A DNA stretch of 64,000 nucleotides. It comes from Planctomyces sp. GTDB lineage: Bacteria; Planctomycetota; Planctomycetia; Planctomycetales; Planctomycetaceae. The translations under genes and the position numbers were made by a program. Where the stretch lies: contig JAEUIH010000020.1 of assembly GCA_016795105.1 (NCBI GenBank), positions 1 to 64,000 on the forward strand, given 5' to 3'. The notes below the pieces were generated by a model. That model searched no databases. It had not been told where the DNA came from and was given only the letters and a program-made list of their open reading frames with translations. Positions 1 through 64,000 of this stretch are shown in pieces. Numbering within the stretch: the stretch's first letter is position 1; the number at the start of each line of letters is the position of its first letter.

Positions 1-474
1 GAACATCCGCTTTACAATACGAGATTGGATCTCGACCGTTTTAGTAAAGAGCTCCATCATCTTCTTGCCGGATCACACTAAGAAAGCTGCACGTCCGGCG
101 CCGGATACGCGGTGTACTATCCACATTGGAATTGTGGACTGCGCCCTCCGGACGTTGAATCGCTCGTCGGCTGCCACCTAAAAGAATATTCCCGGAATTC
201 CCTGCACCCCCCACCGTAACATCCCTGTCGCCCAGTTCTCGAGTCCTTGATGCGCCGTTGTGCCTCAATGCCCTTGTACGCGGAGGCACGTCGTGGCGAA
301 CTCTTGGTAGCGTAGGTCGGTTCGGGATCACCAGGAGAACGAGGCCAGGGTCCGAATCGGATTTCAGTACATCCTCTGCTGGATATCAGTCGCTGGGAGC
401 GTTTGCAGGTTGAAGAGAGGTTGCTCTGCGCAAAAAAAAAGGCCGCCCAATTGAGGACAATTGGGCGACCTGAG
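1..474. other. No protein gene recognised; hairpin at 260-289
   Basis: No open frame here has the look of a real protein. The one visible structure is an inverted repeat, GTGCCTC (260-266) against GAGGCAC (283-289). Its flanks are also partly complementary, so a structured RNA or the end of an upstream transcript is possible. The right end, 432-471, is the tRNA terminator listed separately. Confidence 0.4.
432..471 (-). terminator. Rho-independent terminator of tRNA-Ser
   Basis: On the minus strand a GC-rich stem (arms GCCCAATTG and CAATTGGGC, with flanking partly paired bases) is followed by nine T residues (432-440). It begins four bases beyond the tRNA 3' end, so it should end the tRNA transcript. 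Confidence 0.85.
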
Positions 475-561
475 CGGAGAGACAGGGATTCGAACCCTGG
501 GTACCCTTGCGGGTACTCCGGTTTTCAAGACCGGTGCAATCGGCCGCTCTGCCATCTCTCC
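475..561 (-). tRNA. tRNA-Ser (anticodon UGA)
   Basis: An 87-nt tRNA with a seven-base acceptor stem (GGAGAGA at 555-561 pairing with 476-482) and discriminator G at 475. The anticodon loop is CTTGAAA, giving anticodon TGA, which reads UCA. There is a long variable arm closed by GTACCC/GGGTAC, as expected of a class II serine tRNA, and a GGTTCGAATCC T-arm. CCA is not encoded. A T-tract terminator follows directly. Confidence 0.96.
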
Positions 562-931
562 GGGGCGGATGCTACGGACAGCGGGCAAGGCTGTCAATGT
601 TCCTCCAGTCGTTTCACAGAAGTCCCCAAAAGTTGAGGTTTCCTGGGACTTTTGCGCGTTTGCCGCTCTGAAGACACTCGGTCGTGCTCGCTTGTTCGCA
701 AGGGCGGTTTTTTAACCACGAAAGACACGAAAAAGCGGCAGGGGGCGTTTGTTGTCCAGCAGATTCGGGGATGGCAGGAGAATGGTGGAGTTCGGCATTC
801 TTTTACCCTCTGAGAACACTCAAGGACAGAGTTCGTGGCTTTGAATTTGAATCGCAGGGAGGGGCTGGCGTTTTTGACCACGGAATACGCGGAAGAGACG
901 GAAGAATCGCAGAAGTGTACGAGTTTGTTTT

Positions 932-1038
932 TTCGTGTGGTTCGTGTGGTTCGTGTGGTTCGTGTGGTTCGTGTGTTCCGTGTGTTCCGTGTGGTTCGTG
1001 TGTTCCGTGTGTTCCGTGGTTCGTGTGTTCCGTGGTTA
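932..1038. repeat. 9-bp tandem repeat (ttcgtgtgg / ttccgtgtg)
   Basis: About eleven imperfect copies of a 9-bp unit alternating between ttcgtgtgg and ttccgtgtg. On the other strand this reads as accacacgaa/cacacggaa. Similar units in partly degraded form lie just upstream (715-735, 878-900). The 9-bp period is a multiple of three, so all frames stay open and give spurious ORFs. Confidence 0.85.
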
Positions 1039-1144
1039 GCAATCACGGTAGCGGCGCGATGAATGGTCTTTGGTGAGTGCTGTTACCAGGACCGTGGAGT
1101 GGATCGTTGCGGGGGGCTCAACAGGATCGCAGCCAAGTACTCAA

Positions 1145-1164
1145 CATCACGGCGGAGCGTGATG
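1145..1164. repeat. CATCACG palindrome, copy 1
   Basis: A 7-bp inverted repeat CATCACG/CGTGATG around a six-base centre (GCGGAG). A nearly identical dyad lies at 28044-28062. In both places a GGGCAGGAATGCCC repeat follows within about 100 bp. Confidence 0.6.
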
Positions 1165-1201
1165 AGTACTTTGGGGAGCTCGTCTGCAGGGGGGGAGTGG
1201 G

Positions 1202-1474
1202 GACGGGCAGGAATGCCCATCCTACATTTGGTGACGGGCAGGAATGCCCATCCTACATTTGGTGACGGGCAGGAATGCCCATCCTACATTTGGCGACGGG
1301 CAGGAATGCTCATCCTACATTTGGCGACGGGCAGGAATGCTCATCCTACGTTTGGTGACGGGCAGGAATGCCCATCCTACGTTTGGTGACGGGCAGGAAT
1401 GCCCATCCTACATTTGGTGACGGGCAAGAATGCCCATCCTACATTTGGTGACGGGCAGGAATGCCCGTCCTGCG
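1202..1474. repeat. 31-bp tandem array, about 8.8 copies, each with a GGGCA/TGCCC hairpin
   Basis: Units start at 1202, 1233, 1264, 1295, 1326, 1357, 1388, 1419 and 1450 with a strict 31-bp period and few substitutions. Each holds GGGCAGGAATGCCC (5-bp stem, 4-nt loop; some units carry GCTC or an A change) followed by ATCCTACATTTGGTGAC. There are no unique spacers, so this is not CRISPR. Single copies of the same hairpin occur at 6541 and 28148, so it is a dispersed REP-like element amplified in tandem here. Confidence 0.92.
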
Positions 1475-1484
1475 ATAAAGATAA

Positions 1485-1513
1485 AAGACGAGCCAGTGGG
1501 GCTGGCTCGTCTT
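1485..1513 (-). terminator. Terminator of the DegT-family gene
   Basis: A perfect 11-bp stem (AAGACGAGCCA/TGGCTCGTCTT, loop of 7) begins 8 nt after the stop codon of the minus-strand aminotransferase. It runs into TTTATCTTTATC on the minus strand. This is a typical intrinsic terminator and separates the gene from the repeat array. Confidence 0.85.
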
Positions 1514-1521
1514 GAGGGTTG

Positions 1522-2736
1522 TTAGGCTGCTCGGCGTTGTGGTGGTTGAGTTTGTCGGAATGGCAGTGTGTTCTGGCGGCCGAGGGCTGTTGACAGGCCT
1601 TCGATTACTCGTTCCAGATGGTTGGCTGGTAGTTCCGAGTAGATTGGCAGCGAGAGCACTTCCGCGGCTGCTTTTTCTGATTCCGGCAGATCGCCTGGCT
1701 TGTATCCCAGGTAGTCAAAGCACTTTTGCAGGTGCAGTGGAATTGGATAGTACACTGCACATCCAATCTGCTGCTCTTTCATCGACTGAATCACGGCGGC
1801 TCGTCGGCCATCCTTGATTCGTGTCGTGAACTGATTGAACACATGCCGTCGGTCTTTCATGACCTGTGGCAGTTCAATCGCGTCCTGCAGTCCATTGCTC
1901 TGAATCAACTGGGCATACCGGGCGGCGTTCTGGTTGCGAGCTTCTGTCCAAGAATCCAGGTGTCGCAGTTTGACTCGCAGAACTGTTGCCTGGAGGGCAT
2001 CCAGTCGGCTGTTGTATCCAACTTCCACATGATTGTATCCGCCCATGTCGCCATGGACTCGCAGTCGCTTCAAGCGTGCTGCCAGTTCCGGATCATCTGT
2101 GGTCATGATGCCGCCGTCGCCAGCTCCGCCCAGGTTCTTCGTCGGGAAAAAGCTGAAGCATCCGATCGTTCCCAGAACTCCAGTACGGCGGCCTCGATAT
2201 TCTGCGCCGATCGCCTGTGCTGAGTCTTCAACGATCGGAATTTTGTATTTCGCAGACAGCCGCCAGAGTGGTTCCATCTCTGCACACTGGCCAAAGATAT
2301 GGACCGGCATGATGGCTTTTGTTCGCGGTGTAATCGCTTTCGCAACCTGCTCTGGGCAGATATTGAAGCTGTGAGGTTCAATGTCGACCAGGACCGGTCG
2401 AGCTCCAACGCGATGAATCGCACTGGCTGATGCAAAGAAGGTAAACGGGCTGGTGATGACTTCGTCGCCAGGGCCAACGCCCAGGGCCATCAGCGCCAGA
2501 ATCAGGGCGTCCGTACCTGACGCACAGCCGATCGCGTGGCGAGCATCGCAGTATTGAGCAATCTCCTGCTCAAGCAGCGTGACTTCTTCACCCAGGATGA
2601 AGTGCTGTGTTTCAAAGCAACGGTCGACAGCTTCGCGGATTTCATCGCGAATCGTCTGATACTGTGCGACCAAATCAATAAACGGTACAGGCTGAGTAGA
2701 CTCCGCCATGTTAATGGGCGGGTGCGGTTTTGACAT
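1522..2736 (-). CDS. DegT/DnrJ/EryC1/StrS family PLP-dependent aminotransferase
   Basis: Predicted sugar aminotransferase that converts a keto group of a nucleotide sugar to an amine, for amino sugars of the cell surface or a secondary product. Family marks include the early motif VPFIDLVAQY, the GCASGTDAL cofactor loop, the VEDSAQAIGA strand carrying the PLP-ring Asp, and FSFFPTKNLGGAGDGG with the Schiff-base lysine. Length (about 404 aa) is normal. The start is placed at the ATG at 2736, preceded by GGAG; an upstream ATG at 2793 and a downstream one (MAEST) are possible. It is followed by an intrinsic terminator and has no operon partner in view, so the substrate cannot be named. Confidence 0.9.
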   Translation of the reverse strand: MSKPHPPINMAESTQPVPFIDLVAQYQTIRDEIREAVDRCFETQHFILGEEVTLLEQEIAQYCDARHAIGCASGTDALILALMALGVGPGDEVITSPFTFFASASAIHRVGARPVLVDIEPHSFNICPEQVAKAITPRTKAIMPVHIFGQCAEMEPLWRLSAKYKIPIVEDSAQAIGAEYRGRRTGVLGTIGCFSFFPTKNLGGAGDGGIMTTDDPELAARLKRLRVHGDMGGYNHVEVGYNSRLDALQATVLRVKLRHLDSWTEARNQNAARYAQLIQSNGLQDAIELPQVMKDRRHVFNQFTTRIKDGRRAAVIQSMKEQQIGCAVYYPIPLHLQKCFDYLGYKPGDLPESEKAAAEVLSLPIYSELPANHLERVIEGLSTALGRQNTLPFRQTQPPQRRAA

Positions 2737-3159
2737 GAGCGACTCCATTCGCTTCGATTTGCCGATGTTCCCCGGCGGGACTGGGCAGAACATTAATTTC
2801 TTGCGTCAACGGTGTCAAGATGAACGGATCGGCAGAGTTTGCCGAAACCATTGGCAGGAAAACGACTTAGGGCACCTGAACACGGACGCACTCGTTGTCG
2901 TTATCGTCCGTTCTTGTGGGAAACCGTATCGATCGTGGCGATTTTTCCGCTTTTGGTAATTCAGGCCGAGGTTCGATATCATGGGATTCTGCGTCGGTCA
3001 GGTGGCTTCCACGTCCGCCAGATTCTCGACTATTGATCTACAGTCAACTTCATGTCGTTCCGTTCTGTTTTCTCGTTTGTTGTTTTTTTGGGTCTTTCTT
3101 GTTCCTGCCGGTTCCTCCCGGGTGTCCTGTCCTGTTTGTGTCTTGTTGTGGAGATTTGA
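2737..3159. other. Divergent intergenic region, no gene seen
   Basis: Lies between the divergent DegT-family gene and the Maf gene and must hold both promoters. The part next to Maf (about 3055-3150) is strongly T- and C/T-rich on the plus strand. No dyad or clear -35/-10 pair stood out. Confidence 0.5.
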
Positions 3160-3882
3160 GTGCTTCAAATTGTGTTGGGTTCACGGTCTCCAAGGCGGCG
3201 CGATCTCCTGTCGTCCATGTTTCCATGTGATGCGTTTACAATTCTTCCGCCTCGTAATTCCGAGGAACTGGGGTTTGATGACGTGCGTTCCGCGATTGGT
3301 ATCGAGGACCGCCTCAAGACCATCGTTCGTCACAAACATGAAGATGTCATCTCCCAGCCCGAGTTCCTCCAACTCCAGCAGTCATCTTGTTCTTATTCAC
3401 CAGGCGACGTCTCGCCGTCGGTGCTCGCGGAAACGAAACTTCCGCCACTGGTTGTTGTGGCCGATACAACGGTGATCGCGACAGATGACAATGGGGCACT
3501 ACAGGTACTCGGTCAGCCAACGCTCGAGTACTGGCAGGACGAGGTTCAACTCTGGTTCAAAAAGTTTCTTTCCGGGAGGACTCATCAGGTCTGGACCTGC
3601 TTTCGAGTTTCCTGTGGTCAAGTACACCAGGAACAGGTGATTCGATCTCGAGTTACATTCGTTTCACTGACGGATGCTCAAATCGACTGGTACATTTCAA
3701 CCGGAGAATCGGTCGGCAAGGCTGGCGGCTATGCGATACAGGGATACGGTGCCGCTTTGGTGTGTGGTGTTGAGGGAAGTCTGACCAACGTGATTGGGCT
3801 GCCTCTGCTGGAAGTTTCGCAGAGTCTGCATCTGGTCGAGGCTGTTGCAGGACACGAACTGAGGCGGAGCAAGCAACCGTGA
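3160..3882 (+). CDS. maf: Maf/YhdE-like nucleoside triphosphate pyrophosphatase
   Basis: Maf proteins hydrolyse non-canonical or excess nucleoside triphosphates (dTTP, UTP or modified pyrimidines) to the monophosphate and pyrophosphate. The N-terminal LGSRSPRR motif, the central VVVADTTV strand with the catalytic Asp, GKAGGYAIQGYGA and the C-terminal SLTNVIGLPL are all typical. At 240 aa it is longer than the usual 190-200 because of an insertion around residues 30-75. The start is GTG at 3160 with GGAG six bases upstream. The stop overlaps the GTG start of the downstream dus gene (GTGA), so the two are probably translationally coupled. Confidence 0.88.
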   Translation: MLQIVLGSRSPRRRDLLSSMFPCDAFTILPPRNSEELGFDDVRSAIGIEDRLKTIVRHKHEDVISQPEFLQLQQSSCSYSPGDVSPSVLAETKLPPLVVVADTTVIATDDNGALQVLGQPTLEYWQDEVQLWFKKFLSGRTHQVWTCFRVSCGQVHQEQVIRSRVTFVSLTDAQIDWYISTGESVGKAGGYAIQGYGAALVCGVEGSLTNVIGLPLLEVSQSLHLVEAVAGHELRRSKQP

Positions 3883-4961
3883 TCTCATCGGGACCATCTG
3901 TGGAGCTGATGGCAAAGCTGGCGTCACCGGTTCAGCTCGGAACGAGGACACTGACGTCTCGATTCTTCCTGGCGCCGCTGGCCGGGTATACTCATCTGGC
4001 ATTTCGCCTCGTCCTGCGCCGACAGGGCGGGCTGGGGCTGGCGACGACCGATCTGGTTCAGGCGACAATGCTGGCGGCGGGGCATCGCAAGTCTCTGGAT
4101 CTTGTCGAAACCTGTCACGAAGATCGCCCACTGTCTGTTCAGATCTTCAGCGGTGTGACTGAGGATCTTGTGAAGGCCGCAGTGTGGCTGCAGGATCATG
4201 GTTACGAGGGCATCGACATCAATATGGGCTGCCCGATGGCCAAGATCAACGGCTCAGGCGGTGGTGCCCGCCTGATGTGTGATACTCGTGGTGCTGCCGA
4301 AACTGCCGCGCGAGTTGTGGATGCTGTCCGGATTCCCGTAACGGTCAAGATGAGGCTGGGCTGGGATGATCAGCAGATTACAGCGCCCGAGCTGGCAGAG
4401 TCGCTCGAAAATGTCGGAGTTGCTGCCATCACCATCCACGGAAGAACTCGGGCTCAGGGTTTTCACGGGACGGTCAATCGTGAAGGGATCCGACAAACCG
4501 TGGCGGCTGTGAAGAGTATTCCAATCATTGCCAATGGTGATGTCAGAACTGTGGAGGATGCTGTCTCCATGATGCGGCAAACCGGGTGTTCGGCAATTGC
4601 TATTGGCCGAGGGGCGATGCTGGACCCGTGGATCTTCCGTCGGTTATCCGAGTACGCTGCTCATGGTTCAACATCGTTTGAACCATCGGCCGACGAACAG
4701 GTTGAGTTTCTCTCAACTCATTTCCATCTGATGGTTCAGCAGTACGGAGATTACAGTTGTCAGTTGTTTCGGAAGTTTGCCGCCTGGTATGGTGCTCGAC
4801 TGGGTGTTCCCGAAGACCTGGAAGATCGCCTTCGTCGGTTTGAATCCCCTGCCGAGTTTGATGGACTCACAAAAGAAATTCGTCGGCGACATGGTGAACG
4901 GGCCTGCTGGGTACCAACGGCTCTTGTGAAGGTGCCGAATGGGCCCGTTTCGCATTGGTGA
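3879..4961 (+). CDS. dus: tRNA-dihydrouridine synthase (DusB-like)
   Basis: FMN enzyme that reduces specific uridines in the tRNA D-loop to dihydrouridine. A TIM barrel is indicated by LAPLAGYTHLAFR, the VQIFSG strand and the active-site motif INMGCPMAKI with the catalytic cysteine. VTVKMRLGW, ITIHGRTR, IIANGDV and AIGRGAM supply the FMN/phosphate-binding strands. The C-terminal helical domain (FRKFAAWYGA) recognises tRNA. Length 360 aa is normal. The GTG start overlaps the stop of maf; an in-frame ATG (MAKLAS) ten codons later is an alternative. Confidence 0.9.
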   Translation: MISSGPSVELMAKLASPVQLGTRTLTSRFFLAPLAGYTHLAFRLVLRRQGGLGLATTDLVQATMLAAGHRKSLDLVETCHEDRPLSVQIFSGVTEDLVKAAVWLQDHGYEGIDINMGCPMAKINGSGGGARLMCDTRGAAETAARVVDAVRIPVTVKMRLGWDDQQITAPELAESLENVGVAAITIHGRTRAQGFHGTVNREGIRQTVAAVKSIPIIANGDVRTVEDAVSMMRQTGCSAIAIGRGAMLDPWIFRRLSEYAAHGSTSFEPSADEQVEFLSTHFHLMVQQYGDYSCQLFRKFAAWYGARLGVPEDLEDRLRRFESPAEFDGLTKEIRRRHGERACWVPTALVKVPNGPVSHW

Positions 4962-4971
4962 GGTGGCCTTC

Positions 4972-6255
4972 TTATCCCTGAGCTCTCAGTTGGTTAAAGA
5001 TTGCGAAAGCTCCGACGATCGTGTCAAATTTGGCCATGCCTCCCCAAAGGGTCTTTGACCCGGGGTCCCCCTGCGATTTCTTGTTGATGTAACCACCGAG
5101 TTGTGCGACCGAAAGCATGAACGTTCGAACGCCTGGTGGGTTTTCTCGATCAATGGGGCGTCCAAGAAAACCCATGACAGCGATCCACTCCTCGGGCAAA
5201 AAGTACGTTTCGCAACTGCTTTCAGGATCACTGTACGCCGCACCGGTCAGATACTCCACACGCCACGCGACCTCCGCGAACACGGAAAACTCGGTCAGAT
5301 ATTGCTCCAGGGTTTCACAATTCAGTTCTTCAATCTTCAGACCATTCGTGAGGGTCGTGAAATACAGTCCGACTTTCGATTGAAGACGATATCCATCAAT
5401 AGTGTCATTCAGTTGTTCCACGGTTGTGATCGGCAGCGAGGTGAACAACAACCAGCGGGAAGGCGCCTTTTCTGTCGATAGATTCTGTTCGCGCACTTCC
5501 ACCACGTTGATCGTGAGGTCCTCGAGTGCACCTCCACTACTTCGTCGTGGCACAGCGATCGTAACGGTGATCGCCTTTGTTGAGATCTTTCCGTCATGCG
5601 CAATTTGCGGCTGCTTTTGCGATCGCTTCCCATGGGCCTGTCGTTCGAGTGCATCCTGGCCGTCAACATGGACATCACGCTCGGTTCGCCATTCTGCAAG
5701 TGACAGTGCTTCGTCCACGGTGGCTGCTGTGATCGACTTTCCGGTGGAGGAGTCAACAGCAGCGGTGATGGGTTGCGGATGGTTTTGGCGAATGATGAAA
5801 TTATAGTTTTCGGGCCGCTCTGATGCTTCCGAAAGTAACTCGCTGATGTCTGATTCGATGTCAGCCGACGCCACAAACTGCACATGCGGGAGGCTCCGGG
5901 CGATTTGCTTGCCGCGCTGCATCATTTTCAGCCAGCGGCTGCTTTCTTTTTCTTCACTGGAGGCGTTAGTTGGCTCATTCTTCCGACCGCTCGCCGATTT
6001 GTTGCCCGATGCCGGGTTGCGAGTCCAGATCACCTGATCAACGACACCCAGTGGCAAACCGTTTTCGTTTACGGCGTACATGGGGTGAAAGAAGAATCCC
6101 TTTCGCTTGCCCGTACGAAGCGGACCTGTTCCCTGGACAGGTGGGTTAGACTTCGTCAGGTCCACCTCCATGGTATCCATCGTCAGAAATACCCTCGTCT
6201 GTTTGCTGCAGCGATCGATGGTGGTTTGATTGTGGCTTGAAAGGAGCTCTTCCAT
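4972..6255 (-). pseudogene. Decayed IS4-family (Tn5-like) transposase
   Basis: The 427-residue frame aligns with IS4/Tn5-type DDE transposases. The first catalytic Asp region is near residue 27 (MDTMEVDLT), followed by GFFFHPMYAVNENGLPLGV, the second Asp region (ASADIESDISEL) and a C-terminal AWRVEYLTG helix. Two things argue that it is dead. The N-terminal DNA-binding part is missing, with an in-frame TGA about 11 codons upstream. The Y-x2-R-x3-E-x6-K signature reads Y-x2-Q-x3-G-x6-T, so the catalytic Glu is gone along with the Arg and Lys. No terminal inverted repeats were found. Confidence 0.75.
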
Positions 6256-6556
6256 GTTGACCTTACACGATATGGTGTTGATTCACTCAACCACGCGGTT
6301 TTTGAAATACGGAGTTTAGTGTCTTCGGCATGTTGTTTCACTGACAGTTTATGCGGCGTTGCGATTGCGGTGCTGGCGATTCAGGGGTTGGTGCGATTTG
6401 TGGGAGGAGACTGGAGGTGGGATGGAAGCGGTGGAATCGAAGGTGAGAGGGGCTGGATGGGACGGAGAGGTGTGGAGGGTGGGTAGGACGAGGGCAGGGC
6501 GGAATGCAGGGGTGAGGCAGGGGTGAGGCAGGGGTGGTACGGCAGGAATGCCCATC
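6256..6556. other. G-rich gene-free spacer with short tandem repeats
   Basis: From about 6400 to 6540 the plus strand is strongly G-rich. It contains three consecutive 'gaggcagggg(t)' units near 6512-6535 and ends in a GGCAGGAATGCC hairpin at 6541. No gene is visible. Confidence 0.55.
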
Positions 6557-6561
6557 CTACG
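6541..6561. repeat. Solitary GGCAGGAATGCC REP-like element at a gene's 3' end
   Basis: Matches the 31-bp repeat of the 1202-1474 array (GGCAGGAATGCCCATCCTAC). The repeat supplies the stop codon of the flanking minus-strand DUF1501 gene: the CTA at 6557-6559 is TAG on the coding strand. The element therefore appears to have arrived at, and trimmed or replaced, the end of that gene. Confidence 0.75.
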
Positions 6562-7945
6562 TGATTTCTTTGATAACTCGGCCGGCGACGTCGGTGAGGC
6601 GGAAGTCGCGGCCGGCGTAACGGTAGGTGAGTCGTTCGTGGTCGATGCCGAGCTGGTGAAGCATTGTGGCATGGAGGTCATGCACGTGAACTCGGTTGTG
6701 GACGGACCGAAATCCGAAGTCATCCGTTTCGCCATAGGTCATGCCGCCGCGAATGCCGCCTCCGGCAAGCCAGGTGGTAAATCCGTAGTGGTTGTGGTCG
6801 CGTCCGTTGCCGTTTTCTGATGTTGGTGTTCGTCCAAATTCGCCACCCCAGAGAATAAGTGTGTCCTCGAGAAGTCCTCGCTGCTTGAGGTCACTGAGCA
6901 GTGCAGCGATTGGCTGGTCAATATCGCGGCACAGATTGCGGACTCCTTCGTTGTGTCCGCTGTGAGTATCCCAGGGTTGTCCATCTCCGTAGTACACCTG
7001 AACGAATCGGACTCCGCGTTCGCTGAGTCGTCTTGCCAGCAGGCAGCCGTTGGCAAAGTGCCCTTCGCCATACATCGCACGAGTTGATTCGGATTCCTTT
7101 TGGAGATCAAAGGCGTCAGTTGCTGCGAACTGCATACGATATGCAGTTTCCATTGCCTGCAGCCGGCCTTCGAGTTGTCCGTCGGGACCTGTGCGAGCGA
7201 GCTGAAGCTGATTCAGGCGTGTCATGAGGTCTACCTGAACTCGCTGCTGTTCGCTGCTGCGTCCGGTGTTGCGGAGCCATGGGATCAGCTTGTCCGGACT
7301 GGGATCTTTATGGTTGATATACGTTCCCTGATGTGATCCCGGCAGGAACGCACTGGTCCACAGGATTGAAAACCGGACTGGCTTGCCCGGGCACAGAACA
7401 ATGTAGGCCGGCAGGTTACTGTTTTCGGTGCCTAGTCCATAGGACAGCCATGAACCCATGCTCGGTCGAGTGGGCAGGATGGTGCCGTTGTTCATCATCA
7501 GCAGAGCAGGGCCGTGGTTGGGGTTGTCCGTATAGGTTGAACGAATGATGCAGAGGTCGTCTGCATGGTTCGCGAGGTTCGGGAGCAGTTCGCTGATCGG
7601 TACGCCGGATTCTCCGTGCTGACGAAATCGGAATGGTGATGGCATCAGTCCGGCTGTCTTGCGTTCTGTGCGAAGATCGGCCTGCTGCGGACGCTGACCA
7701 GCAAATTTCTCAAGCAATGGCTTCGGATCGAACAGGTCGCCCTGAAACGGGCCGCCATTCATAAACAGATGGATCACACGCTTTGCTCGAGCCATCGAAT
7801 GCGGCAGAGCCTGTTCGGCACCAAACGCGGCCACCATTCCCAGCGTTCCGAGACCACCACCGGCAGCCTGAATCATGGCTCGACGCGAATACCGGCTGAG
7901 CAGCGTTTCCGCAGAGCCTGTGTTCTGAATCTTGTTATTGTTCAT
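6557..7945 (-). CDS. DUF1501 family exported protein
   Basis: A DUF1501 protein (sulfatase/alkaline-phosphatase-like fold, reaction unknown), the usual partner of DUF1549/DUF1553 proteins in planctomycetes. It opens with a Tat-like signal (SRRAMIQAAGGGLG near residue 20) and carries [43 protein letters not shown] and VHVHDLHATMLHQLGI, where the family's presumed metal-binding Asp and His residues lie. The ATG at 7945 is chosen because it starts 7 nt after the stop of the upstream PSCyt gene. Its stop codon lies inside a REP-like repeat. It is probably last in a three-gene operon with the enolase-superfamily gene. Confidence 0.9.
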   Translation of the reverse strand: MNNNKIQNTGSAETLLSRYSRRAMIQAAGGGLGTLGMVAAFGAEQALPHSMARAKRVIHLFMNGGPFQGDLFDPKPLLEKFAGQRPQQADLRTERKTAGLMPSPFRFRQHGESGVPISELLPNLANHADDLCIIRSTYTDNPNHGPALLMMNNGTILPTRPSMGSWLSYGLGTENSNLPAYIVLCPGKPVRFSILWTSAFLPGSHQGTYINHKDPSPDKLIPWLRNTGRSSEQQRVQVDLMTRLNQLQLARTGPDGQLEGRLQAMETAYRMQFAATDAFDLQKESESTRAMYGEGHFANGCLLARRLSERGVRFVQVYYGDGQPWDTHSGHNEGVRNLCRDIDQPIAALLSDLKQRGLLEDTLILWGGEFGRTPTSENGNGRDHNHYGFTTWLAGGGIRGGMTYGETDDFGFRSVHNRVHVHDLHATMLHQLGIDHERLTYRYAGRDFRLTDVAGRVIKEIT

Positions 7946-7952
7946 GATGTGA

Positions 7953-10397
7953 TCAATCGACAAAGTAGAGTTCGTTAATCCCGAGCAATGCCTGCAGGTA
8001 TTCGGTCCACTTTTCAACCGGTACTTCGCTGTTTAGAGTCGCAGCAGGTTCAACACCACCAGTGAGATATGTGATGCCCACTGCCAATTCTTCATCGGTG
8101 GGCCATCTGCTGAAGAGGTTGCGGTAGGTTGCTCGGATCGCCCCCGCGATCGTGCCATCGCTCACTGAAGGAGTATCCGGCACCGGTGGCATGGAGATCT
8201 TTTGATAGAGAGCAGTGGCTTGTTCCTGCATCCATGGGGAGTTCAAAACAAACAGTTGCTGGAGAGGCGTTGTGGTGGGTTCACGTTTCGGACTATGGGC
8301 ACTGGCTTCCGGGAAATCGTACATTCGCAGCATGTGATGCAACTCTTCCCGAGCGACAGTGACGTAGATCGTCCTTCTGACATTTGCAGGATCGTCGATG
8401 GCCTGCGAAGGTCCGCCCATTGTCAGATTCAGGCGACCATTGGCAGCAAGAATGGCGTCCCTCCACATTTCAATATCCAGCCGACGTCGGTTCATTCGCC
8501 AGAGGAAGCGGTTGTCCGGATCGAGTTGTTCACCATCGCTGCGATACTGGCTGGATTGTCTCCATGCAGCGGACGTCAGAATTTCACGGTGAAGCCATTT
8601 GATGTTCCAGCCTCGACTGACAAACTCATACGAGAGGTATTCAAGCAGTTCCGGATGCGTGGGACGATCTCCCTGAGTACCAAAATCACTTGGGGTGCGA
8701 ACCAGACCAGCGCCGAAGTGCTGAGCCCAGATACGATTGACAAAGACGCGTGCCAGCAGACCCGGCGAGTTCTTCAGCATGGCCTCGGCGAGTTCCGCGC
8801 GACCACTGCCCTGTGTAAATGGCTGAGGTGTCTCCGGTGAAAGAACTTCGATGTATTGTCGGGGCACGGTCGTGCCGGGGTTTGATGGATTTCCTCTTTG
8901 AAAGATCGGCAGGTCACGTGACTGATTTTCACGGTATTCGAGTCGAGTCAGTTCATCACCTTCCGGCAGAACATAAATGCTGGCCTCTCGCAGAACATGA
9001 GCCGAAGGTGTGTCAATGTGAGGCGTATTGTTTCGAATCTCGTTGATTTGCTGTTCAACCTGAGCGGCTTCCGGTGACTTCTGTTCACGCAGAGTCTTGA
9101 GTTTCGCATCCAGTTCACGCACCTGCTTCTGTGCTGCGAGCACGGTCGTGGCTTCTGCTTCGGGCAACAGAGGACGTTCGTGAAGTTGTGTACTGGCCAA
9201 AACACCGGCAAGAGCGTAGTAGTCCTTCATCGTAATTGGATCGAACTTGTGGTCATGGCAGCGAGCACACGTGACAGTGAGTCCGAGCCAGGTTCTGGAA
9301 GCGGCATCTAGTCGCTCGTCCCATTCGTCTGCGACAATCTGTTCGATGACAGACGGAGCCAGTCGCAGTTCCTTCCAGTATGTGGGGCTGAGCCCGATAA
9401 AGCCCAGAGCCGCCAGATCTTTGGGGTCGGTCTCTGGCTGAAGATCTGCGGCCAGCTGAAGTCGCAGGAATTCATCATACGGTCGGTTTTCATTCAGGAA
9501 CGAGACCACCCAGTCGCGATAGATCCAACCGCGATCTGTTGGACTCTGCCAGTCCGGAGTGAAGTCTGTATATCGAGCCAGATCAAGCCAGACTCGAGCC
9601 CAGCGTTCGCCATAATGAGGTGATGCAAGCAGGCGGTCAACTTCTTCTTCGAACGCTGTGGGACTTGTATTGGTTTCGAAGTGATTAAGCTCTTCAGGCG
9701 TTGGCGGCAGTCCGGTGACATCAAAGCTCAGACGTCGAAGGAGTGTAGAACGCTCCGCTTCCGGTGAAGGAGCCAGATTCTGCCTGTTCATTTCAGCGAG
9801 CAGGAACTGGTCAATCGCAGTTCGAGGCCATTCCGAATCGTTGGTTGTTGGAACAGGCGTTTGTCGAAGTGGCTGAAACGACCAGAACTGTCGTGCGGTT
9901 GCCAGGTCGATTCCGGTGGAAGCCAGAGGTTGATCATCCTCTTTATATTCCGGAAGAGGAGCGCCACCCGCAATCCATGTTTCCAGAGTTCGCAGGTCCG
10001 ATTCTGAAAGCTTGCCGGCCGGGGGCATCTGCAGTTCGGGATCTTCGTAACGAATGGACTTTAGAAAGAGCCCGGAGTCCGGGTGGTCGGATTGAAACAG
10101 CGGGCCTCTGGATCCACCTTTGGTGATTCCTGTGATCGATTCCAATACCAGAGCTCCGTTGTCGGGACCTTCCTTTCGTGAATGGCATTCGTAGCAGTGT
10201 TTAGCAAGGAGTGGGCGAACATGTGTTTCGAAGAATTCAGGGCTGATTGACGACGACGTACCGTTTTGCGGTTCCTGAGCGTTGGCAATTCTGCCAGAGA
10301 GAGCAGTGCCGATGATCAGCAGGCTGAGGGAAGCGCTGAACAGAGTCGAACGCCACGACAACGGAATAGGGAGGCCTGAAAGCATGTTTACAGACAA
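7953..10397 (-). CDS. PSCyt1-DUF1549-DUF1553 exported cytochrome-like protein
   Basis: Planctomycete-type protein with a signal peptide (residues 1-40, cleavage near IANA-QE), then a PSCyt1 domain with a c-type haem motif CYECH (68-72) and the MPP haem-ligand region. DUF1549/PSCyt2 follows (about 190-400) with a second CxxCH (CARCHDHKFDP, 377-387). The C-terminal half is DUF1553/PSD1 (VNRIWAQHFGAGLV, TPSDFGTQGDRPTHPELLEYL, WRMNRRRLDIEMWRDAIL). At 814 aa it is of usual size. Function is unknown; the haem motifs suggest a periplasmic redox role paired with the DUF1501 protein 8 nt downstream. Another ATG at 10385 is possible. Confidence 0.9.
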   Translation of the reverse strand: MSVNMLSGLPIPLSWRSTLFSASLSLLIIGTALSGRIANAQEPQNGTSSSISPEFFETHVRPLLAKHCYECHSRKEGPDNGALVLESITGITKGGSRGPLFQSDHPDSGLFLKSIRYEDPELQMPPAGKLSESDLRTLETWIAGGAPLPEYKEDDQPLASTGIDLATARQFWSFQPLRQTPVPTTNDSEWPRTAIDQFLLAEMNRQNLAPSPEAERSTLLRRLSFDVTGLPPTPEELNHFETNTSPTAFEEEVDRLLASPHYGERWARVWLDLARYTDFTPDWQSPTDRGWIYRDWVVSFLNENRPYDEFLRLQLAADLQPETDPKDLAALGFIGLSPTYWKELRLAPSVIEQIVADEWDERLDAASRTWLGLTVTCARCHDHKFDPITMKDYYALAGVLASTQLHERPLLPEAEATTVLAAQKQVRELDAKLKTLREQKSPEAAQVEQQINEIRNNTPHIDTPSAHVLREASIYVLPEGDELTRLEYRENQSRDLPIFQRGNPSNPGTTVPRQYIEVLSPETPQPFTQGSGRAELAEAMLKNSPGLLARVFVNRIWAQHFGAGLVRTPSDFGTQGDRPTHPELLEYLSYEFVSRGWNIKWLHREILTSAAWRQSSQYRSDGEQLDPDNRFLWRMNRRRLDIEMWRDAILAANGRLNLTMGGPSQAIDDPANVRRTIYVTVAREELHHMLRMYDFPEASAHSPKREPTTTPLQQLFVLNSPWMQEQATALYQKISMPPVPDTPSVSDGTIAGAIRATYRNLFSRWPTDEELAVGITYLTGGVEPAATLNSEVPVEKWTEYLQALLGINELYFVD

Positions 10398-10492
10398 CCG
10401 ATGATTCGGGGGAGGGATCAGGGAAGGTGAACACTATTGTCGCGGACCGAGACTTCGATTGCACACCGGAAACGAGCCGGAACACAACAATT

Positions 10493-11785
10493 TCAGATTT
10501 CTGATTTTCTGTAGCCTGGGTGAGATGCAACAAACAGTTCCGGAAGCCATCGCACACCGAGTCCCGGGCGTTGAGGCAGCGGCAGGTGCCCGTTTTCGAC
10601 CTGAATTGTGTCGTCGATCAGCATTGGATAGAGAGTTGCGAGATGAGCGCGGACGGTTTCCTGGAAGGCAACGCCGGAATTTGACGCTGCAATATGCAGA
10701 CCTGAAAGCAGTGTGAGTGGTCCGGTGCAGTCGTGCATCAGAGTTGGGACGTTATAGAGTTGAGCCAGTTCAGCAATGCGACGGGTGGCCGAGATTCCAC
10801 CGACCCAAGTTGGATCGATCATAACATAATCGCTTGCTCGCGCGTCAAGAGTCTGGCGATACTGATCCGCGGAGACGAGCATCTCGCTGACCGCGATCGG
10901 GACTCGGACTTGCTGGCGAAACGACACCATTGCATGGACTGAATCCGGCCGCATAATGTCTTCGAGCCAGAGAGGCCGGACTTCTTCCATCGCATGTGCA
11001 ATACGGATGCCGGCAGCGAGGGTGAAGAATCCGTGACCATCCAGCATGACTTCGATTTTGTCTCCAACACGTTCACGGATTTTATGAAATGGGGCCATTC
11101 CCTCGCGGAGGTCGCTCCATGAAATGGATTGCCCTCCGGACCGACGATAGACGGCATCGAACGACCAGAGTTTCATTCCACGATAGCCGAGTGCGACAAG
11201 TTCTTCGGCCAGTTCTTCGGGCTGATTGAAGCTCGCCCAGTTGTCTTCAAGCGGGCCGGGTTGTCCAGGATCTCCATGACCAGGCCAGCCGGAAGCTGAA
11301 GGAGACTTGCGATTCGAGCGACCATAGAACGGACCGCCGCTACTGTTGTAGACCGGGATCATGTCGCGAACCGGTCCTCCGAGAAGCCTCCAGATGGGTT
11401 GTTGATCGAGTTGTCCGGCGATGTCCCAGAGAGCCAGGTCAACAGCAGAGAGAGCTCGAAGTTCAGCACCAGTTCCACCAAACGCCGTCATGCGTTCATA
11501 TAGAAATCGCCAGTGACTTTCGATGGCGCGAGCATCGGAGCCGAGGAGTCTGGGGGCCATAAAGTCATGAATCACGGCAGCGGCAGCAGTCGGAATATAA
11601 TAGGTCTCCCCATGCCCCGTGATCGGTTCGCCGGCCACAGTACCGGCGTCTGTGTGAATCCGGAGAATCAGCATACCGGGCATGATGTCGTGTGGGACCA
11701 GCGTTTCGATCGCCACGATCCGGGGACCTCGACGATATGCATGCTGCTGAGTTGGTCCGGACGCTCGATGCGTGTAGTCGGTCAT
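10493..11785 (-). CDS. Mandelate racemase/muconate lactonizing enzyme family (enolase superfamily)
   Basis: Likely dehydratase or racemase of a sugar acid. The N-terminal capping domain (VAIETLVPHD...LILRIHTDAG) leads to a barrel with the Mg ligands in MLDGHG, PLWLEDIM and PIAVSEML. A probable general-base His lies in MHDCTGPLTLLSGLHIA. At 430 aa it is close to the galactonate/mannonate dehydratase branch, but the substrate cannot be read from sequence. It lies 95 nt upstream of the PSCyt gene on the same strand, so the three genes may serve one catabolic route. Start is ATG at 11785. Confidence 0.85.
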   Translation of the reverse strand: MTDYTHRASGPTQQHAYRRGPRIVAIETLVPHDIMPGMLILRIHTDAGTVAGEPITGHGETYYIPTAAAAVIHDFMAPRLLGSDARAIESHWRFLYERMTAFGGTGAELRALSAVDLALWDIAGQLDQQPIWRLLGGPVRDMIPVYNSSGGPFYGRSNRKSPSASGWPGHGDPGQPGPLEDNWASFNQPEELAEELVALGYRGMKLWSFDAVYRRSGGQSISWSDLREGMAPFHKIRERVGDKIEVMLDGHGFFTLAAGIRIAHAMEEVRPLWLEDIMRPDSVHAMVSFRQQVRVPIAVSEMLVSADQYRQTLDARASDYVMIDPTWVGGISATRRIAELAQLYNVPTLMHDCTGPLTLLSGLHIAASNSGVAFQETVRAHLATLYPMLIDDTIQVENGHLPLPQRPGLGVRWLPELFVASHPGYRKSEI

Positions 11786-12080
11786 GGCAATTGAACTCCG
11801 AAGGGTAAATTCTGAACGGGTGAACCTGGGTGATCATTGTGATGAACGGAAGACGTGGCGTCGAGGTGCCGATGGAATTCGTTTGCAGCGATCATACGGG
11901 TTGAGCTGGAAATAGCGGTTGTGCCGAACCGAGAGGCGAGGAAGAGTGGACAATGTGGTGAAAAAACAACGTCTCCTTAAAGTCATGAGGCATGTTTGAG
12001 ATGGACCGGTGGAATCTGTTCAGAACGCCGCAGTCTGTACCGAATTCTCCCACCTTTTTGAGTCCACCGGAATCCGCTCC
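11786..12080. other. Divergent promoter region
   Basis: Separates the enolase-superfamily gene (minus) from the TMTC-like gene (plus). No strong dyad or repeat was seen. The open frame that enters this region from the right has only a GTG start at 12009 and no clear ribosome site, so the TMTC start is placed at 12081. Confidence 0.4.
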
Positions 12081-13499
12081 ATGTGGAAGACACGGCTTCA
12101 GCAGATTCTGTGCCTGATTTCGCTTCTGGTCCCGGCGATCGCGACCTGGTGGACGGCAATTTCGTTTGACTTCATCAATTGGGATGATCCGTCTTACATT
12201 TTGAGTAACAGTCTGATCCGTGGCTGGTCGCTGGAGAATCTGTCCGGGATTTGTACCGAGACAGTGACTCGCAACTACGCACCGATCACGATCTTCTCTT
12301 ACCTTGTGGACCATACGATCTGGGGTCTGCAGCCGGCCGGTTATCATCTGAGCAACATCATCGGTCACTGTATCTGTGGAATGTTGGTTTATGTTCTGGT
12401 GAGTCGGCTGACGGGAAGTGCGTTTGTCGCGTGGACCACGGCGATGTTGTTTCTGGTGCATCCGGTACAGGTAGAGACGGTCGCCTGGGTCTCGTCTCGA
12501 AAAGGGATTTTGTCGGGTATCTTCATGTTGTGGGCGCTGGTGGTTCGGCTGAGAAGTGACCTGCAGCCAAAGCATGACGCCTGGTACATTGGACTGTTGA
12601 TTGCGGCCCTGTTGTCGAAGGCGCTGGCGGTCGTTCTTCCGCCGATCGTGTTTCTGTATGACGTGTTGATTCGGCGTGATCGGATCTCAGATGCAATCGT
12701 CCGTCAGTTCATCCCTGGATTGATCTCGCTGTTGTTGCTTTTGCATACAACTGGCGCACAGAACACGGTGATGGGTGGAGTGCGTGGGCATATGAATTTG
12801 AGCCTTGCAGAGATCGTGGCGGTTGATATCACGATACTGTGGCAATACATCGGAATGATGATCTGGCCCGCCGATTTATGTGTGCTTTACGATCCTCCGA
12901 CGGCCGGCATTGCGCTTCCGGTGATCGTCGGAAGCATCGGCTGGCTGATTGTCGGGGCGGTGATCTGGAGATATCGCAGGGAAGCACCTTTGTTGTTGTG
13001 GGCAGCCGCTACGTGGTTACTGCTTTTGTTTCCTGTGTTGAATTTCTTTCGCATTACAACGTTGATGAATGATCGCTACCTGTACCTGCCGTGCATCGTT
13101 TTCTTTGGTGTCGTGGCAGCATTGGTGGAGCATGTTGCGTCGTTGTTGATGAGACGCTGGAAGGCTGAACTTCGAACTGCGGTGCTGATGTTCTGTTCGC
13201 TGATAATTTCGCTGGCCGCATGCAGGCGAACGACGGAGTATCTGCCGGTGTTTGGTGAATCAGAACGGTTGTGGACGTATGCCATGGAGCGATGTCCGCA
13301 GCTGGTGGTCGTTCGAATCCAGATGGCACTGACGCTTTACGATCGAGGACGCACTGAAGAAGCGATTGAAGTCATGGAGACAGCGCTACGGGAGTGTGAG
13401 ACGGATGAGCTGGATCGCAGACGCATGGTGCGAACGCTTGAACGCTGGGGAGTTTCGTCGAGCCAGCAGCATGCATCTTCGGGCGGCACGAAATCCTGA
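12081..13499 (+). CDS. TMTC-like multi-pass membrane protein with C-terminal TPR-like end
   Basis: A GT-C-fold type membrane protein resembling the TMTC/DUF1736 family of putative lipid-linked glycosyltransferases. The first TM segment (about 8-28) is followed by FINWDDPSYI with the paired Asp (D35, D36) typical of the first extracytoplasmic loop. NYAPI, HLSNIIGHC, HPVQVETVAWVSSRKG and the late loop NDRYLYLP are also family marks. About ten further hydrophobic segments follow. The last 70 residues (LYDRGRTEEAIEVMETALREC) look like one TPR-like hairpin. The substrate is unknown; surface glycan or protein glycosylation is an inference. It stands alone, upstream of the Tad locus. Confidence 0.78.
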   Translation: MWKTRLQQILCLISLLVPAIATWWTAISFDFINWDDPSYILSNSLIRGWSLENLSGICTETVTRNYAPITIFSYLVDHTIWGLQPAGYHLSNIIGHCICGMLVYVLVSRLTGSAFVAWTTAMLFLVHPVQVETVAWVSSRKGILSGIFMLWALVVRLRSDLQPKHDAWYIGLLIAALLSKALAVVLPPIVFLYDVLIRRDRISDAIVRQFIPGLISLLLLLHTTGAQNTVMGGVRGHMNLSLAEIVAVDITILWQYIGMMIWPADLCVLYDPPTAGIALPVIVGSIGWLIVGAVIWRYRREAPLLLWAAATWLLLLFPVLNFFRITTLMNDRYLYLPCIVFFGVVAALVEHVASLLMRRWKAELRTAVLMFCSLIISLAACRRTTEYLPVFGESERLWTYAMERCPQLVVVRIQMALTLYDRGRTEEAIEVMETALRECETDELDRRRMVRTLERWGVSSSQQHASSGGTKS

Positions 13500-13730
13500 G
13501 AAATCGGGAGGAGTACGAGTGAAAAATGAAAGATCAGAAAAATTTTTGACCACTGGAAAATCTGACCTAGGTTGTAGATGTAAAGCATTCGGAAAGCGAG
13601 CAGCAAAGCGAGCCCCGAGTGAATGAGTGAGGGTGAAGCCTGCGTTGCAGGAGTTCAATATCTGGACGGGAATCATTCCGTCGTGACGTCACAAGCCCTG
13701 ATACGGGCACCTTTTTGAGGGGAATTGCAC
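13500..13730 (+). promoter_or_regulatory. Leader region of the Flp pilin genes
   Basis: About 230 bp upstream of the first pilin with no gene. A strong ribosome site (GAGGGGA) lies 7-13 bases before the pilin ATG. Several short open frames cross the region but none has a start with a ribosome site. The promoter was not pinned down. Confidence 0.35.
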
Positions 13731-13904
13731 ATGACAAAGTTCGCAAACAGTATTAAGAAGTTCCTGGTTTCTGAAGACGGCCCAACGGCAGTTGAATACG
13801 CCGTTATGCTTGCTCTGATCATCGTTGTGTGTCTGGCAGCTGTGTCAACAGTTGGTACCAGTGCCAACGACAAGTTCACAGAAGTCGGCAACTACCTGAC
13901 ATAA
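13731..13904 (+). CDS. flp: Flp/Fap-type pilin 1 (57 aa)
   Basis: Major-pilin-like subunit of a Tad/Flp type IVc pilus. It is 57 residues: a basic leader (MTKFANSIKKFLVSEDG), the prepilin peptidase site G17|PTAVEY with Glu and Tyr at mature positions 5 and 6, then one hydrophobic helix (AVMLALIIVVCLAAVST) and a short polar tail. The ribosome site is GAGGGGA. The paralogue at 14100 is the same length and about half identical. Two hairpins lie between them, which fits extra stabilisation of this first and presumably most abundant message. Confidence 0.92.
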   Translation: MTKFANSIKKFLVSEDGPTAVEYAVMLALIIVVCLAAVSTVGTSANDKFTEVGNYLT

Positions 13905-13926
13905 TTGAAGAGCCGAGGGCTGGAGA

Positions 13927-14020
13927 GGCAGCCGCTGGCTGCCCCGGCGAAATGGTCGGCTCCGGTCTGAAAGTACAAACTTCTGCATGGGAGCGACAGT
14001 CCACTGGATTGGTCGCTCCC
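13927..14020 (+). terminator. Two hairpins between the pilin genes
   Basis: GGCAGCC-GCT-GGCTGCC (13927-13943) and a perfect 9-bp stem GGGAGCGAC/GTCGCTCCC (13989-14020) follow the first pilin. No T-tract follows either. Partial termination, or RNase-blocking stems that protect the upstream pilin message, fit better than full termination. The next pilin starts 80 nt later. Confidence 0.5.
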
Positions 14021-14099
14021 TGTGTTTGCACTGTTCGGAAAATGACCGAACCAGCCATCGAGATTCTGAGATTTGTTTCAGGAACGGGAGCTTCTCAAA

Positions 14100-14273
14100 A
14101 TGACTCATTTTGTAAAAGCAGTCAGCTCCTTCCTTCGATCCGAAGACGGGCCGACGGCAGTAGAGTATGCGGTGATGCTGGCCATGATCATCATAGTCTG
14201 CATTGCTGGCGTATCGACACTCGGTTCAAACACCAGCACGCATTTTACTGACGTCAGCGATTTCATCACATAG
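14100..14273 (+). CDS. flp: Flp/Fap-type pilin 2 (57 aa)
   Basis: Second Flp pilin, also 57 residues, with leader MTHFVKAVSSFLRSEDG, cleavage site G17|PTAVEY and the hydrophobic helix AVMLAMIIIVCIAGVST. The start at 14100 is favoured by a GGGAG site ten bases upstream and by the exact length match with pilin 1. An upstream in-frame ATG at 14073 would add nine residues and break that match. The tail differs most from pilin 1, so the two may be a major/minor pair. It sits in the tad gene run. Confidence 0.92.
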   Translation: MTHFVKAVSSFLRSEDGPTAVEYAVMLAMIIIVCIAGVSTLGSNTSTHFTDVSDFIT

Positions 14274-14306
14274 GAATCTGAAGCAGGTTGACTGTACTGA
14301 GGTGAG

Positions 14307-14426
14307 ATGATGATGCCGTTCTGGATTGAGCTGAGTTCTGAAGAACTGATACAGGCTGTTGGAATGCTTGGCATGGCCTTCAGCTTCTTTTTTCTGCGAT
14401 TCGTGGCATCGGCGGGACGAGCTTAG
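14307..14426 (+). CDS. Candidate 39-aa membrane peptide in the tad locus
   Basis: A short frame opening with three consecutive ATG codons right after GAGGTGAG and ending at TAG 14424-14426. It encodes MMMPFWIELSSEELIQAV, then a hydrophobic stretch (GMLGMAFSFFFLRFVA) and a short basic end. It fills the gap between pilin 2 and the prepilin peptidase gene, on the same strand. A 7-bp hairpin (GGGACGA/TCGTCCC, 14414-14434) has the stop codon in its loop. No family is recognised. The ribosome site and the single TM make it worth listing, but it may be non-coding. Confidence 0.45.
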   Translation: MMMPFWIELSSEELIQAVGMLGMAFSFFFLRFVASAGRA

Positions 14427-14500
14427 TTCGTCCCGTCGCTGTCGTGAACGCGTTTCCCCTGATCCCCACTCAATGTCTTGCAGACGCAAGGAGCACAACA

Positions 14501-15052
14501 ATGGACTGGTCCTCTTTATTATTTGATCATTGGCATGTGAAGCTTGTATCCGCCGTGTTGATTCTTGCGGCGTGGATTGACGGTAAAGAACTGCGTGTGC
14601 CGAACTGGATTACATTCCCGATGGTATTGTCCGGCCTTGTGTATTCCACAAGTGTTGGAGGCCTGAGTGGTCTGAACAGCGGGCTGCTGGGAATGTGTGT
14701 TGGCCTGCTGACTTTGATGCCGCTTTATGCAGTTGGTGGCATGGGAGCCGGCGACGTGAAGCTGATGGCCGGGATTGGTGCCTGGCTGGGTTGGGAAGTG
14801 ACTCTGGCAGCCTTCGCTGTTTCGACCGTGGTCGGAGCGATTATGGCAGTCATCATGGTGCTGTGGCGAAAGAGTTCGCGACATCACTACGAGAACTTCC
14901 TGATGATTCTGAGCGAGTGGATGGTTGTTCGAAAGCCGTCTGAACTGGCACGAATTGCCGCAGAGCGGAAGCCTCGAATGCTGCTGCTGCCCTACGGAAT
15001 TCCGATCTGCATTGGATCGATTGGCTACTTTATGTACGCCGGGATGATGTGA
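14501..15052 (+). CDS. cpaA: Prepilin peptidase, A24 family (CpaA/TadV-like)
   Basis: Inner-membrane aspartic protease that cleaves Flp prepilins after the leader glycine. Both catalytic Asp residues are in place: D27 in AAWIDGKELRVPN and D85 in the GMGAGDVKLMAG motif (GxGD). About five or six TM segments are visible, with a cytoplasmic loop around 115-150. Length 183 aa suits the short CpaA type that lacks the methylase domain. The start at 14501 is fixed by AAGGAG eight bases upstream; an in-frame GTG further up has no ribosome site. Its substrates are probably the two pilins just upstream. Confidence 0.92.
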   Translation: MDWSSLLFDHWHVKLVSAVLILAAWIDGKELRVPNWITFPMVLSGLVYSTSVGGLSGLNSGLLGMCVGLLTLMPLYAVGGMGAGDVKLMAGIGAWLGWEVTLAAFAVSTVVGAIMAVIMVLWRKSSRHHYENFLMILSEWMVVRKPSELARIAAERKPRMLLLPYGIPICIGSIGYFMYAGMM

Positions 15053-15379
15053 TTCTGAACGGAGTGAGGGTTTTCCGCTTTTGATGCGGAGAAATACGAG
15101 AGAAACGGAGTTCGGCTGAGTCCAGCTGGAACTCCAGTGAAATTCCGAAAATCAACGTTTTGCGCTGTGCATTGAAATAACGTCCCAAAGAGATTGGCAA
15201 TCCTGTCAGCATTATCTGAAGCGGAGTTTTCGGTTCTGCCGATGATGAGACTGATAGGGCATGGCTCGATCGTTCCGAATCAGCACGGTCTGCGAATTCT
15301 GCCGGGACTTTCCGACGAAGGGAAGAAGCGGCTGAATCAGATATCCTGAGAGGAAATCGGCCGGGAGCAACATGTCCTC
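15053..15379. other. Spacer between cpaA and cpaB; weak 35-aa frame at 15242-15349
   Basis: A 327-bp gap inside the tad run. The only frame of note starts with two ATG codons at 15242 (MMRLIGHGSIVPNQHG..., ends TGA 15349). It has no clear ribosome site and no recognisable domain, so it is not called as a gene. No terminator hairpin was found, so cpaB could be read from the upstream promoter. Confidence 0.4.
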
Positions 15380-16456
15380 ATGAAGAGTCAGAGTCTGGTG
15401 TTGCTGGTGATCGCTGCCGGCTGTGGTTTGGTGGCGATGTTCGGCGTACAGAAAGTAATGAGCAGGAACTCGGTTAAAGCCGAGGACACAATCGAGGTTC
15501 TTCAGGCATCGGTTGATATTCAGCCGGGTGATGTCCTGAACGATACAAACACAAAACTGGTGCGCGTGAATGTCAACGCGTGTCCTGAAGGAGTTGTGAG
15601 AGATCCGAAGGAGATTGCGGAACGATCGATCAAAGTACCGGCAACGATCGGTGACTGGATCCTTGTCAGCAAGCTTTCGGAAAAGGGGGAAGTCGGAGCA
15701 GCTCCGAACGTTCCTGATGGGATGCGTGCACTGGCCATTCCGGTGGATGCAACCCAGACACTCAGCGGGATGCTTCGTCCGGGGAACCGTGTGGACATCA
15801 TGCTGACCTATGAGTCAAAGACCCATGGGGGAAAACGTCAGATTACTCGGACTATCCTGCAGTACGTCGAAGTCTTTGCCGTTGATGACAAGATCTATGG
15901 AAAGGATCGTGGTACTGAGGTGGCAGTGGCTGCCAAGAACATTTCTGTTCTTGTCACCCCTGAACAGGCGGGACTTCTGAGACTGGCTGAGAAAGTTGGA
16001 ACGCTGTCGACAAGTCTTCGCTCCAACGGAGACAAGACAGAGGTTGCAAACCTTGAAATCACTGATGAGACACTATCGAAGGAGCTGGGGGGTATTGATC
16101 CGGATGCGAAGTCGGTAATGAGCATCCGCGAGGAGTTAGAGGGTGGCAGTGGTGTTATTGAGGACGAAATTCCTCAGGATAATCCACCGATCCCGCCAAG
16201 CATCACAGAACAACTTCAGGCAGAAGCTGCTCGAAATGCAATTGCTGAGGTGCAGGCAACTCCCGAACCTGTTGATCCAGGCGGTTCAATGCCGGTATTG
16301 ACAATGAAAGAACCAGAGCCACCAAAGAATCTGTGGTCGATTGAGATTCGTGAGGGCTCAACAGTTCGAATGGAAACTGTAGAACTACCGGAAGAGAAGA
16401 AGGAGAGTAGCGGAAGCGGGAGCTTCTGGGACTTTCTGAAAAAGGGAAATGGCTGA
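15380..16456 (+). CDS. cpaB: Flp pilus assembly protein CpaB (RcpC)
   Basis: Periplasmic component of the Tad secretion apparatus that assists the CpaC secretin. One N-terminal membrane anchor (residues 5-25) leads to an SAF domain (about 38-100: VLQASVDIQPGDVLNDTN ... VPATIGDWILVSKL). The CpaB core follows, with RALAIPVDATQTLSGMLRPGNRVDIMLTY and ISVLVTPEQAGLLRLAEKVGTLSTSLR. The C-terminal 110 residues are acidic and Pro-rich with a short basic-aromatic end, longer than in many CpaB proteins. Length 358 aa. Gene order cpaA-cpaB-cpaC-cpaE is the usual one. Confidence 0.9.
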   Translation: MKSQSLVLLVIAAGCGLVAMFGVQKVMSRNSVKAEDTIEVLQASVDIQPGDVLNDTNTKLVRVNVNACPEGVVRDPKEIAERSIKVPATIGDWILVSKLSEKGEVGAAPNVPDGMRALAIPVDATQTLSGMLRPGNRVDIMLTYESKTHGGKRQITRTILQYVEVFAVDDKIYGKDRGTEVAVAAKNISVLVTPEQAGLLRLAEKVGTLSTSLRSNGDKTEVANLEITDETLSKELGGIDPDAKSVMSIREELEGGSGVIEDEIPQDNPPIPPSITEQLQAEAARNAIAEVQATPEPVDPGGSMPVLTMKEPEPPKNLWSIEIREGSTVRMETVELPEEKKESSGSGSFWDFLKKGNG

Positions 16457-16566
16457 TTCCACACAGGGGGCCTGTGGGAAGAATCAGTCGGTCAGCGGGT
16501 TCCATCAGGAAGTCCGCTGTGGAAGTCTGTGGGGAATCGCGCGGAGCGCGAATTGAGTTGGGGCGC

Positions 16567-16592
16567 GGCGACCCGTCTGGTGACGGGCGTCG
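16567..16592 (+). other. Hairpin in the cpaB-cpaC gap
   Basis: A stem-loop with CCCGTC/GACGGG core (loop TGGT) extended by GCGA/TCGC lies about 27 nt before the cpaC start codon. It has no T-tract. It could set relative expression within the operon. Confidence 0.35.
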
Positions 16593-16619
16593 CTCTTCAG
16601 CACTTTAGGGGGTGCAGGG

Positions 16620-18257
16620 ATGCCGTCCATTGTAAAACCGCTGGCTGTGCTGCTGGCTGCTGCGATCATTTCAGTTGCGTCGGGTTCTGCCGCGCACTCG
16701 CAGGGTCAGGACTCGGGCTCCACGTTTCGAATTCGGCAGGGCCAGAATGAAATGGCCCTTTTTGAACGGTACACAACCGTCATTGAGCATACTGCAAATA
16801 TTCGACAGGTTTTTGACTTTGATCCTGAAGTGATCAAGGTTGACACTGTCCCGCAGAACCCGAGGCAGGTCCGAGTCTCTGCTTTGCAGACCGGTGTCAC
16901 AACGGTGTCTATCGTTGATGAATTCGGGGAGAAATTCAGCGTCGAAGTTCTGGTGCGCGGGGATGTCCGGCATCTGGAATCCTACATCCGTCGACTCTAT
17001 CCCGATGACACGATTCACGTCGAAGAAATCAAGGGGGCCGTTCGACTTGATGGATGGGTGACTCGGCCAGAGCACATCGAAGAAATTGAAGCCATCGCCG
17101 AACAGTTTTATCCTGAGGTGATGAATCATATGAAAACCGGTGACGTTCAGCAGGTGCTGCTGAAATGTACCGTGATGGAAGTTCAGCGATCCAAGTTCCG
17201 CAAAATGGGCATGAACTTCAATCTGATCAAGCCTGGTGGATATCTCATCAGCACTCCGGGTCCGATTACGCCGATCCAGAACCTGACCTCAACAGGAGCA
17301 GGAACTACAGCCACCTTTACAGGCTTTGCTGATTCGACAATCAGCTACGGATTCACAAATACGAACGGTGTGTTTCAGGGCTTTCTTCAGGCACTACGCG
17401 AAGAAGGTCTGCTGAAACTGCATGCGACTCCGATGCTCGTAACTCACAACGGCCGTCCCGCAAACCTGCTGAATGGTGGCGAAACGCCGATCCTGATTCC
17501 GTCAGGTCTTGGGACAACGGCTGTTGAGTTCAAGGAGTTTGGAGTTCAGCTGGACGCTGTGCCTCATATTCTTGGGAATGGTCGAGTTCGTCTGGAGATC
17601 GAAACAGCGATTCGCGACCGTGACTTCTCAAATGCAGTCACGGTGGGCGGGGTTACCGTTCCTGCGTTTATTGTGCGTCGTGCAAATACTCAGGTTGAAA
17701 TGAACTTTGGTGAAGCTCTTGTGATTGCGGGATTGATCTCGCAGCGCGAAGAGGCTGCAACATCGAAGGTGCCATTCCTTGGTGAGCTCCCATACATTGG
17801 CTCTGCGTTCAACAGAAAACAGTACAACGAAGCCGAAACAGAGCTGATCGTGATTGTGACGCCTGAGAAGGTATCGCCAATGCCCAGCGGCCAGTTGCTT
17901 CCTGGTGGTCCTGGCAAGTTCACAGATACGCCAACCGATCGCGAACTCTTTATGCATCACCTTCTCGAAGTGCCAAGCTTTGGCGAAGAGTGTGATCAGT
18001 GTCTGGATGGTGGAGTTACCGGCAGCTGCCCTCCCGGTGGATTCGGAGCTTCAGGTGTTCGAGTTGGCGATGATTGTGTAAAGACGAATTCGGAGAAGGC
18101 CAGTCCGCTGATCCGACCTCAGGATACCGGGACTGCGGCAGTCGGTGGAAAAGCAACACCGGCCAGTCATTCTTCCGGCTCTGCGTCCGGTAAACCAGTG
18201 AAGCCTGCGGTTCGCAGGTCGTCTGGTTCCGGATTGATTTCACCCACTTTGCGATAA
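16620..18257 (+). CDS. cpaC: Type II/III secretion-type secretin CpaC (RcpA)
   Basis: Outer-membrane secretin forming the Tad pilus channel. It has a signal peptide (1-27, cut near SAAHSQG), then the pilus/BON-like N-terminal domains (FERYTTVIEHTANIRQVFDFDPEVIKVDTVP; VEEIKGAVRLDGWVTRPEHIEEIEAIA). The secretin domain lies around 170-410 with HATPMLVTHNGRPANLLNGGETPILI, EFKEFGVQLDAVPHIL, VRLEIETAIRDRD and the ending FLGELPYIGSAFNRKQYNEAETELIVIVTPE. A low-complexity Ser/Pro/Lys-rich tail of about 100 residues follows and includes a CDQC motif. The start has an AGGGGG-type site. Length 545 aa. Confidence 0.93.
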   Translation: MPSIVKPLAVLLAAAIISVASGSAAHSQGQDSGSTFRIRQGQNEMALFERYTTVIEHTANIRQVFDFDPEVIKVDTVPQNPRQVRVSALQTGVTTVSIVDEFGEKFSVEVLVRGDVRHLESYIRRLYPDDTIHVEEIKGAVRLDGWVTRPEHIEEIEAIAEQFYPEVMNHMKTGDVQQVLLKCTVMEVQRSKFRKMGMNFNLIKPGGYLISTPGPITPIQNLTSTGAGTTATFTGFADSTISYGFTNTNGVFQGFLQALREEGLLKLHATPMLVTHNGRPANLLNGGETPILIPSGLGTTAVEFKEFGVQLDAVPHILGNGRVRLEIETAIRDRDFSNAVTVGGVTVPAFIVRRANTQVEMNFGEALVIAGLISQREEAATSKVPFLGELPYIGSAFNRKQYNEAETELIVIVTPEKVSPMPSGQLLPGGPGKFTDTPTDRELFMHHLLEVPSFGEECDQCLDGGVTGSCPPGGFGASGVRVGDDCVKTNSEKASPLIRPQDTGTAAVGGKATPASHSSGSASGKPVKPAVRRSSGSGLISPTLR

Positions 18258-18272
18258 CGAACGAGACCCGTC

Positions 18273-19481
18273 ATGAAAAGCGTCCTGCGACTTGCAACCG
18301 TTGATCCGGACGAGCAGACTCGCAACTCGCTCAAGACGATGCTGCTGGGAATTGATACCGTCTGGCTGGAAGCCGAGTGTTCACGGTATGAGTTCTTCAT
18401 GGACGTCGTGCAGCAGACTCGTCCTGATATTGCGCTGGTGAATGTCGACACCAATCCAACACGAGCTGTACAGCTTGTTGGTGAAGTGACTCGTGCCCAG
18501 CCGGGTTGCGCCGTATTGGTTGTCAGCCGTTCTCAGGAAGGCGGACTGATTCTGCAGGTCATGCGCAATGGGGCTCGCGAGTTCCTGAATATGCCTCTGC
18601 AGCTCGATGACTTCATCGCGGCTCTGGATCGAATCCGAACCAGCATGGGCGGGACCGTCGGTGACGGCACGTCCAATGTCGGGAAAATCATTACTGTTGC
18701 CGGTGTAGGTGGCGGAGTTGGCAGTACGGCTCTTTGCGTCAATGCAGCGGCCTCTCTCGCTCAGGATAGTGCAAATACTCCGGTCATTATTGATCTCGAT
18801 CTGATGTTGGGGGATGCAGACGTCTGGCTGGATATCATTCCGGAGTACACAATCAGCGATGTTGCAGATAACATCTCGCGACTGGACTACGGGTTGCTCA
18901 AGCGATCGTTGACAAGACACGATTGCGGCGTCTACCTGCTGCCTCGTCCTGTTGAGCTCGAACAGGGTGAACCGATTAAGCCGGATGACCTGCGGCGTAT
19001 TCTGGCGCTGCTCAAAGCTACGTTCTCGCATCTCATTATTGATGTCAGTAAGTCGTTCGGGAAACTGGACGTCACTGCAATGGAAGTGGCCAATAAGGTG
19101 CTTCTTGTAACGCAACTCGACCTGTCCTGCCTGCGAAACGTTGTGAGAATCATGCAGTTCCTGGAACAGTTCAACGGTGTGAAAGACAAGATCGAAATCG
19201 TTGTGAACCGAATGGGACTGGAAGACTCCGACATCAGCCTCAACAAGGCGCTGGAAACGATTGGTCGCAAGGTCTTCTGGCAGCTTCCAAACGACTACGC
19301 CACAATGGTTGGTGCACGCAATAACGGGGTTCCGCTTTGCCAGTTTGCTCCTAAAGCAAGACTGACCAGATCCATTAATGATATGGTCCGACTGCTGTCT
19401 TCCGGCGAATCCGGAGAAAAGACGGTCGAAGAAGCTCCAAAGAAAAAAGGCGGGCTGTTCGGGCTGTTTGCAAGTAAGTAA
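18273..19481 (+). CDS. cpaE: Tad pilus localisation ATPase-like protein CpaE/TadZ
   Basis: MinD/ParA-family protein that positions the Tad machine at the membrane. Residues 1-115 form a receiver-like domain (ATVDPDEQTRNSLK, then VLVVSRSQEGG and AREFLNMPLQLDDFIAAL) without the usual phospho-acceptor context. The P-loop domain follows: the deviant Walker A is GVGGGVGSTAL, where the lysines of the KGGxGKS/T type are absent. VIIDLDLMLGD is the Walker A' region and LIIDVSKS the Walker B-like strand. A Lys-rich C-terminus (KKKGGLFGLFASK) may bind membrane. It starts 15 nt after cpaC. No cpaF, tadB or tadC follows. Confidence 0.9.
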   Translation: MKSVLRLATVDPDEQTRNSLKTMLLGIDTVWLEAECSRYEFFMDVVQQTRPDIALVNVDTNPTRAVQLVGEVTRAQPGCAVLVVSRSQEGGLILQVMRNGAREFLNMPLQLDDFIAALDRIRTSMGGTVGDGTSNVGKIITVAGVGGGVGSTALCVNAAASLAQDSANTPVIIDLDLMLGDADVWLDIIPEYTISDVADNISRLDYGLLKRSLTRHDCGVYLLPRPVELEQGEPIKPDDLRRILALLKATFSHLIIDVSKSFGKLDVTAMEVANKVLLVTQLDLSCLRNVVRIMQFLEQFNGVKDKIEIVVNRMGLEDSDISLNKALETIGRKVFWQLPNDYATMVGARNNGVPLCQFAPKARLTRSINDMVRLLSSGESGEKTVEEAPKKKGGLFGLFASK

Positions 19482-19537
19482 GATCAGCACCTTCTGTCTG
19501 CGGTCCGCAGATTCCTGGCACAGGGAAGGTGCTGCTT

Positions 19538-21181
19538 ATGTCACTGTTAATTCGTATCGTATCCGGCGCGTGCTGCCGTAGTACTCATCATCGTCTTGCT
19601 GTTGACAGCCTGAGGTTCATTGCCGCTGGCGAACGCTGGGTGAATCTGTTCCTGCGATACCACAAAGAATTCCTTCTGGGTGCAAAAGCGCCGGATGATG
19701 AATTCAAAGATTTTCGAAATCATGTGCTGCATGTCGCTGAAAATGAATGGGGAGGCGCACTTGCGAGTGCTCGCCAGTGGTATCGGGCAACCGTCAGATC
19801 ACTGATGGCCTCCGACTGGCCAACTGCCGTGTATTCCGCCGGTGTCATGAGTCATTATCTGACCGACCCATTCATGCCGTTTCACACAGGACAATCCGAG
19901 TCTGAAGGGGCCGTGCACCGTGCCGCAGAATGGAGTATCTGCAAGTCCTGGGACGAACTCATTCGGATAGCTGAAACTGACTGCGGTGGTTATCCGCCGG
20001 TTCCTGCCGCTGAAGGTGATGAGTGGCTGGAAGAACTCATTCGAAGCGGAGCAAAGCAGGCTCATCAGAGTTATGATCTGCTGATTGATCACTACGATCC
20101 CGTTGCCGGCACGAAGAACCCACAGGCTGGTATGGATGACATTGCAAAGCACGCCATTTCAAGTCTGTTGACTCGGGCTGTTGTCAGTCTCGCAAGAGCC
20201 ATCGATCAGGCAATTCTTGAAGCACGCGCAGAAGCTCCCGAAATCAGAATGACGGTTCCCACACTGGTTGCCTCCGTTAATATGCCGGGTCGCTGGATTA
20301 TGAACCGTCTGGCGGATCGAAATGATCGAGCGGAGCTTCAGGCAATTCTTGATGAGTACATCGCAACCGGTAAGGTGATTGAACATCTTCCGGCCGACGA
20401 AAAAGAAGTTCGACAACTTCACGCGCGAGAGGTTCTGCACGTGTCCGTTGAAGAACTGAATCGAATCCCCGCTCGCCCGGCAGGTACTCAACATTCAGGA
20501 ATCACCAGCGGTGCCAGCAGCGAGCCGACTCAGGACGCTGATGAAATGAAAGGTGCGGATAAAGTCTCGGAAGTTATTCAGACGCCCGTCCAGCAGACGC
20601 CCGTCCAGCAGACGCCCGTCCAGCAGACGCCCATTGAACAAACACCTGTTCGACAGACATCTGTTCTTCGCGAACCGAATGCTTCGGACGTCGTCCCGGC
20701 GCGAGACGCGGTTCATAAGAAGCGGCGTCATTTTCTGGAACTGGCGAGTCCAGTAGTCGATGCGCCATCAATCGGTCCAAAGACCGCTGACCGCCTTGCA
20801 GAAGTTGGAATTCAAAGTGTCTCGGATTTCCTTCAGGCAGACGCAGCCTCCCTTGCCGTTTCGCTGGCTGTTAACTACATCAATCCGAAGCTGATTCAGG
20901 ACTGGCAGGACCAGACGCGACTGGCTGTGTCCATTCCGGGCGTTCGCGGACATGATGTGCAGCTGCTGGTTGCCAGCCAGGTTCGCACTGTCGAACAACT
21001 GGTTGAACAGGTTCCACAGCGATTGTTAAACCGAGTGCTCAGCGTTGCACTGTCTCCGGCCGGACAGAGAATTCTTCGAGACAGTCAGCCGCCGGATCTG
21101 GAAGAAGTTGAAGACTGGATCTCGTGGGCTCGGAATGCCCGTTCCGTCTCGACTTCTCAATCCTCAACCGATGCAGCCTGA
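19538..21181 (+). CDS. Zinc-dependent phospholipase C-like domain fused to DUF4332
   Basis: A two-domain protein of unknown role. The first 230 residues resemble the zinc phospholipase C/S1-P1 nuclease fold. Candidate Zn ligands are H17/H18, D52, H62, H106 and D110 (SHYLTDPFMPFHTG), H116, H127 and E131 (VHRAAEW). A Gln/Thr/Pro linker encoded by about four 15-bp tandem repeats (20579-20635) joins it to a C-terminal DUF4332 domain (IGPKTADRLAEVGIQSVSDFL ...) of helix-hairpin-helix type. No signal peptide is seen. The ATG at 19538 with GGAAGG upstream is preferred over a GTG nine bases earlier. It lies 56 nt after cpaE where cpaF would be expected. Confidence 0.72.
   Translation: MSLLIRIVSGACCRSTHHRLAVDSLRFIAAGERWVNLFLRYHKEFLLGAKAPDDEFKDFRNHVLHVAENEWGGALASARQWYRATVRSLMASDWPTAVYSAGVMSHYLTDPFMPFHTGQSESEGAVHRAAEWSICKSWDELIRIAETDCGGYPPVPAAEGDEWLEELIRSGAKQAHQSYDLLIDHYDPVAGTKNPQAGMDDIAKHAISSLLTRAVVSLARAIDQAILEARAEAPEIRMTVPTLVASVNMPGRWIMNRLADRNDRAELQAILDEYIATGKVIEHLPADEKEVRQLHAREVLHVSVEELNRIPARPAGTQHSGITSGASSEPTQDADEMKGADKVSEVIQTPVQQTPVQQTPVQQTPIEQTPVRQTSVLREPNASDVVPARDAVHKKRRHFLELASPVVDAPSIGPKTADRLAEVGIQSVSDFLQADAASLAVSLAVNYINPKLIQDWQDQTRLAVSIPGVRGHDVQLLVASQVRTVEQLVEQVPQRLLNRVLSVALSPAGQRILRDSQPPDLEEVEDWISWARNARSVSTSQSSTDAA
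20579..20635 (+). repeat. In-frame 15-bp tandem repeat (QTPVQ linker)
   Basis: Almost four copies of cagacgcccgtccag, three of them identical, encode QTPVQ units. They end in degenerate copies (QTPIEQTPVRQTS). Near-identity at DNA level suggests recent expansion. Unit length keeps the frame, so copy-number change would only alter the spacing of the two domains. Confidence 0.85.
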
Positions 21182-21307
21182 TTTGCATCAGAGTGCCAAA
21201 ATCCAGCATAAATACCAACCAATCTGAAATTGGATATTGACGTCCTGTATTGGTCCTGCAATGATGCGATTGTCGTTGCGAAGGCAGATTGGTTGTGGAG
21301 AGATGAG

Positions 21308-21715
21308 ATGGCTCGAGGATTGCCCATCGAAATCAGCCGTCAGATTGTGGATGCGGTGCGAAGTGGTCGAAGGGCTGAGGATGTTGCTCGTGATTTGGGT
21401 GTGTCGATACGAGTTGTCTACAAGTATGTTCGACTCGCGCGAAAGGCCGGTGATGCGGGGACTTTGTCGTTCAGGCGACCGCGAAAAATGAAGCTGGATG
21501 ATGATCGGGAGCGTATTCAGCAGTTGCTTCAGGAGAACCCGGCTTTGACTCAACGTGAACTCAAAGCAATTCTGGGACTGGACGTTCCGCTCTGTACGAT
21601 CAGCCGCACTCTCCGGCGCTGGAAAAGACGCGATGAATCGCATGTGAACGACAATTCTTCATCGTCTGAGAGTTCTGCACCGGAACTGGGTGAATCCGAT
21701 CAGCGAGCAAGCTGA
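21308..21715 (+). CDS. Stand-alone IS630-type helix-turn-helix protein
   Basis: A 135-residue protein consisting of the paired HTH unit found at the N-terminus of IS630-like transposases. It has LPIEISRQIVDAVRSGRRAEDVARDLGVSIRVVYKYVRLARKAG, then LTQRELKAILGLDVPLCTISRTLRRW, and a Ser/Glu-rich tail. The catalytic DDE domain is absent, and the next gene is a convergent sulfatase whose end overlaps this one by 16 bp. It is either a domesticated DNA-binding protein or a transposase remnant. The start at 21308 follows GGAG; an in-frame ATG 26 codons up has no ribosome site. Confidence 0.6.
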   Translation: MARGLPIEISRQIVDAVRSGRRAEDVARDLGVSIRVVYKYVRLARKAGDAGTLSFRRPRKMKLDDDRERIQQLLQENPALTQRELKAILGLDVPLCTISRTLRRWKRRDESHVNDNSSSSESSAPELGESDQRAS

Positions 21716-23334
21716 CTGAATTCTTCAGCCCTTCGATTCCAGATCTGTTCAAGTTCTTGAACCTTGTCGGGATGCTGAGCCGCGAGGTTATTGGATTCAC
21801 CACGGTCGTTGCTGAGGTTGTAGAGTTCCCAGGGTTGGTTGTTGGGAGCGACGAGTTTCCACTGACCGACTCTGATTGCTCGGTGATTATCATGGCACCA
21901 CCACAGATCTTCATGAAGTGAGACTTCGTCGGCGTTGAATGCGGCGACAAGGCTCTTACCCGGAGGTGTCGGGACAGGTGTATCTTTCCAGAGAGTTGGA
22001 TGAGTCGTTCCGGCAACTTCGAGTACAGTCGGGACAATATCAATGAGATGTGCGGGTACATGACGAAGTTCGCCGTGCGCCTTGATCCCTGCTGGCCAGT
22101 GAGCGATGAGAGGCGTTGAAATTCCTCCTTCATGAACCCACGTTTTGTGTCTTCGAAAGGGCGAATTTGCAACGCTGGAAAAGCCTGGACCAAGGCATAA
22201 GAACGTTTCTCCGGAACCAGGAGCTGCATCTGGATGATGGCCGTCTCCGCGAACCATGATTTCAGCACTGGCACCATTGTCGGACGCAAACAGGATGAGC
22301 GTGTTTTCGAAGGCGTTCATGGTCTTCAGTTGATCGGTGATGCGGCCAATTTCACGATCCATTCGATCCACCATCGCTGCATGGATGGCCATCTTGGTGG
22401 CCTGGAATTCCTGCTGTTCAACGGTGAGCTGATTCCATGCAAGTGGTCGAAAGACTTCGCCAGGGCCAAGTTTGTCGAGGTCTTTTGGGTAGTCATACGG
22501 TGGGCCGAGGTCTCGCTCGATAGCAGCAGGTTGGTGGGAGACAAGCTCCAGTGAGATAAGCCGCTTACCGCGTTCCTGCCGGAGCAAATCCCAGCCGGCA
22601 GTGTATTGAGTTCGATATTTTTCGATGTCGGCCTGAGGTGCATGCAGTGGGAAGTGAGGGGATGTAAAGGCGACGTATTGAAGAAACGGCTGATCAGTGT
22701 TCGACGATTCATGTTCTCTGAGACACTCGATTGCGTGGTCGGCAATTGCCGTGGTCACATAGTGCTGGTCTGCGTTCGTAACGGGCGGCAGTGGTTGATC
22801 ATCAAGTGTGTGACGGCGAGGAGCAAAATAGCGATCGTGATCTTCGAGGGAATACGAACGGTCAAATCCGTTCTCGGTCTGTTTTCCATCAATGTGCCAC
22901 TTACCAGAATGGTATGAACGGTATCCAAGTGGTTTGAGCATTTCCGGCAGCAGTGGTGCCCAGACGGGACGCTGTCCCTGGCCGGAACCTCGCTGATTGC
23001 CATATTGCGCATCACGTCGAACCTGCTGAGCATAGTAGCCTGTCATGAGGACTGCTCGGGAAGGCCAGCATCGAGCCGTGTTGTAAAACTGTGTAAATCG
23101 CAGGCCGTTCCTGGCGAGCGAGTCCAGATTTGGTGTGGAGATTTCTCCGCCGTAGCAGCCTGCGTCCGAGTATCCCATGTCATCGGCAATGAGAATCAGC
23201 ACATTGGGCTTCTTCTCTTCCGACATGGCCAACGTTGTCAGCGTGCAGCTCAGCAGAAACAGCGTGGCGCTCATCAAGCACAGGGTCCGGCAACGGATTC
23301 TATAAAGCGAGGCGGGAAGCAATCCAGAAGACAT
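21700..23334 (-). CDS. Exported sulfatase (arylsulfatase family)
   Basis: Type I sulfatase that removes sulfate esters, in planctomycetes mostly from sulfated polysaccharides. After the signal peptide (about 1-37) come the metal site ADDMGYSD (D51, D52) and the formylglycine motif CWPSRAVLMTG with Cys89, which needs conversion by a formylglycine-generating enzyme. GKWHIDG, the LFASDNGAS metal-binding strand, THPTLW and the C-terminal WELYNLSNDRGESNNLA are also present. At 544 aa it is full length. The start is supported by AAGGAA. It converges with the HTH gene. No carbohydrate-use gene is adjacent, so the substrate is open. Confidence 0.92.
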   Translation of the reverse strand: MSSGLLPASLYRIRCRTLCLMSATLFLLSCTLTTLAMSEEKKPNVLILIADDMGYSDAGCYGGEISTPNLDSLARNGLRFTQFYNTARCWPSRAVLMTGYYAQQVRRDAQYGNQRGSGQGQRPVWAPLLPEMLKPLGYRSYHSGKWHIDGKQTENGFDRSYSLEDHDRYFAPRRHTLDDQPLPPVTNADQHYVTTAIADHAIECLREHESSNTDQPFLQYVAFTSPHFPLHAPQADIEKYRTQYTAGWDLLRQERGKRLISLELVSHQPAAIERDLGPPYDYPKDLDKLGPGEVFRPLAWNQLTVEQQEFQATKMAIHAAMVDRMDREIGRITDQLKTMNAFENTLILFASDNGASAEIMVRGDGHHPDAAPGSGETFLCLGPGFSSVANSPFRRHKTWVHEGGISTPLIAHWPAGIKAHGELRHVPAHLIDIVPTVLEVAGTTHPTLWKDTPVPTPPGKSLVAAFNADEVSLHEDLWWCHDNHRAIRVGQWKLVAPNNQPWELYNLSNDRGESNNLAAQHPDKVQELEQIWNRRAEEFSQLAR

Positions 23335-23605
23335 TCGATTCCTTTATCGCAGCAATGAAATTTGTGGCCTGATCGCGAAGAAAAATGAGGATGCTTATCA
23401 AATCGTCATGGTTGTGGAAACGAACGTGTGCCCGATACCGCCGGGATTCCAGCTCAAGGCAAATTGTAGCAGGAAGTGTGTCTGAACGTTCGTTCTTCCT
23501 GGCGGACAAAGGCCCAGTTTGGTCTATAAATAAAACGAGGGTCACTTAAAGATTCGGAGCTGAAGGCAGCGACGGTCTGCGAAGTTTCAGAAAGGAAATC
23601 TGTAT

Positions 23606-23992
23606 ATGTTATTGGATGCTCGTGCGGTCACAATATCTGTTTTGGCTTTCGGTGTGTCGATGTTTGCGGGATGTAGTTCGGAGGAGATTCAGCCGAAGGC
23701 AACTACAGTTGAACAACCTGAAGGAAAGGTATCCATCAGGTCTCGAGTCGCTGATGCGATGTCAGCGTTGAGTGACGAAGACCGACGTCTGGCAGAAGAG
23801 CAGAAATTCTGTGTAGTTTCCGAGTCGTCTTTGCTGGGATCGATGGGTCCCCCAATCAAGCTGGACATCAACGGTCAGCCTGTGTTCATTTGCTGTGAAG
23901 GTTGTGAGGCTCAGGCAAAACGAGATCCTGATGCAACACTGGAAGCAGTTGCGAGACTGAAGGCTGTCAAGGCAACGGTTCCGGGGAAGTAG
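23606..23992 (+). CDS. Small lipoprotein with Cys-rich YHS-like metal-binding domain
   Basis: 128 residues with a lipobox (MFAGC, Cys23). The C-terminal half carries FCVVSESSLLGSMGPPIKLDINGQPVFICCEGCEAQAKRDP, which resembles the heavy-metal (YHS/TRASH-like) domains in planctomycete lipoproteins near copper or multidrug export genes. Cys residues in FCVV and CCEGC are the likely ligands. Here it stands alone between the sulfatase and a SapC gene. The ribosome site AAGGA lies before the ATG at 23606. The metal (Cu or Zn) is not known. Confidence 0.65.
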   Translation: MLLDARAVTISVLAFGVSMFAGCSSEEIQPKATTVEQPEGKVSIRSRVADAMSALSDEDRRLAEEQKFCVVSESSLLGSMGPPIKLDINGQPVFICCEGCEAQAKRDPDATLEAVARLKAVKATVPGK

Positions 23993-24209
23993 TTTCGGTA
24001 ATTTGAACAGAGTGTTGAGGTCTGAGACTTTCTGTTTGATTCTGGCGGCCGGAAAATTGAACAAAGTCCGCAGAATCGAACTTCATTTGTTGGCGTCCAT
24101 GAACAATTGCATGATCAAATGCTGAAAGCCGCAGTGGCGGATTCACGATTGCGTCGATAGTCGACTGTGACCTGATGTATTTCGACTCTTCACACAAAGA
24201 ATTCTGCGC

Positions 24210-24947
24210 ATGGCAAAACAACTGTTGATCTATGAGACTGCTGTTCCTCTGTCGGCTTCGAGACACCAGAAGACGTCGCTCGAAGGTGTGGCAAACTATG
24301 CGTTCAGTGCCGGAATTAACGCCGCCCCGCTGATGGCCGTGGAGATTCCAAGTGCTGCAACCGAGTATGCGATTGTATTTACAGTTGGAGAGCAGGACGT
24401 CATTCCTGTCGCCGTTCTGGGAATTCGGGGAGACCAGAACCTCTACCTGTCACCGGACTCCCAATGGCAGGCTCGATACATCCCCGCCTTCTTCCGACGC
24501 TATCCATTTGTGTTTGCTGCGAGCGAAGATGGAAAAACTCTGACACTCTGCATCGATGAGACTCATCCAGGTGTCAACAGTGAAGGGCGTGGGCAGAAGC
24601 TCTTCAATGACGACGGCAAACCGTCGCCATTTACAGAACAGGTGTTGAAGTTTCTTCAGGAGTACCAGACTCAATTCGAGCGGACTCGGATTTTTGGCCG
24701 TCGTATGAAAGAGCTGAACCTGCTCGAATCAATGCAGGCAGAGGTGACAACTCCGAGTGGTGAAAAGCTGAAGCTGAGCGGTTTTCATGCGGTCTCTCGC
24801 GAGAAGTTAAAGGCACTCAGCGGCGAAACGCTGGCCTCGCTGGCGAAGACGGACGAGCTTGAGTTGATCTATCTCCACTTGTATTCGATGCGGAACTTCG
24901 CGGGCGTGAAAGATCGCCTGGTTGGCAGTACTCCGGTATCGACCTAA
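24210..24947 (+). CDS. SapC family protein
   Basis: A 245-residue protein of the SapC family (named from a Campylobacter S-layer locus; molecular function unclear). Typical stretches are MAVEIPSAATEYAIVF, VAVLGIRGDQNLYL, QWQARYIPAFFRRYPFVFA, LCIDETHPGV, GQKLFNDDGKPSPF and the C-terminal GFHAVSREKLKALSGETL ... ELIYLHLYSMRNF. No signal peptide or membrane segment is seen. It is followed at 12 nt by a strong hairpin. Confidence 0.85.
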   Translation: MAKQLLIYETAVPLSASRHQKTSLEGVANYAFSAGINAAPLMAVEIPSAATEYAIVFTVGEQDVIPVAVLGIRGDQNLYLSPDSQWQARYIPAFFRRYPFVFAASEDGKTLTLCIDETHPGVNSEGRGQKLFNDDGKPSPFTEQVLKFLQEYQTQFERTRIFGRRMKELNLLESMQAEVTTPSGEKLKLSGFHAVSREKLKALSGETLASLAKTDELELIYLHLYSMRNFAGVKDRLVGSTPVST

Positions 24948-24958
24948 GGCTGACAGAG

Positions 24959-24992
24959 GACCGATGAGTCTGCCACGGCAGGCTCATCGGTC
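24959..24992. terminator. Hairpin terminator after sapC-like gene
   Basis: Perfect 10-bp stem GACCGATGAG/CTCATCGGTC, with TGCC/GGCA pairing inside the loop. It sits between the convergent SapC gene and the eRF1-like gene and could serve both. There is only a weak T-run on either side. Confidence 0.65.
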
Positions 24993-25004
24993 TAACTTGT
25001 GCCT

Positions 25005-25427
25005 CTATTTGCAAAAGTGCTTTCGCACCGCCGCGATGATTTCTTTCTCTGTCATCTTGTCAGCAGTGTCGGTGTCAATCTGAACGATGGATGTCGTTTG
25101 AGTGAGCCGCTTGTGCAACTCCTTCTTGGCCTCTCCCGGCCCGATGACATAGATCGCATCTGCTTCTCCCAGATGTCCAATGATCCGGTCATAGTATTGA
25201 CTCAATTCAGCTGTTTGCTTTCGCTGCTGAGTATCATCGGACTGCACATTTAATGGCTCATACGGACCATCCGTTCGGTCACTTGCTCGGCGAGACTGAC
25301 TTTCAGAGTCAGACGAAATGTGGACCACAACTTCTTTTGCTTCGAGAGAACCACTGTCGGTATTCCAAATGAGCTTTACAAGAGTCGCCTTGCGATGATC
25401 AACCCAGATGCCTGCTTTGGTTTTCAT
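25005..25427 (-). CDS. Small eRF1-like / host-attachment-like protein
   Basis: 140 residues. The start MKTKAGIWVDHRKATLVKL and the later VIGPGEAKKELHKRL are like the small bacterial proteins related to archaeal release factor eRF1 (annotated variously as translational machinery or host attachment proteins). No catalytic residues are known and no signal peptide is seen. A GGAG site precedes the ATG. It stands downstream of the Rrf2 gene on the same strand. The role is unknown; an effect on ribosomes is only a family-level guess. Confidence 0.6.
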   Translation of the reverse strand: MKTKAGIWVDHRKATLVKLIWNTDSGSLEAKEVVVHISSDSESQSRRASDRTDGPYEPLNVQSDDTQQRKQTAELSQYYDRIIGHLGEADAIYVIGPGEAKKELHKRLTQTTSIVQIDTDTADKMTEKEIIAAVRKHFCK

Positions 25428-25787
25428 GATCCTGACTCCTGCCCCTTCAAGTTCAACATTCGACGGAGTATTCGGACGCCTTCAATAGTGACCAACTCCG
25501 GTATTTGGTTCCGCAGATTTCATACCACCGCACACAATTACAGTCGAATTCTGATGCGGTGATGGCTGTTGATGCGGTGTTCTGGGTGTAACTCCTGTCA
25601 TGTAAATCAGTTGCGATCCGCTTGCTGAGCCTTTGAAATCAGGGCGATACCAGAGTTGGATGTAGGTCTCTGAGGGCGACAAGTGTGCTGTTTTGGCACG
25701 TTTTGGAACGGAGCCGTCGCGCAACGCGGCGATGAGCACGATGTTGGTGTGCCTTTGCTCGTTCGACATGCCGAGCTTAACTCGAAG
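25428..25787. other. Spacer with a doubtful 95-aa minus-strand frame
   Basis: A minus-strand frame at 25482-25769 would start 19 nt after the Rrf2 stop. It has no recognisable domain, no clear ribosome site and a composition unlike its neighbours (rich in Pro, Ser, His and Gln at the end). I do not call it as a gene. Confidence 0.35.
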
Positions 25788-26213
25788 CTAGGTTGATTCG
25801 GGAACTCTGCAAAGAGGTTTCATGTGACGTGGTACTCGGATGAGGTCTGCGATCGTGGTATCGCCGAAGGTCTCTTCCACGGCCTTCGCTGCATCATCGA
25901 GGCTTTTATGGAGTGGGCAGAGGCTCTTGCCATGCATTCCGAGTGGGCACTCGTGAATTCGGCGAATGGGTTCGATTGCGTTAATGACGCGGAGAACTGT
26001 CAGATTCTCGGGAGCGAACGGAAGCGTAAATCCACCTCGAAGGCCTCGCTGGGCTCGAACGAGTTTCGCCCGGCTGAGAATATGCATGACCTTTGCTAGG
26101 TAGCCGGATGGAATTTGAATTGCAGCCGCAATCTGTGTATTTGTTTTAGGCTCGCTCTGATCCGCCAGAAACACAACTGCACGCAAGGCATACTCGGCCG
26201 TCTGAGAAATCAT
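25788..26213 (-). CDS. Rrf2 family transcriptional regulator
   Basis: 141-residue winged-helix regulator: MISQTAEYALRAVVFLA, the recognition region IPSGYLAKVMHILSRAKLVRAQRGLRGGF, and the effector segment with C89 and C99 (HECPLGMHGKSLCPLH). Family members such as NsrR and IscR use three Cys to hold an Fe-S cluster. Only two lie in that segment here, and a further Cys (C135) is near the C-terminus, so cluster binding is possible but not shown. It is divergent from the U32 peptidase gene with about 100 bp between the starts, which likely contains its operator. Confidence 0.85.
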   Translation of the reverse strand: MISQTAEYALRAVVFLADQSEPKTNTQIAAAIQIPSGYLAKVMHILSRAKLVRAQRGLRGGFTLPFAPENLTVLRVINAIEPIRRIHECPLGMHGKSLCPLHKSLDDAAKAVEETFGDTTIADLIRVPRHMKPLCRVPEST

Positions 26214-26315
26214 GTTTTGCCTTGCAGGTGAAACAGATTATGGATGTGCGGGTCTTTTTGTCTACAATACCGGCCGCACTCCGCCTGGTCAATGTACTCC
26301 TTTCCGGAACACTCG

Positions 26316-27965
26316 ATGAATCATTCGCTCAAGACCGAACTTCTGATGCCTGCGGGATCGCTTGCAAAGCTGAAGGTGGCAGTACTCTATGGTGCGGACG
26401 CTGTTTATCTTGGTACTCCGGATATGAGTCTCCGCACGAAGTCAGAATTCAGTCTTGAAGAAGTTCTGGAAGGCGTACGATTTGCGCATGCGAAGGGTGT
26501 TCGGGTCTACCTGACTCTCAATTTGTTTGCTCACAATAAAGACGTTGCCAGGCTTGATACCTTTATTGACACGGTGCGGCAGGTGAACCCGGACGGGCTG
26601 ATCATTGCGGACCCTGGTGTCTTCCAGTACGTACGGCAGCGAGCACCTGAAATTCCTCTGCACGTTTCAACGCAGGCGAATGTCTGTTCGTCTCTGTCGG
26701 TGAAGTTCTGGGAGTCTCAGGGAGCAAAGCTGGTTGTGCTGGCTCGCGAAGTGTCGTTTGCAGAGTTGACTGAGATTCGAAGAGACTGCCCGGACGTGCG
26801 GCTCGAAGCCTTTGTACATGGCACCATGTGTATGACCTATTCAGGTCGCTGTCTGCTGTCGAACTTTCTAAGTGAGAGAGGTGCAAATCAGGGGAACTGT
26901 GCGAACAGCTGTCGATGGGAATATAAGGTCCATCTGCGAATGAAAGACGGAACCCGTGAGGAGCTCATCATCAATGACAGCAATCGGGAGATGTTTGAGT
27001 TTCTCCTGGAAGAAGGTGTTCGTCCGGGTGAATTCATGCCCATCGAAGAAGATGTTCGCGGATCATACATTCTGAACAGTAAGGATCTCTGCCTGCTTCC
27101 GAGGCTGGATGAGTATCTTCGGCAGGGAGTGGATTCGTTCAAGGTCGAAGGTCGTGGCAAGAGTCTATACTACGTAGCGGTGGTTGCTCGCGCCTATCGC
27201 ATGGCGATGGATGCGTGGGCTCGGGACCCTGAGAACTGGGATCCTCGACCATACATGGATGAGCTGGATCGTGTACCGTCTCGGGGGTACACGCTGGCCT
27301 TTCATGATGGCCAGTTGACGAACCTTTCGCACGGTTATGAGCACACCGGTCAGGTTTCAGATGCTGTCTTTGCAGGCTACATTTCACGCTGTGAGTCAGA
27401 TGCCGTTTTCGTTGACGTTCGAAATCGCCTCGATTCCGGTGATGTGCTTGAGTTCGTTACTCCGGGATCACTGGATGTGATCCGTTTGCGACTCTATGAA
27501 TTTGAACTCGAAGGACGGAGCGAGCACCAGGAAACAGTTCATCCGGGGCAGGGCAGGCTCCTGAAGATCCGGTATGCCCAGTTTGAGCAGGAAGATCAGT
27601 CGACACTTCGAGGCCGTCTTCCTGAGCTGACAGTGATTCGGAAGGAGAAGCCACTCACAGAAACTGAAGCTGCTCGAGTCCGTCTGGATGAAGAGGCTCG
27701 ACGGCTGGAGCTGGCGAGTGGCTGCAGCAATGTGTCTCGTGATCTGTCTCGATATCAGTTGTATCAACTTGGTCTTCAGGATGCTCGTCAAAGAGAAGAC
27801 GAGCATGCGGAGCCAAAGTTTGTCCGTTCGGGTCACTCGGGCTGTTGTGCGCGTGGCTGCAACGGTTGTCTGATTTTCTGGAATGATCCCGCGTACGCAA
27901 AAGGACGCGAGCTCATGAAGCATAAAAAGATGGGCGAGAAATTGTCCTCCGCCGAACGAAAGTAG
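26316..27965 (+). CDS. Peptidase U32 family protein
   Basis: U32 proteins include collagenase-like proteins and the YegQ/TrhP/RlhA group that hydroxylate tRNA or rRNA. ELLMPAGSLAKLKVAVLYGADAVYLG starts the barrel; HVSTQANVCSS, EAFVHGTMCMTYSGRCLLSNFLSERGANQGNCANSCRWEY holds the conserved Cys set, and KVEGRGKSLYYVAVVARAYR follows. The C-terminal CCARGCNGCLIFWND adds a second Cys cluster. Length 549 aa from the ATG at 26316; the frame is open further up but ATG at 26316 matches the family start. An RNA-hydroxylase role is inferred from the family only. Confidence 0.85.
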   Translation: MNHSLKTELLMPAGSLAKLKVAVLYGADAVYLGTPDMSLRTKSEFSLEEVLEGVRFAHAKGVRVYLTLNLFAHNKDVARLDTFIDTVRQVNPDGLIIADPGVFQYVRQRAPEIPLHVSTQANVCSSLSVKFWESQGAKLVVLAREVSFAELTEIRRDCPDVRLEAFVHGTMCMTYSGRCLLSNFLSERGANQGNCANSCRWEYKVHLRMKDGTREELIINDSNREMFEFLLEEGVRPGEFMPIEEDVRGSYILNSKDLCLLPRLDEYLRQGVDSFKVEGRGKSLYYVAVVARAYRMAMDAWARDPENWDPRPYMDELDRVPSRGYTLAFHDGQLTNLSHGYEHTGQVSDAVFAGYISRCESDAVFVDVRNRLDSGDVLEFVTPGSLDVIRLRLYEFELEGRSEHQETVHPGQGRLLKIRYAQFEQEDQSTLRGRLPELTVIRKEKPLTETEAARVRLDEEARRLELASGCSNVSRDLSRYQLYQLGLQDARQREDEHAEPKFVRSGHSGCCARGCNGCLIFWNDPAYAKGRELMKHKKMGEKLSSAERK

Positions 27966-28043
27966 CAGGCAGACTCCGTCTGCCGTCCGCATCAGCGATT
28001 CTCGCATAGTAGGCATCACAATAGTAGCCGCCACAATAGTCGT

Positions 28044-28062
28044 CATCACGCTCCGCGTGATG
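28044..28062. repeat. CATCACGC palindrome, copy 2
   Basis: A perfect 8-bp stem CATCACGC/GCGTGATG around TCC. It is the same family as the dyad at 1145-1164. A GGGCAGGAATGCCC element lies 86 bp downstream. Short 'cacaatagt' duplications stand just to the left (near 28010-28040). Confidence 0.65.
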
Positions 28063-28147
28063 ATGCGAACCCAGGCGACGCCTGCGCACGCTGCATGCAA
28101 TCCAGCCAGCCTGACGACGTGTATCAGGGGCGGAGCAGGGTGTGCTC

Positions 28148-28173
28148 GGGCAGGAATGCCCAAGCTACATTTG
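28148..28173. repeat. Solitary GGGCAGGAATGCCC REP-like element
   Basis: A copy of the 31-bp array unit (hairpin, then caagctacatttggtgg). It lies 7 bp beyond the stop codon of the minus-strand DUF1501 gene, the same position relative to a gene end as the copy at 6541. Confidence 0.75.
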
Positions 28174-28179
28174 GTGGAT

Positions 28180-29406
28180 TCAATACAGCGAAGAGATGAC
28201 GGTTCCATGATCGCTGGCGGGGGCGATGGCGCCAAATTCGGTGTGGAATTCGTGGGCCGGATCGATGCCAAGGGCTTTCAGCAAAGTTGCGAACAGATCC
28301 GGAACGGTGACTTCTCCGTCTACGATCTCAAGACCGGTTTCATTGGTCTGGCCCACAATCTGGCCTCCGCGAATACCTCCTCCACCCAGTACAATGGGAG
28401 TTGTCCTGGGGAAGTGATCTCGACCATTGTTACCGTTAATTTGAGGTGTTCTGCCGAATTCACCCATCCAGATTACGACGGTTTCGTTCCAGAGCCCGCT
28501 GGCTGTCAGATCATCGATCAGCGTTGACCATGGTCCATCGATTTCACCGCTGAGGCGGGCAACGTTATTAAAGTTGTCGTCGTGCGTGTCCCAGCCATCA
28601 TGATTGATTTCCACAAACTTCACACCGGATTCCAGCAGACGCTTTGCCAGAAGGCATCGCTGGCCGAACTGACTTTCTCCGTACCGTTGTCGATCGGTAT
28701 CCGAGGCCCCATTCAGGTCGATGGCTTTCACAAATGAAGTCGTCAGCATTCGCTCAACTCGCTGGAGAGATGCTCTGCGACGATCCAGTCCGGAGTCAAA
28801 GTGATCTTTATCAAACTTCTGATCGAACAGATCCAGGGTTCGCAGGTTTTCCCTTTGCTTTCGAAGACTTGAGATCAGCTGGACTGCAGTTGCGGGATCT
28901 TCAACCGCGAACGGTGCATGATCGGGGCCCATGTAGGCCGGTCCAAGTCCTCGAGCTCCGACTGATACGAACAACGGGAAATCACTCACAGGATTCTCGT
29001 GAGAGATAATTGAACCGAGTGTTGGGCGCGGAAACGCCTGCACGAACGGATATCCAGTATGCAGGAAGTGACTGCCGCGATCATGGTCTCCTTCCGGGGA
29101 ATTCAGTCCACGGATCACGCTGAGCTGTTCAAAGCGTTTCGCGATCTCCGGCAAGCCGGACGCGATACTTAATCCAGGCACGGCAGTCTGGATGGCCGTC
29201 ACTGGACCGCCGGTTGCAGTACCCGGTTTTGGGTCGAACGTGTCCAGTTGGCTGGGGCCTCCTCCCATCCACAACACAAGGCAGCGTTTTGTGGACTTCT
29301 GCGATTCCTGAGCAAACACGTGGTCCATTTGATGCAGGGCGGCGAAAGAAAACAGGCCACCCAGAGATCGGCGAACAAAGTTTCGGCGAGTGCAGTTCAG
29401 TCGCAT
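28180..29406 (-). CDS. DUF1501 family exported protein (Tat signal)
   Basis: 408 residues, the shorter DUF1501 type. A twin-arginine signal (RRNFVRRSLGG) starts it. The core carries CLVLWMGGGPSQLDTFDPKPG, LSVIRGLNSPEGDHDRGSHFLHTGY, VKFVEINHDGWDTHDDNF, VVIWMGEFGRTP, GRDHFPRTTPIVLGGGGIRGG and VPDLFATLLKALGI, where conserved Asp/His residues would bind metal. It follows the DUF1549/DUF1553 gene by 37 nt on the same strand. The Tat signal suggests export folded, possibly with cofactor. Confidence 0.9.
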   Translation of the reverse strand: MRLNCTRRNFVRRSLGGLFSFAALHQMDHVFAQESQKSTKRCLVLWMGGGPSQLDTFDPKPGTATGGPVTAIQTAVPGLSIASGLPEIAKRFEQLSVIRGLNSPEGDHDRGSHFLHTGYPFVQAFPRPTLGSIISHENPVSDFPLFVSVGARGLGPAYMGPDHAPFAVEDPATAVQLISSLRKQRENLRTLDLFDQKFDKDHFDSGLDRRRASLQRVERMLTTSFVKAIDLNGASDTDRQRYGESQFGQRCLLAKRLLESGVKFVEINHDGWDTHDDNFNNVARLSGEIDGPWSTLIDDLTASGLWNETVVIWMGEFGRTPQINGNNGRDHFPRTTPIVLGGGGIRGGQIVGQTNETGLEIVDGEVTVPDLFATLLKALGIDPAHEFHTEFGAIAPASDHGTVISSLY

Positions 29407-29443
29407 GGATTTCTCCCGGAGCGTGCGTCGCTCATATCAGAAG

Positions 29444-30841
29444 TCAGTGGTTGAACACAAATTCGCTGGAGTGGAGCAGAACAAACGTGATCGTTCGAGG
29501 TGAACTATCCTTAAGGAACTGCAGTTCTTCAGGTGTGGGTTGTCGACAGAGAATCTTCTGGAATAACTCCTTCACGTCGCTGGATGGTGGAGCCACCTTC
29601 TGATCGAGGTGAGACATCAATCCCTGTACCGTCTCCCGATAATCCCATGAGGCGCTGAAATCTCCATTCAGTGAATTGCCGTAGAAATTCTCAATGAATG
29701 TTCGCCTTTCATCTGTTTCCGGTTTTCTGCCGAGGGCCGTGCATTCTGAGGCATAGAGGTGTTCCGGAGGTAGTGGCTTGATGGCACGAACCATAAAGTA
29801 CTTATGCTGTTCTTCAGCAGCCGAAGCTCCCGATGAGTTTCTCTGATACGCTTCCGAGAGGCAGACGAGCTTGAGCATATGTCGGACGTTGAACCCGGAT
29901 CGCTTTGCTTCATCTGTCATCCACTCCAGCAATTCAGGAACAGCCGGTGGGTTGTCGCGACTGATGTCGTCAACGGGATGCACGATTCCTCGCCCCATCA
30001 GGTGATACCAGATGCGATTCGCGAAGTTTCTCGCAAAGGGTCGGCTTTTGACAAGAAACAATGAGAACTCCTGACGCCATTGAGATGTGCGAGGTTCTGC
30101 GCCGCTCAGAAATCTCGGACGCTCGTCCGGCGATGCTTCAGAAATCGTATCGACAAGACGAACATTGCCGCTGGAGACATCCTGACGATCAATTCCGTCG
30201 AAGAACTTGTTCATCCGGACGAAGTCGTCCTGCTTCCATCGGTCGAAGGGATGATCATGACAGCGTGCACAGTCGAGGCGAATGCCGAGAAATGATCTTG
30301 AGATCTTCACAACGGGTTCGTCGAGATGCTGAAGGAGAAAATTGACTGGGCCGTCAAATGCCGATTCTCCGGTCGCTGATATCATTGAATGCACGATCTC
30401 GTCATATGGACGCCCATCCTGAATTCGAGCTTCGAGCCATTGCTTCAGCAGGTCCCGATCGGAAGCATTGTTGTCAATATAGCCATACCACTGGGTTACC
30501 CAAAGTTCTGACCAGCTTGAAGAGAATTCGTCGCTGGCCAGAATCCTGTCCACGAGTGCCTCGCGGTTTGGATTTTCGAGAAACTCATTTCTTTCGGAGA
30601 GCGTCGGTATACGACCTGTGAGGTCCAGCGTGACCCGCCGCAGGAACAGCTCATCGGAGCATCGAGATGCTGGCTGAAGCGATTTTTCTCTGGCGACGTT
30701 GGTCAGGATTCGATCGATCTCCGCCGATCCGTGTACCTCAGCTATTTCGTCCGCTGCAGCCGTCGGCCACATGCCTGATGCGGCCAAACCTGTAGCAATC
30801 AGGATGGTCGCTACTACTGATCTCAACTGAATTCGAGACAT
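29444..30841 (-). CDS. DUF1549/DUF1553 exported protein without PSCyt1
   Basis: A 465-residue relative of the PSCyt proteins: signal peptide (1-30), DUF1549 with LFLRRVTLDLTGRIPTLSE and the CxxCH motif RLDCARCHDHPFDRW. DUF1553 follows (FANRIWYHLMGRGIVHPVDDISRDNPPAVPELLEWM and a final LLHSSEFVFNH). Unlike the proteins at 7953 and 51125 it lacks the N-terminal PSCyt1 haem domain. It is probably co-transcribed with the DUF1501 gene downstream. Confidence 0.88.
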   Translation of the reverse strand: MSRIQLRSVVATILIATGLAASGMWPTAAADEIAEVHGSAEIDRILTNVAREKSLQPASRCSDELFLRRVTLDLTGRIPTLSERNEFLENPNREALVDRILASDEFSSSWSELWVTQWYGYIDNNASDRDLLKQWLEARIQDGRPYDEIVHSMISATGESAFDGPVNFLLQHLDEPVVKISRSFLGIRLDCARCHDHPFDRWKQDDFVRMNKFFDGIDRQDVSSGNVRLVDTISEASPDERPRFLSGAEPRTSQWRQEFSLFLVKSRPFARNFANRIWYHLMGRGIVHPVDDISRDNPPAVPELLEWMTDEAKRSGFNVRHMLKLVCLSEAYQRNSSGASAAEEQHKYFMVRAIKPLPPEHLYASECTALGRKPETDERRTFIENFYGNSLNGDFSASWDYRETVQGLMSHLDQKVAPPSSDVKELFQKILCRQPTPEELQFLKDSSPRTITFVLLHSSEFVFNH

Positions 30842-30930
30842 CGTTGATCAGTCCTCGGGATCGACGGGAATTCACCTGGTGATGCGCTTCAGTGACACTC
30901 GGTGTTGGGATGTGCTGATAGCCGTTCGAT

Positions 30931-33762
30931 TCAGAAGTCGCTGCTGCCGAGTTCTTTTTCAATCTCTGCAGAGTCGTTCAGAATTTCAGTAACAACTTCA
31001 CCGGCCCAGTCGCGAAGTACCAGGCCATCCGGAGTTTCTTCGAAGTGGTTTTCAATCCACATTGCAAGTCCGTCAACATCGGGTCGTTCCGCAGCTGACT
31101 GAACAACATTTTCCAGCAACAGTTTCCCAATCAGGGTTTGCATAGCGGACTTCAATTCGGCGTCTTCAACCTGTGCGGCGAATTCATCGACAATTCGGCC
31201 ACGACGACGAACCTCTCGAAACTGGCGGAAGAACTCTTCCAGACGCGAGCTTAATTCTTCGGTGGAGTCGACCGTGATTTCGTACATTCCGGATTCATTC
31301 TGCGTCACGATCTGCGACAGCCATTCGCGAGCTGCCTCAGCTGCCTGCACGGGAACGTAGTCCATCTGTCGAATCACCGAAAACAAGGCCAGTTCACTGC
31401 TTAGAAAGTCTTTCATTCTTTGATGGAGCTCATCAGAGAGTTCGATTCGCTCAGCCATGCGAGCGATCGGTGCGGAGAGCGAATCTCGGTAACTCCAGAC
31501 GAGATGAAATCGATCCATCTGTGATTTGATCTCTTTGTATTGGTCTGAATCCAGATTCAGCTTCAGCCCTTCGGCGGTGTCTGAAGTGGCCTCTTCGAGA
31601 TTTCCGAAGACTCCGTCCAGAGCCTGATCAATGTCAGTCGATTCATCATAAAACTGGTAGAACGCAATGTACCTTGCAAACTCGGAGTTCCTTAGTGTTG
31701 CGGCGAACGTCTCGTGCTCAGGGTTAGTGGCATGAATGTCGGCAGACCACGCGGCAAGCTCCTTCTGGAAGCGACTTAATGGCCCATGAAGTCGATTCAG
31801 AAACGCAAGCTTCTTTTCAACTTCACCTCGACGAGTCGGCCGAATGACGTAGCTCCCCGAGCGAGTTCTAACCAGGAGTTCACCAAGCTGTTCTTCCAGC
31901 TGCTCTGTACCTGGGTGCAGACGCGTTCTGAGTTCAGAGTGATAAACGAATGCGGGAGCACCATCATGCTGAAGAAATCGCTTCAGGATTGGTGAGACCG
32001 GGGGGCGATCAACGAGTTTCTCTGAGACTTCGCGAAACACTTTCGCCATTTCCTCGATGTCAAGTTCCGCGGTTCGAACCGATTGGACATATTCCGTCAG
32101 GTCGTTACGCAAATCTTCTTTCAGAACCCATTTCGGCTGATCCGTTGTTTCATCGATTTGGTCAAAGTATTTCGTCGCAAACTGCTGCCAAAGTGTCACT
32201 GGGTCAGCATCACTGGTTGCCTGCTGTGCGGCTGTCGCAGCACGATCAGCCATCACGATTCTGCCTGTCGGAGTTTGAATCAGCGCGACAAATTTTCTGA
32301 GCGACTCGTTGTCTTCCACGACGATTCGCTGTGCGATGTCCCTGAGTTGAGTGTCGTCGGGGAAATCGAGCGATTCCTGGTCAGGTCTAATTGTGGGTGA
32401 ATCCTCAGGTTCATCAGCCGTCTGTTCCGAGTCAGATTCAATATCCGTCACAGACTGAGTTGGAGTCTCCTGACGAGCGTCAGGTGAAGCCCAGGTCAAT
32501 TGGACGGAGCCGATTCCGGCAAAAACAACAAGCAGTCCAATCCACAAACACTTGCGCATAAAGGTATCTCCTGAAGATTCGCCGGAAACGAGTCTACGGA
32601 CTCGCTGAAAGAGAGGGCCGCCAGTCACTGACAGCGCCAGATACGGAACTTTATGACTCGATTCAGAAGCACACAGGAGCGCGCACGCAAGTGCGGAGAT
32701 TCTCAGAGGAGACTCAGCCGCCATTCTTGCGTCACATGCCCACTCGGCGGATTCATCAAACCGTCGGGCAGAGTACCATGCAAGAGGATTGAACCAGTGA
32801 AGTGCCACAATGACTCGTGCGGCACATGCCTTCCACAGATCTCCACGCCGTAGATGACAGAGTTCATGATGAAGCACCGCCAGTCGTTCATCTTCAGTCA
32901 GTCTGTTCCAGAGTCGAACCGGAACGATGACTCGGTGTCCTCGCGGCGTCCAGCACAGGAATGGTCCCATCACAGGGTGTACTTCCAGTTGTACAGAATG
33001 AGTAAGTCCCAGCTCAAGGCAGAGCTGCTGAAACTCGCGAGTCCATTTCGGTCGAGCTGGTCGACTGCTTCGCAGCGCACGCTGCAGCAGCACAAAATTG
33101 AGTGTCAGAATTCCGATCACTGCCAGTGCACCAGCAGTCCAGACCATGCCTGCAATCACGGTCCAGTTGAAGGTCGTGGATGGATACTGTGATCGCAATG
33201 GTTGTGTCTTTGGCAGGGCAGCCCCAGGTGGACTGATGGTCAATGCGGCAGCCGGCAGCTGGTGACTCTCATTCATACCCGCACCGCTCTTCGCAAAGGA
33301 TCGATGTCCGAGACTCTGATCAGCAAGCACGTGTTGTTCGGAGTCAAACGATGTTGTCGAAGCCGAATTCAGTTCGAAACGCTGACCGCCCAACTGGCGA
33401 GCATCCGACTGGTGAGCACCCAGAGTATCTTCGTTGCTGCTCAGTACATCAGACATTGTATTCTGAGAGAACAACGTATACGGCGAGAATTCCTGAGCTC
33501 GTTCATCGCCGGACTTTGGTGGCAGATGGACAGTTGAGTTCGATCCGTCAAGGGACCACCATGCGGGCAGTGTGACCTGTAGAGATGGAGGAAAGGACAT
33601 GATTCCCTGAGCCAGCACCAGGCCCCAGACGGCCCGATGCCAGCGAGCATCTGCGGGTGCACGCCATCGAAGCAGGAGAACCGCAAAACTGCCAGTGACA
33701 ACAATCAACAGGCTGGCACGAGTCATCAAAAGGGGCCAGCTCTGAGTCAATGCATCGTTCAT
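30931..33762 (-). CDS. BlaR1/M56-type membrane metallopeptidase sensor
   Basis: Sensor-protease of the BlaR1/MecR1 type. N-terminal TM segments are followed by the M56 domain (about 230-370) with the zinc motif HHELCHLRRGD (HExxH). A further TM lies near residues 400-415 (CLWIGLLVVFAGIGSV). The C-terminal 520 residues are a highly charged, helical region (QYKEIKSQMDRF, ELSDELHQRMKDFLSSELALF) instead of a penicillin-binding domain, so the signal is unlikely to be a beta-lactam. The gene overlaps blaI by ATGA and is coupled to it. BlaR-type proteases inactivate the partner repressor after activation. Confidence 0.82.
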   Translation of the reverse strand: MNDALTQSWPLLMTRASLLIVVTGSFAVLLLRWRAPADARWHRAVWGLVLAQGIMSFPPSLQVTLPAWWSLDGSNSTVHLPPKSGDERAQEFSPYTLFSQNTMSDVLSSNEDTLGAHQSDARQLGGQRFELNSASTTSFDSEQHVLADQSLGHRSFAKSGAGMNESHQLPAAALTISPPGAALPKTQPLRSQYPSTTFNWTVIAGMVWTAGALAVIGILTLNFVLLQRALRSSRPARPKWTREFQQLCLELGLTHSVQLEVHPVMGPFLCWTPRGHRVIVPVRLWNRLTEDERLAVLHHELCHLRRGDLWKACAARVIVALHWFNPLAWYSARRFDESAEWACDARMAAESPLRISALACALLCASESSHKVPYLALSVTGGPLFQRVRRLVSGESSGDTFMRKCLWIGLLVVFAGIGSVQLTWASPDARQETPTQSVTDIESDSEQTADEPEDSPTIRPDQESLDFPDDTQLRDIAQRIVVEDNESLRKFVALIQTPTGRIVMADRAATAAQQATSDADPVTLWQQFATKYFDQIDETTDQPKWVLKEDLRNDLTEYVQSVRTAELDIEEMAKVFREVSEKLVDRPPVSPILKRFLQHDGAPAFVYHSELRTRLHPGTEQLEEQLGELLVRTRSGSYVIRPTRRGEVEKKLAFLNRLHGPLSRFQKELAAWSADIHATNPEHETFAATLRNSEFARYIAFYQFYDESTDIDQALDGVFGNLEEATSDTAEGLKLNLDSDQYKEIKSQMDRFHLVWSYRDSLSAPIARMAERIELSDELHQRMKDFLSSELALFSVIRQMDYVPVQAAEAAREWLSQIVTQNESGMYEITVDSTEELSSRLEEFFRQFREVRRRGRIVDEFAAQVEDAELKSAMQTLIGKLLLENVVQSAAERPDVDGLAMWIENHFEETPDGLVLRDWAGEVVTEILNDSAEIEKELGSSDF

Positions 33763-34163
33763 CGCTGTCCTCCGGTACTGGACCTGCGTCGCTGTTCTGC
33801 GTCGCGGATGAGTTTTCTCAGTTCTGCAAGTTCATCGGCCGTAAGATCGGCACCCTGAACGAGATGAGCAACCAGAGGTACCACAGACCCCTGTGTTACC
33901 TTCTCGACGAAGTGATCAAGCTGTGTTTCTCGGACCGAATCCGGTTCGATGACGGCTGCATAATGAGTTGGCTGTTTGCCGACTTTGGCTTTTTCGACCC
34001 AGCCTTTATCCACAAGTCGATTGAGACGCGTCTGGATCGTTGTGTAACCCACATCCCGACCGATCTTCTCGTGTACTTCCGACAGCGACAGTGAGCCGTG
34101 CTCCCACAGCAGCGACAACAGCTCAAGTTCGCCCTCCGTCGGATTACCCCGCACCAGACTCAT
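33759..34163 (-). CDS. BlaI/MecI/CopY family repressor
   Basis: 134-residue winged-helix repressor: NPTEGELELLSLLWEHGSLSLSEVHEKIG, then GYTTIQTRLNRLVDKGWVEKAK as recognition helix and wing, and a dimerisation tail ending ELAELRKLIRDAEQRRRSS. The start at 34163 is fixed by GGAGGAG; the frame is open further upstream. It overlaps the M56 sensor gene by 4 bp. Two dyads at its own promoter suggest autorepression, relieved by the sensor protease. Confidence 0.88.
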   Translation of the reverse strand: MSLVRGNPTEGELELLSLLWEHGSLSLSEVHEKIGRDVGYTTIQTRLNRLVDKGWVEKAKVGKQPTHYAAVIEPDSVRETQLDHFVEKVTQGSVVPLVAHLVQGADLTADELAELRKLIRDAEQRRRSSTGGQR

Positions 34164-34201
34164 ACTCTGCACTCCTCCCCGAAGTCTCCCTCCGGCCAAT
34201 T

Positions 34202-34245
34202 CACGACACACGTCATATTTTGTACGACACGCGTCATAAAGTCAA
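34202..34245 (-). promoter_or_regulatory. blaI promoter with two phased operator dyads
   Basis: On the minus strand TTGACT (34240-34245) and CAAAAT (34217-34222) form a -35/-10 pair with a 17-bp spacer. Two 16-bp dyads, TACGACACGCGTCATA (34223-34238, inside the spacer) and CACGACACACGTCATA (34202-34217, just after the -10), share GACRCGYGTC-like symmetry. Their starts are 21 bp apart, two helical turns. This is what a BlaI-type dimer pair would need to shut the promoter. Confidence 0.7.
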
Positions 34246-34691
34246 TACGGGATTTTTCCAAAACCCGAAACTCCCGGTCTTCCTATTATTGTTGCCAGGC
34301 ATTCGGCTTTGAGTTGCTCAACATCCGTCATTGGACCGCTGCAGATCTGGTGGGGTGATGGATTGTTGTGTGCGGGCTCCATCTTCTCGGGATTCAGCGA
34401 GAAATCGATCGGCTTCGGAATTCGTTGTGTTCTGCAGCATCGAGTTAAAGTCTGGTCGTCAAATGTCACTCTGATGAAGCGGGTACGATGATCGGAGTTG
34501 AGTGGTTTGATATGTCAACAAAATACCCGGATTGCCAAAAAGGTCCGTGGCACCTTTAGTGAGAGGTGGGGACCTTGAGTGGGTGTTTGGTTGCATATGG
34601 AGTACAGGTGCGTAATATGTGCACAGGACTGGTCTCCGATTGATTGGGTAGGTGCGGTTAATGCATGCGCACCGGCAATGAGGAGGCTGTT
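34246..34691. other. Spacer with a REP-like element
   Basis: Lies between the divergent blaI promoter and the small membrane protein gene. Apart from the REP-like element at 34537-34578, nothing recognisable was found. Ribosome site AGGAGG at 34681 belongs to the next gene. Confidence 0.45.
34537..34578 (+). repeat. RAYT-type REP-like element, copy 1
   Basis: AAAGGT-CCGTGGC-ACCTTT dyad followed by a G-rich arm (agtgagaggtggggacctt). The second half, GGTCCGTGGCACCTTT, matches GGTTCCTGACACCTTT at 50860-50875 at 13 of 16 positions, and both are followed by a comparable G-rich stretch. See the copies at 50856 and 55845. Confidence 0.6.
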
Positions 34692-35252
34692 ATGAGGCTG
34701 CGGGTTCTTTCGATCTGGTCGATCTTTAGTCCACGACTTATCCTCAGTTCTTTCGTATTGCCTCAGTTGTGTGTTGTGCTGTTTGGGGTGTCGTCCGCGA
34801 TTTGTGTCGTGAAATCTCTGACGGCCGCAGATACCCGTTTGTCGGCCGATACGATTGCAATGTGGTCCTCAGTGATGATGGTGTGGGGGTTCTTTGCAGT
34901 TGGATTGACGCTGGCAGCTATTGCTGTGACAGGCCATGTGCAAGGGCGGGCGTTTTGGGTTGTTATCGGATGCTGTCTATCAGGGGCCTTGCTGTTGCTG
35001 GCGGCGACACAGTGTTCAAAGGACTGCTGTATCAAGCGGGTTGGCGCAGAGAATTCGGGCGGCGATCAGGAATTCTCTTCATTCGTGAGTACTCATGATT
35101 GCCTGCAAATCCCGGGTTTCCTGTTACTGACTGCAGGACATGGAATTCAGTTCAGTAGTGTTGTGGCAGTTCGACGTCAGCGTGGCAGGACGGGATCCGG
35201 TTCGAGTAAGCGTTCCGCAGGCAAATCTGAGCTAAGAACAAAGGGTCACTGA
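34692..35252 (+). CDS. Hypothetical membrane protein
   Basis: 186 residues, not recognised. Three hydrophobic segments are visible (about 12-40, 58-82, 90-107), then a Cys-containing region (ATQCSKDCCIKRVG), a fourth weaker hydrophobic stretch and a basic Ser/Arg/Lys tail. The start at 34692 is chosen because AGGAGG lies six bases upstream; an in-frame ATG nine codons earlier precedes that site. It is a single gene flanked by a REP element and the convergent surface-protein gene. Confidence 0.55.
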   Translation: MRLRVLSIWSIFSPRLILSSFVLPQLCVVLFGVSSAICVVKSLTAADTRLSADTIAMWSSVMMVWGFFAVGLTLAAIAVTGHVQGRAFWVVIGCCLSGALLLLAATQCSKDCCIKRVGAENSGGDQEFSSFVSTHDCLQIPGFLLLTAGHGIQFSSVVAVRRQRGRTGSGSSKRSAGKSELRTKGH

Positions 35253-35296
35253 GTTCCGGAACGCGGGTTGGTGTTTACGATCATGACCGCAGAACA

Positions 35297-35322
35297 GCAG
35301 CCGCGTCGATGGACGCGGCTGC
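35297..35322. terminator. Strong hairpin between convergent genes
   Basis: Perfect 11-bp GC-rich stem GCAGCCGCGTC/GACGCGGCTGC with loop GATG. It lies 45 nt past the hypothetical membrane protein and 36 nt past the minus-strand surface protein. There is no T-tract on either strand, so a bidirectional, possibly factor-assisted terminator is likely. Confidence 0.55.
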
Positions 35323-35357
35323 GTTTCACGGGTAGAGCGTTGTCGACAGAAAGTGGC

Positions 35358-38300
35358 CTACAGGCCCACCTCCAGTTGCTTGATGGCATTCAGGCTGTTC
35401 TTTCCATCTCCATCATTGACCGAGAAGACGATCGATCGAGTCAGGAGAGAAGGCGAAGCGCTGGTGTTGAAGAAGCCGATTCGTCTCGCCAGTTTCTGTG
35501 CAGCAGCGGGAGTAGCATTGTTGTTGAACAGGATTCGCAGAGGCGCGTTTGAGGTGAAGCCACCGGTGTAAGTACCGATGACAATCCCCTCATAGAGCAC
35601 ACTGGTGCCAGCGAGGTTGATCTGCCCCGCTCCATTACCTTCGGCAATGATCGTGAGACGATCGGTGGTCTGTTTGTTGGTGGAGAGCGAGATGAGGAGA
35701 AATCCACCGGCGAAATCTGCTGAGTCAACATCTTCAACCGTGATCGCATCGTCAATCACAGTCGCTCCGCCACCCGCGGTATAACTGCTGTTTCCGGCGG
35801 ATGTGGTGATGACCGGTGCATCATTGACGCCCGTGACTTCGATGATTCGGTCGGCGTGATTACTGATGCCTCCGGAACCATCAGTCAAAGACAGTCGGAC
35901 GGTGCGAGCGGAATTCGCGGTATTTCCAACGATGCTGAACGTCAGGTTTCTCATCAGAGCGCGAGTTGCAATGACTGACGCGTTTTCGTTGAGAGAGATG
36001 ACAAGATCGCTGCCATTCTGACCGCCGGAAACTGTACCGATGACGACCGTCGTTCCTCCGATGCCGTAAGTGACATTGGCTCCATCGAGATTGATTCGGC
36101 CGTTCCCTGCACCCTGGTTACGAATGCCAAGCTGATCAGCACCCGTGGCTCCGGCAATCAGAGATACGGTCAGCGTGCCTCCGTTGAAGTATGGTGAGTC
36201 AGGATCCGCAACTGTCGCAGCGCTGGCAATCAGCACTGGAATTGCGTCTTCGCTGTATTTCACCGAGAGGCCACCGTTTGTGATTACAGGGCTATCGTTG
36301 GTTACCGAAACTTCAATCTGTCTGGTGGCGGCGGTGCTTGACTTACCGTCACCATCATTGACGACAAAGCTCACGGTTCTTGTCAGTTCCGTCGCATTCA
36401 GGCCAGCGTTGTGGAACGCGATTCTTCGAGCCAGTTGCTGAACGGCTTCAGGTGTCGCGCTGGCGTTGAGAGTCACGATGAGTGGGTTGCTGGTTGTGAA
36501 CCCGCCCGTGAACGTTCCAATGGGAATGCCTCCATACAGGACGGTGTTTCCGGAAACGTTGATCTGTCCTTCAGCGTCTCCTTCGACAAGGATAGAGAGT
36601 CGATCCGTTGTCTGGCGATTCACCGTGATTGTCACGGTGAGTCTGCCGAGGTCAAAATCCGGAGAGTCAGAGTCAGCAACCGTGACACTGGAATCAATCA
36701 CCACAGGTGCAGTATTTTCGACGTACAGGGCGTTGCCTTCTCCGGTCACAACCACGGGACCATCGTTCACCGGCGTGACGGCGATGACTCGAAGTGCAGC
36801 ATCACTGATTTCTCCATCTCCATCGGCAACGACAAATCGTACAGAGCGTTCTTCGCTTCCCGGGTCATCTGAGAGATTTCGGAAAGCGATTCGACGCATC
36901 AGCAGTCGGGTTGTTGAGGGTGTAGCAGCGGATGTCAGAGACACGACGAGTGGTTCACCATTGGTCCCACCGGTCCATGTACCGAGAATGACGGTTCCTC
37001 CTCCGGTGACTCCGAGTGTAATCGTGTCGCCACTGACTCCAATCTGATTTTTTCCGGTGCCCTGATGAAGAATGATGAGTTCGTCGGCAGGATGTGCATG
37101 GATTGGGATATCGGCCCGCAGCTGACCACCTTCAAAGTTTGATGAGTCTGCATCCGTCAGAGCAGGATTCGCATCCACAATTCGGGGAGCCGACTGTTCA
37201 GTGTAGAGGAGTTCTCCCTCTGTCGTGTTGATCACCGGAGCAAGTCCGAGATTGACAGAGAAGTAGTAAGTCACATCGCCACTGCTGACGACGGTTCCCT
37301 CACCTCCATCCGGGATGATGCCGAATGCTTCGAAGGTCACCGCATAGACGCCGGTTGCAGTGAACGCCATATCAAAGTGGGAATGTGTACCTGTTTCGAG
37401 GAGGAGTACATCGGCTTCACTGATTCCATTTGAGGACGTCAGGTATGGTGTTGGAGTTCCGAAGGAGTCAGTACTCCAGAGCGAATAGAATCCCGGTCCG
37501 CTGACGGACTTCAGACGGAGGCTGATTTCGTTTCCGACAAATGTACCGTCCGGAATTTCTTCGGTTGCAATTCCAAGGAACGGAAGAGAGGGATTCTGGA
37601 CAGACGGAAGAACGTAGATAGTCGAACCTCCGGCAGCGCCCAGGAACGAGAAGTCCGGACTTTCCGGGGCCGGAGCTGCGGATGACGGTCCGAGCTGAAT
37701 CAGGATTTCGTCGGGACTGTATTCGATCCCGCCGTGTTCTTCTTCGTGACCTTCTTCATGGGCGTGCTCTTCACCTTCAACATGAACATGCAGATCCCAT
37801 GCACCATCTTCGAAGGCCAGGCCAAGGTCAGCATGATCCTTTGTCAGGCCCGCAATGAACTGCGGAAGGCCGGAGACTTCCGTCAGAAATGATTCACTGG
37901 ATTGAAAGCCATTGGCATCTGTCACCGTAACTGTGATCGTTGTTGAGCCTACCTGATCCAGTACGGAGGTGAGCTGAATCGTTCGGTTTGCACCGCTTCC
38001 GCCAAGAATAATGTTCTCTTGAGGGATCACACCTGGATTGGAAGTAGATACTGTGACGACCAGATCTTCGGCAGCTGTCAGATCGTCAGCAACCGTGAAT
38101 GGAATCGCTCCAGTTGAGTACCCTTCGACAATAACACGGTCGGCGATCTCTGAGATTGTTGGTGCGGAGTTACCGTCGTTGTCAGTGATTGTCAGAACAG
38201 TGCTCGTGATACTGCCGAGCAAGCCATTGGCATCGCCTTCAACGCCTGTGAGGTAGTCGTTTAGATTCTCTGGTGTGGGAGCTGTCAATTCAAGGAAAAT

Positions 38301-39410
38301 TGTTTCATCGCTTTCGGTATCAGAGTCGTCCAGCATCGGAATGCTGATCGTCTTTCGAGTCTCGCCATCGAGGAATTCAATGGTTCCGGAAGCAGCCGTG
38401 TAGTCACTGCCGGAACTTGCCGTGCCATTACTCGTCGAATAGTTGACAGCTATACGACCATCGCTGCCACCGACACGAACAACGTCGATGGATGCCGTCC
38501 CGGCACTTTCGTCGACTGTATAACTGCTGGATTCGAATTCGACTTCACCGGCACTCATAACCGAGAAGTACAGCGTGAGGCTGCTACTCTGGCTATATCC
38601 CGCAAGGTTGGGCGTTGTGAGGCCATCGTCACCGAAATGGGCTGACAGACGGACATCGACTTCATATCGTCCGGGACTCGAGAACCCAAAGTTGTAGTGG
38701 GCATGTCCGTCGGAAACGATCCACAAAGCATCGTCTGCTGAGATGCCGTCTGTTGCGTCGAGGCCACTGCCGTTGGGATTCGAAACGCCGTCATTATGCG
38801 ACGACATGAAGACATTGACTGACCCAAATGAACCCGTTTGCCAGAGCGAAAACACTCCACTGCCGTCTGATCCGTCAGAATTGGTATGGCGGACATCTGC
38901 CAGGGAGACTTTGGCCCATCGCGCGTTTCCGGAGACACGCCCCTTCGACTCAATGGATGGATTGTAACGATCCACGGTGTTATTGAGCCCATAACCTGCA
39001 AAGCCAAGATACAGAAGGTCAGGGTCCTGTGACTGTGGCAGAACATAGAAACTTTGACCGGCACCCACACCGACAAAATTGTAGTCAGCACTTGCCGGTC
39101 GATTGATCGCGGAAGGTGATCCGGCATACATCAATGCGGCATCGTTCGCGTACTGGACTTCGGGAAACACATCGGAGTTACGGGGACCAATCGACCAGCT
39201 CGTTCCATCGTGCATCAGGTTAATGTCAACATGTTCCGTCGTGAGGAACGTCTGCAGCGACGATGTCAGAAGCGAGCGAGTCTCCAGTCTTTCGAGTGAG
39301 CTTACAGACTGTCGATGTCGCCTGGCTGAAGAGCGGCGACGAGTTACGTTTCGACCCAGATGGGACTTTGCCAGAAATGAACGAACGAGCGAGCGGAAAT
39401 TTTTTAGCAT
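35358..39410 (-). CDS. Giant surface protein: two choice-of-anchor-M-like domains, Calx-beta, His-rich loop, cadherin-like repeats
   Basis: 1350 residues. A basic N-terminus ends in LERLETRSLL (39-48), the motif seen at the start of many planctomycete exported giants. Residues about 55-285 and 530-730 look like choice-of-anchor-M domains (paired features: HVDINL/HADLGL, YVLPQSQDP/YVLPSVQNP, DGHAHYNFGF/TGTHSHFDMAF). A Calx-beta domain (about 290-400) and a linker domain lie between them. The second M domain contains a His/Glu-rich loop near 537-560. Four cadherin-like repeats of about 150 residues close the protein. It is third on the minus strand after the Cys/His-rich and DUF1559 genes. Capture of metal or a metal complex at the surface is inference. 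Confidence 0.72.
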   Translation of the reverse strand: MLKNFRSLVRSFLAKSHLGRNVTRRRSSARRHRQSVSSLERLETRSLLTSSLQTFLTTEHVDINLMHDGTSWSIGPRNSDVFPEVQYANDAALMYAGSPSAINRPASADYNFVGVGAGQSFYVLPQSQDPDLLYLGFAGYGLNNTVDRYNPSIESKGRVSGNARWAKVSLADVRHTNSDGSDGSGVFSLWQTGSFGSVNVFMSSHNDGVSNPNGSGLDATDGISADDALWIVSDGHAHYNFGFSSPGRYEVDVRLSAHFGDDGLTTPNLAGYSQSSSLTLYFSVMSAGEVEFESSSYTVDESAGTASIDVVRVGGSDGRIAVNYSTSNGTASSGSDYTAASGTIEFLDGETRKTISIPMLDDSDTESDETIFLELTAPTPENLNDYLTGVEGDANGLLGSITSTVLTITDNDGNSAPTISEIADRVIVEGYSTGAIPFTVADDLTAAEDLVVTVSTSNPGVIPQENIILGGSGANRTIQLTSVLDQVGSTTITVTVTDANGFQSSESFLTEVSGLPQFIAGLTKDHADLGLAFEDGAWDLHVHVEGEEHAHEEGHEEEHGGIEYSPDEILIQLGPSSAAPAPESPDFSFLGAAGGSTIYVLPSVQNPSLPFLGIATEEIPDGTFVGNEISLRLKSVSGPGFYSLWSTDSFGTPTPYLTSSNGISEADVLLLETGTHSHFDMAFTATGVYAVTFEAFGIIPDGGEGTVVSSGDVTYYFSVNLGLAPVINTTEGELLYTEQSAPRIVDANPALTDADSSNFEGGQLRADIPIHAHPADELIILHQGTGKNQIGVSGDTITLGVTGGGTVILGTWTGGTNGEPLVVSLTSAATPSTTRLLMRRIAFRNLSDDPGSEERSVRFVVADGDGEISDAALRVIAVTPVNDGPVVVTGEGNALYVENTAPVVIDSSVTVADSDSPDFDLGRLTVTITVNRQTTDRLSILVEGDAEGQINVSGNTVLYGGIPIGTFTGGFTTSNPLIVTLNASATPEAVQQLARRIAFHNAGLNATELTRTVSFVVNDGDGKSSTAATRQIEVSVTNDSPVITNGGLSVKYSEDAIPVLIASAATVADPDSPYFNGGTLTVSLIAGATGADQLGIRNQGAGNGRINLDGANVTYGIGGTTVVIGTVSGGQNGSDLVISLNENASVIATRALMRNLTFSIVGNTANSARTVRLSLTDGSGGISNHADRIIEVTGVNDAPVITTSAGNSSYTAGGGATVIDDAITVEDVDSADFAGGFLLISLSTNKQTTDRLTIIAEGNGAGQINLAGTSVLYEGIVIGTYTGGFTSNAPLRILFNNNATPAAAQKLARRIGFFNTSASPSLLTRSIVFSVNDGDGKNSLNAIKQLEVGL

Positions 39411-39520
39411 AACTCAGGGTCCAGTCTGATTTGTGAGGATAAAAATGCGACGCCGACCAGACCATCGCGAGAAATTGCTTTGAAGAACAATACCTGGTAG
39501 CCACCTTGTGGCAGGAGTAC

Positions 39521-40306
39521 TTATTGGAGTTCCGGGCAACCGTCGGGCAGTGAGAAGTTCTTTTCCTGATCCGCCCACTGCCGAACGGTAGAAGCCGGAA
39601 TCAGCTGTACATGACCATCGGCAAAGAGGTAGTTTGCATATCCAGAGTTCCGTTTCTCTGGAGCGGTTCCAGTCGACGCGCCTCCGAAGCGGTCTGGCTG
39701 GATGTCTGACAGAATGCGGTTCCATGTCAGGTTCCTGGGATTCTTGAACCAGTTTCTTGAATGTGTGTGGTCTTCCGTCGTTGAGGTTCCCTTTGAATCT
39801 GAAATCGTAAAGACCATGATGGTCCTGGATGTCGCATCAAGAGAGTTGAGACTCAGAGCTGCATTGGGCCCCTGTACACACAGATACTCGTTCAGGATGT
39901 AGCTCGTTCCCTTGTTCTCAATCCGTTCTGCTCCTTTCGGATCTTCCGGGCAAATGCGAATCCGATCCACATTTTCCAGGTAGGGAGCGATCTGATAGAT
40001 CCATGTCTCTTCAAGATTCGAAGTGCTGTGCGATGACTTAGGGAACTGGTTTTTGTGCGTCTGACAGAACTGATGAATCGCAAGTCCAATCTGGCGCATG
40101 TTGTTGGCGCATTCTGTACGTCGCGCGGATTCTCGGGCCTTTTGCAGAGCTGGTAGTGTGATTGCCAAAAGAATACCAATCACAGCAATCACGATCAGCA
40201 GCTCGATAAGTGAAAATCCGGCATGGCGGACTTGCTGGTGAGACCCGGATGATTGGCGAGCGGCTTGGGTTCCTGAACGTTGATTCCCTGACGAGGTGGA
40301 TTCCAT
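39521..40306 (-). CDS. DUF1559-type pseudopilin (prepilin-like)
   Basis: 261 residues with a type II pseudopilin N-terminus: prepilin site [29 protein letters not shown] near residue 29, methylated-Phe type with Glu5. [16 protein letters not shown] follows, and the ending [13 protein letters not shown] corresponds to the H-X9-DG region, with the leading His not conserved. The start at 40306 has AAGGAG nine bases upstream; the frame is open for 67 more codons but those lack a ribosome site. It is placed between the Cys/His-rich secreted protein and the giant surface protein. Confidence 0.85.
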
Positions 40307-40650
40307 GCTGTTGTGCTCCTTCGATTCTGTGGAAGATGACTTCAAACTCAATGACTGATCAGGGAAACTAAGGCCGTGAAGGCGAGGTCTGGCTGAACCA
40401 GAAGAGTCTGGGTGGCTCAGAAGGTGTGCGGGCTCCGCTGCGAATTCAGATGCAAGAGGACTGGTCGGTTCCCAAAACGCTCTGTTTCCGCAGCGGAGTG
40501 TGCACAACTCGCAACAACCTTCGCAGCATGTCTCATCGGTGTTGGCTGAAGACCTGTGCCGAACTGCGGGGATCCGAAGTCTGAAAAACAGATCCGGATA
40601 CTCTCCGATACGACATCTTCAAAAAGAATGCCACGAGAACGCTGCCAACA
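40307..40650. other. Spacer inside the minus-strand envelope locus
   Basis: 344 bp between the Cys/His-rich gene and the DUF1559 gene. It holds an inverted pair, 'gggctccgctgcg' (near 40429) and 'cgcagcggag' (near 40489). No gene or TGCA-type dyad was seen. Confidence 0.4.
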
Positions 40651-41097
40651 TCAGCCGCAGGGCGGGCCTCTGGAAGCGATTCGAATCATGCTGGCTCGCG
40701 GAGATGGCAACCAGCAGCAAACATGGATTCGTTCGGTCTGGCTGACAGCAATCGCGGATACTCTGGCCGCAACGATTCCGGAGAGTTGCGTGATCAGGTC
40801 ACAGACGGGGCACGAGTGCGGGTCTGACTCATCAGGGGATTCGTTCGGCGAGTCATCGCGATCAGAGCCAGACTCAGTGTCTGAACCGGAAAGCTCGGTT
40901 GCAGATTTTCCACAGTGGTGACCACAACGACAGAGGGGCTGCTCAGGGTGCTTCCCATCGAGGTTGTCGTCGACCGAAGCGCCAGACGCGTGCCGATGCG
41001 GACAGCAGTTGTGGTGAACTGCGTCAGCGAAAGTCCAGACCAGCATGCAAAGAAAGCAGAGACTGGTCGGCAAAACGCGTGTGAGTGCGCAATGCAT
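40651..41097 (-). CDS. Secreted Cys/His-rich small protein
   Basis: 148 residues, family not recognised. A signal peptide ends near FADA-VHH (residue 26). The mature part carries HHNCCPHRH, then CRCGHHCG, an acidic Ser/Asp stretch, HSCPVCDL, and CC and C near the end: over ten Cys and many His, an obvious metal-binding composition. The start at 41097 gives the clean signal peptide; the frame runs on to a GTG inside the TGCA dyad at 41233-41249, which favours that dyad being promoter. Its setting (CobN-like machine upstream, candidate Zur box) suggests a zinc- or haem-handling role, which is inference. Confidence 0.6.
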   Translation of the reverse strand: MHCALTRVLPTSLCFLCMLVWTFADAVHHNCCPHRHASGASVDDNLDGKHPEQPLCRCGHHCGKSATELSGSDTESGSDRDDSPNESPDESDPHSCPVCDLITQLSGIVAARVSAIAVSQTERIHVCCWLPSPRASMIRIASRGPPCG

Positions 41098-41232
41098 GCG
41101 TGTGAAAATTCGTCTATTGAAAGATTTCGACCGACCAGTCGTAACCTCGATTCTATGAACCGGCGAAGTTGGGTCAAGAAACATTTGTGGTTGTCTGGGT
41201 AACTTTGCACTGATTTTGCAAAAGCGGGTTAA

Positions 41233-41249
41233 TTGCATTTGTATATGCA
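41233..41249 (-). promoter_or_regulatory. Candidate Zur box A
   Basis: TTGCATTTGTATATGCA, with TGCA-N8-TGCA symmetry and a TGCATA half-site on the minus strand. It lies 136 bp before the Cys/His-rich gene and 17 bp past the CobN stop codon. It resembles the dyads at 47705, 57159 and 60153. Confidence 0.45.
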
Positions 41250-41266
41250 CCTCAGTCTCTGACAGG

Positions 41267-44200
41267 CTAACGAGAGGCTGCGAGGTTTCCTGAGAAAGTC
41301 CTCCTGAGGGATTCGGAAATCAGGGCTGTCGAACAAAGCAGAAGGCAAAGCAGCAGGACGCCCCACGCAGGCTGTTCCTGATCGTTCCTGCTGGCTGTTT
41401 CTTTGACTTCCTCCTGAACTTCTTCCATTTGAATACCGGTCACTTCCGGGAGTGGGTTTGACGGCTGGAGAGTTGAGTTGAGGGAGGCTTGATACTGTGA
41501 CTGAAGTTCCGGGCTGCCCGAAGTGCCAGGTGCATTTAGTTGTTGCAGCAGGAACTCATGAAGAGACTGATTTCCGCAGGTTTCATAAGAGCACGCTGCG
41601 CCATGCTTCACGACGAGTTCCGCATGCAGTGATGCGATATTCTGCAGGACAGACGGATCCGGGCTCCAATATCCTTTACGAGCTGTTTCGAGCATTACGG
41701 AGGTCATATCCTGCAGAGCGTACGGATTCCTGTCTTCGAAGTACTCTCTCATGTTCAGGTCGTGTTTATCCTGCACATAGACCTGATAGGTTTCATCCCA
41801 CATATCCTGTTTGATGGCTGCTGGCTGCATCACATTCCAGCCGTACATGTTTCGTACTGTTTCTGTGAGTGCTGCTGCTGCGGTGGGGCCCTCTTTCTGC
41901 ATTCCTTTAATGAAAGCGGGGTTCCAGAGAGTGGTTCTGGCTTCTTCACGAATGGCGCCGATTGACGTTGTGACTCGGGCTTTTCCGGGCTGGCGCTGAT
42001 CGCTGAAGTACCCGGTCGGATCAACTCCCGTCTTTTCGCGGACTGCGAGCGTGATTCCACCCATGAATTCATAGACATGGTCGAGCGACATTGGGCCCCA
42101 GGTGTTTGATGATCGAGGATGAACGACGACTTCGACACCCTGCAGCTGGGCTTCCAGCAATCCCGGCACAACGGTCCCCCAGCGATCTCCGTCTCTATAA
42201 ACGCCCGACATATTGTTGATGTACCGATCGGCTACTTCACTGGATTGTTCCCACGAGTCTCCTTTTTCAACCATGCCCATGATCTGAGTGCCATAGCTGC
42301 TGTTCGACGCCGAGCCGAAGATTCTGGCAGTGGAAAAGTCACGAGCATCTCTGGCTGAAACGCCACTGGCTTTGAGAGTCTTCTCTGTTTCTTCGGATCC
42401 TTCACGTACAAAATTGGGGAATTCCTCCGGCCCCAGAGCGCTGACAATCTGAACGGCTTTGTCGATCAGGCTGATTCGAGATGCTGCAGCATCTCGAAAC
42501 TGCCCGGAGGTTTGTACGAGCACATCGATTCGAGGTCGGCCGAGTTCCGTTGCCGGAATGATTTCCACATCATGTACAACACCGCGAGAATTCCAGACGG
42601 GCCGCATTCCCATAAGAAACAGGATCTGAGCGATACCGGTGCCCTTGCTGCGAATGAACTCTCCGCCCCATAGTGAAATGGCCACCTGTTTCGGGTATTG
42701 TCCGCCGTTCGAAGAGCGATGTGCTTTTAACATCTCATCGGTAAGACGCATACCAACACGCCAGGCCTCCTGAGAGGGCGTTTGTTCTGCATTGATCGAA
42801 AACAGATTTCTGCCAGTCGGAATTGACGACGGATTGACGATCGGATCTCCGCCGCTGGATGGTTCGATGTATTCCGTATTCAACGCACCAACAATTCGGT
42901 TCAACTCCTCGGAGGGTGAGCTTCGGAGCCGAACGGCATTCTGTTCCATGTTCTGCAGGAGTTGATAGAGCTTCCTGCGAACTTTCGGGTCGGCGTTGAG
43001 CCTGGCTTTGAGGTCTTCAACATCTGCATAGAATCGAGGCGATTTCTCCTCAGCGTTATCAGGTGGTGTCACGGATTCATCTGTATTCAGAGACGTCAGT
43101 ACTGGTTGAGCCCATCTGTGAGCAACAGTGTTACCGGACTGAAGCGACGATTGTGAATTGGTCGCGGGCACCGATCGGCTTCGAGGACGGGCAGGCTGCT
43201 GATCACTTGCAGGGTCGGCAGCACTGTTTGCTCCGGCATCACCGTCTGCTCCGGCAGCACCATTCGCGCCGGCAGAGTTACCACGCGCACCTGCGCCCGC
43301 AGAACCGGGGCGTCCGCCGGTTTTTGTTGGTCCAGACCAGGCATCCGGTGCGTTTTCCGCGGCTTCCTGCCTGTCAAATTCTTTTCGTTCATCCTCTGTG
43401 AACAGCAGCGAAGCCGAGATTGTTCCGGAGAGCGCGTCATTGACGAGCTGAGTCGTGAGTTCCATCTGATATTCGCGAGGGTCTCCGGCATCATCAAGCT
43501 GTACAGCCTGGACGATTTGTTCAACTCCCTGATCTCCCACCATTGCAGAGACCGTTTTTTGAATCTGATCGTCGTTCAGTTCACGTCCAATGACGTGCAG
43601 ACCATCTGTCACGCTTTGATCTTTAAGCTGATGAATGTAGTTATGGACAGCCGTCAGTTCGTCTTCCGAGAGCAGTCTTTGCGCAAGGGCTTCTTCATCG
43701 AGTCCCAGATCGACTGCCAGCTTCAGCTCTCGAACGAGATTCGTGGCTGAGCGAAGCGTTTCTTCACGGAGCAGAGGGTCCTCAATCTGTTCCCAGTCAT
43801 GAATTTTGTCATGCAGCAGGGACAATTCGCCATAGAGTCCTGCTTCCATAAACGGAGGAGTGAGGTGTGAAACGATGACAGCGTTAGAGCGACGTTTCGC
43901 CACGAGAGCCTCACCAACATTATTGATGACATATGGGTAAATGTGAGGGATGTCTCCGATCAGAATCTGTGGCCAGCAGTCGCGGCTCAGGCAGTTTGAT
44001 TTGCCGTACGTGAATTCGAGGGAGCCGTGAGTCCCAAAGTGCAGGATCGCGTCGGCTTTAAAGCCATATCGAGCCCACAGGTAAGCACCCAGATAAAAGT
44101 GCGGGACGGCCTGATCCGTACCATGAATGGAACTGATCTCGTCTTCTCCCTCGTCTCCGCCGCCGACAGTTGGCTGCGGCATGATGACAATTTTTCCAAG

Positions 44201-45676
44201 CTGAATGCGACTGATCACGAGATTCGGCTCACCGTTGACATTCGTGACCATCCGATCGCCCGGCAGATCTCCCCACAGATCAATCGTTTCTTTCTGGCGC
44301 ACTGGCGAGAGCGTTTTCTGAAACCAGACAGCGTATTGCTGCGCTGGAACCAGTTCAGGCTCAGCCTCTTTCAGGAACTGTTCGTACGAGCCCAGCGCCC
44401 ACTGACCGATTGTACGACCTTTGGTCTGTATCATCTGAAACAAGGCTTCGGGGGATTCAGGAACTGAACTTCCCAGATCATACCCTTCTGATTCCAGTCG
44501 TTTCAGGGTGTTCCAGAGAGCCGGTGCAACTTCAAGTCCACCGGCCGAGAGCGCAGCCATACCCGGTGACTTGTAGTAGACGATGACGAGTCGTTTATCG
44601 AAGTTCTGCTTCTTTCGCAGCTTTAGCCAGTTGAGTGCCAGACTGACGCGTGACTGCATTTGTTCATCGATTGGTGTGCGTACACTGAGCCGACGTTCGT
44701 TGGGCTCCATAGAAGAGACAACGATCGGCTCGATGATTCCATCCAGTTCCGGAGAAGTTATGGACTGACCGAGAAAGCCGCCTTCCATGCCACGTTCGTC
44801 AGCCATCCATTTCTCTTCACTGCTCATCAGTGGCAATGCACTCACGACAGGGCAGTTGAGTTCCTTGAGCAGCCGAGTTCCCGAGTCACCGGTGCCGAGG
44901 CGTCCGTGGGGAAACGTAAGAACGAGATCGGGACGAACTTCACGCAACAGGGAGAACGCTTCCATTCGTCCAAAGACGGGATAGACACGTGCGCCTCCCT
45001 GTTCGAGCGCGGTGATCATGGCGTCAACCGGAGCTCGGTTCAGCAGATCATGAGGGTCAGCGAAGCCAGCCAGAAGTGCAATTCGAGGAGCATCGGCCGG
45101 TATGCCAGGGTTATTCTGAACAAGAAAGCTGTCAAATTCGGGAAGTGTCTCGAGAACGATGCTGCCGAGATGGAAGAAGCCAAACTGAGGCCGCTCCACC
45201 ACCGGTGGGACTTCCACGTCACGGCCTGCAAGATGATGGGCTGCATAGTGAGCCATGCCGATCAGGTTTTGTTCGCCTCCGTGTCGCATGTACAGATCGA
45301 TCTGTTCGCGATGTTCAGGTGGAACCGAGTTTTGCTGTTCTGACAGAGCGTTCGTCGCAGTGCGAATGTAGATATGCGTCCCCGCAGAACGGGCGCGATC
45401 CAGGCGCTTGACCTGTTCGGGTGTGAGATTCAGGCCTTGACCGCGGATGAAGACGAGCCGGTAATTTGTCAGGTCGGCAGTATCAATTCCGTCATCAGCA
45501 TATCGATGCAGAATATAAGGCGTCTTTTGAATTGCGGATTCCCAGTTCGCCCAGTCCGTGTCGGAGAATCCAACAACTGCGATCCGGACAGGACGAAGGT
45601 ACTCGGAGTAGACCCAGAGACCGGCCAGCGTGCAGACAATCAGGAGGGTGACTGAAATCATCAGCTTCCGTATCAT
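41267..45676 (-). CDS. Membrane-anchored CobN/HmuS-like chelatase
   Basis: A 1469-residue member of the CobN/ChlH/BchH chelatase family. An N-terminal TM anchor (7-26) leads to IAVVGFSDTDW and the CobN body, including HFGTHGSLEFTYGKS near 544, IGDIPHIYPYVINNVGEA, SINAEQTPSQEAWRVG, ISLWGGEFIRSKGTGIAQILFLMGMRPVW and a late ACSYETCGN. A Gly/Ala-rich insert (about 775-830) splits it and a second TM (about 1436-1452) ends it. True CobN is cytosolic and works with CobS/CobT. Two membrane anchors plus adjacent ExbB and DUF2149 genes are instead like HmuS of Bacteroidetes, a CobN relative acting on haem. Whether this one inserts or removes metal is unknown. Confidence 0.85.
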   Translation of the reverse strand: MIRKLMISVTLLIVCTLAGLWVYSEYLRPVRIAVVGFSDTDWANWESAIQKTPYILHRYADDGIDTADLTNYRLVFIRGQGLNLTPEQVKRLDRARSAGTHIYIRTATNALSEQQNSVPPEHREQIDLYMRHGGEQNLIGMAHYAAHHLAGRDVEVPPVVERPQFGFFHLGSIVLETLPEFDSFLVQNNPGIPADAPRIALLAGFADPHDLLNRAPVDAMITALEQGGARVYPVFGRMEAFSLLREVRPDLVLTFPHGRLGTGDSGTRLLKELNCPVVSALPLMSSEEKWMADERGMEGGFLGQSITSPELDGIIEPIVVSSMEPNERRLSVRTPIDEQMQSRVSLALNWLKLRKKQNFDKRLVIVYYKSPGMAALSAGGLEVAPALWNTLKRLESEGYDLGSSVPESPEALFQMIQTKGRTIGQWALGSYEQFLKEAEPELVPAQQYAVWFQKTLSPVRQKETIDLWGDLPGDRMVTNVNGEPNLVISRIQLGKIVIMPQPTVGGGDEGEDEISSIHGTDQAVPHFYLGAYLWARYGFKADAILHFGTHGSLEFTYGKSNCLSRDCWPQILIGDIPHIYPYVINNVGEALVAKRRSNAVIVSHLTPPFMEAGLYGELSLLHDKIHDWEQIEDPLLREETLRSATNLVRELKLAVDLGLDEEALAQRLLSEDELTAVHNYIHQLKDQSVTDGLHVIGRELNDDQIQKTVSAMVGDQGVEQIVQAVQLDDAGDPREYQMELTTQLVNDALSGTISASLLFTEDERKEFDRQEAAENAPDAWSGPTKTGGRPGSAGAGARGNSAGANGAAGADGDAGANSAADPASDQQPARPRSRSVPATNSQSSLQSGNTVAHRWAQPVLTSLNTDESVTPPDNAEEKSPRFYADVEDLKARLNADPKVRRKLYQLLQNMEQNAVRLRSSPSEELNRIVGALNTEYIEPSSGGDPIVNPSSIPTGRNLFSINAEQTPSQEAWRVGMRLTDEMLKAHRSSNGGQYPKQVAISLWGGEFIRSKGTGIAQILFLMGMRPVWNSRGVVHDVEIIPATELGRPRIDVLVQTSGQFRDAAASRISLIDKAVQIVSALGPEEFPNFVREGSEETEKTLKASGVSARDARDFSTARIFGSASNSSYGTQIMGMVEKGDSWEQSSEVADRYINNMSGVYRDGDRWGTVVPGLLEAQLQGVEVVVHPRSSNTWGPMSLDHVYEFMGGITLAVREKTGVDPTGYFSDQRQPGKARVTTSIGAIREEARTTLWNPAFIKGMQKEGPTAAAALTETVRNMYGWNVMQPAAIKQDMWDETYQVYVQDKHDLNMREYFEDRNPYALQDMTSVMLETARKGYWSPDPSVLQNIASLHAELVVKHGAACSYETCGNQSLHEFLLQQLNAPGTSGSPELQSQYQASLNSTLQPSNPLPEVTGIQMEEVQEEVKETASRNDQEQPAWGVLLLCLLLCSTALISESLRRTFSGNLAASR

Positions 45677-45679
45677 AAA

Positions 45680-46150
45680 TCACCTCTTTTCACTTTCAGC
45701 TGGCACATAGATGACTCTGCCATCAGGCAGTCGATAAGCCTGACCGAGCAGTTCGCCCTGACCGGCTCCGGTCGCATCTGTTGCTTCGTAGCGTTTAATC
45801 TCGTTCTCTTCCTTGACGATAATTTCCATCTCCGGAGTTCCAGGGTTTGTGATGACCGTATAGTCACTCTGGTTAAGTAATGCCGGGATTTGCAGATACG
45901 ATACGAGGGCCACCATCAGGGCAACGGAGAACACCATGGCCACGTCAAAAAGGTTGACGAGTCCTGCCAGCGGATCGTCTTCTTCGTGTTCTGCCATGTT
46001 GCCTGAGAATGAACTCCGACGATGCTGAAAACGAAGCTCCAGTGTTGCCGACGCACGAGTGCGATCCGCGACGAAGTTGACAGCCGTTGCGGAGCCAGCG
46101 GTTGTCGGGCCTGCCGTAGAGGAATCCGATGCGATGCTGGAATAGCTCAT
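45680..46150 (-). CDS. DUF2149 protein, ExbD-like partner
   Basis: 156 residues. A Ser/Ala/Thr-rich cytoplasmic N-terminus leads to EEDDPLAGLVNLFDVAMVFSVALMVALVSYL, one TM (67-87) with an Asp (D69) at its start. The periplasmic end includes EIIVKEENEIKRYEAT and AYRLPDGRVIYVP. The Asp-at-TM-start layout is that of ExbD/TolR, where that Asp carries protons. The start at 46150 overlaps the ExbB-like gene by ATGA and the stop is 3 nt before the CobN start, so the three are coupled. Confidence 0.8.
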   Translation of the reverse strand: MSYSSIASDSSTAGPTTAGSATAVNFVADRTRASATLELRFQHRRSSFSGNMAEHEEDDPLAGLVNLFDVAMVFSVALMVALVSYLQIPALLNQSDYTVITNPGTPEMEIIVKEENEIKRYEATDATGAGQGELLGQAYRLPDGRVIYVPAESEKR

Positions 46151-46833
46151 GCAGGAACCTCCTCTCCGGAACGAATCGCCAACGGGTGATTGGCGGACGC
46201 AGCGGCTGCTTCCTGTCTGGCGGCAGCTGGGATTCCAGCAACTGCAGGCGGGCAATTCAGACTGCTGAGCCGGTCAGCAGCAAAATTCAGCAGCGCAGCG
46301 TCCGCCTGATACCACCGTCGTCTGAGGGATGTGAGTGAGGCTGCAATCATTCCAACGAGCAGGCCGATAACGGTTGTTGAAAATGCGATGACAAGATTGC
46401 TGCTCATCGTCTGAATGTCACCAACTGCCAAACCAACCAGAGCCGGGCCGAGGGGAATCAGAGTCCCCATCAGCCCCAAAGCCGGGCCGTTCCGAATGTA
46501 GGACCGCAGGACATCGAGTCTTTGCTGCCACTGCAGTTCTGCCTGGCTGATACTGAATGCCATCCGAGAGTTGTCGTTCCATCCGGCAATCAGCGATTTG
46601 AGTGAACTACAGAGAACCCCGTTACCCGGGAGTTCCGGCCATGTGGCTGCTGATCCGATCAGGCAGTGCTCCAGCGTACGGCGAGCCGACTTCTGGCGGG
46701 CTCGTTCCAGATATTCATACATCACCTGGCCAATGAGCATCAGGATTCTCGTGAGTGCCCACAACAACGCCAGCATCATTGGGATCAGAAGAGCCGAAGA
46801 AAGGACGTAGAACGTTTGAGTGATCAGATTCAT
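46147..46833 (-). CDS. MotA/TolQ/ExbB-family proton channel
   Basis: 228 residues with three TM segments (about 9-35, 113-138, 146-170). The family core is YIRNGPALGLMGTLIPLGPALVGLAVGDIQTMSSNLVIAFSTTVIGLLVG. ExbB/TolQ proteins form pentamers that use the proton gradient to move a partner in the periplasm. Here the partner should be the DUF2149 protein, whose start overlaps this stop, and the machine should energise the CobN-like protein. No TonB or TonB-dependent receptor gene lies in the window. Confidence 0.85.
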   Translation of the reverse strand: MNLITQTFYVLSSALLIPMMLALLWALTRILMLIGQVMYEYLERARQKSARRTLEHCLIGSAATWPELPGNGVLCSSLKSLIAGWNDNSRMAFSISQAELQWQQRLDVLRSYIRNGPALGLMGTLIPLGPALVGLAVGDIQTMSSNLVIAFSTTVIGLLVGMIAASLTSLRRRWYQADAALLNFAADRLSSLNCPPAVAGIPAAARQEAAAASANHPLAIRSGEEVPA

Positions 46834-46880
46834 TCAGAAGATTCCAGTTCGAATACGGTCGTTCGGGCTGCGTTGGGGTT

Positions 46881-47633
46881 TCACAGTCCGGGGCCTGGTA
46901 GTCCGGAGTTTCTCAGCTCGGAGCTCCTCATCGAGGTCACAAAGCCCAGTCCGACAAGCACCGCGGAGACAGCAACCGCGACACAGAGTTCGCTGAGGGA
47001 GATGGATCGGATTTGAGAAGCGGCAGTGACATCCACAGCCGCCGGAAGTGATTGCCCGGCCGCAGACATGAGGATGCTCATCAATCCGCTGACCGTACAT
47101 AAACTCAGAGAAGCCATATTCCTGCGATCAGGGGTAAACAGTAAGCCGATCAGAGTCAGTCCTGCCACGACAGAGCCGCCCGCGATTCCGATCCAGAGTC
47201 CGACAGATTCGGGACGGCTGTTGGGAAGGCTCAGGAGTAACCAGTGCTCGGCAATCAGCATCTGTACTAGTAGTATCGGAGACGTGACCGTATGAATCAC
47301 TCCCACCGCAATTCCCCAGAATCGAATCTCCGGATCGCTGACCATCCGAACGGTTGCCGCGAAAGCTGCGACGATAAGTATCAACTGGAAGACACTAACA
47401 GGCAGCAGGACCGAATCTGCCAGTAAGAGTGCGCTGAGTTCTTCTGTGGAATTTGCGTCAGCGACAGGATTCATCAGGAATCCGGCAAGTGCAGTCAAAC
47501 CTGCCGCGAGAGGCAGCAAATGCCATTGGCGCGACGCTGCAAGTCCGATCGCGGTATTGAGCACAGCGATGAGGCAACATGCAGCGAGCAGCAGAAGGTC
47601 GGAACGCCCGATGAGTAGAGTGATTGATTCCAC
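46881..47633 (-). CDS. Hypothetical multi-TM protein heading the CobN operon
   Basis: 250 residues with about seven hydrophobic segments (first LLLLAACCLIAVLNTAIGLA; a central ILIVAAFAATVRMV; last LCVAVAVSAVLVGLGFVTS). No family is recognised with confidence. Bacteroidetes hmu operons also have an unassigned membrane protein next to the ExbB and DUF2149 genes, so this could be its counterpart. It sits 47 nt upstream of the ExbB-like gene. The promoter region to its right has two TGCA dyads shared with the divergent DUF1559 gene. Confidence 0.6.
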   Translation of the reverse strand: MESITLLIGRSDLLLLAACCLIAVLNTAIGLAASRQWHLLPLAAGLTALAGFLMNPVADANSTEELSALLLADSVLLPVSVFQLILIVAAFAATVRMVSDPEIRFWGIAVGVIHTVTSPILLVQMLIAEHWLLLSLPNSRPESVGLWIGIAGGSVVAGLTLIGLLFTPDRRNMASLSLCTVSGLMSILMSAAGQSLPAAVDVTAASQIRSISLSELCVAVAVSAVLVGLGFVTSMRSSELRNSGLPGPGL

Positions 47634-47704
47634 GAGTCAACCCCGGGGATAGCAGGAGCGACAGCGACATTCGCGACAGATCGCGTCGGTCAGAAAACAA
47701 AATA

Positions 47705-47758
47705 CATGCATACGCATTGCATGTGATGATTTGATACACTAGCATTGCAGGTGCATAC
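47705..47758. promoter_or_regulatory. Candidate Zur boxes B1 and B2 in a divergent promoter
   Basis: B1, CATGCATACGCATTGCATG (47705-47723), has perfect 6-bp arms CATGCA/TGCATG. B2, GCATTGCAGGTGCATAC (47742-47758), is a looser relative, 37 bp on. They sit between the CobN operon (minus) and the DUF1559 gene (plus) and could control both. Confidence 0.5.
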
Positions 47759-47797
47759 AGGCAATAGTTACAAAAACAGTTCCTGGAGAATTGGCGT

Positions 47798-48787
47798 ATG
47801 AATCGAAAACTGCGACTTCGGTCACGGGGGTTTACACTGATCGAACTTCTGGTGGTGATTGCCATTATTGCGATCCTGATTGCTCTGCTGCTTCCTGCTG
47901 TTCAGCAGGCGCGAGAGGCTGCAAGGAGGACTCAGTGCAAAAACAATCTCAAGCAATTGGGTTTGGCGATGCACAACTACGAGTCAACTCATTCAGTGTT
48001 TCCTCTGATTTCCTTCAATCATCAGGGCTATTCGCCTCAGGCTCAGATTCTGCCGTTTCTGGAGCAGGGGAACCTGCATTCGCTGATCGACTTCAATCAG
48101 CCATTGCTGGTGGGCAGTGGCCCAACAGCGACACTGAATCCGGTGCATATTGGGCTTCAGGATCGGCTGATTAACGTATTTCTCTGTCCTTCTGACAGTG
48201 GTGATCCGATGCTGTTTGATAGTGGATATCAATGGGCCGGTACGAACTACATGGTGAACACAGGATCGGGGGCGGGGCTGAACTACTTCGAAGGGGGTTC
48301 ACCGCAGCCGGACGGGATGTTCTGGCGCGGGTCGAGTACGAGGTTTCGTGACATTACCGATGGTACATCAAACACGCTGCTCATGGCTGAGACTCTGTTT
48401 GGCGGACGCAATGCTGTGTCAACCACAGTATTGACGGACGTGCGTCGGCAGACTCAGCGAGCAAGCGGTGGTGGCGGTCCGGGTAGCCGGACATCGGAGA
48501 ATTTGGTTGCTGCGGCTCCAGCCGGTTTCAATGGGGTTCGTGCGGGATCGTGGATTCGGACAACCGGGTATCACATCACAACGAATGGGTACTATACGCC
48601 GAACCATCGGCTGCCCGATGTGCTGCATCATGGTCATATTGTCGCAAGCAGTCGCAGTCTTCATACCGGAGGGACTCAGACGCTGTTGGTTGACGGGAGT
48701 GTTCGCTTTGTGTCTGACAGTGTGGACGTGGGCACATGGCGAGCTCTCTTCACACGCGGTACCGGCGAAGTCACGGGTGAGTTCTAG
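47798..48787 (+). CDS. DUF1559 (H-X9-DG) pseudopilin
   Basis: 329 residues of the large planctomycete DUF1559 family: prepilin site [35 protein letters not shown], then [16 protein letters not shown]. The ending [19 protein letters not shown] gives His plus nine residues plus Asp-Gly. The N-terminal helix should be cleaved and methylated by a PilD-type peptidase. It is divergent from the CobN operon across the B1/B2 dyads, so a link to that system is plausible, although planctomycetes carry very many DUF1559 genes. Confidence 0.92.
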
Positions 48788-48829
48788 GCGTTTCCGCAAT
48801 TCAAAGTTATCGCTACGAAGGTTGATCCA

Positions 48830-49264
48830 TTGTTGTCGAACGACATCGGGGAACTGCGGACGAGAATTCTGCAGGCTGTTTTGCTTGTGTTCATCTGTGC
48901 GGGTTGTTCGTCGGGAGAGGGGCAGCATTCCGAAGGGGGGACTGTCTGCGTGATTCTGGCGGGCATTCATCCGCTGAAGGATGTTCAGGTGTCGGTCTTT
49001 TCGGATGATCGCCCCGAAGATCAGCCCATTGCGTTCGGTATCTCAGATGACAATGGTCGACTACTTCTGAGACAGCGGGAATCACTTTCGGGGTTTCAGC
49101 TTCCGGAAGGTGGTTATCGGTTGACGATTGAGTCGGTCGGAGAGTTTCAGCTGATATGGCCCGGCGAATTCTCCGACCCACTCCGAACACCGCTGAAGCA
49201 GTTGTGGGCACCGAATGGCAGTGAGCTGATCCTGGATGTGCCGGAGCCAAAACTGAATCTGTAG
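48830..49264 (+). CDS. Small lipoprotein with a carboxypeptidase-regulatory-like fold
   Basis: 144 residues. The lipobox is LVFICAGC (Cys26 from the first TTG). After it, GTVCVILAGIHPLKDVQVSVFSDD, GISDDNGRLLLRQ and GGYRLTIESVG follow the pattern of transthyretin/carboxypeptidase-regulatory-like beta domains common next to DUF1559 genes in planctomycetes. The start is TTG at 48830 (GAAGG upstream), with another TTG three bases on; no ATG is available. It follows the DUF1559 gene by 42 nt. Confidence 0.65.
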   Translation: MLSNDIGELRTRILQAVLLVFICAGCSSGEGQHSEGGTVCVILAGIHPLKDVQVSVFSDDRPEDQPIAFGISDDNGRLLLRQRESLSGFQLPEGGYRLTIESVGEFQLIWPGEFSDPLRTPLKQLWAPNGSELILDVPEPKLNL

Positions 49265-49365
49265 CTGTGATCGCTGCTTCAGGGTTCGTGTATTTCGTGG
49301 TCACCGATCACGCTGGCTACACGCTGGATGCTGATAACGCGATGTATTCAGGGATCCTGCCGGGG

Positions 49366-50688
49366 TTACTCAGCCTTGTCCGGCGTTAAAGGCGGGAACA
49401 GAAAACGGAGCGCATCAGGCAGTTGGCGGGACCAGGCACGCTCATCATGTGTGCCTTCCTTCGCCTCCAGAAAAAGAATGTTCCGGTCGGACTTTTGATC
49501 AGCACTTGTCAGCAGTTCGTGCAATCGCCGACATCTGTCAACAGCAGCAGTCCGTGTTGATTCGTCTCGCCCTTCACGTGCCCCCATCGACAGCCATATT
49601 CTCGCTTCGATCGGGAGGCGTGTTTCTGTCGAGAGTTCCGTCAGGATGCGTTCGTCAGCCCATCCCAGAGAAGGCGATATCGCTGCGCATCCGCCAAAGA
49701 TATCCGGGCGATGGATACATGCATGGATCGAGATCAGACCTCCCAATGATGACCCCCCAGTCACTGTCGAGTCTCGGTTTGTCAGAGTTCGATAGTTGCG
49801 ATCGATCATAGGTTTGAGTTCGTCTGCGAGGAAGCGGATATAGTTCAACCCGTTGCCACCTCGTTCGGACTGAGCGTCTCGGGATACCGTGTATTCATCG
49901 ATGCGATCCGGCGTATTCCAGATACCGACGATGATCAGCGGGCAGATCTCCTGTTGTGCAATCAGTCGCGATGCAGTTTCATCAGCCTGCCATTCGGTAC
50001 CGAAGGCCGCAGTTGCTGAATCAAACAGATTTTGTCCATCATGCATGTACAGGACAGGGTAGCGGTCGGTGTTTTGGTCGTAGCCCGGAGGGAGCCAGAC
50101 AGCTACAGTGCGTTTTGCTGGTAAGAACTCGGAGGCCAGCTCTTCGTGAAGAACAAGGGAGCCTGTCACGGTTGATTTGCCGGTGGTTGGCTTTGCCCAT
50201 CCTTCTACGGAAACCCGGAACTCCTGAACGGCTTCGTTGACTGCTGGTTCGATGGCGAGGCGTCGGTTGGGTATGTCGAGCCCCTGAGAGTTCTTTTCGA
50301 CCTGTTGCCATGAGCCCTGAGTAATTTTGCACTCAACCTGTGAACCCGCAGGGGCCAGAAACTCGCCCTGATAGGTGCCATCCGTTGCTCGCGTCAAAAG
50401 CAGTCCGTTGGGTTTCCATTGTCCAAGGGCACGTAGATTTCCGGCCAGATAAATCCGTGGCGGTTTTGGTGGGTGGATGACTGTTTCGGCTGGAGAACCG
50501 GCCGCTTCGTCCGGAGCACTGACAGCTTCAGTTGGGACATGAACAACGATTCGGACGCGAGTCTCAGATGGGGATTCTGCGAGCAACTGTTGCAGAGAGA
50601 GGCAGCTGAAGCAAGCTGTTGTGAAGGCGATCAGGATGTTTTGGAGACCTCGATACCGGCTTTGTAATGTGATCATGGTCGAGATCAT
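49366..50688 (-). CDS. Exported esterase with N-terminal starch-binding-like domain
   Basis: 440 residues. Signal peptide (1-38). The domain at about 45-155 (RIVVHVPTEAV ... IYLAGNLRALGQWKPNGLLLTRATDGTYQGEFLAPAG) looks like a CBM20/CBM48-type beta-sandwich. An alpha/beta-hydrolase of the esterase D/enterobactin-esterase type follows: VAVWLPPGYDQNTDRYPVLYMHDGQNLF, nucleophile Ser in TGGSSLGGLIS, and late His in EGTHDERAW. The substrate may be an acylated sugar, or a siderophore ester as in Fes-like enzymes. The latter would suit the metal theme, but nothing in the sequence decides it. Confidence 0.82.
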   Translation of the reverse strand: MISTMITLQSRYRGLQNILIAFTTACFSCLSLQQLLAESPSETRVRIVVHVPTEAVSAPDEAAGSPAETVIHPPKPPRIYLAGNLRALGQWKPNGLLLTRATDGTYQGEFLAPAGSQVECKITQGSWQQVEKNSQGLDIPNRRLAIEPAVNEAVQEFRVSVEGWAKPTTGKSTVTGSLVLHEELASEFLPAKRTVAVWLPPGYDQNTDRYPVLYMHDGQNLFDSATAAFGTEWQADETASRLIAQQEICPLIIVGIWNTPDRIDEYTVSRDAQSERGGNGLNYIRFLADELKPMIDRNYRTLTNRDSTVTGGSSLGGLISIHACIHRPDIFGGCAAISPSLGWADERILTELSTETRLPIEARIWLSMGAREGRDESTRTAAVDRCRRLHELLTSADQKSDRNILFLEAKEGTHDERAWSRQLPDALRFLFPPLTPDKAE

Positions 50689-51124
50689 CGTTTCAGTTTG
50701 GGGTGGAGTCCTGCATCATTGCGGGCATCATTGCGGGAGAGTGGCATGATAAGCGTGTCCGGTACTGTTCGACAATGGGCTTCATTCAATGTTGGGAGGT
50801 GGTGTGTACCGGGAGTTGGTGTCGATTTTGGTGCACATCTGTTCGGAAATGTCAGAAACGGTTCCTGACACCTTTAAAGAGGGGGGGGGGCACCTTTTAA
50901 GGGGCGTTCCGGGAAAATTTGGGTTCGGGTTGGAGTTGGTAGTCGATTGATGAAGAAGGATTCGATATTCTCAATGGTGGATGCGGTCCTGCTGTGGCTC
51001 TGTTGAATTTGCTTAAATCCGCAGGTTTTAACAATGTTCATGGTCGCCGTAACCAGCCTTCCTGTTGATCCTGCCTTCCTTCAGCTTTCCCCATCTCCTT
51101 CCTCAGAGACGATTCGGAGCGGTA
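50689..51124. other. Spacer with REP-like element and poly-G run
   Basis: 436 bp between the divergent esterase and PSCyt genes. It holds the REP-like copy at 50856-50903 with a run of ten G (50881-50890). No gene is seen. The TTG at 51065, which extends the downstream frame, has no ribosome site. Confidence 0.5.
50856..50903 (+). repeat. RAYT-type REP-like element, copy 2
   Basis: AAACGGTTCCTGACACCTTT (50856-50875) is the exact reverse complement of the sequence at 55846-55865 just upstream of the RAYT gene. A TGTCAG/CTGACA 6-bp stem can form (50850-50870). The G-rich arm that follows (aaagagg, ten G, cacctttt) resembles that after copy 1 at 34537. Confidence 0.8.
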
Positions 51125-54100
51125 ATGCGTACTGTTGCTGCCTTCGTGGCATTTGCCTTTGGATTTTGTTTTTTTGAGCCGTTCGGGTTGCGGCAGGCCG
51201 TCTCGGTTCCTCAGGAAGAATCGAAATCAACAGAATTCTTTGAGCAGCGGATTCGACCGGTGCTGGTGCAGCACTGTTATGAGTGTCACTCTGCAGAGTC
51301 AGAAGGTGTGAAGGGCGGTTTGATGCTCGACACCGCTGAAGGTCTGCGGGCCGGTGGGGACAGTGGCTCTGCGATCGTAGCTGGCCGAAGCGCGGAGAGT
51401 CTGTTGATTGATGCGCTGCGGTACAAATCTCTGCAGATGCCTCCGAAGGGGAAGTTGCCTGAGAGTGTTGTTCTGGATTTCGAGCGTTGGATTGATGACG
51501 GAGCACCGGATCCTCGAATTGGGGCTCCGGCGGCCGTGAAGAAGTCCATCGATTTTGAAGAGGCTCGGAGGTTCTGGTCATTTGTACCGCCGGTTCGAGT
51601 GGCAAGGCCGCCTGTAAAAAGAACTGAATGGGCTCAAAATGAGATTGATTATTTCCTGCTGGCGACGATGGAAGCCAACGGCCTTGAGCCTTCACTGCCA
51701 GCGGATCGGCGTGAGCTGATCCGTCGGGCGACATTTGATCTGATCGGTCTGCCTCCGACGCCTGAAGAGGTGGATGCCTTTGTGTCGGATGCATCAGAAG
51801 ATGCATTTGCAAAGGTCGTGGATCGTTTATTGGCATCACCGCATTACGGAGAACGCTGGGGGCGGTACTGGCTGGATGTTGCCCGTTATGCGGAAGATCA
51901 GGCTCACACGTTTTCAGTGACACCCAATACCAATGGATATCGTTATCGTGACTGGGTGATTTCGGCGATGAACTCCGATTTGCCCTTTGATCAGTTTGTA
52001 CGTTATCAGATTGCCGCAGACCTGATTTCCATGCCCGAAGAGCAGCGTACTATTCAGTTGCCGGCGTTGGGGTATTTTGGGCTGGGGGCACAATACTACA
52101 AGAACACGGATGCCGCGAAGGCGGCAGCTGATGAGCTTGACGATCGGATCGATACCTTGAGTCGTGGATTTCTGGGGCTGACTGTTTCCTGTGCACGCTG
52201 TCACGACCATAAGTTTGACCCGATTCCAACTCAGGACTATTACTCGCTGGCAGGCGTCTTCAACAGTTCTCGGCTGCACAATGCTCCGCTGGTGCCGCAG
52301 GAACAAGTGGACAGTTTTCATAAAACACAGGCTCGACTGAAGGAGCTGGAAGAAGCTGTTCAGCGGCAGGTTTCGGAAGTTGCTCCTCGAGTGCGTGAAT
52401 CGTTTCTGTCGCAGGTTGCCCAGTATCTGGAAGCTGCGTGGCGGCTGCGTGCAGGTCAGGGAGCTGATGTTAAGGCTGTGGCGCTCGAAGGATCTCTGAA
52501 CGAGAAGTTTCTCGGCTCCTGGGTGGAATTTTTGTCGTCTCAGCGAAGTGTTGCTTCGCTGGCGAATGTTCCGTTACCGGCCACCGACAATTTAGCTGGT
52601 CATACTGCAGTACCGGAGCAGGTGAAGATGGCTGCGACTGAATTTCAGCGGCACCTTGAGTTGCTGTTGAAGCAGAGGGCTGGCACACTGACAACAGAAG
52701 AAGAGGCAGCACTTCGGAAACTGAATCCAGCCGATAAGGCTCGATATTCCAGCCCAATTGTCACGAAGCGAGAACCATCGGTACAGATTGATGTCGATCT
52801 GCAGGGAGCTCGTGAGCTGTATTTAGTTGTCACTGATGCCGGTGACGGTGCAAGTTGCGACCATGCCGACTGGGCAGAGACGAGGCTTGTTACATCTTCC
52901 GGTGAGATGCAATTGTCTGAATTGAGTTGGCGCAGTGTTAATGTTACCTATGGAAGTGTTCATCTGAATCAGAATGTTCAGGGCGGACCAATTCGAATCG
53001 GAGGAAAGAGCTTCTCCACCGGCCTCGGCACGCACTCAACCTCCGTCATCGCGTACGATCTTCCGGAAGGTGTTTTGAGGTTTCGTGCGACAGCGGGACT
53101 GGACCATAGTGGAACAGATCAGGGAGGCTGCGGAGAAGGTGCCAGTGTTCAGTTTCGGGTCTATACCGAAACCCCGGCAGATATCGGGGTGGTCAGTGGT
53201 GACCTGCTGACGCAGGTATTTGGCGAGAACGGGGTGTTCCGGATGGAGCCGTCAGAGATTGAGCAGCATCTTCCGGAGTCCGTGAAGCAGGAGCTTCAGT
53301 CGCAGCGAAAACAGCTGGAGGAGTTGAGGAAATCAGCACCAGCCATGTATCCAGTGGCTCACGTGATTGCTGAAGCGAATCCCGCCGACATGAAGGTGTT
53401 TATTCGGGGAAATCCTGCGAATCAGGGGGATGTCGCACCCCGCAGATTCCTGCGAATCTTGTCGGATGAAGCTGAAGAGGTCCCATTGTTCCGAAATGGG
53501 AGTGGCCGACATGAGCTGGCAGAGGCTATTGCGGCTGCTGAAAATCCATTGACTTCGAGAGTCATGGTGAATCGACTTTGGCAGCATCATTTTGGTCGAG
53601 GACTGGTGGGTACCCCTGACAACTTTGGGCAGCTTGGCGAACGCCCCAGTCATCCTGAGCTGCTCGACTACCTTGCGGTACGTTTCCAGGAACTGGGCTG
53701 GTCAGTGAAAGCGATGCATCGGGAGATGATGTTGTCCTCGACGTATCAGCAGAGTTCGGATGGAAGTGAAGCCAGTCTGGCCATTGATGCAGACAACCGA
53801 TATCTGTGGCGAATGAATCGTCGACGCCTCGATGTCGAAGCCTGGCGGGATGCATTGCTGTCGGTCTCCGGCAGGCTGGATCGACGAATGGGAGGCGCTT
53901 CAACTAATCTGTCTGATGCTGATAATTCGCGTCGAACCGTCTATGCGTTCATTAGTCGCCATGAACTGGACAGCATGTTGCGACTCTTTGACTTTCCTGA
54001 TGCCAATATCACGAATTCATCGAGATCGGAAACCACTGTTCCGCAGCAGCAGCTGTTTGTGATCAACAGCCCGTTTATGCTGAATCAGGCGCGAGCATTT

Positions 54101-54325
54101 GCGGCGAGACTCAGAGAAGAAGCTGGTGAGGGTGATACCGATCGAATACGGCTGGCCTTTGAGCTGGCGTTTGGGCGACCCGTGACGGAGGATGAGCTGC
54201 AGCTGGGGCTGACCTATGTCACGGCAGAGGACAGCGAAGAAGAAAAGCAGGGAACAACACTGAGTCGGTGGGAGCGTTACACACAGATCCTGCTGGCCAG
54301 CAACGAGTTTCTGTATGTGGACTGA
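51125..54325 (+). CDS. PSCyt1-DUF1549-NPCBM-DUF1553 exported protein
   Basis: 1066 residues. A signal peptide (1-26) is followed by PSCyt1 with CYECH (51-55) and LQMPPKGKLPE, and DUF1549 with RRATFDLIGLPPTPEE, HYGERWGRYWLDVARYAEDQ and a second CxxCH (CARCHDHKFDP). An inserted NPCBM-like beta domain comes next (about 570-700: LYLVVTDAGDG, then GKSFSTGLGTHSTSVIAYDLP). DUF1553 ends the protein (VNRLWQHHFGRGLVGTPDNFGQLGERPSHPELLDYL). The insert makes it longer than the 814-residue relative in this window and suggests glycan contact. The start at 51125 has GGAG; the DUF1501 partner begins 40 nt downstream. Confidence 0.9.
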   Translation: MRTVAAFVAFAFGFCFFEPFGLRQAVSVPQEESKSTEFFEQRIRPVLVQHCYECHSAESEGVKGGLMLDTAEGLRAGGDSGSAIVAGRSAESLLIDALRYKSLQMPPKGKLPESVVLDFERWIDDGAPDPRIGAPAAVKKSIDFEEARRFWSFVPPVRVARPPVKRTEWAQNEIDYFLLATMEANGLEPSLPADRRELIRRATFDLIGLPPTPEEVDAFVSDASEDAFAKVVDRLLASPHYGERWGRYWLDVARYAEDQAHTFSVTPNTNGYRYRDWVISAMNSDLPFDQFVRYQIAADLISMPEEQRTIQLPALGYFGLGAQYYKNTDAAKAAADELDDRIDTLSRGFLGLTVSCARCHDHKFDPIPTQDYYSLAGVFNSSRLHNAPLVPQEQVDSFHKTQARLKELEEAVQRQVSEVAPRVRESFLSQVAQYLEAAWRLRAGQGADVKAVALEGSLNEKFLGSWVEFLSSQRSVASLANVPLPATDNLAGHTAVPEQVKMAATEFQRHLELLLKQRAGTLTTEEEAALRKLNPADKARYSSPIVTKREPSVQIDVDLQGARELYLVVTDAGDGASCDHADWAETRLVTSSGEMQLSELSWRSVNVTYGSVHLNQNVQGGPIRIGGKSFSTGLGTHSTSVIAYDLPEGVLRFRATAGLDHSGTDQGGCGEGASVQFRVYTETPADIGVVSGDLLTQVFGENGVFRMEPSEIEQHLPESVKQELQSQRKQLEELRKSAPAMYPVAHVIAEANPADMKVFIRGNPANQGDVAPRRFLRILSDEAEEVPLFRNGSGRHELAEAIAAAENPLTSRVMVNRLWQHHFGRGLVGTPDNFGQLGERPSHPELLDYLAVRFQELGWSVKAMHREMMLSSTYQQSSDGSEASLAIDADNRYLWRMNRRRLDVEAWRDALLSVSGRLDRRMGGASTNLSDADNSRRTVYAFISRHELDSMLRLFDFPDANITNSSRSETTVPQQQLFVINSPFMLNQARAFAARLREEAGEGDTDRIRLAFELAFGRPVTEDELQLGLTYVTAEDSEEEKQGTTLSRWERYTQILLASNEFLYVD

Positions 54326-54365
54326 AGCTTAGAACCGTGGATTTGAGCTGACGGGATAAGTCACA

Positions 54366-55811
54366 ATGATGCAGTTTGTACCAGGCGTTCCGACAGATGT
54401 CGTTACAAGTCAGACTTCAAGGCGCAGGATGCTCCAGCGACTGGGGACGGGTCTTGGAACTTTGGGGCTCGCTGGAATCCTGTCGCAGCAGGGCTTACTG
54501 ACTCAATCTGCAGTGTTGGGTGCAGAGAGTGCCGGGGGCGGCCCTTTATCACCGAAACAGCCGATGTTTCCGGCGCGAGCGAAGTATGTCATCCACCTCT
54601 TTATGAACGGCGGCCCATCGCAGGTTGACACATTTGATCCAAAGCCTGCTCTGGAAAAGTATGACGGCCAGCGACCGCCTGCAGCCAATCTGAGTACTGA
54701 GCGAAAGACGGGCGGGTTAATGAAATCGCCATTTCGGTTCAATCGCCATGGCGAATCGGGTCTTGAGGTCAGCGAGATCTTTCCGAAGCTCGGCGAGTGC
54801 GTGGATGATTTGTGTGTGATTCGATCGATGCATACGAACATACCCAATCACGAACCATCGTTGCTGATGATGACGAGCGGGGAGACTCAGCCAACCCGTC
54901 CCTCAATGGGGTCATGGCTGCTGTACGGACTTGGAACAGAGAATCAGAATCTTCCCGGGTTTGTTGTCTTGTGCCCCGGCAAACCGGTGGTGGGGCCGGC
55001 ACTGTGGGGGAATCGGTTTCTTCCAGGTGTCTACCAGGGCGCTCAGATCAATAACGCGAACATGGACCCGCGGACAGTCATTCGCGACATCAATAACACA
55101 TCGATATCAAGGAGTGCTCAGCGAGAACAGCTTGACCTGCTGAAACAGATGAATGAGCTGCATTTGTCACGTCGAGGTGGGAGCGATAATCCGCTTGAGG
55201 CCAGAATTCAGTCGTTGGAAATGGCATTTCGAATGCAGACAGAAGCTCAGGAAGTGTTCGATCTGAGCCAGGAGACGAGGTCTACACGAGAGGCCTACGG
55301 TGCCGGCGAATTTGCTGATGGATGTCTGGCAGCCCGCAGGCTGGTCGAACGGGGTGTTCGGATGGTACAGGTGTTCTATGGAAACGGTCAGCCATGGGAT
55401 GACCATGAGAACATTGCCAGCCATGCGGACAAGGCGAAAGCAGTGGATCAGCCGATTGCGGCCCTGATCAATGACTTGAAAGAGCGAGGGTTGTTTGAAG
55501 ACACACTGATTCTTTGGGGTGGAGAGTTTGGCAGAACTCCGGTATCCGAAGGAGCAAAAGGGCGGGACCACAACAATCATGGATTCAGCGTATGGCTTGC
55601 CGGTGGAGGCGTGAAAGGTGGCATGGCATATGGATCCACGGACGAGTTCGGATTTGCTGCCGTGGAGAACAAGGTCCATGTTCATGACCTGCATGCCACG
55701 ATTCTGCACCTGATGGGGATTGACCATGAGAAGCTGACATTTCGGTATTCGGGCCGCGATTTTCGGCTCACTGATGTGCATGGTCGTGTTGTCAGTGACA
55801 TACTTTCTTAG
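54366..55811 (+). CDS. DUF1501 family exported protein
   Basis: 481 residues, very close in sequence pattern to the DUF1501 protein at 6557. A Tat-like start (TSRRRMLQRLGTGLGTLGLAG), [93 protein letters not shown] and VHVHDLHATILHLMGIDHEKLTFRYSGRDFRLTD are visible. The two proteins also end alike. It follows the PSCyt-NPCBM gene as its usual partner, with 40 nt between. Confidence 0.92.
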   Translation: MMQFVPGVPTDVVTSQTSRRRMLQRLGTGLGTLGLAGILSQQGLLTQSAVLGAESAGGGPLSPKQPMFPARAKYVIHLFMNGGPSQVDTFDPKPALEKYDGQRPPAANLSTERKTGGLMKSPFRFNRHGESGLEVSEIFPKLGECVDDLCVIRSMHTNIPNHEPSLLMMTSGETQPTRPSMGSWLLYGLGTENQNLPGFVVLCPGKPVVGPALWGNRFLPGVYQGAQINNANMDPRTVIRDINNTSISRSAQREQLDLLKQMNELHLSRRGGSDNPLEARIQSLEMAFRMQTEAQEVFDLSQETRSTREAYGAGEFADGCLAARRLVERGVRMVQVFYGNGQPWDDHENIASHADKAKAVDQPIAALINDLKERGLFEDTLILWGGEFGRTPVSEGAKGRDHNNHGFSVWLAGGGVKGGMAYGSTDEFGFAAVENKVHVHDLHATILHLMGIDHEKLTFRYSGRDFRLTDVHGRVVSDILS

Positions 55812-55844
55812 AGCAGATCTCTTTATCGGAAGAGGCGTGATCAG

Positions 55845-55887
55845 AAAAGGTGTCAGGAACCGTTTGTTGACAACCAGCCAGGAATAC
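55845..55887 (-). repeat. RAYT-flanking REP-like element, copy 3
   Basis: AAAAGGTGTCAGGAACCGTTT (55845-55865), inverted relative to copy 2 and identical to it over 20 bases. TGTCA/TGACA pairing extends it to about 55872. It lies 37 bp before the RAYT start codon, the expected place for a REP next to its own transposase. No matching element was found right after the gene. Confidence 0.75.
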
Positions 55888-55901
55888 TCTAATATTTTTG
55901 C

Positions 55902-56579
55902 ATGGGAAGACCTCGACGAAGTGCGCCCGGCGGCTGGATCTATCACGTGTTAAATCGGGCAAACGCGAAAATGCCGATTTTCACGAAGGATGAGGATTTT
56001 GCAGCGTTCGAACGCGTGCTGGAGGAGGCGGTCGAACGCACAAAGACTCGACTGCTTTCCTATTCGGTCATGCAGAACCACTGGCATCTTGTCGTATGGC
56101 CTCGCGAAGACGACGAGTTGTCAAAATTCGTTGGCTGGTTAACGCTCACTCACACGCAGCGCTGGCATGCTCACCGTAAGTCTGCCGGAAGTGGCCATGT
56201 TTATCAGGGGCGATTCAAGTCATTTCCGGTGCAGGATGACACTCATTTTCTCACGGCGTGTCGCTATGTAGAGCGAAACGCGCTTCGTGCGAATTTGGTG
56301 AAGCGAGCCGAGGATTGGCGGTGGAGCAGTCTGTATCGCTGGCACTCGGGGACTGCGGCGGAGAAAGAGCTGCTTTCGCCATGGCCAATTCGTCGAAGTT
56401 CAGGCTGGCTGGAACACGTCAACACGCCTCAGTCGGAAGGTGAGCTGGAAGCGATTCGGCGGTGCGTGAACCGTGGTTGCCCGTTTGGTGACGAAGCGTG
56501 GTCTTCGACGGCTACGAAGTTGCTGGGACTGGAAAGTACAATGCGTCCGCTGGGAAGACCCAAAACTGCGAACAGCTGA
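55902..56579 (+). CDS. REP-associated tyrosine transposase (RAYT)
   Basis: 225-residue Y1/HUH transposase of the RAYT type, thought to act on REP palindromes as single strands. The RAYT-type N-terminus MGRPRR is followed by YHVLNRAN, the HUH metal motif QNHWHLVV (H60, H62), GHVYQGRFKSFPV and the catalytic Tyr122 in CRYVERNALRANLV. EDWRWSSLYRW is also typical. All catalytic residues are intact, so it may be active. RAYTs are usually single copy and not flanked like an IS. The 20-bp element upstream also occurs at 50856, and a related one at 34537. Confidence 0.93.
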   Translation: MGRPRRSAPGGWIYHVLNRANAKMPIFTKDEDFAAFERVLEEAVERTKTRLLSYSVMQNHWHLVVWPREDDELSKFVGWLTLTHTQRWHAHRKSAGSGHVYQGRFKSFPVQDDTHFLTACRYVERNALRANLVKRAEDWRWSSLYRWHSGTAAEKELLSPWPIRRSSGWLEHVNTPQSEGELEAIRRCVNRGCPFGDEAWSSTATKLLGLESTMRPLGRPKTANS

Positions 56580-56653
56580 TCGTGGGGCCGCTGGCCTGTA
56601 ATCAGTCGGGTGCGTACGTTCAGGGGTGTGGCACGTTCAGGCCTGTGCTGGGT

Positions 56654-57106
56654 TCAGGCTTCGACGCAGCTGGAGCATTCGCCTTTGAGGAGAATCTCTG
56701 TGATTTTGCCAATCGCACCGGCTTTACGTTTGGAAACGTTGGTGAATTCGATCGCTTCAAGGCATTGAACAGCACCACATTGAGTGCAAACAAAATGCGG
56801 ATGGCTGGACTTGTCCGGATGTTCCGGATCCGTCACTTCGAAACGCCAGACGTGATCGCCGAGTTCGGTACGGGCGACCAGTCCGATTTCGGTGAGATCG
56901 GCGAGATTGCGAAAGACGGTTGCTTTATCGAACCCGAGAGGAACGAGACGATCAGCGAGATCGGCATGTGTCAGCGGAGCTCTGGCAGCTCTGAGTTCCA
57001 GCATTGCAGCGATCCGAGCCGGGGTAGCACGAGCTCCAGCTTTGCGGATCAATCCGCGGATGATTTCGACTTCTTCGGGATTCATCTGGCGTGCCTTTGG
57101 GACCAT
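56654..57106 (-). CDS. zur: Fur/Zur family metal-dependent repressor
   Basis: 150 residues. The winged helix (RATPARIAAMLELRAARAPLTHADLADRLV, then DKATVFRNLADLTEIGLVAR) is followed by a dimerisation domain with SSHPHFVCTQCGAVQCLE. The structural zinc site is C107/C110 with C144/C147 (CTQC, CSSC). Fur, Zur and PerR are not separable by eye. The setting, at the end of a COG0523-WD40-ferredoxin run and divergent from ZnuABC, argues for Zur. Start at 57106; MNPEEVEI at 57085 is an alternative. A dyad at 57159-57174 in its own promoter region suggests autoregulation. Confidence 0.85.
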   Translation of the reverse strand: MVPKARQMNPEEVEIIRGLIRKAGARATPARIAAMLELRAARAPLTHADLADRLVPLGFDKATVFRNLADLTEIGLVARTELGDHVWRFEVTDPEHPDKSSHPHFVCTQCGAVQCLEAIEFTNVSKRKAGAIGKITEILLKGECSSCVEA

Positions 57107-57158
57107 ACCTGCCTCAGTCTGTCGACCGGTTTGGAGGACAACTCATGCACAAACGCTC

Positions 57159-57174
57159 GCATATCATAGTTGCA
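57159..57174 (-). promoter_or_regulatory. Candidate Zur box D
   Basis: GCATATCATAGTTGCA, 53 bp before the zur-like start codon, in the short gap after the ferredoxin-like gene. It shares GCATA and TTGCA half-sites with the other candidate boxes but has a longer spacer and is the weakest of the set. Confidence 0.3.
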
Positions 57175-57182
57175 TTTGCCGT

Positions 57183-57731
57183 TTATTGCACCACTGCTTC
57201 CGGTGAGTGTAGCCCAAATGGCAAGATCGGTGAATTTGACTGGAAACACTGCCGGCCCTCGTCGTTTTGATGTTCAAATCTGCAAAAGGCATGTTTTCGG
57301 AGATCGGCTGGCACCGGAAGCAGGCTGCCATCGGAATGGCATTGCTCAGCCCATTCCAGAAGCTGCTGATACTGCTGATCCAAAGTCAGGCCCCCCAGCC
57401 AGACAGTTTCTCCGGAGTTGAACAAAAGGCAAACAACATTGGCCGCATCGCAGGGGCCGAGACAGCCGCTGATGGTGAGCTGAACCGTGTTATTGAGTTT
57501 TTGGGACTTCCATTTTTCTTTAAGCAATTCCACGGGGAGTGGTGGAAACCCTCGGTCGGTTCTTCCACAGCAGCAGCCGTGACAGCAGATCATTTGAGCA
57601 AGAGCGGCACTACGGCGAGTTTCGACAGGAAGGCCCTGCTGAATGGATTGTGAGAGGCGGTTTGTTTGTGCGTTTAGCGGAGGAGTTTCCGGGGGGATGG
57701 CAGGCGATTTTTCACTGGGGCTCGGAGACAT
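57183..57731 (-). CDS. [2Fe-2S] ferredoxin/thioredoxin-like protein of the CobW neighbourhood
   Basis: 182 residues. The central part, ICCHGCCCGRTDRGFPPLPVELLKEKW, then LTISGCLGPCDAANVVCLLF and TVWLGGL, is the pattern of the small thioredoxin-fold [2Fe-2S] proteins that sit next to cobW and cobN in many genomes. Cys in CCCG, GCLGPC and nearby are the cluster ligands. An N-terminal extension (1-45) and a Cys/His-containing tail are not family-typical. It starts 6 nt after the WD40 gene stop, so is in the same operon. It may supply electrons or handle metal for the COG0523 GTPase; this is not established. Confidence 0.75.
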   Translation of the reverse strand: MSPSPSEKSPAIPPETPPLNAQTNRLSQSIQQGLPVETRRSAALAQMICCHGCCCGRTDRGFPPLPVELLKEKWKSQKLNNTVQLTISGCLGPCDAANVVCLLFNSGETVWLGGLTLDQQYQQLLEWAEQCHSDGSLLPVPADLRKHAFCRFEHQNDEGRQCFQSNSPILPFGLHSPEAVVQ

Positions 57732-57737
57732 CTCAGG

Positions 57738-58769
57738 TTACTTTCGAAATCCGAAGGTTGTGATTTTCCCACAAGATTCGCCGGCGGTCAGTCGCTGATC
57801 ATTCGAAGTCCACACGAGTCGCGAGATTTCGGAGTTCAGTCCGTGGAAGAAATATGGACTGACATCAGACAAGGGTTTCCAGAGCATCACGATTCCGTCT
57901 GTATCAGAGGATGCGAGCTGATCCCCGCTGAACTGAAAGGCAAGTTGAGTAATGCGGCTGGCATGTGCTTCCAGAATTCGGGGAGTCTTTCCTTCGGGGC
58001 CTTTACCGCTGCAGTCCCACAGTACGATGGAATCACTGCCGCCGGTGGCCAGGAAATTACCGGTATGATGCCAGGCGAGTTCACGAACCTTTGTGGCGAA
58101 ACCACTCATTTGAGAGTCGTTTCCGGTTTTCACATACCAGACATGTACTGAAGAGTCCTGTTCTCCGGTCACAAGAAAGCGACTGGTTGGGCTCCATGAC
58201 AGCACAAGGCTTGAGCCCTTCCACTGAAACTTGCGAGTTGACTTGCCGAGGATATGAAGAGTTACGCCGAAGTATGCAGACACCGCAACAGAACTTCCGT
58301 CAGGGTTCCATCCGAGATCAGTAATGGTGCTTTCGTGATCAGCCGACTCGCGCTGAACAACGCCTTCGGGATTCCATAATCTGAGGATTCTTCCTGCAGC
58401 CGACGCCAGCATTGAACCGTTTGGACGCCATGCGACGCGAGTTCCCCAAAGGGCCCCGCTTTCGGCCTCCCAGATCAGTGCTTTTTTGTGAGCATCCCAG
58501 TGTCGGACAACCCCATCATGGCCGATGGACGAGAATTCGCTGGTTCCGGGACGCCACGCAACCGAGGAGCCAGCGTGAGAGTGTGGAGTCGGTTTCCAGT
58601 ACTCGCTCCCATCGCTGGCAAAAACTGCCAGCGAGCCACTAATTGAGATTGCAGCCAGAAATCGGTGATCTGATGACCATGCGAGGTCCTGAACAAAGTC
58701 ATCGACGTCAGCCTGCCACAACTGAATGACCTCAGAACCTCCTCGTTGTGCAGTCTTCAGACCAGGCAT
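57738..58769 (-). CDS. WD40 repeat protein
   Basis: 343 residues forming about seven WD40 blades ([101 protein letters not shown] and others). No signal peptide is present, so it is probably cytosolic and a protein-binding platform. Its start overlaps the end of the COG0523 GTPase gene by 13 bp, which indicates a functional link. WD40 proteins are one of the recurrent neighbours of COG0523 genes. Confidence 0.85.
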
Positions 58770-60103
58770 GCTTCGAATCCTGCATTGAGTCCTTCTCGAT
58801 CGAGATTTCGCCCGATGAAAATCAGTGAGTTTCTCCGGGGCGAATCGCCCCAGGGGCGATCCGCACGACCATCAAACAGCATGTGGACGCCCTGAAAGAT
58901 ATACCGTTCGTTCATGTCAGAGAAACTCAGAATTCCCTTCATGCGGAATATGTCGGGGCCCTGGTTCATCAGCAGGTCGCGAATCCAGACCTGGAATTTA
59001 TCCGGGTCCAGATTCCCGGGAGTCGTGATTCCCACCGATGTGATCTCTTCGTCATGTTCGTGATCAGGCTTGTATTCCCTGGTAAACAATGGCTCGATGC
59101 GCTGGCCGTTGGGCGTTGCCAGGAAGGCTCCAAATTCGTCGGGGTGATGCTCTGTGAAAAAGACCCATGCACCGGGATCCGGAATCTCAACGCGAAAGCT
59201 CACGGGAGCATCTTCGAGCGGCAACTGAATCAACTCCGTCGCAGCGGAGATCGAATCAGAGGTACTGACTGGAGTTTCGTCTGCCGAAAATCGCAGAACC
59301 GCGGGCTCCACTAAGTCACGCATGCTTTGTTCAGCCGGCGACGCGGCTTTCAGCAGGGATGCTGTCATTGCCGGATCCGGCCCGGGACTGAAATGCAGTC
59401 GGTAGTCTCCGGCGGTGAGTTGATAAAGTCCACTCCACTCAAACGGATATTCGGGCTCAAGGAACTGAGGATCTGTCTGCAGTGCTCGGTCCAGATCGAA
59501 GCCCCCAAGATTCAGAATTTTTTCCAGAGCAACAGCGGCGTCACGAGTTCGGTAGATCTTTGCGGCGGCATTCATGATATGGAGGCGCGATTCCAGTAAG
59601 TCAAGGTCGGATGCTGAGACGAGGTCGGTCTTGTTGAGCAGAATCACGTCTGCAAAAGCGATCTGTTCACGGACTTCACTGGAAGAATCCATGTGCTGCA
59701 GTACGTGGTGTGCATCAACAACTGTAATGACCCCATCCAGGCACATGCGCTCGCGGAGTTCATCATCCATAAAGAAAGTCTGAGCCACGGGACCGGGGTC
59801 TGCCATACCCGTGGTTTCTATCAGAATGTAGTCAAACCGGTCCTTTCGCTTCATGAGATTGCCGAGAATCCGGATCAGGTCGCCTCGGACCGTGCAGCAA
59901 ATGCACCCATTGTTCATCTCGAAGATTTCTTCTTCGGCCCCAATGACCAAATCGTTATCCACACCGACTTCACCGAACTCATTCTCGATCACAGCAATCC
60001 GACGCCCGTGCTGTTCCGACAAGATTCTGTTCAGCAGCGTTGTTTTTCCTGATCCGAGAAATCCGGTCAGCACTGTCACAGGGACTTTCGTGTTCTCAGC
60101 CAT
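58757..60103 (-). CDS. COG0523 (CobW/ZigA-type) GTPase metallochaperone
   Basis: 448 residues. G3E-family GTPase: Walker A GFLGSGKT (14-21), metal site CICC (67-70), [15 protein letters not shown] (switch II/Walker B), NKTD guanine specificity. A CobW C-terminal domain is present (about 315-435) with [33 protein letters not shown]; a long connecting domain with a DHEHDEE segment precedes it. Members deliver zinc under zinc starvation or cobalt for B12. Next to zur and znuABC the zinc role is favoured, although the [2Fe-2S] neighbour is shared with B12 loci. It is first gene of the minus operon, divergent from znuA. Confidence 0.9.
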
Positions 60104-60152
60104 TCGCGGAACTCTGCCTCGATATGAAATCTGGTTTGACTAAATATGTACG

Positions 60153-60177
60153 TGCATAGCAATTGCAAAAGCATATT
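60153..60177. promoter_or_regulatory. Candidate Zur box C in the znuA/COG0523 divergent promoter
   Basis: TGCATAGCAATTGCA (60153-60167), TGCA-N7-TGCA, followed by aaaGCATATTCA. It lies 50 bp before the COG0523 start and about 90 bp before znuA. It matches box B1 at 12 of 15 positions. Confidence 0.5.
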
Positions 60178-60255
60178 CAATGTCTTTAGTATGTCAAGTC
60201 TGAGTTGTTGAGTCGGCAGCGGCTGTTCGTGGCAGGTTTTCATTGGTGGGTTCAT

Positions 60256-61197
60256 ATGAAGCGGTATGTCGGACTGGTTCTGTTATTGCTTGCCGGAAGT
60301 TGTGGTTGTTCTGACCCGGCGGGTCCGATCACTCAGGAGAAGACGACAGGCGGGAAGGCTTCAGAAACTGAAGAGGTATTGAGAGTCGTTGCCACGTTCA
60401 GTGTTTTGGGGGACTGGTTGCGGGAAATTGGGGGTGATGCCGTCGAGGTGACAACGCTTGTCGGTCCGGGTTCCGACGCTCATACGTATGAGCCAACCCC
60501 TGCTGATGGAGCCGCGGTGGCGGAATCCTCTGTCGTATTCGAAGTTGGACTCGGATTTGAGTCATGGCTGGAGTCGTTTGTCGAGAGCAGTCATCCTTCA
60601 GTGGCGAGAGTGGTCGTAACGCGGAAGCTGAAGGGCCGAGTTCTGGATGAGTCCGTCGAGCATCAGGAGCTTGATCCGCATGTGTGGCACGACCCGGCTT
60701 TGGTGATATCGATGGTTCAGGAGATCGAGACAGCGTTGATCTCGAAAATGCCACACAGGGCAGACGAGTTTCGGCTGAGGGCATCAAACTATGTGACCCG
60801 ACTGAAGGAACTCGATCAGTCGATCAAAGATCTCGTGGCGTTGATTCCTGAAGACCGCCGAAGGCTGGTCACGACGCACGATACCTTTGGCTACTTTGCA
60901 GAGCGATACGGATTTCGAGTGTCGAGCATTCTGGGCTCCGTATCGAGTGAGGTCTCGGACCCATCTGCTGCAGAGCTGGCAGTGCTGATTGACGAGATTC
61001 GCAGGGAGCGAGTGGCTGCCATTTTCACGGAGAATATATTGAGCCCTGAGTTGACTCAGCAGGTGGCAGCAGAAGCCGGGACGCGTGTCGTTACAGGACT
61101 CTATACGGATGCACTTGGCCCTCCGGGTTCTTCGGGGGATACGTATCTCGGGATGATGGAATCGAATATTTCTCTGATTGCCGAGGCTTTGCGTTAA
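60256..61197 (+). CDS. znuA: Metal ABC transporter substrate-binding lipoprotein (ZnuA/TroA family)
   Basis: 313 residues. A lipoprotein signal (LLLLAGSCGC, lipidated at C16 or C18) leads to a cluster A-I binding protein: VVATFSVLGDWLREIGGD, first metal His in SDAHTYEPTP, second in LDPHVWHDP, Glu in IFTENILSPEL and Asp in LYTDALGPPG. The His-rich loop of proteobacterial ZnuA is absent, so zinc and manganese cannot be told apart from this gene alone. The ATG at 60256 gives the lipoprotein start; the open frame extends 17 codons further. The stop overlaps the ATPase start (TAATG). Confidence 0.9.
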   Translation: MKRYVGLVLLLLAGSCGCSDPAGPITQEKTTGGKASETEEVLRVVATFSVLGDWLREIGGDAVEVTTLVGPGSDAHTYEPTPADGAAVAESSVVFEVGLGFESWLESFVESSHPSVARVVVTRKLKGRVLDESVEHQELDPHVWHDPALVISMVQEIETALISKMPHRADEFRLRASNYVTRLKELDQSIKDLVALIPEDRRRLVTTHDTFGYFAERYGFRVSSILGSVSSEVSDPSAAELAVLIDEIRRERVAAIFTENILSPELTQQVAAEAGTRVVTGLYTDALGPPGSSGDTYLGMMESNISLIAEALR

Positions 61198-62069
61198 TGG
61201 AGACATCGCTCAACAGCCGCCGGAATGAGGAAGCGCACAGTGATTACTGCGGGCACAATGAAAACTGTGAGCCAAGGTTTCCTTACGGTGGACGCGGTCA
61301 TCGTGACCCGGTCGCCGGGACCCCCGCCATCGCGGTCTGCGGTTTGAGTGCCCGATATCCCTCTGCGATTCGCAATGCGCTGACGTCGGTCAGCATTACT
61401 GTCAATCGAGGGGAGCGAATGGCACTGTTGGGGGCCAACGGTGCGGGCAAAAGTACTCTTCTGAAGGCGATCGCGGGGTTGGTTGTGCCATTGGAGGGCG
61501 ACATTCGTTTGTTGGGAAATCCGGTTGGCGCCTGTCATCATCGAACCGTCTATCTGCCCCAGAAGAGTTCGATCGACTGGAAGTTCCCAATGACCGTTAC
61601 AGAGTTGGTAATGACTGGACGCTACGTTCATCTGGGGTGGTTCGTGCGGCCTCGAAAGGATGACTACACGCTTGTTTCTGCTGCTATTGAACGGCTTGGA
61701 ATCACTCGGTTTTCTGATGCCAGAATTGGTGAGCTGTCGGGTGGTCAGCAGCAGCGAGTGCTGCTCGCGAGGGCCCTGGTTCAAGGCGCCGAAATCCTTC
61801 TACTCGACGAGCCGCTGAACGCAGTGGACGAGGAAACCCGGTCGATTGTTGATGATGTTCTCGCAGCTGAGGCAAATCGCGGCTGTGCGGTGCTGCTGGC
61901 GACTCATGATACCGGATCTTTGACGGAGTCGTTTGATCGGGTCATTGGGATGAGCGATGGGCGAGTCATTTATAACGAGGTGCCATCTGCAATTCGAGGA
62001 GCGACTGAAGCTGAGGAATCAGAGTTCAGCCATGTCAGAAAGTTGCTGGCCTTCAGAGGGCAGGGCTGA
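61197..62069 (+). CDS. znuC: Metal ABC transporter ATP-binding protein (ZnuC-like)
   Basis: 290 residues. Walker A GANGAGKSTL, Q-loop LPQKSSIDWKFPMTV, signature LSGGQQQRVLLARAL, Walker B ILLLDEPLNAVD and H-loop LATHDTG are all intact. MTVTELVMTGRYVHLGWF is typical of Mn/Zn/Fe importers. An unusual N-terminal extension (about 40 residues, with HSDYCGHNENC) carries His and Cys and might sense or bind metal, although the first in-frame ATG may not be the true start. It is coupled to znuA by a TAATG overlap. Confidence 0.92.
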   Translation: METSLNSRRNEEAHSDYCGHNENCEPRFPYGGRGHRDPVAGTPAIAVCGLSARYPSAIRNALTSVSITVNRGERMALLGANGAGKSTLLKAIAGLVVPLEGDIRLLGNPVGACHHRTVYLPQKSSIDWKFPMTVTELVMTGRYVHLGWFVRPRKDDYTLVSAAIERLGITRFSDARIGELSGGQQQRVLLARALVQGAEILLLDEPLNAVDEETRSIVDDVLAAEANRGCAVLLATHDTGSLTESFDRVIGMSDGRVIYNEVPSAIRGATEAEESEFSHVRKLLAFRGQG

Positions 62070-62070
62070 A

Positions 62071-62895
62071 ATGATAGACTTAATTCTTGAGCCGATGAAC
62101 TATCTGTTCATGCGAAAGGCGCTCATCGCCAGTCTGTTGATCAGCATGACCTGTTCCAGCCTTGGAGTTCACGTCGTACATCGGCGGATGGCCTTTCTGG
62201 GCGACGCCATTGCCCACACGACGCTTCCAGGACTCGTGATTGCGTGGCTGAATCGATGGAGTCTCTTTTTCGGCGCTCTGGTTGCAGCTGTGTTAACGGC
62301 TGTCGGTATCGGCTGGATCAGTCGTCGTGAGCGGATTCGCGAAGACACTGCAATCGGAGTACTTTTCTCGGGGATGTTTGCTCTGGGTGTCGTTTTGATC
62401 AGCCGAACAAAGAGCTACCGGGATTTCTCTCACATGTTATTCGGGAATGTACTTGGCGTATCGAATGAGAGTCTGGTTGGGATTCTGATCGTCACTTTGA
62501 TCGTGTTTGTCGGGCTCGGATTATTGAGCAAGGAACTCATGCTGACTGCTGTCGATCCTCTGCACGCAGAGGTGATCGGTTTGTCGGCCGAGAAGACCCG
62601 CAGCATCCTGCTGGTACTGATGGCTCTGACGATAGTAACAGCGATTCAGGCGGTTGGAGTGGTGCTGACTTCGGCCATGCTGGTAACTCCCGCAGCTACA
62701 GCCGTGATTCTCACCAGTCGACTCCGCAGACAGATGCTTCTGTCGGTGGTACTTTCCTCATTTGCGAGTGTTTCGGGACTTTATTCATCCTACTACTTTG
62801 GGATTTCAGCTGGAGGGGCCATCGTCCTGGTTTGTACAGGCTGCTTTTGCTGCACGTTTCTGATTCAGTCCGTGCTCAGGCGAAGAGTTCATTGA
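62071..62895 (+). CDS. znuB: Metal ABC transporter permease (ZnuB-like, ABC-3 family)
   Basis: 274 residues with eight or nine TM segments. Family marks are [109 protein letters not shown] and [19 protein letters not shown]. The ATG at 62071 begins 1 nt after the ATPase stop. An upstream ATG in the same frame would overlap the ATPase by over 100 bp and is rejected. Its 3' end overlaps the convergent DUF1501 gene by 20 bp. Confidence 0.92.
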
Positions 62896-64000
62896 GCAGA
62901 CGGTAGTCTTCGACCCCGGTGACTCGAGCGTCAAGTCCCTGAAACTTGACGGACATCCGCTTATTGTCGATTCCCATACAATGGAGCACTGTATTGTTGA
63001 TGTCGGCGATATTGACCGGGTCAGCGACAACATTGTAGCTGAAGTCATCCGTCTGACCGATGGATCGTCCGCCCTGAACACCGCCCCCTGCCATCCACAT
63101 TGTGAAACACAGCGGATGATGATCGCGACCATAGTTATCACGCTGGAGGTCGCCCTGGCAGTAAACAGTTCGCCCGAATTCTCCGCCCCAGAGAATGAGT
63201 GTGTCCTTGAGCATGTCTCGCTGTTTCAGGTCTTCAATCAGGCCTCGCGTTGCCTGGTCGATATCCCGGCACTGACTGCGAAGATCATTCGGCAGATTGG
63301 TGTGCTGATCCCAGCCGCGGTGGAACAGCTGAATGCACTGAACGCCTCGTTCCGCCAGCCGCCGCGCCATCAGACAACTGGCTGCAAATGTTCCTGGTGT
63401 CTTTGCGTCTTCTCCATAGAGTTCAAAGACGTGCTGTGGTTCCTGAGAAAGGTCTGTGAGTTCAGGAACGGAGGTCTGCATTCGAAAGGCCATCTCATAC
63501 TGAGAAATCCTTGCATTGGTTTCCGGATCTCCCATCCTGCTGAACTGAATGCGATTCATTTCAGCAAGACCATCCAGCATTTTTCTGCGATCGGAAGCTT
63601 CGAGACCTGGCGGATTGTTGATAAACAGCACGGGGTCACCTTTTGCCCGCAACGCGACGCCCTGAAGATTCGGTGGAAGGAACCCAGTGCCCCAAAGTCG
63701 TGAGTAAAGTGCCTGAGCGCTCTTTCGGCCTGTCCAGCTGGGCGTCATCACAACATAGTTCGGGAGATTTTCTGTACCGGCACCGAGGCCATAGGTCAGC
63801 CATGCACCCATGCTGGGCCAGCCGGGAAGTTCCCGGCCGGTCTGGATGTATGTGACAGCCGGGTCATGGTTGATTGCATTCGTTCGTACGGAATACATAA
63901 ACGACAGATCATCAACGACCTTTGCGGTCTCGGGCAGGAGTTCGCTGACGTATCTGCCACACTGACCATGTTGTTGAAACCTGAACATTGATGGCGCCAT
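62876..64000 (-). CDS. DUF1501 family protein, N-terminus beyond the window
   Basis: 374 residues of a DUF1501 protein seen from [22 protein letters not shown] to the end. The signal and first 80-100 residues lie beyond position 64000. [76 protein letters not shown] and [15 protein letters not shown] are family motifs. The HWDQH and CMGIDNKR variants differ from the other copies in the window, so it is a separate subgroup. A PSCyt-type partner may lie upstream, outside the window. Confidence 0.9.

Follow-up and report, generated by a model that had tools for sequence, protein, structure and literature searches.

A planctomycete HmuTUVS-like operon that probably encodes a proton-motor-associated dechelatase in a genome lacking TonB-dependent receptors

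Results

Gene content of the locus

The window, i.e. the whole stretch of 64,000 nt that was analysed, contains a four-gene operon on the minus strand that spans positions 41267-47633 and has the gene order hmuT-like, hmuU, hmuV, hmuS. The first gene (46881-47633) encodes an hmuT-like inner-membrane protein with seven predicted transmembrane (TM) helices. It is followed by the genes for an hmuU-like proton-channel protein of the ExbB/TolQ/MotA type (46147-46833; PF01618, 1.4e-10), an hmuV-like DUF2149 protein (45680-46150; PF09919, 2.8e-29, core at 45701-45970), and an hmuS-like membrane-anchored class I (de)chelatase of the CobN family (41267-45676; PF02514, 5.7e-294) with a length of 1469 aa. 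The multi-TM and ExbB genes are separated by 47 nt and the DUF2149 and CobN genes by 3 nt. The ExbB and DUF2149 genes overlap by ATGA, which holds if DUF2149 starts at the ATG at 46150, the likely start within an ORF that opens at 46255. This tight packing had been described in the first-pass annotation with the same spacings, and all genes named there were recovered in place from the ORF list and the Pfam and family profile matches. The genome (8.9 Mb; completeness 99.96%) encodes no further CobN-family protein and no further DUF2149 protein.

Three further minus-strand genes lie behind hmuS. They comprise a Cys/His-rich secreted ORF (40651-41250; likely start ATG 41097, 148 aa), a divergent (partial) DUF1559 pseudopilin (39521-40507; PF07596 7.3e-16 partial, N_methyl; likely start ATG 40306), and a surface protein of 1350 aa (35358-39410). 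The two choice-of-anchor-M domains (NF038134, 5.3e-52) and the His-rich loop (HVHVEGEEHAHEEGHEEEHGG) expected in the surface protein were seen, together with a Calx-beta domain. On the plus strand, a second, full-length DUF1559 type IV pilin-like pseudopilin (47798-48787; PF07596 1.4e-64, N_methyl, H-X9-DG) is divergent to the operon, followed by a small lipoprotein-like ORF (48830-49264; ORF call, no family match). The earlier count of one pseudopilin is correct for the partial gene at 39521-40507; it omitted the full-length gene inside the same interval, yet it is the latter that is conserved in relatives. A degenerate palindromic putative operator, TGCATACGCATTGCA, is found at 47707-47721, between the operon and the full-length pseudopilin gene.

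The chelatase belongs to the HmuS clade

The best PDB match of the window chelatase is HmuS of B. theta (9d26, 5.8e-271), compared with 2e-111 for ChlH and 1e-104 for CobN. In an IQ-TREE phylogeny of 41 family members (LG+C20), the protein groups with HmuS of Aureibacter tunicatorum at 100/100, and cytosolic CobN and BchH form a separate branch (100/99). The placement in the HmuS clade was also obtained with a quick tree. Aureibacter, which has a complete hmu operon (TonB receptor, HmuY, HmuS, HmuT, HmuU, and HmuV), stands in for HmuS in the tree; B. theta HmuS is not part of it and was compared directly via the 9d26 match. Clustering with cytosolic CobN, which had been named as an outcome that would overturn the first-pass reading, was thus not found, and its view of the protein as a planctomycete HmuS relative with ExbB and DUF2149 partners is supported by tree, motifs, and gene content. 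A cytosolic CobN for B12 was ruled out by the tree, the membrane anchors at both ends, and the gene context. For contrast, locus L039 encodes a cytosolic CobN that has no TM helix and lies beside other cobalamin-type ORFs.

HmuS is a demonstrated haem dechelatase with an essential His-538, and its defining features are the TM anchors, His-254, HFG(T/A)HG, LSLDHxxEFMGG, Met-79, and a methionine-rich insertion (PMC12583661). The window chelatase has the first four of these six features, but not Met-79 and the methionine-rich insertion. Hydropathy places a TM helix near each end. The catalytic His pair is kept in HFGTHG (His550) and MSLDHVYEFMGG (His1200), the latter differing from LSLDHxxEFMGG by one conservative change, L to M, and the neck motif His257-Gly-Arg is present, as is Gln304. 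Among 44 aligned sequences, HGR and SLDHxxEFMGG are confined to the HmuS clade; at the His1200 site other membrane chelatases have motifs of the LDNDD, LSNHH, or LSNKY type, and in most other energised chelatases Asp, Tyr, or another kind of His motif stands in its place.

Met-79 is the haem ligand observed at the head/neck site of HmuS (PMC12583661). In the alignment it is replaced by Gln80 in the window chelatase, and by Gln in the four close relatives too. The Met-79 criterion was derived from sequences with 50% or more identity to B. theta and may be too narrow, because Aureibacter HmuS likewise lacks this residue (Arg). Domain IV does contain an insert (197 residues between alignment marks); it is Gly/Ala-rich and contains 2 Met, compared with 21 Met in about 120 residues in B. 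theta HmuS. Because Met-79 and the methionine-rich insert are missing, the window protein is, as judged from its sequence, best termed a variant within the HmuS clade rather than a canonical HmuS.

Partner proteins

The window hmuT-like protein is 28-31% identical to its equivalents in the four close relatives (L002, L027, L029, and L031). The values are 13% for Aureibacter HmuT (not significant) and 16% for the equivalent in the Planctomycetota locus L079, so the likeness to these is one of position and topology only. The protein has no Pfam match, and its AF2 model, which is weak (mean pLDDT 67.6), yielded no significant fold match. All close relatives have an orthologue of hmuU (ExbB), and so do almost all loci of the phylum with an energised CobN.

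The DUF2149 protein consists of one TM helix and a short periplasmic domain. A near-invariant Asp in the helix (NLFD) aligns with the Asp position of ExbD/TolR at a score that is not significant; the profile comparison of DUF2149 with ExbD was also not significant, and a fold search with a weak model returned no ExbD match. DUF2149 can therefore be described as ExbD-like by its TM helix and Asp position, a resemblance that falls short of proven homology. Other ExbD-like proteins are encoded at seven places in this receptor-free genome (see below), suggesting that motors of the ExbB type have further roles here that involve no receptor.

Conservation in relatives and in the phylum

The order hmuT-hmuU-hmuV-hmuS is kept in four relatives, with HmuS identities of 65-67%. 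These are not four independent lineages, because L027, L029, and L031 share a genus, which belongs to the family of the window; the fourth, L002, is a Bythopirellula of another family. The close hmu form is rare and was found in just 4 of 100 genomes of the order, including the genome of the window. CobN relatives occur in 11 of the 100 genomes, seven of them being more distant than the close form. Six of these seven loci carry ExbB and DUF2149; the exception is the cytosolic CobN of L039. At the level of the phylum, 30 of 294 genomes have DUF2149, and nearly all fetched loci also contain ExbB and CobN. At most energised CobN loci the ExbB-DUF2149-CobN core is kept and HmuT was not seen by tblastn. 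A lack of conserved gene order, the second outcome that would have spoken against the first-pass reading, was therefore not observed: the order is kept in the four relatives and the core recurs across the phylum.

Several neighbouring genes were noted at these loci. In L027 (6818-7570), a siderophore-interacting protein of the ferric reductase type is encoded about 1.3 kb ahead of the hmu operon, with equivalents in L029 and L031. In L079, two PEP-CTERM secreted proteins of unknown kind (11906-14495) lie just upstream of a planctomycete hmuTUVS cluster that lacks an adjacent receptor. In another Planctomycetota locus, L080, an HmuS relative is split into two ORFs and is flanked by a 2Fe-2S ferredoxin (14128-14418), a candidate electron donor, and by a receptor over the TonB-hemin cut-off (3612-5804). 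Three loci of the distant clade encode a small Cys-rich lipoprotein beside the pseudopilin and CobN (L033:12092-12469, L036:12106-12450, and L041:7130-7609), with a C-x2-C-x~22-C-x3-C motif that resembles the TRASH-type metal-binding motif, and in L033 a PepSY-TM protein (3006-4304) follows the CobN/ExbB/DUF2149/pseudopilin locus.

The full-length pseudopilin and the putative operator

The full-length pseudopilin (47798-48787) has orthologues with 57-58% identity directly behind hmuS in L027, L029, and L031, where it is also followed by the lipoprotein-like ORF. In the window's family, all sampled energised CobN loci, about ten when the three same-genus ones are merged, have a DUF1559 gene directly next to them; none is beside the hmu operon in L002, and the cytosolic CobN locus L039 also has one. 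Genomes of the family contain at least 23-110 DUF1559 genes each (capped counts), and up to about 300 candidates. By a rough estimate, the chance of adjacency is 6-18% per locus, so that ten out of ten by chance is unlikely, an argument that is weakened by the kinship of the loci.

The evidence from the putative operator is stronger than that from adjacency. The four relatives have the exact palindrome TGCAATNNNATTGCA upstream of the operon (0/2000 shuffles each). In L002, the operon starts with an additional gene, and the palindrome lies ahead of it. A copy with one mismatch lies upstream of the pilin gene in L027, L029, and L031 (2/2000 shuffles each). In the window, the two-mismatch copy falls within the 164 bp that separate the operon from the divergently oriented pilin gene (16/2000 shuffles). 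We take the 7-1-7 layout of the palindrome to resemble Fur-family boxes. For G012, G022, and G037, the site before hmuT is the exact match that the genome scan listed. A genome-wide regulon was rejected, since 12-30 sites with up to one mismatch were found per genome versus roughly 20 expected by chance; the single exact site in the window's own genome (L124) has no obvious metal gene. From the shared site and the gene order, the pseudopilin is likely a co-regulated partner of the hmu operon.

TonB-dependent receptors are absent

The first-pass annotation had reported that no TonB receptor is present, and this holds for the whole genome: a profile search with the PF00593 barrel gave no match. 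The same is true for eight of the nine CobN-bearing relatives of the family, and the remaining one (G070) has two matches. Controls with E. coli, Caulobacter, and Bacteroides were positive, and three planctomycetes from elsewhere have five or more matches. A TonB-dependent receptor lies near the trio at 17 of 28 loci of the phylum and at none of the loci of the window's family. No gene of the interval was annotated as, or matched to, HmuY, and no haem-specific gene adjoins the operon in the window's genome.

The surface protein and the Cys/His-rich ORF

Both genes had been proposed as parts of the machine, the surface protein for capture and the Cys/His-rich protein for relay. This was rejected on co-occurrence. 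Among the order's 100 sampled genomes, the choice-of-anchor-M domain occurs in 9 and a CobN relative in 11; the genome of the window is the only one with both, which is the level expected by chance. Neither the three closest hmu carriers nor any other CobN carrier in this sample have the domain, and it occurs in the same-genus genome G054, where CobN is missing. Searches of the fetched loci by tblastn gave no match to the Cys/His-rich protein. Its gene is the least secure of those named, because a family match is missing and its codon-position GC profile is flat. The surface protein is probably an unrelated neighbour, and the Cys/His-rich ORF is likewise best read as one. For a link of choice-of-anchor-M with zinc, nothing by that name was found in a Corynebacterium paper.

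Discussion

Our preferred reading, to which we assign a probability of roughly 0.6, is that the operon encodes a planctomycete HmuTUVS module that removes a metal, most likely iron, from a tetrapyrrole, most likely haem, with a proton motor and without a receptor. The periplasm-facing, doubly anchored dechelatase would remove the metal between His550 and His1200. The ExbB-like HmuU and the ExbD-like HmuV would form a proton-channel motor, with HmuT as a small permease-like protein alongside. The motor may act on HmuS and perform conformational work, as the AAA+ partners do for CobN/ChlH; alternatively, it may serve product release or transport through HmuT. The pseudopilin, a likely co-regulated partner, may replace HmuY/HmuR in substrate capture outside the inner membrane. 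Function, substrate, and direction are assigned by clade membership, and metal insertion is less likely than removal because the protein sits in the HmuS clade. The haem-type assignment also counts in its favour the TonB-hemin receptor and ferredoxin of L080 and the reductase upstream of the operon in close relatives; Gln80, the Met-poor insert, the absence of an adjacent haem-specific gene, the other ExbD-like proteins, the unproven homology of DUF2149 to ExbD, and the activity of purified HmuS in vitro with NADH and without HmuTUV (PMC12583661) count against the haem and motor assignments. The last of these means that catalysis does not strictly require a motor.

The module resembles the Bacteroidota hmuYRSTUV systems (B. 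theta HmuS 9d26, P. gingivalis, B. fragilis BtuS) in the HmuS clade, both TM anchors, the His pair, HGR and SLDHxxEFMGG, the ExbB and DUF2149 partners, and, by position and TM count, the HmuT-like membrane protein. It differs from them in the lack of HmuY in the interval and of a TonB receptor both near the operon and genome-wide, in the order T-U-V-S instead of S-T-U-V, in Gln for Met-79 and an insert that is not methionine-rich, and in a pseudopilin that shares the putative operator. Cobaltochelatase (CobN with CobS/CobT) and Mg-chelatase (ChlH/BchH with I/D) belong to the same class I family (PF02514), but they are cytosolic, driven by AAA+ ATPases, devoted to cofactor synthesis, and placed on the separate branch.

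The wider family occurs in several metal contexts. On the Runella slithyformis plasmid pRUNSL01 (L077, 3110-11144), a TonB receptor, a NicO-like permease, ExbB, DUF2149, and a membrane CobN lie inside a hypBFCDE/NiFe-hydrogenase cluster, which suggests a nickel-linked branch, and in Azospirillum the trio is beside an iron-type ABC transporter. In Pseudomonas, the CobN-like protein of PA1922-PA1925 is likewise accompanied by a membrane protein that resembles a motor component, annotated as ExbD, and by a small hypothetical protein; this system has a TonB receptor, is strongly induced by zinc depletion in P. aeruginosa, and has a Zur site (PMC4542158), and its CobN-like protein is outside our tree. 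Taken together, these contexts make the family look multi-metal, with its members acting as energised chelatases of the periplasm on different metals and the window's protein on the haem-type branch. The Pseudomonas and Runella contexts also support the alternative that the machine of the window releases zinc, nickel, or cobalt from another periplasmic chelate, which other energised CobN-family members may do; so do the His-rich loop of the neighbour and the missing Met-79 and methionine-rich insert. We regard this as unlikely, though the strongest of the competing explanations: the Runella-type and Azospirillum-type proteins belong to other clades, the former with Asp at the His1200 site, no Zur or nickel context was encountered within the HmuS clade, and relatives with the operon do not keep the His-rich neighbour.

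The role of the ExbB-like and DUF2149 proteins in hmu operons is unsettled. The motor has been assigned to powering the receptor HmuR (PMC12583661), or HmuTUV is presumed to move haem inward across the inner membrane, as drawn for P. gingivalis (PMC13227078). With no TonB receptor in the genome, HmuUV cannot be there to energise one, and receptor-free genomes nevertheless keep HmuTUVS, which excludes the receptor-powering role there. According to the import model, HmuTUV would carry haem or a porphyrin across the inner membrane with power from the ExbB-like channel, and HmuS would mainly hand the tetrapyrrole over, without motor action on HmuS. It has on its side the published drawing and the fact that HmuT, with its 6-7 TM helices, persists in the HmuS clade. 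However, the constant partner of the motor is the chelatase and not HmuT, most loci of the wider family being without a visible HmuT, and the (weak) HmuT model matches no transporter fold. We therefore consider import somewhat less likely still. That the motor pair follows the chelatase even without a visible HmuT makes direct action on the chelatase the simplest reading, and HmuUV may drive HmuS directly, a view strengthened by the absence of receptors. The larger machine, with the surface and Cys/His-rich proteins as capture and relay parts in this lineage, is very improbable: both genes lie behind hmuS on the same strand and have potential metal-binding residues, but choice-of-anchor-M is missing from the other CobN carriers sampled and present in CobN-less genomes, including one of the same genus, and no Cys/His homologue was found beside any other fetched locus.

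The dechelatase reading would extend likely haem-iron stripping to planctomycetes, and it gives a concrete candidate role to one of their very numerous DUF1559 pseudopilins, which is likely co-regulated with the hmu operon. More tentatively, a class I chelatase might be driven directly by a proton-motive ExbB/ExbD-like motor that replaces the AAA+ ATPase, with a pseudopilin replacing the outer-membrane receptor in substrate capture. The receptor-free HmuTUVS genomes point to such a direct coupling of proton motor and chelatase, and, if it is true, planctomycetes free of TonB receptors would be a natural experiment showing a motor-driven chelatase.
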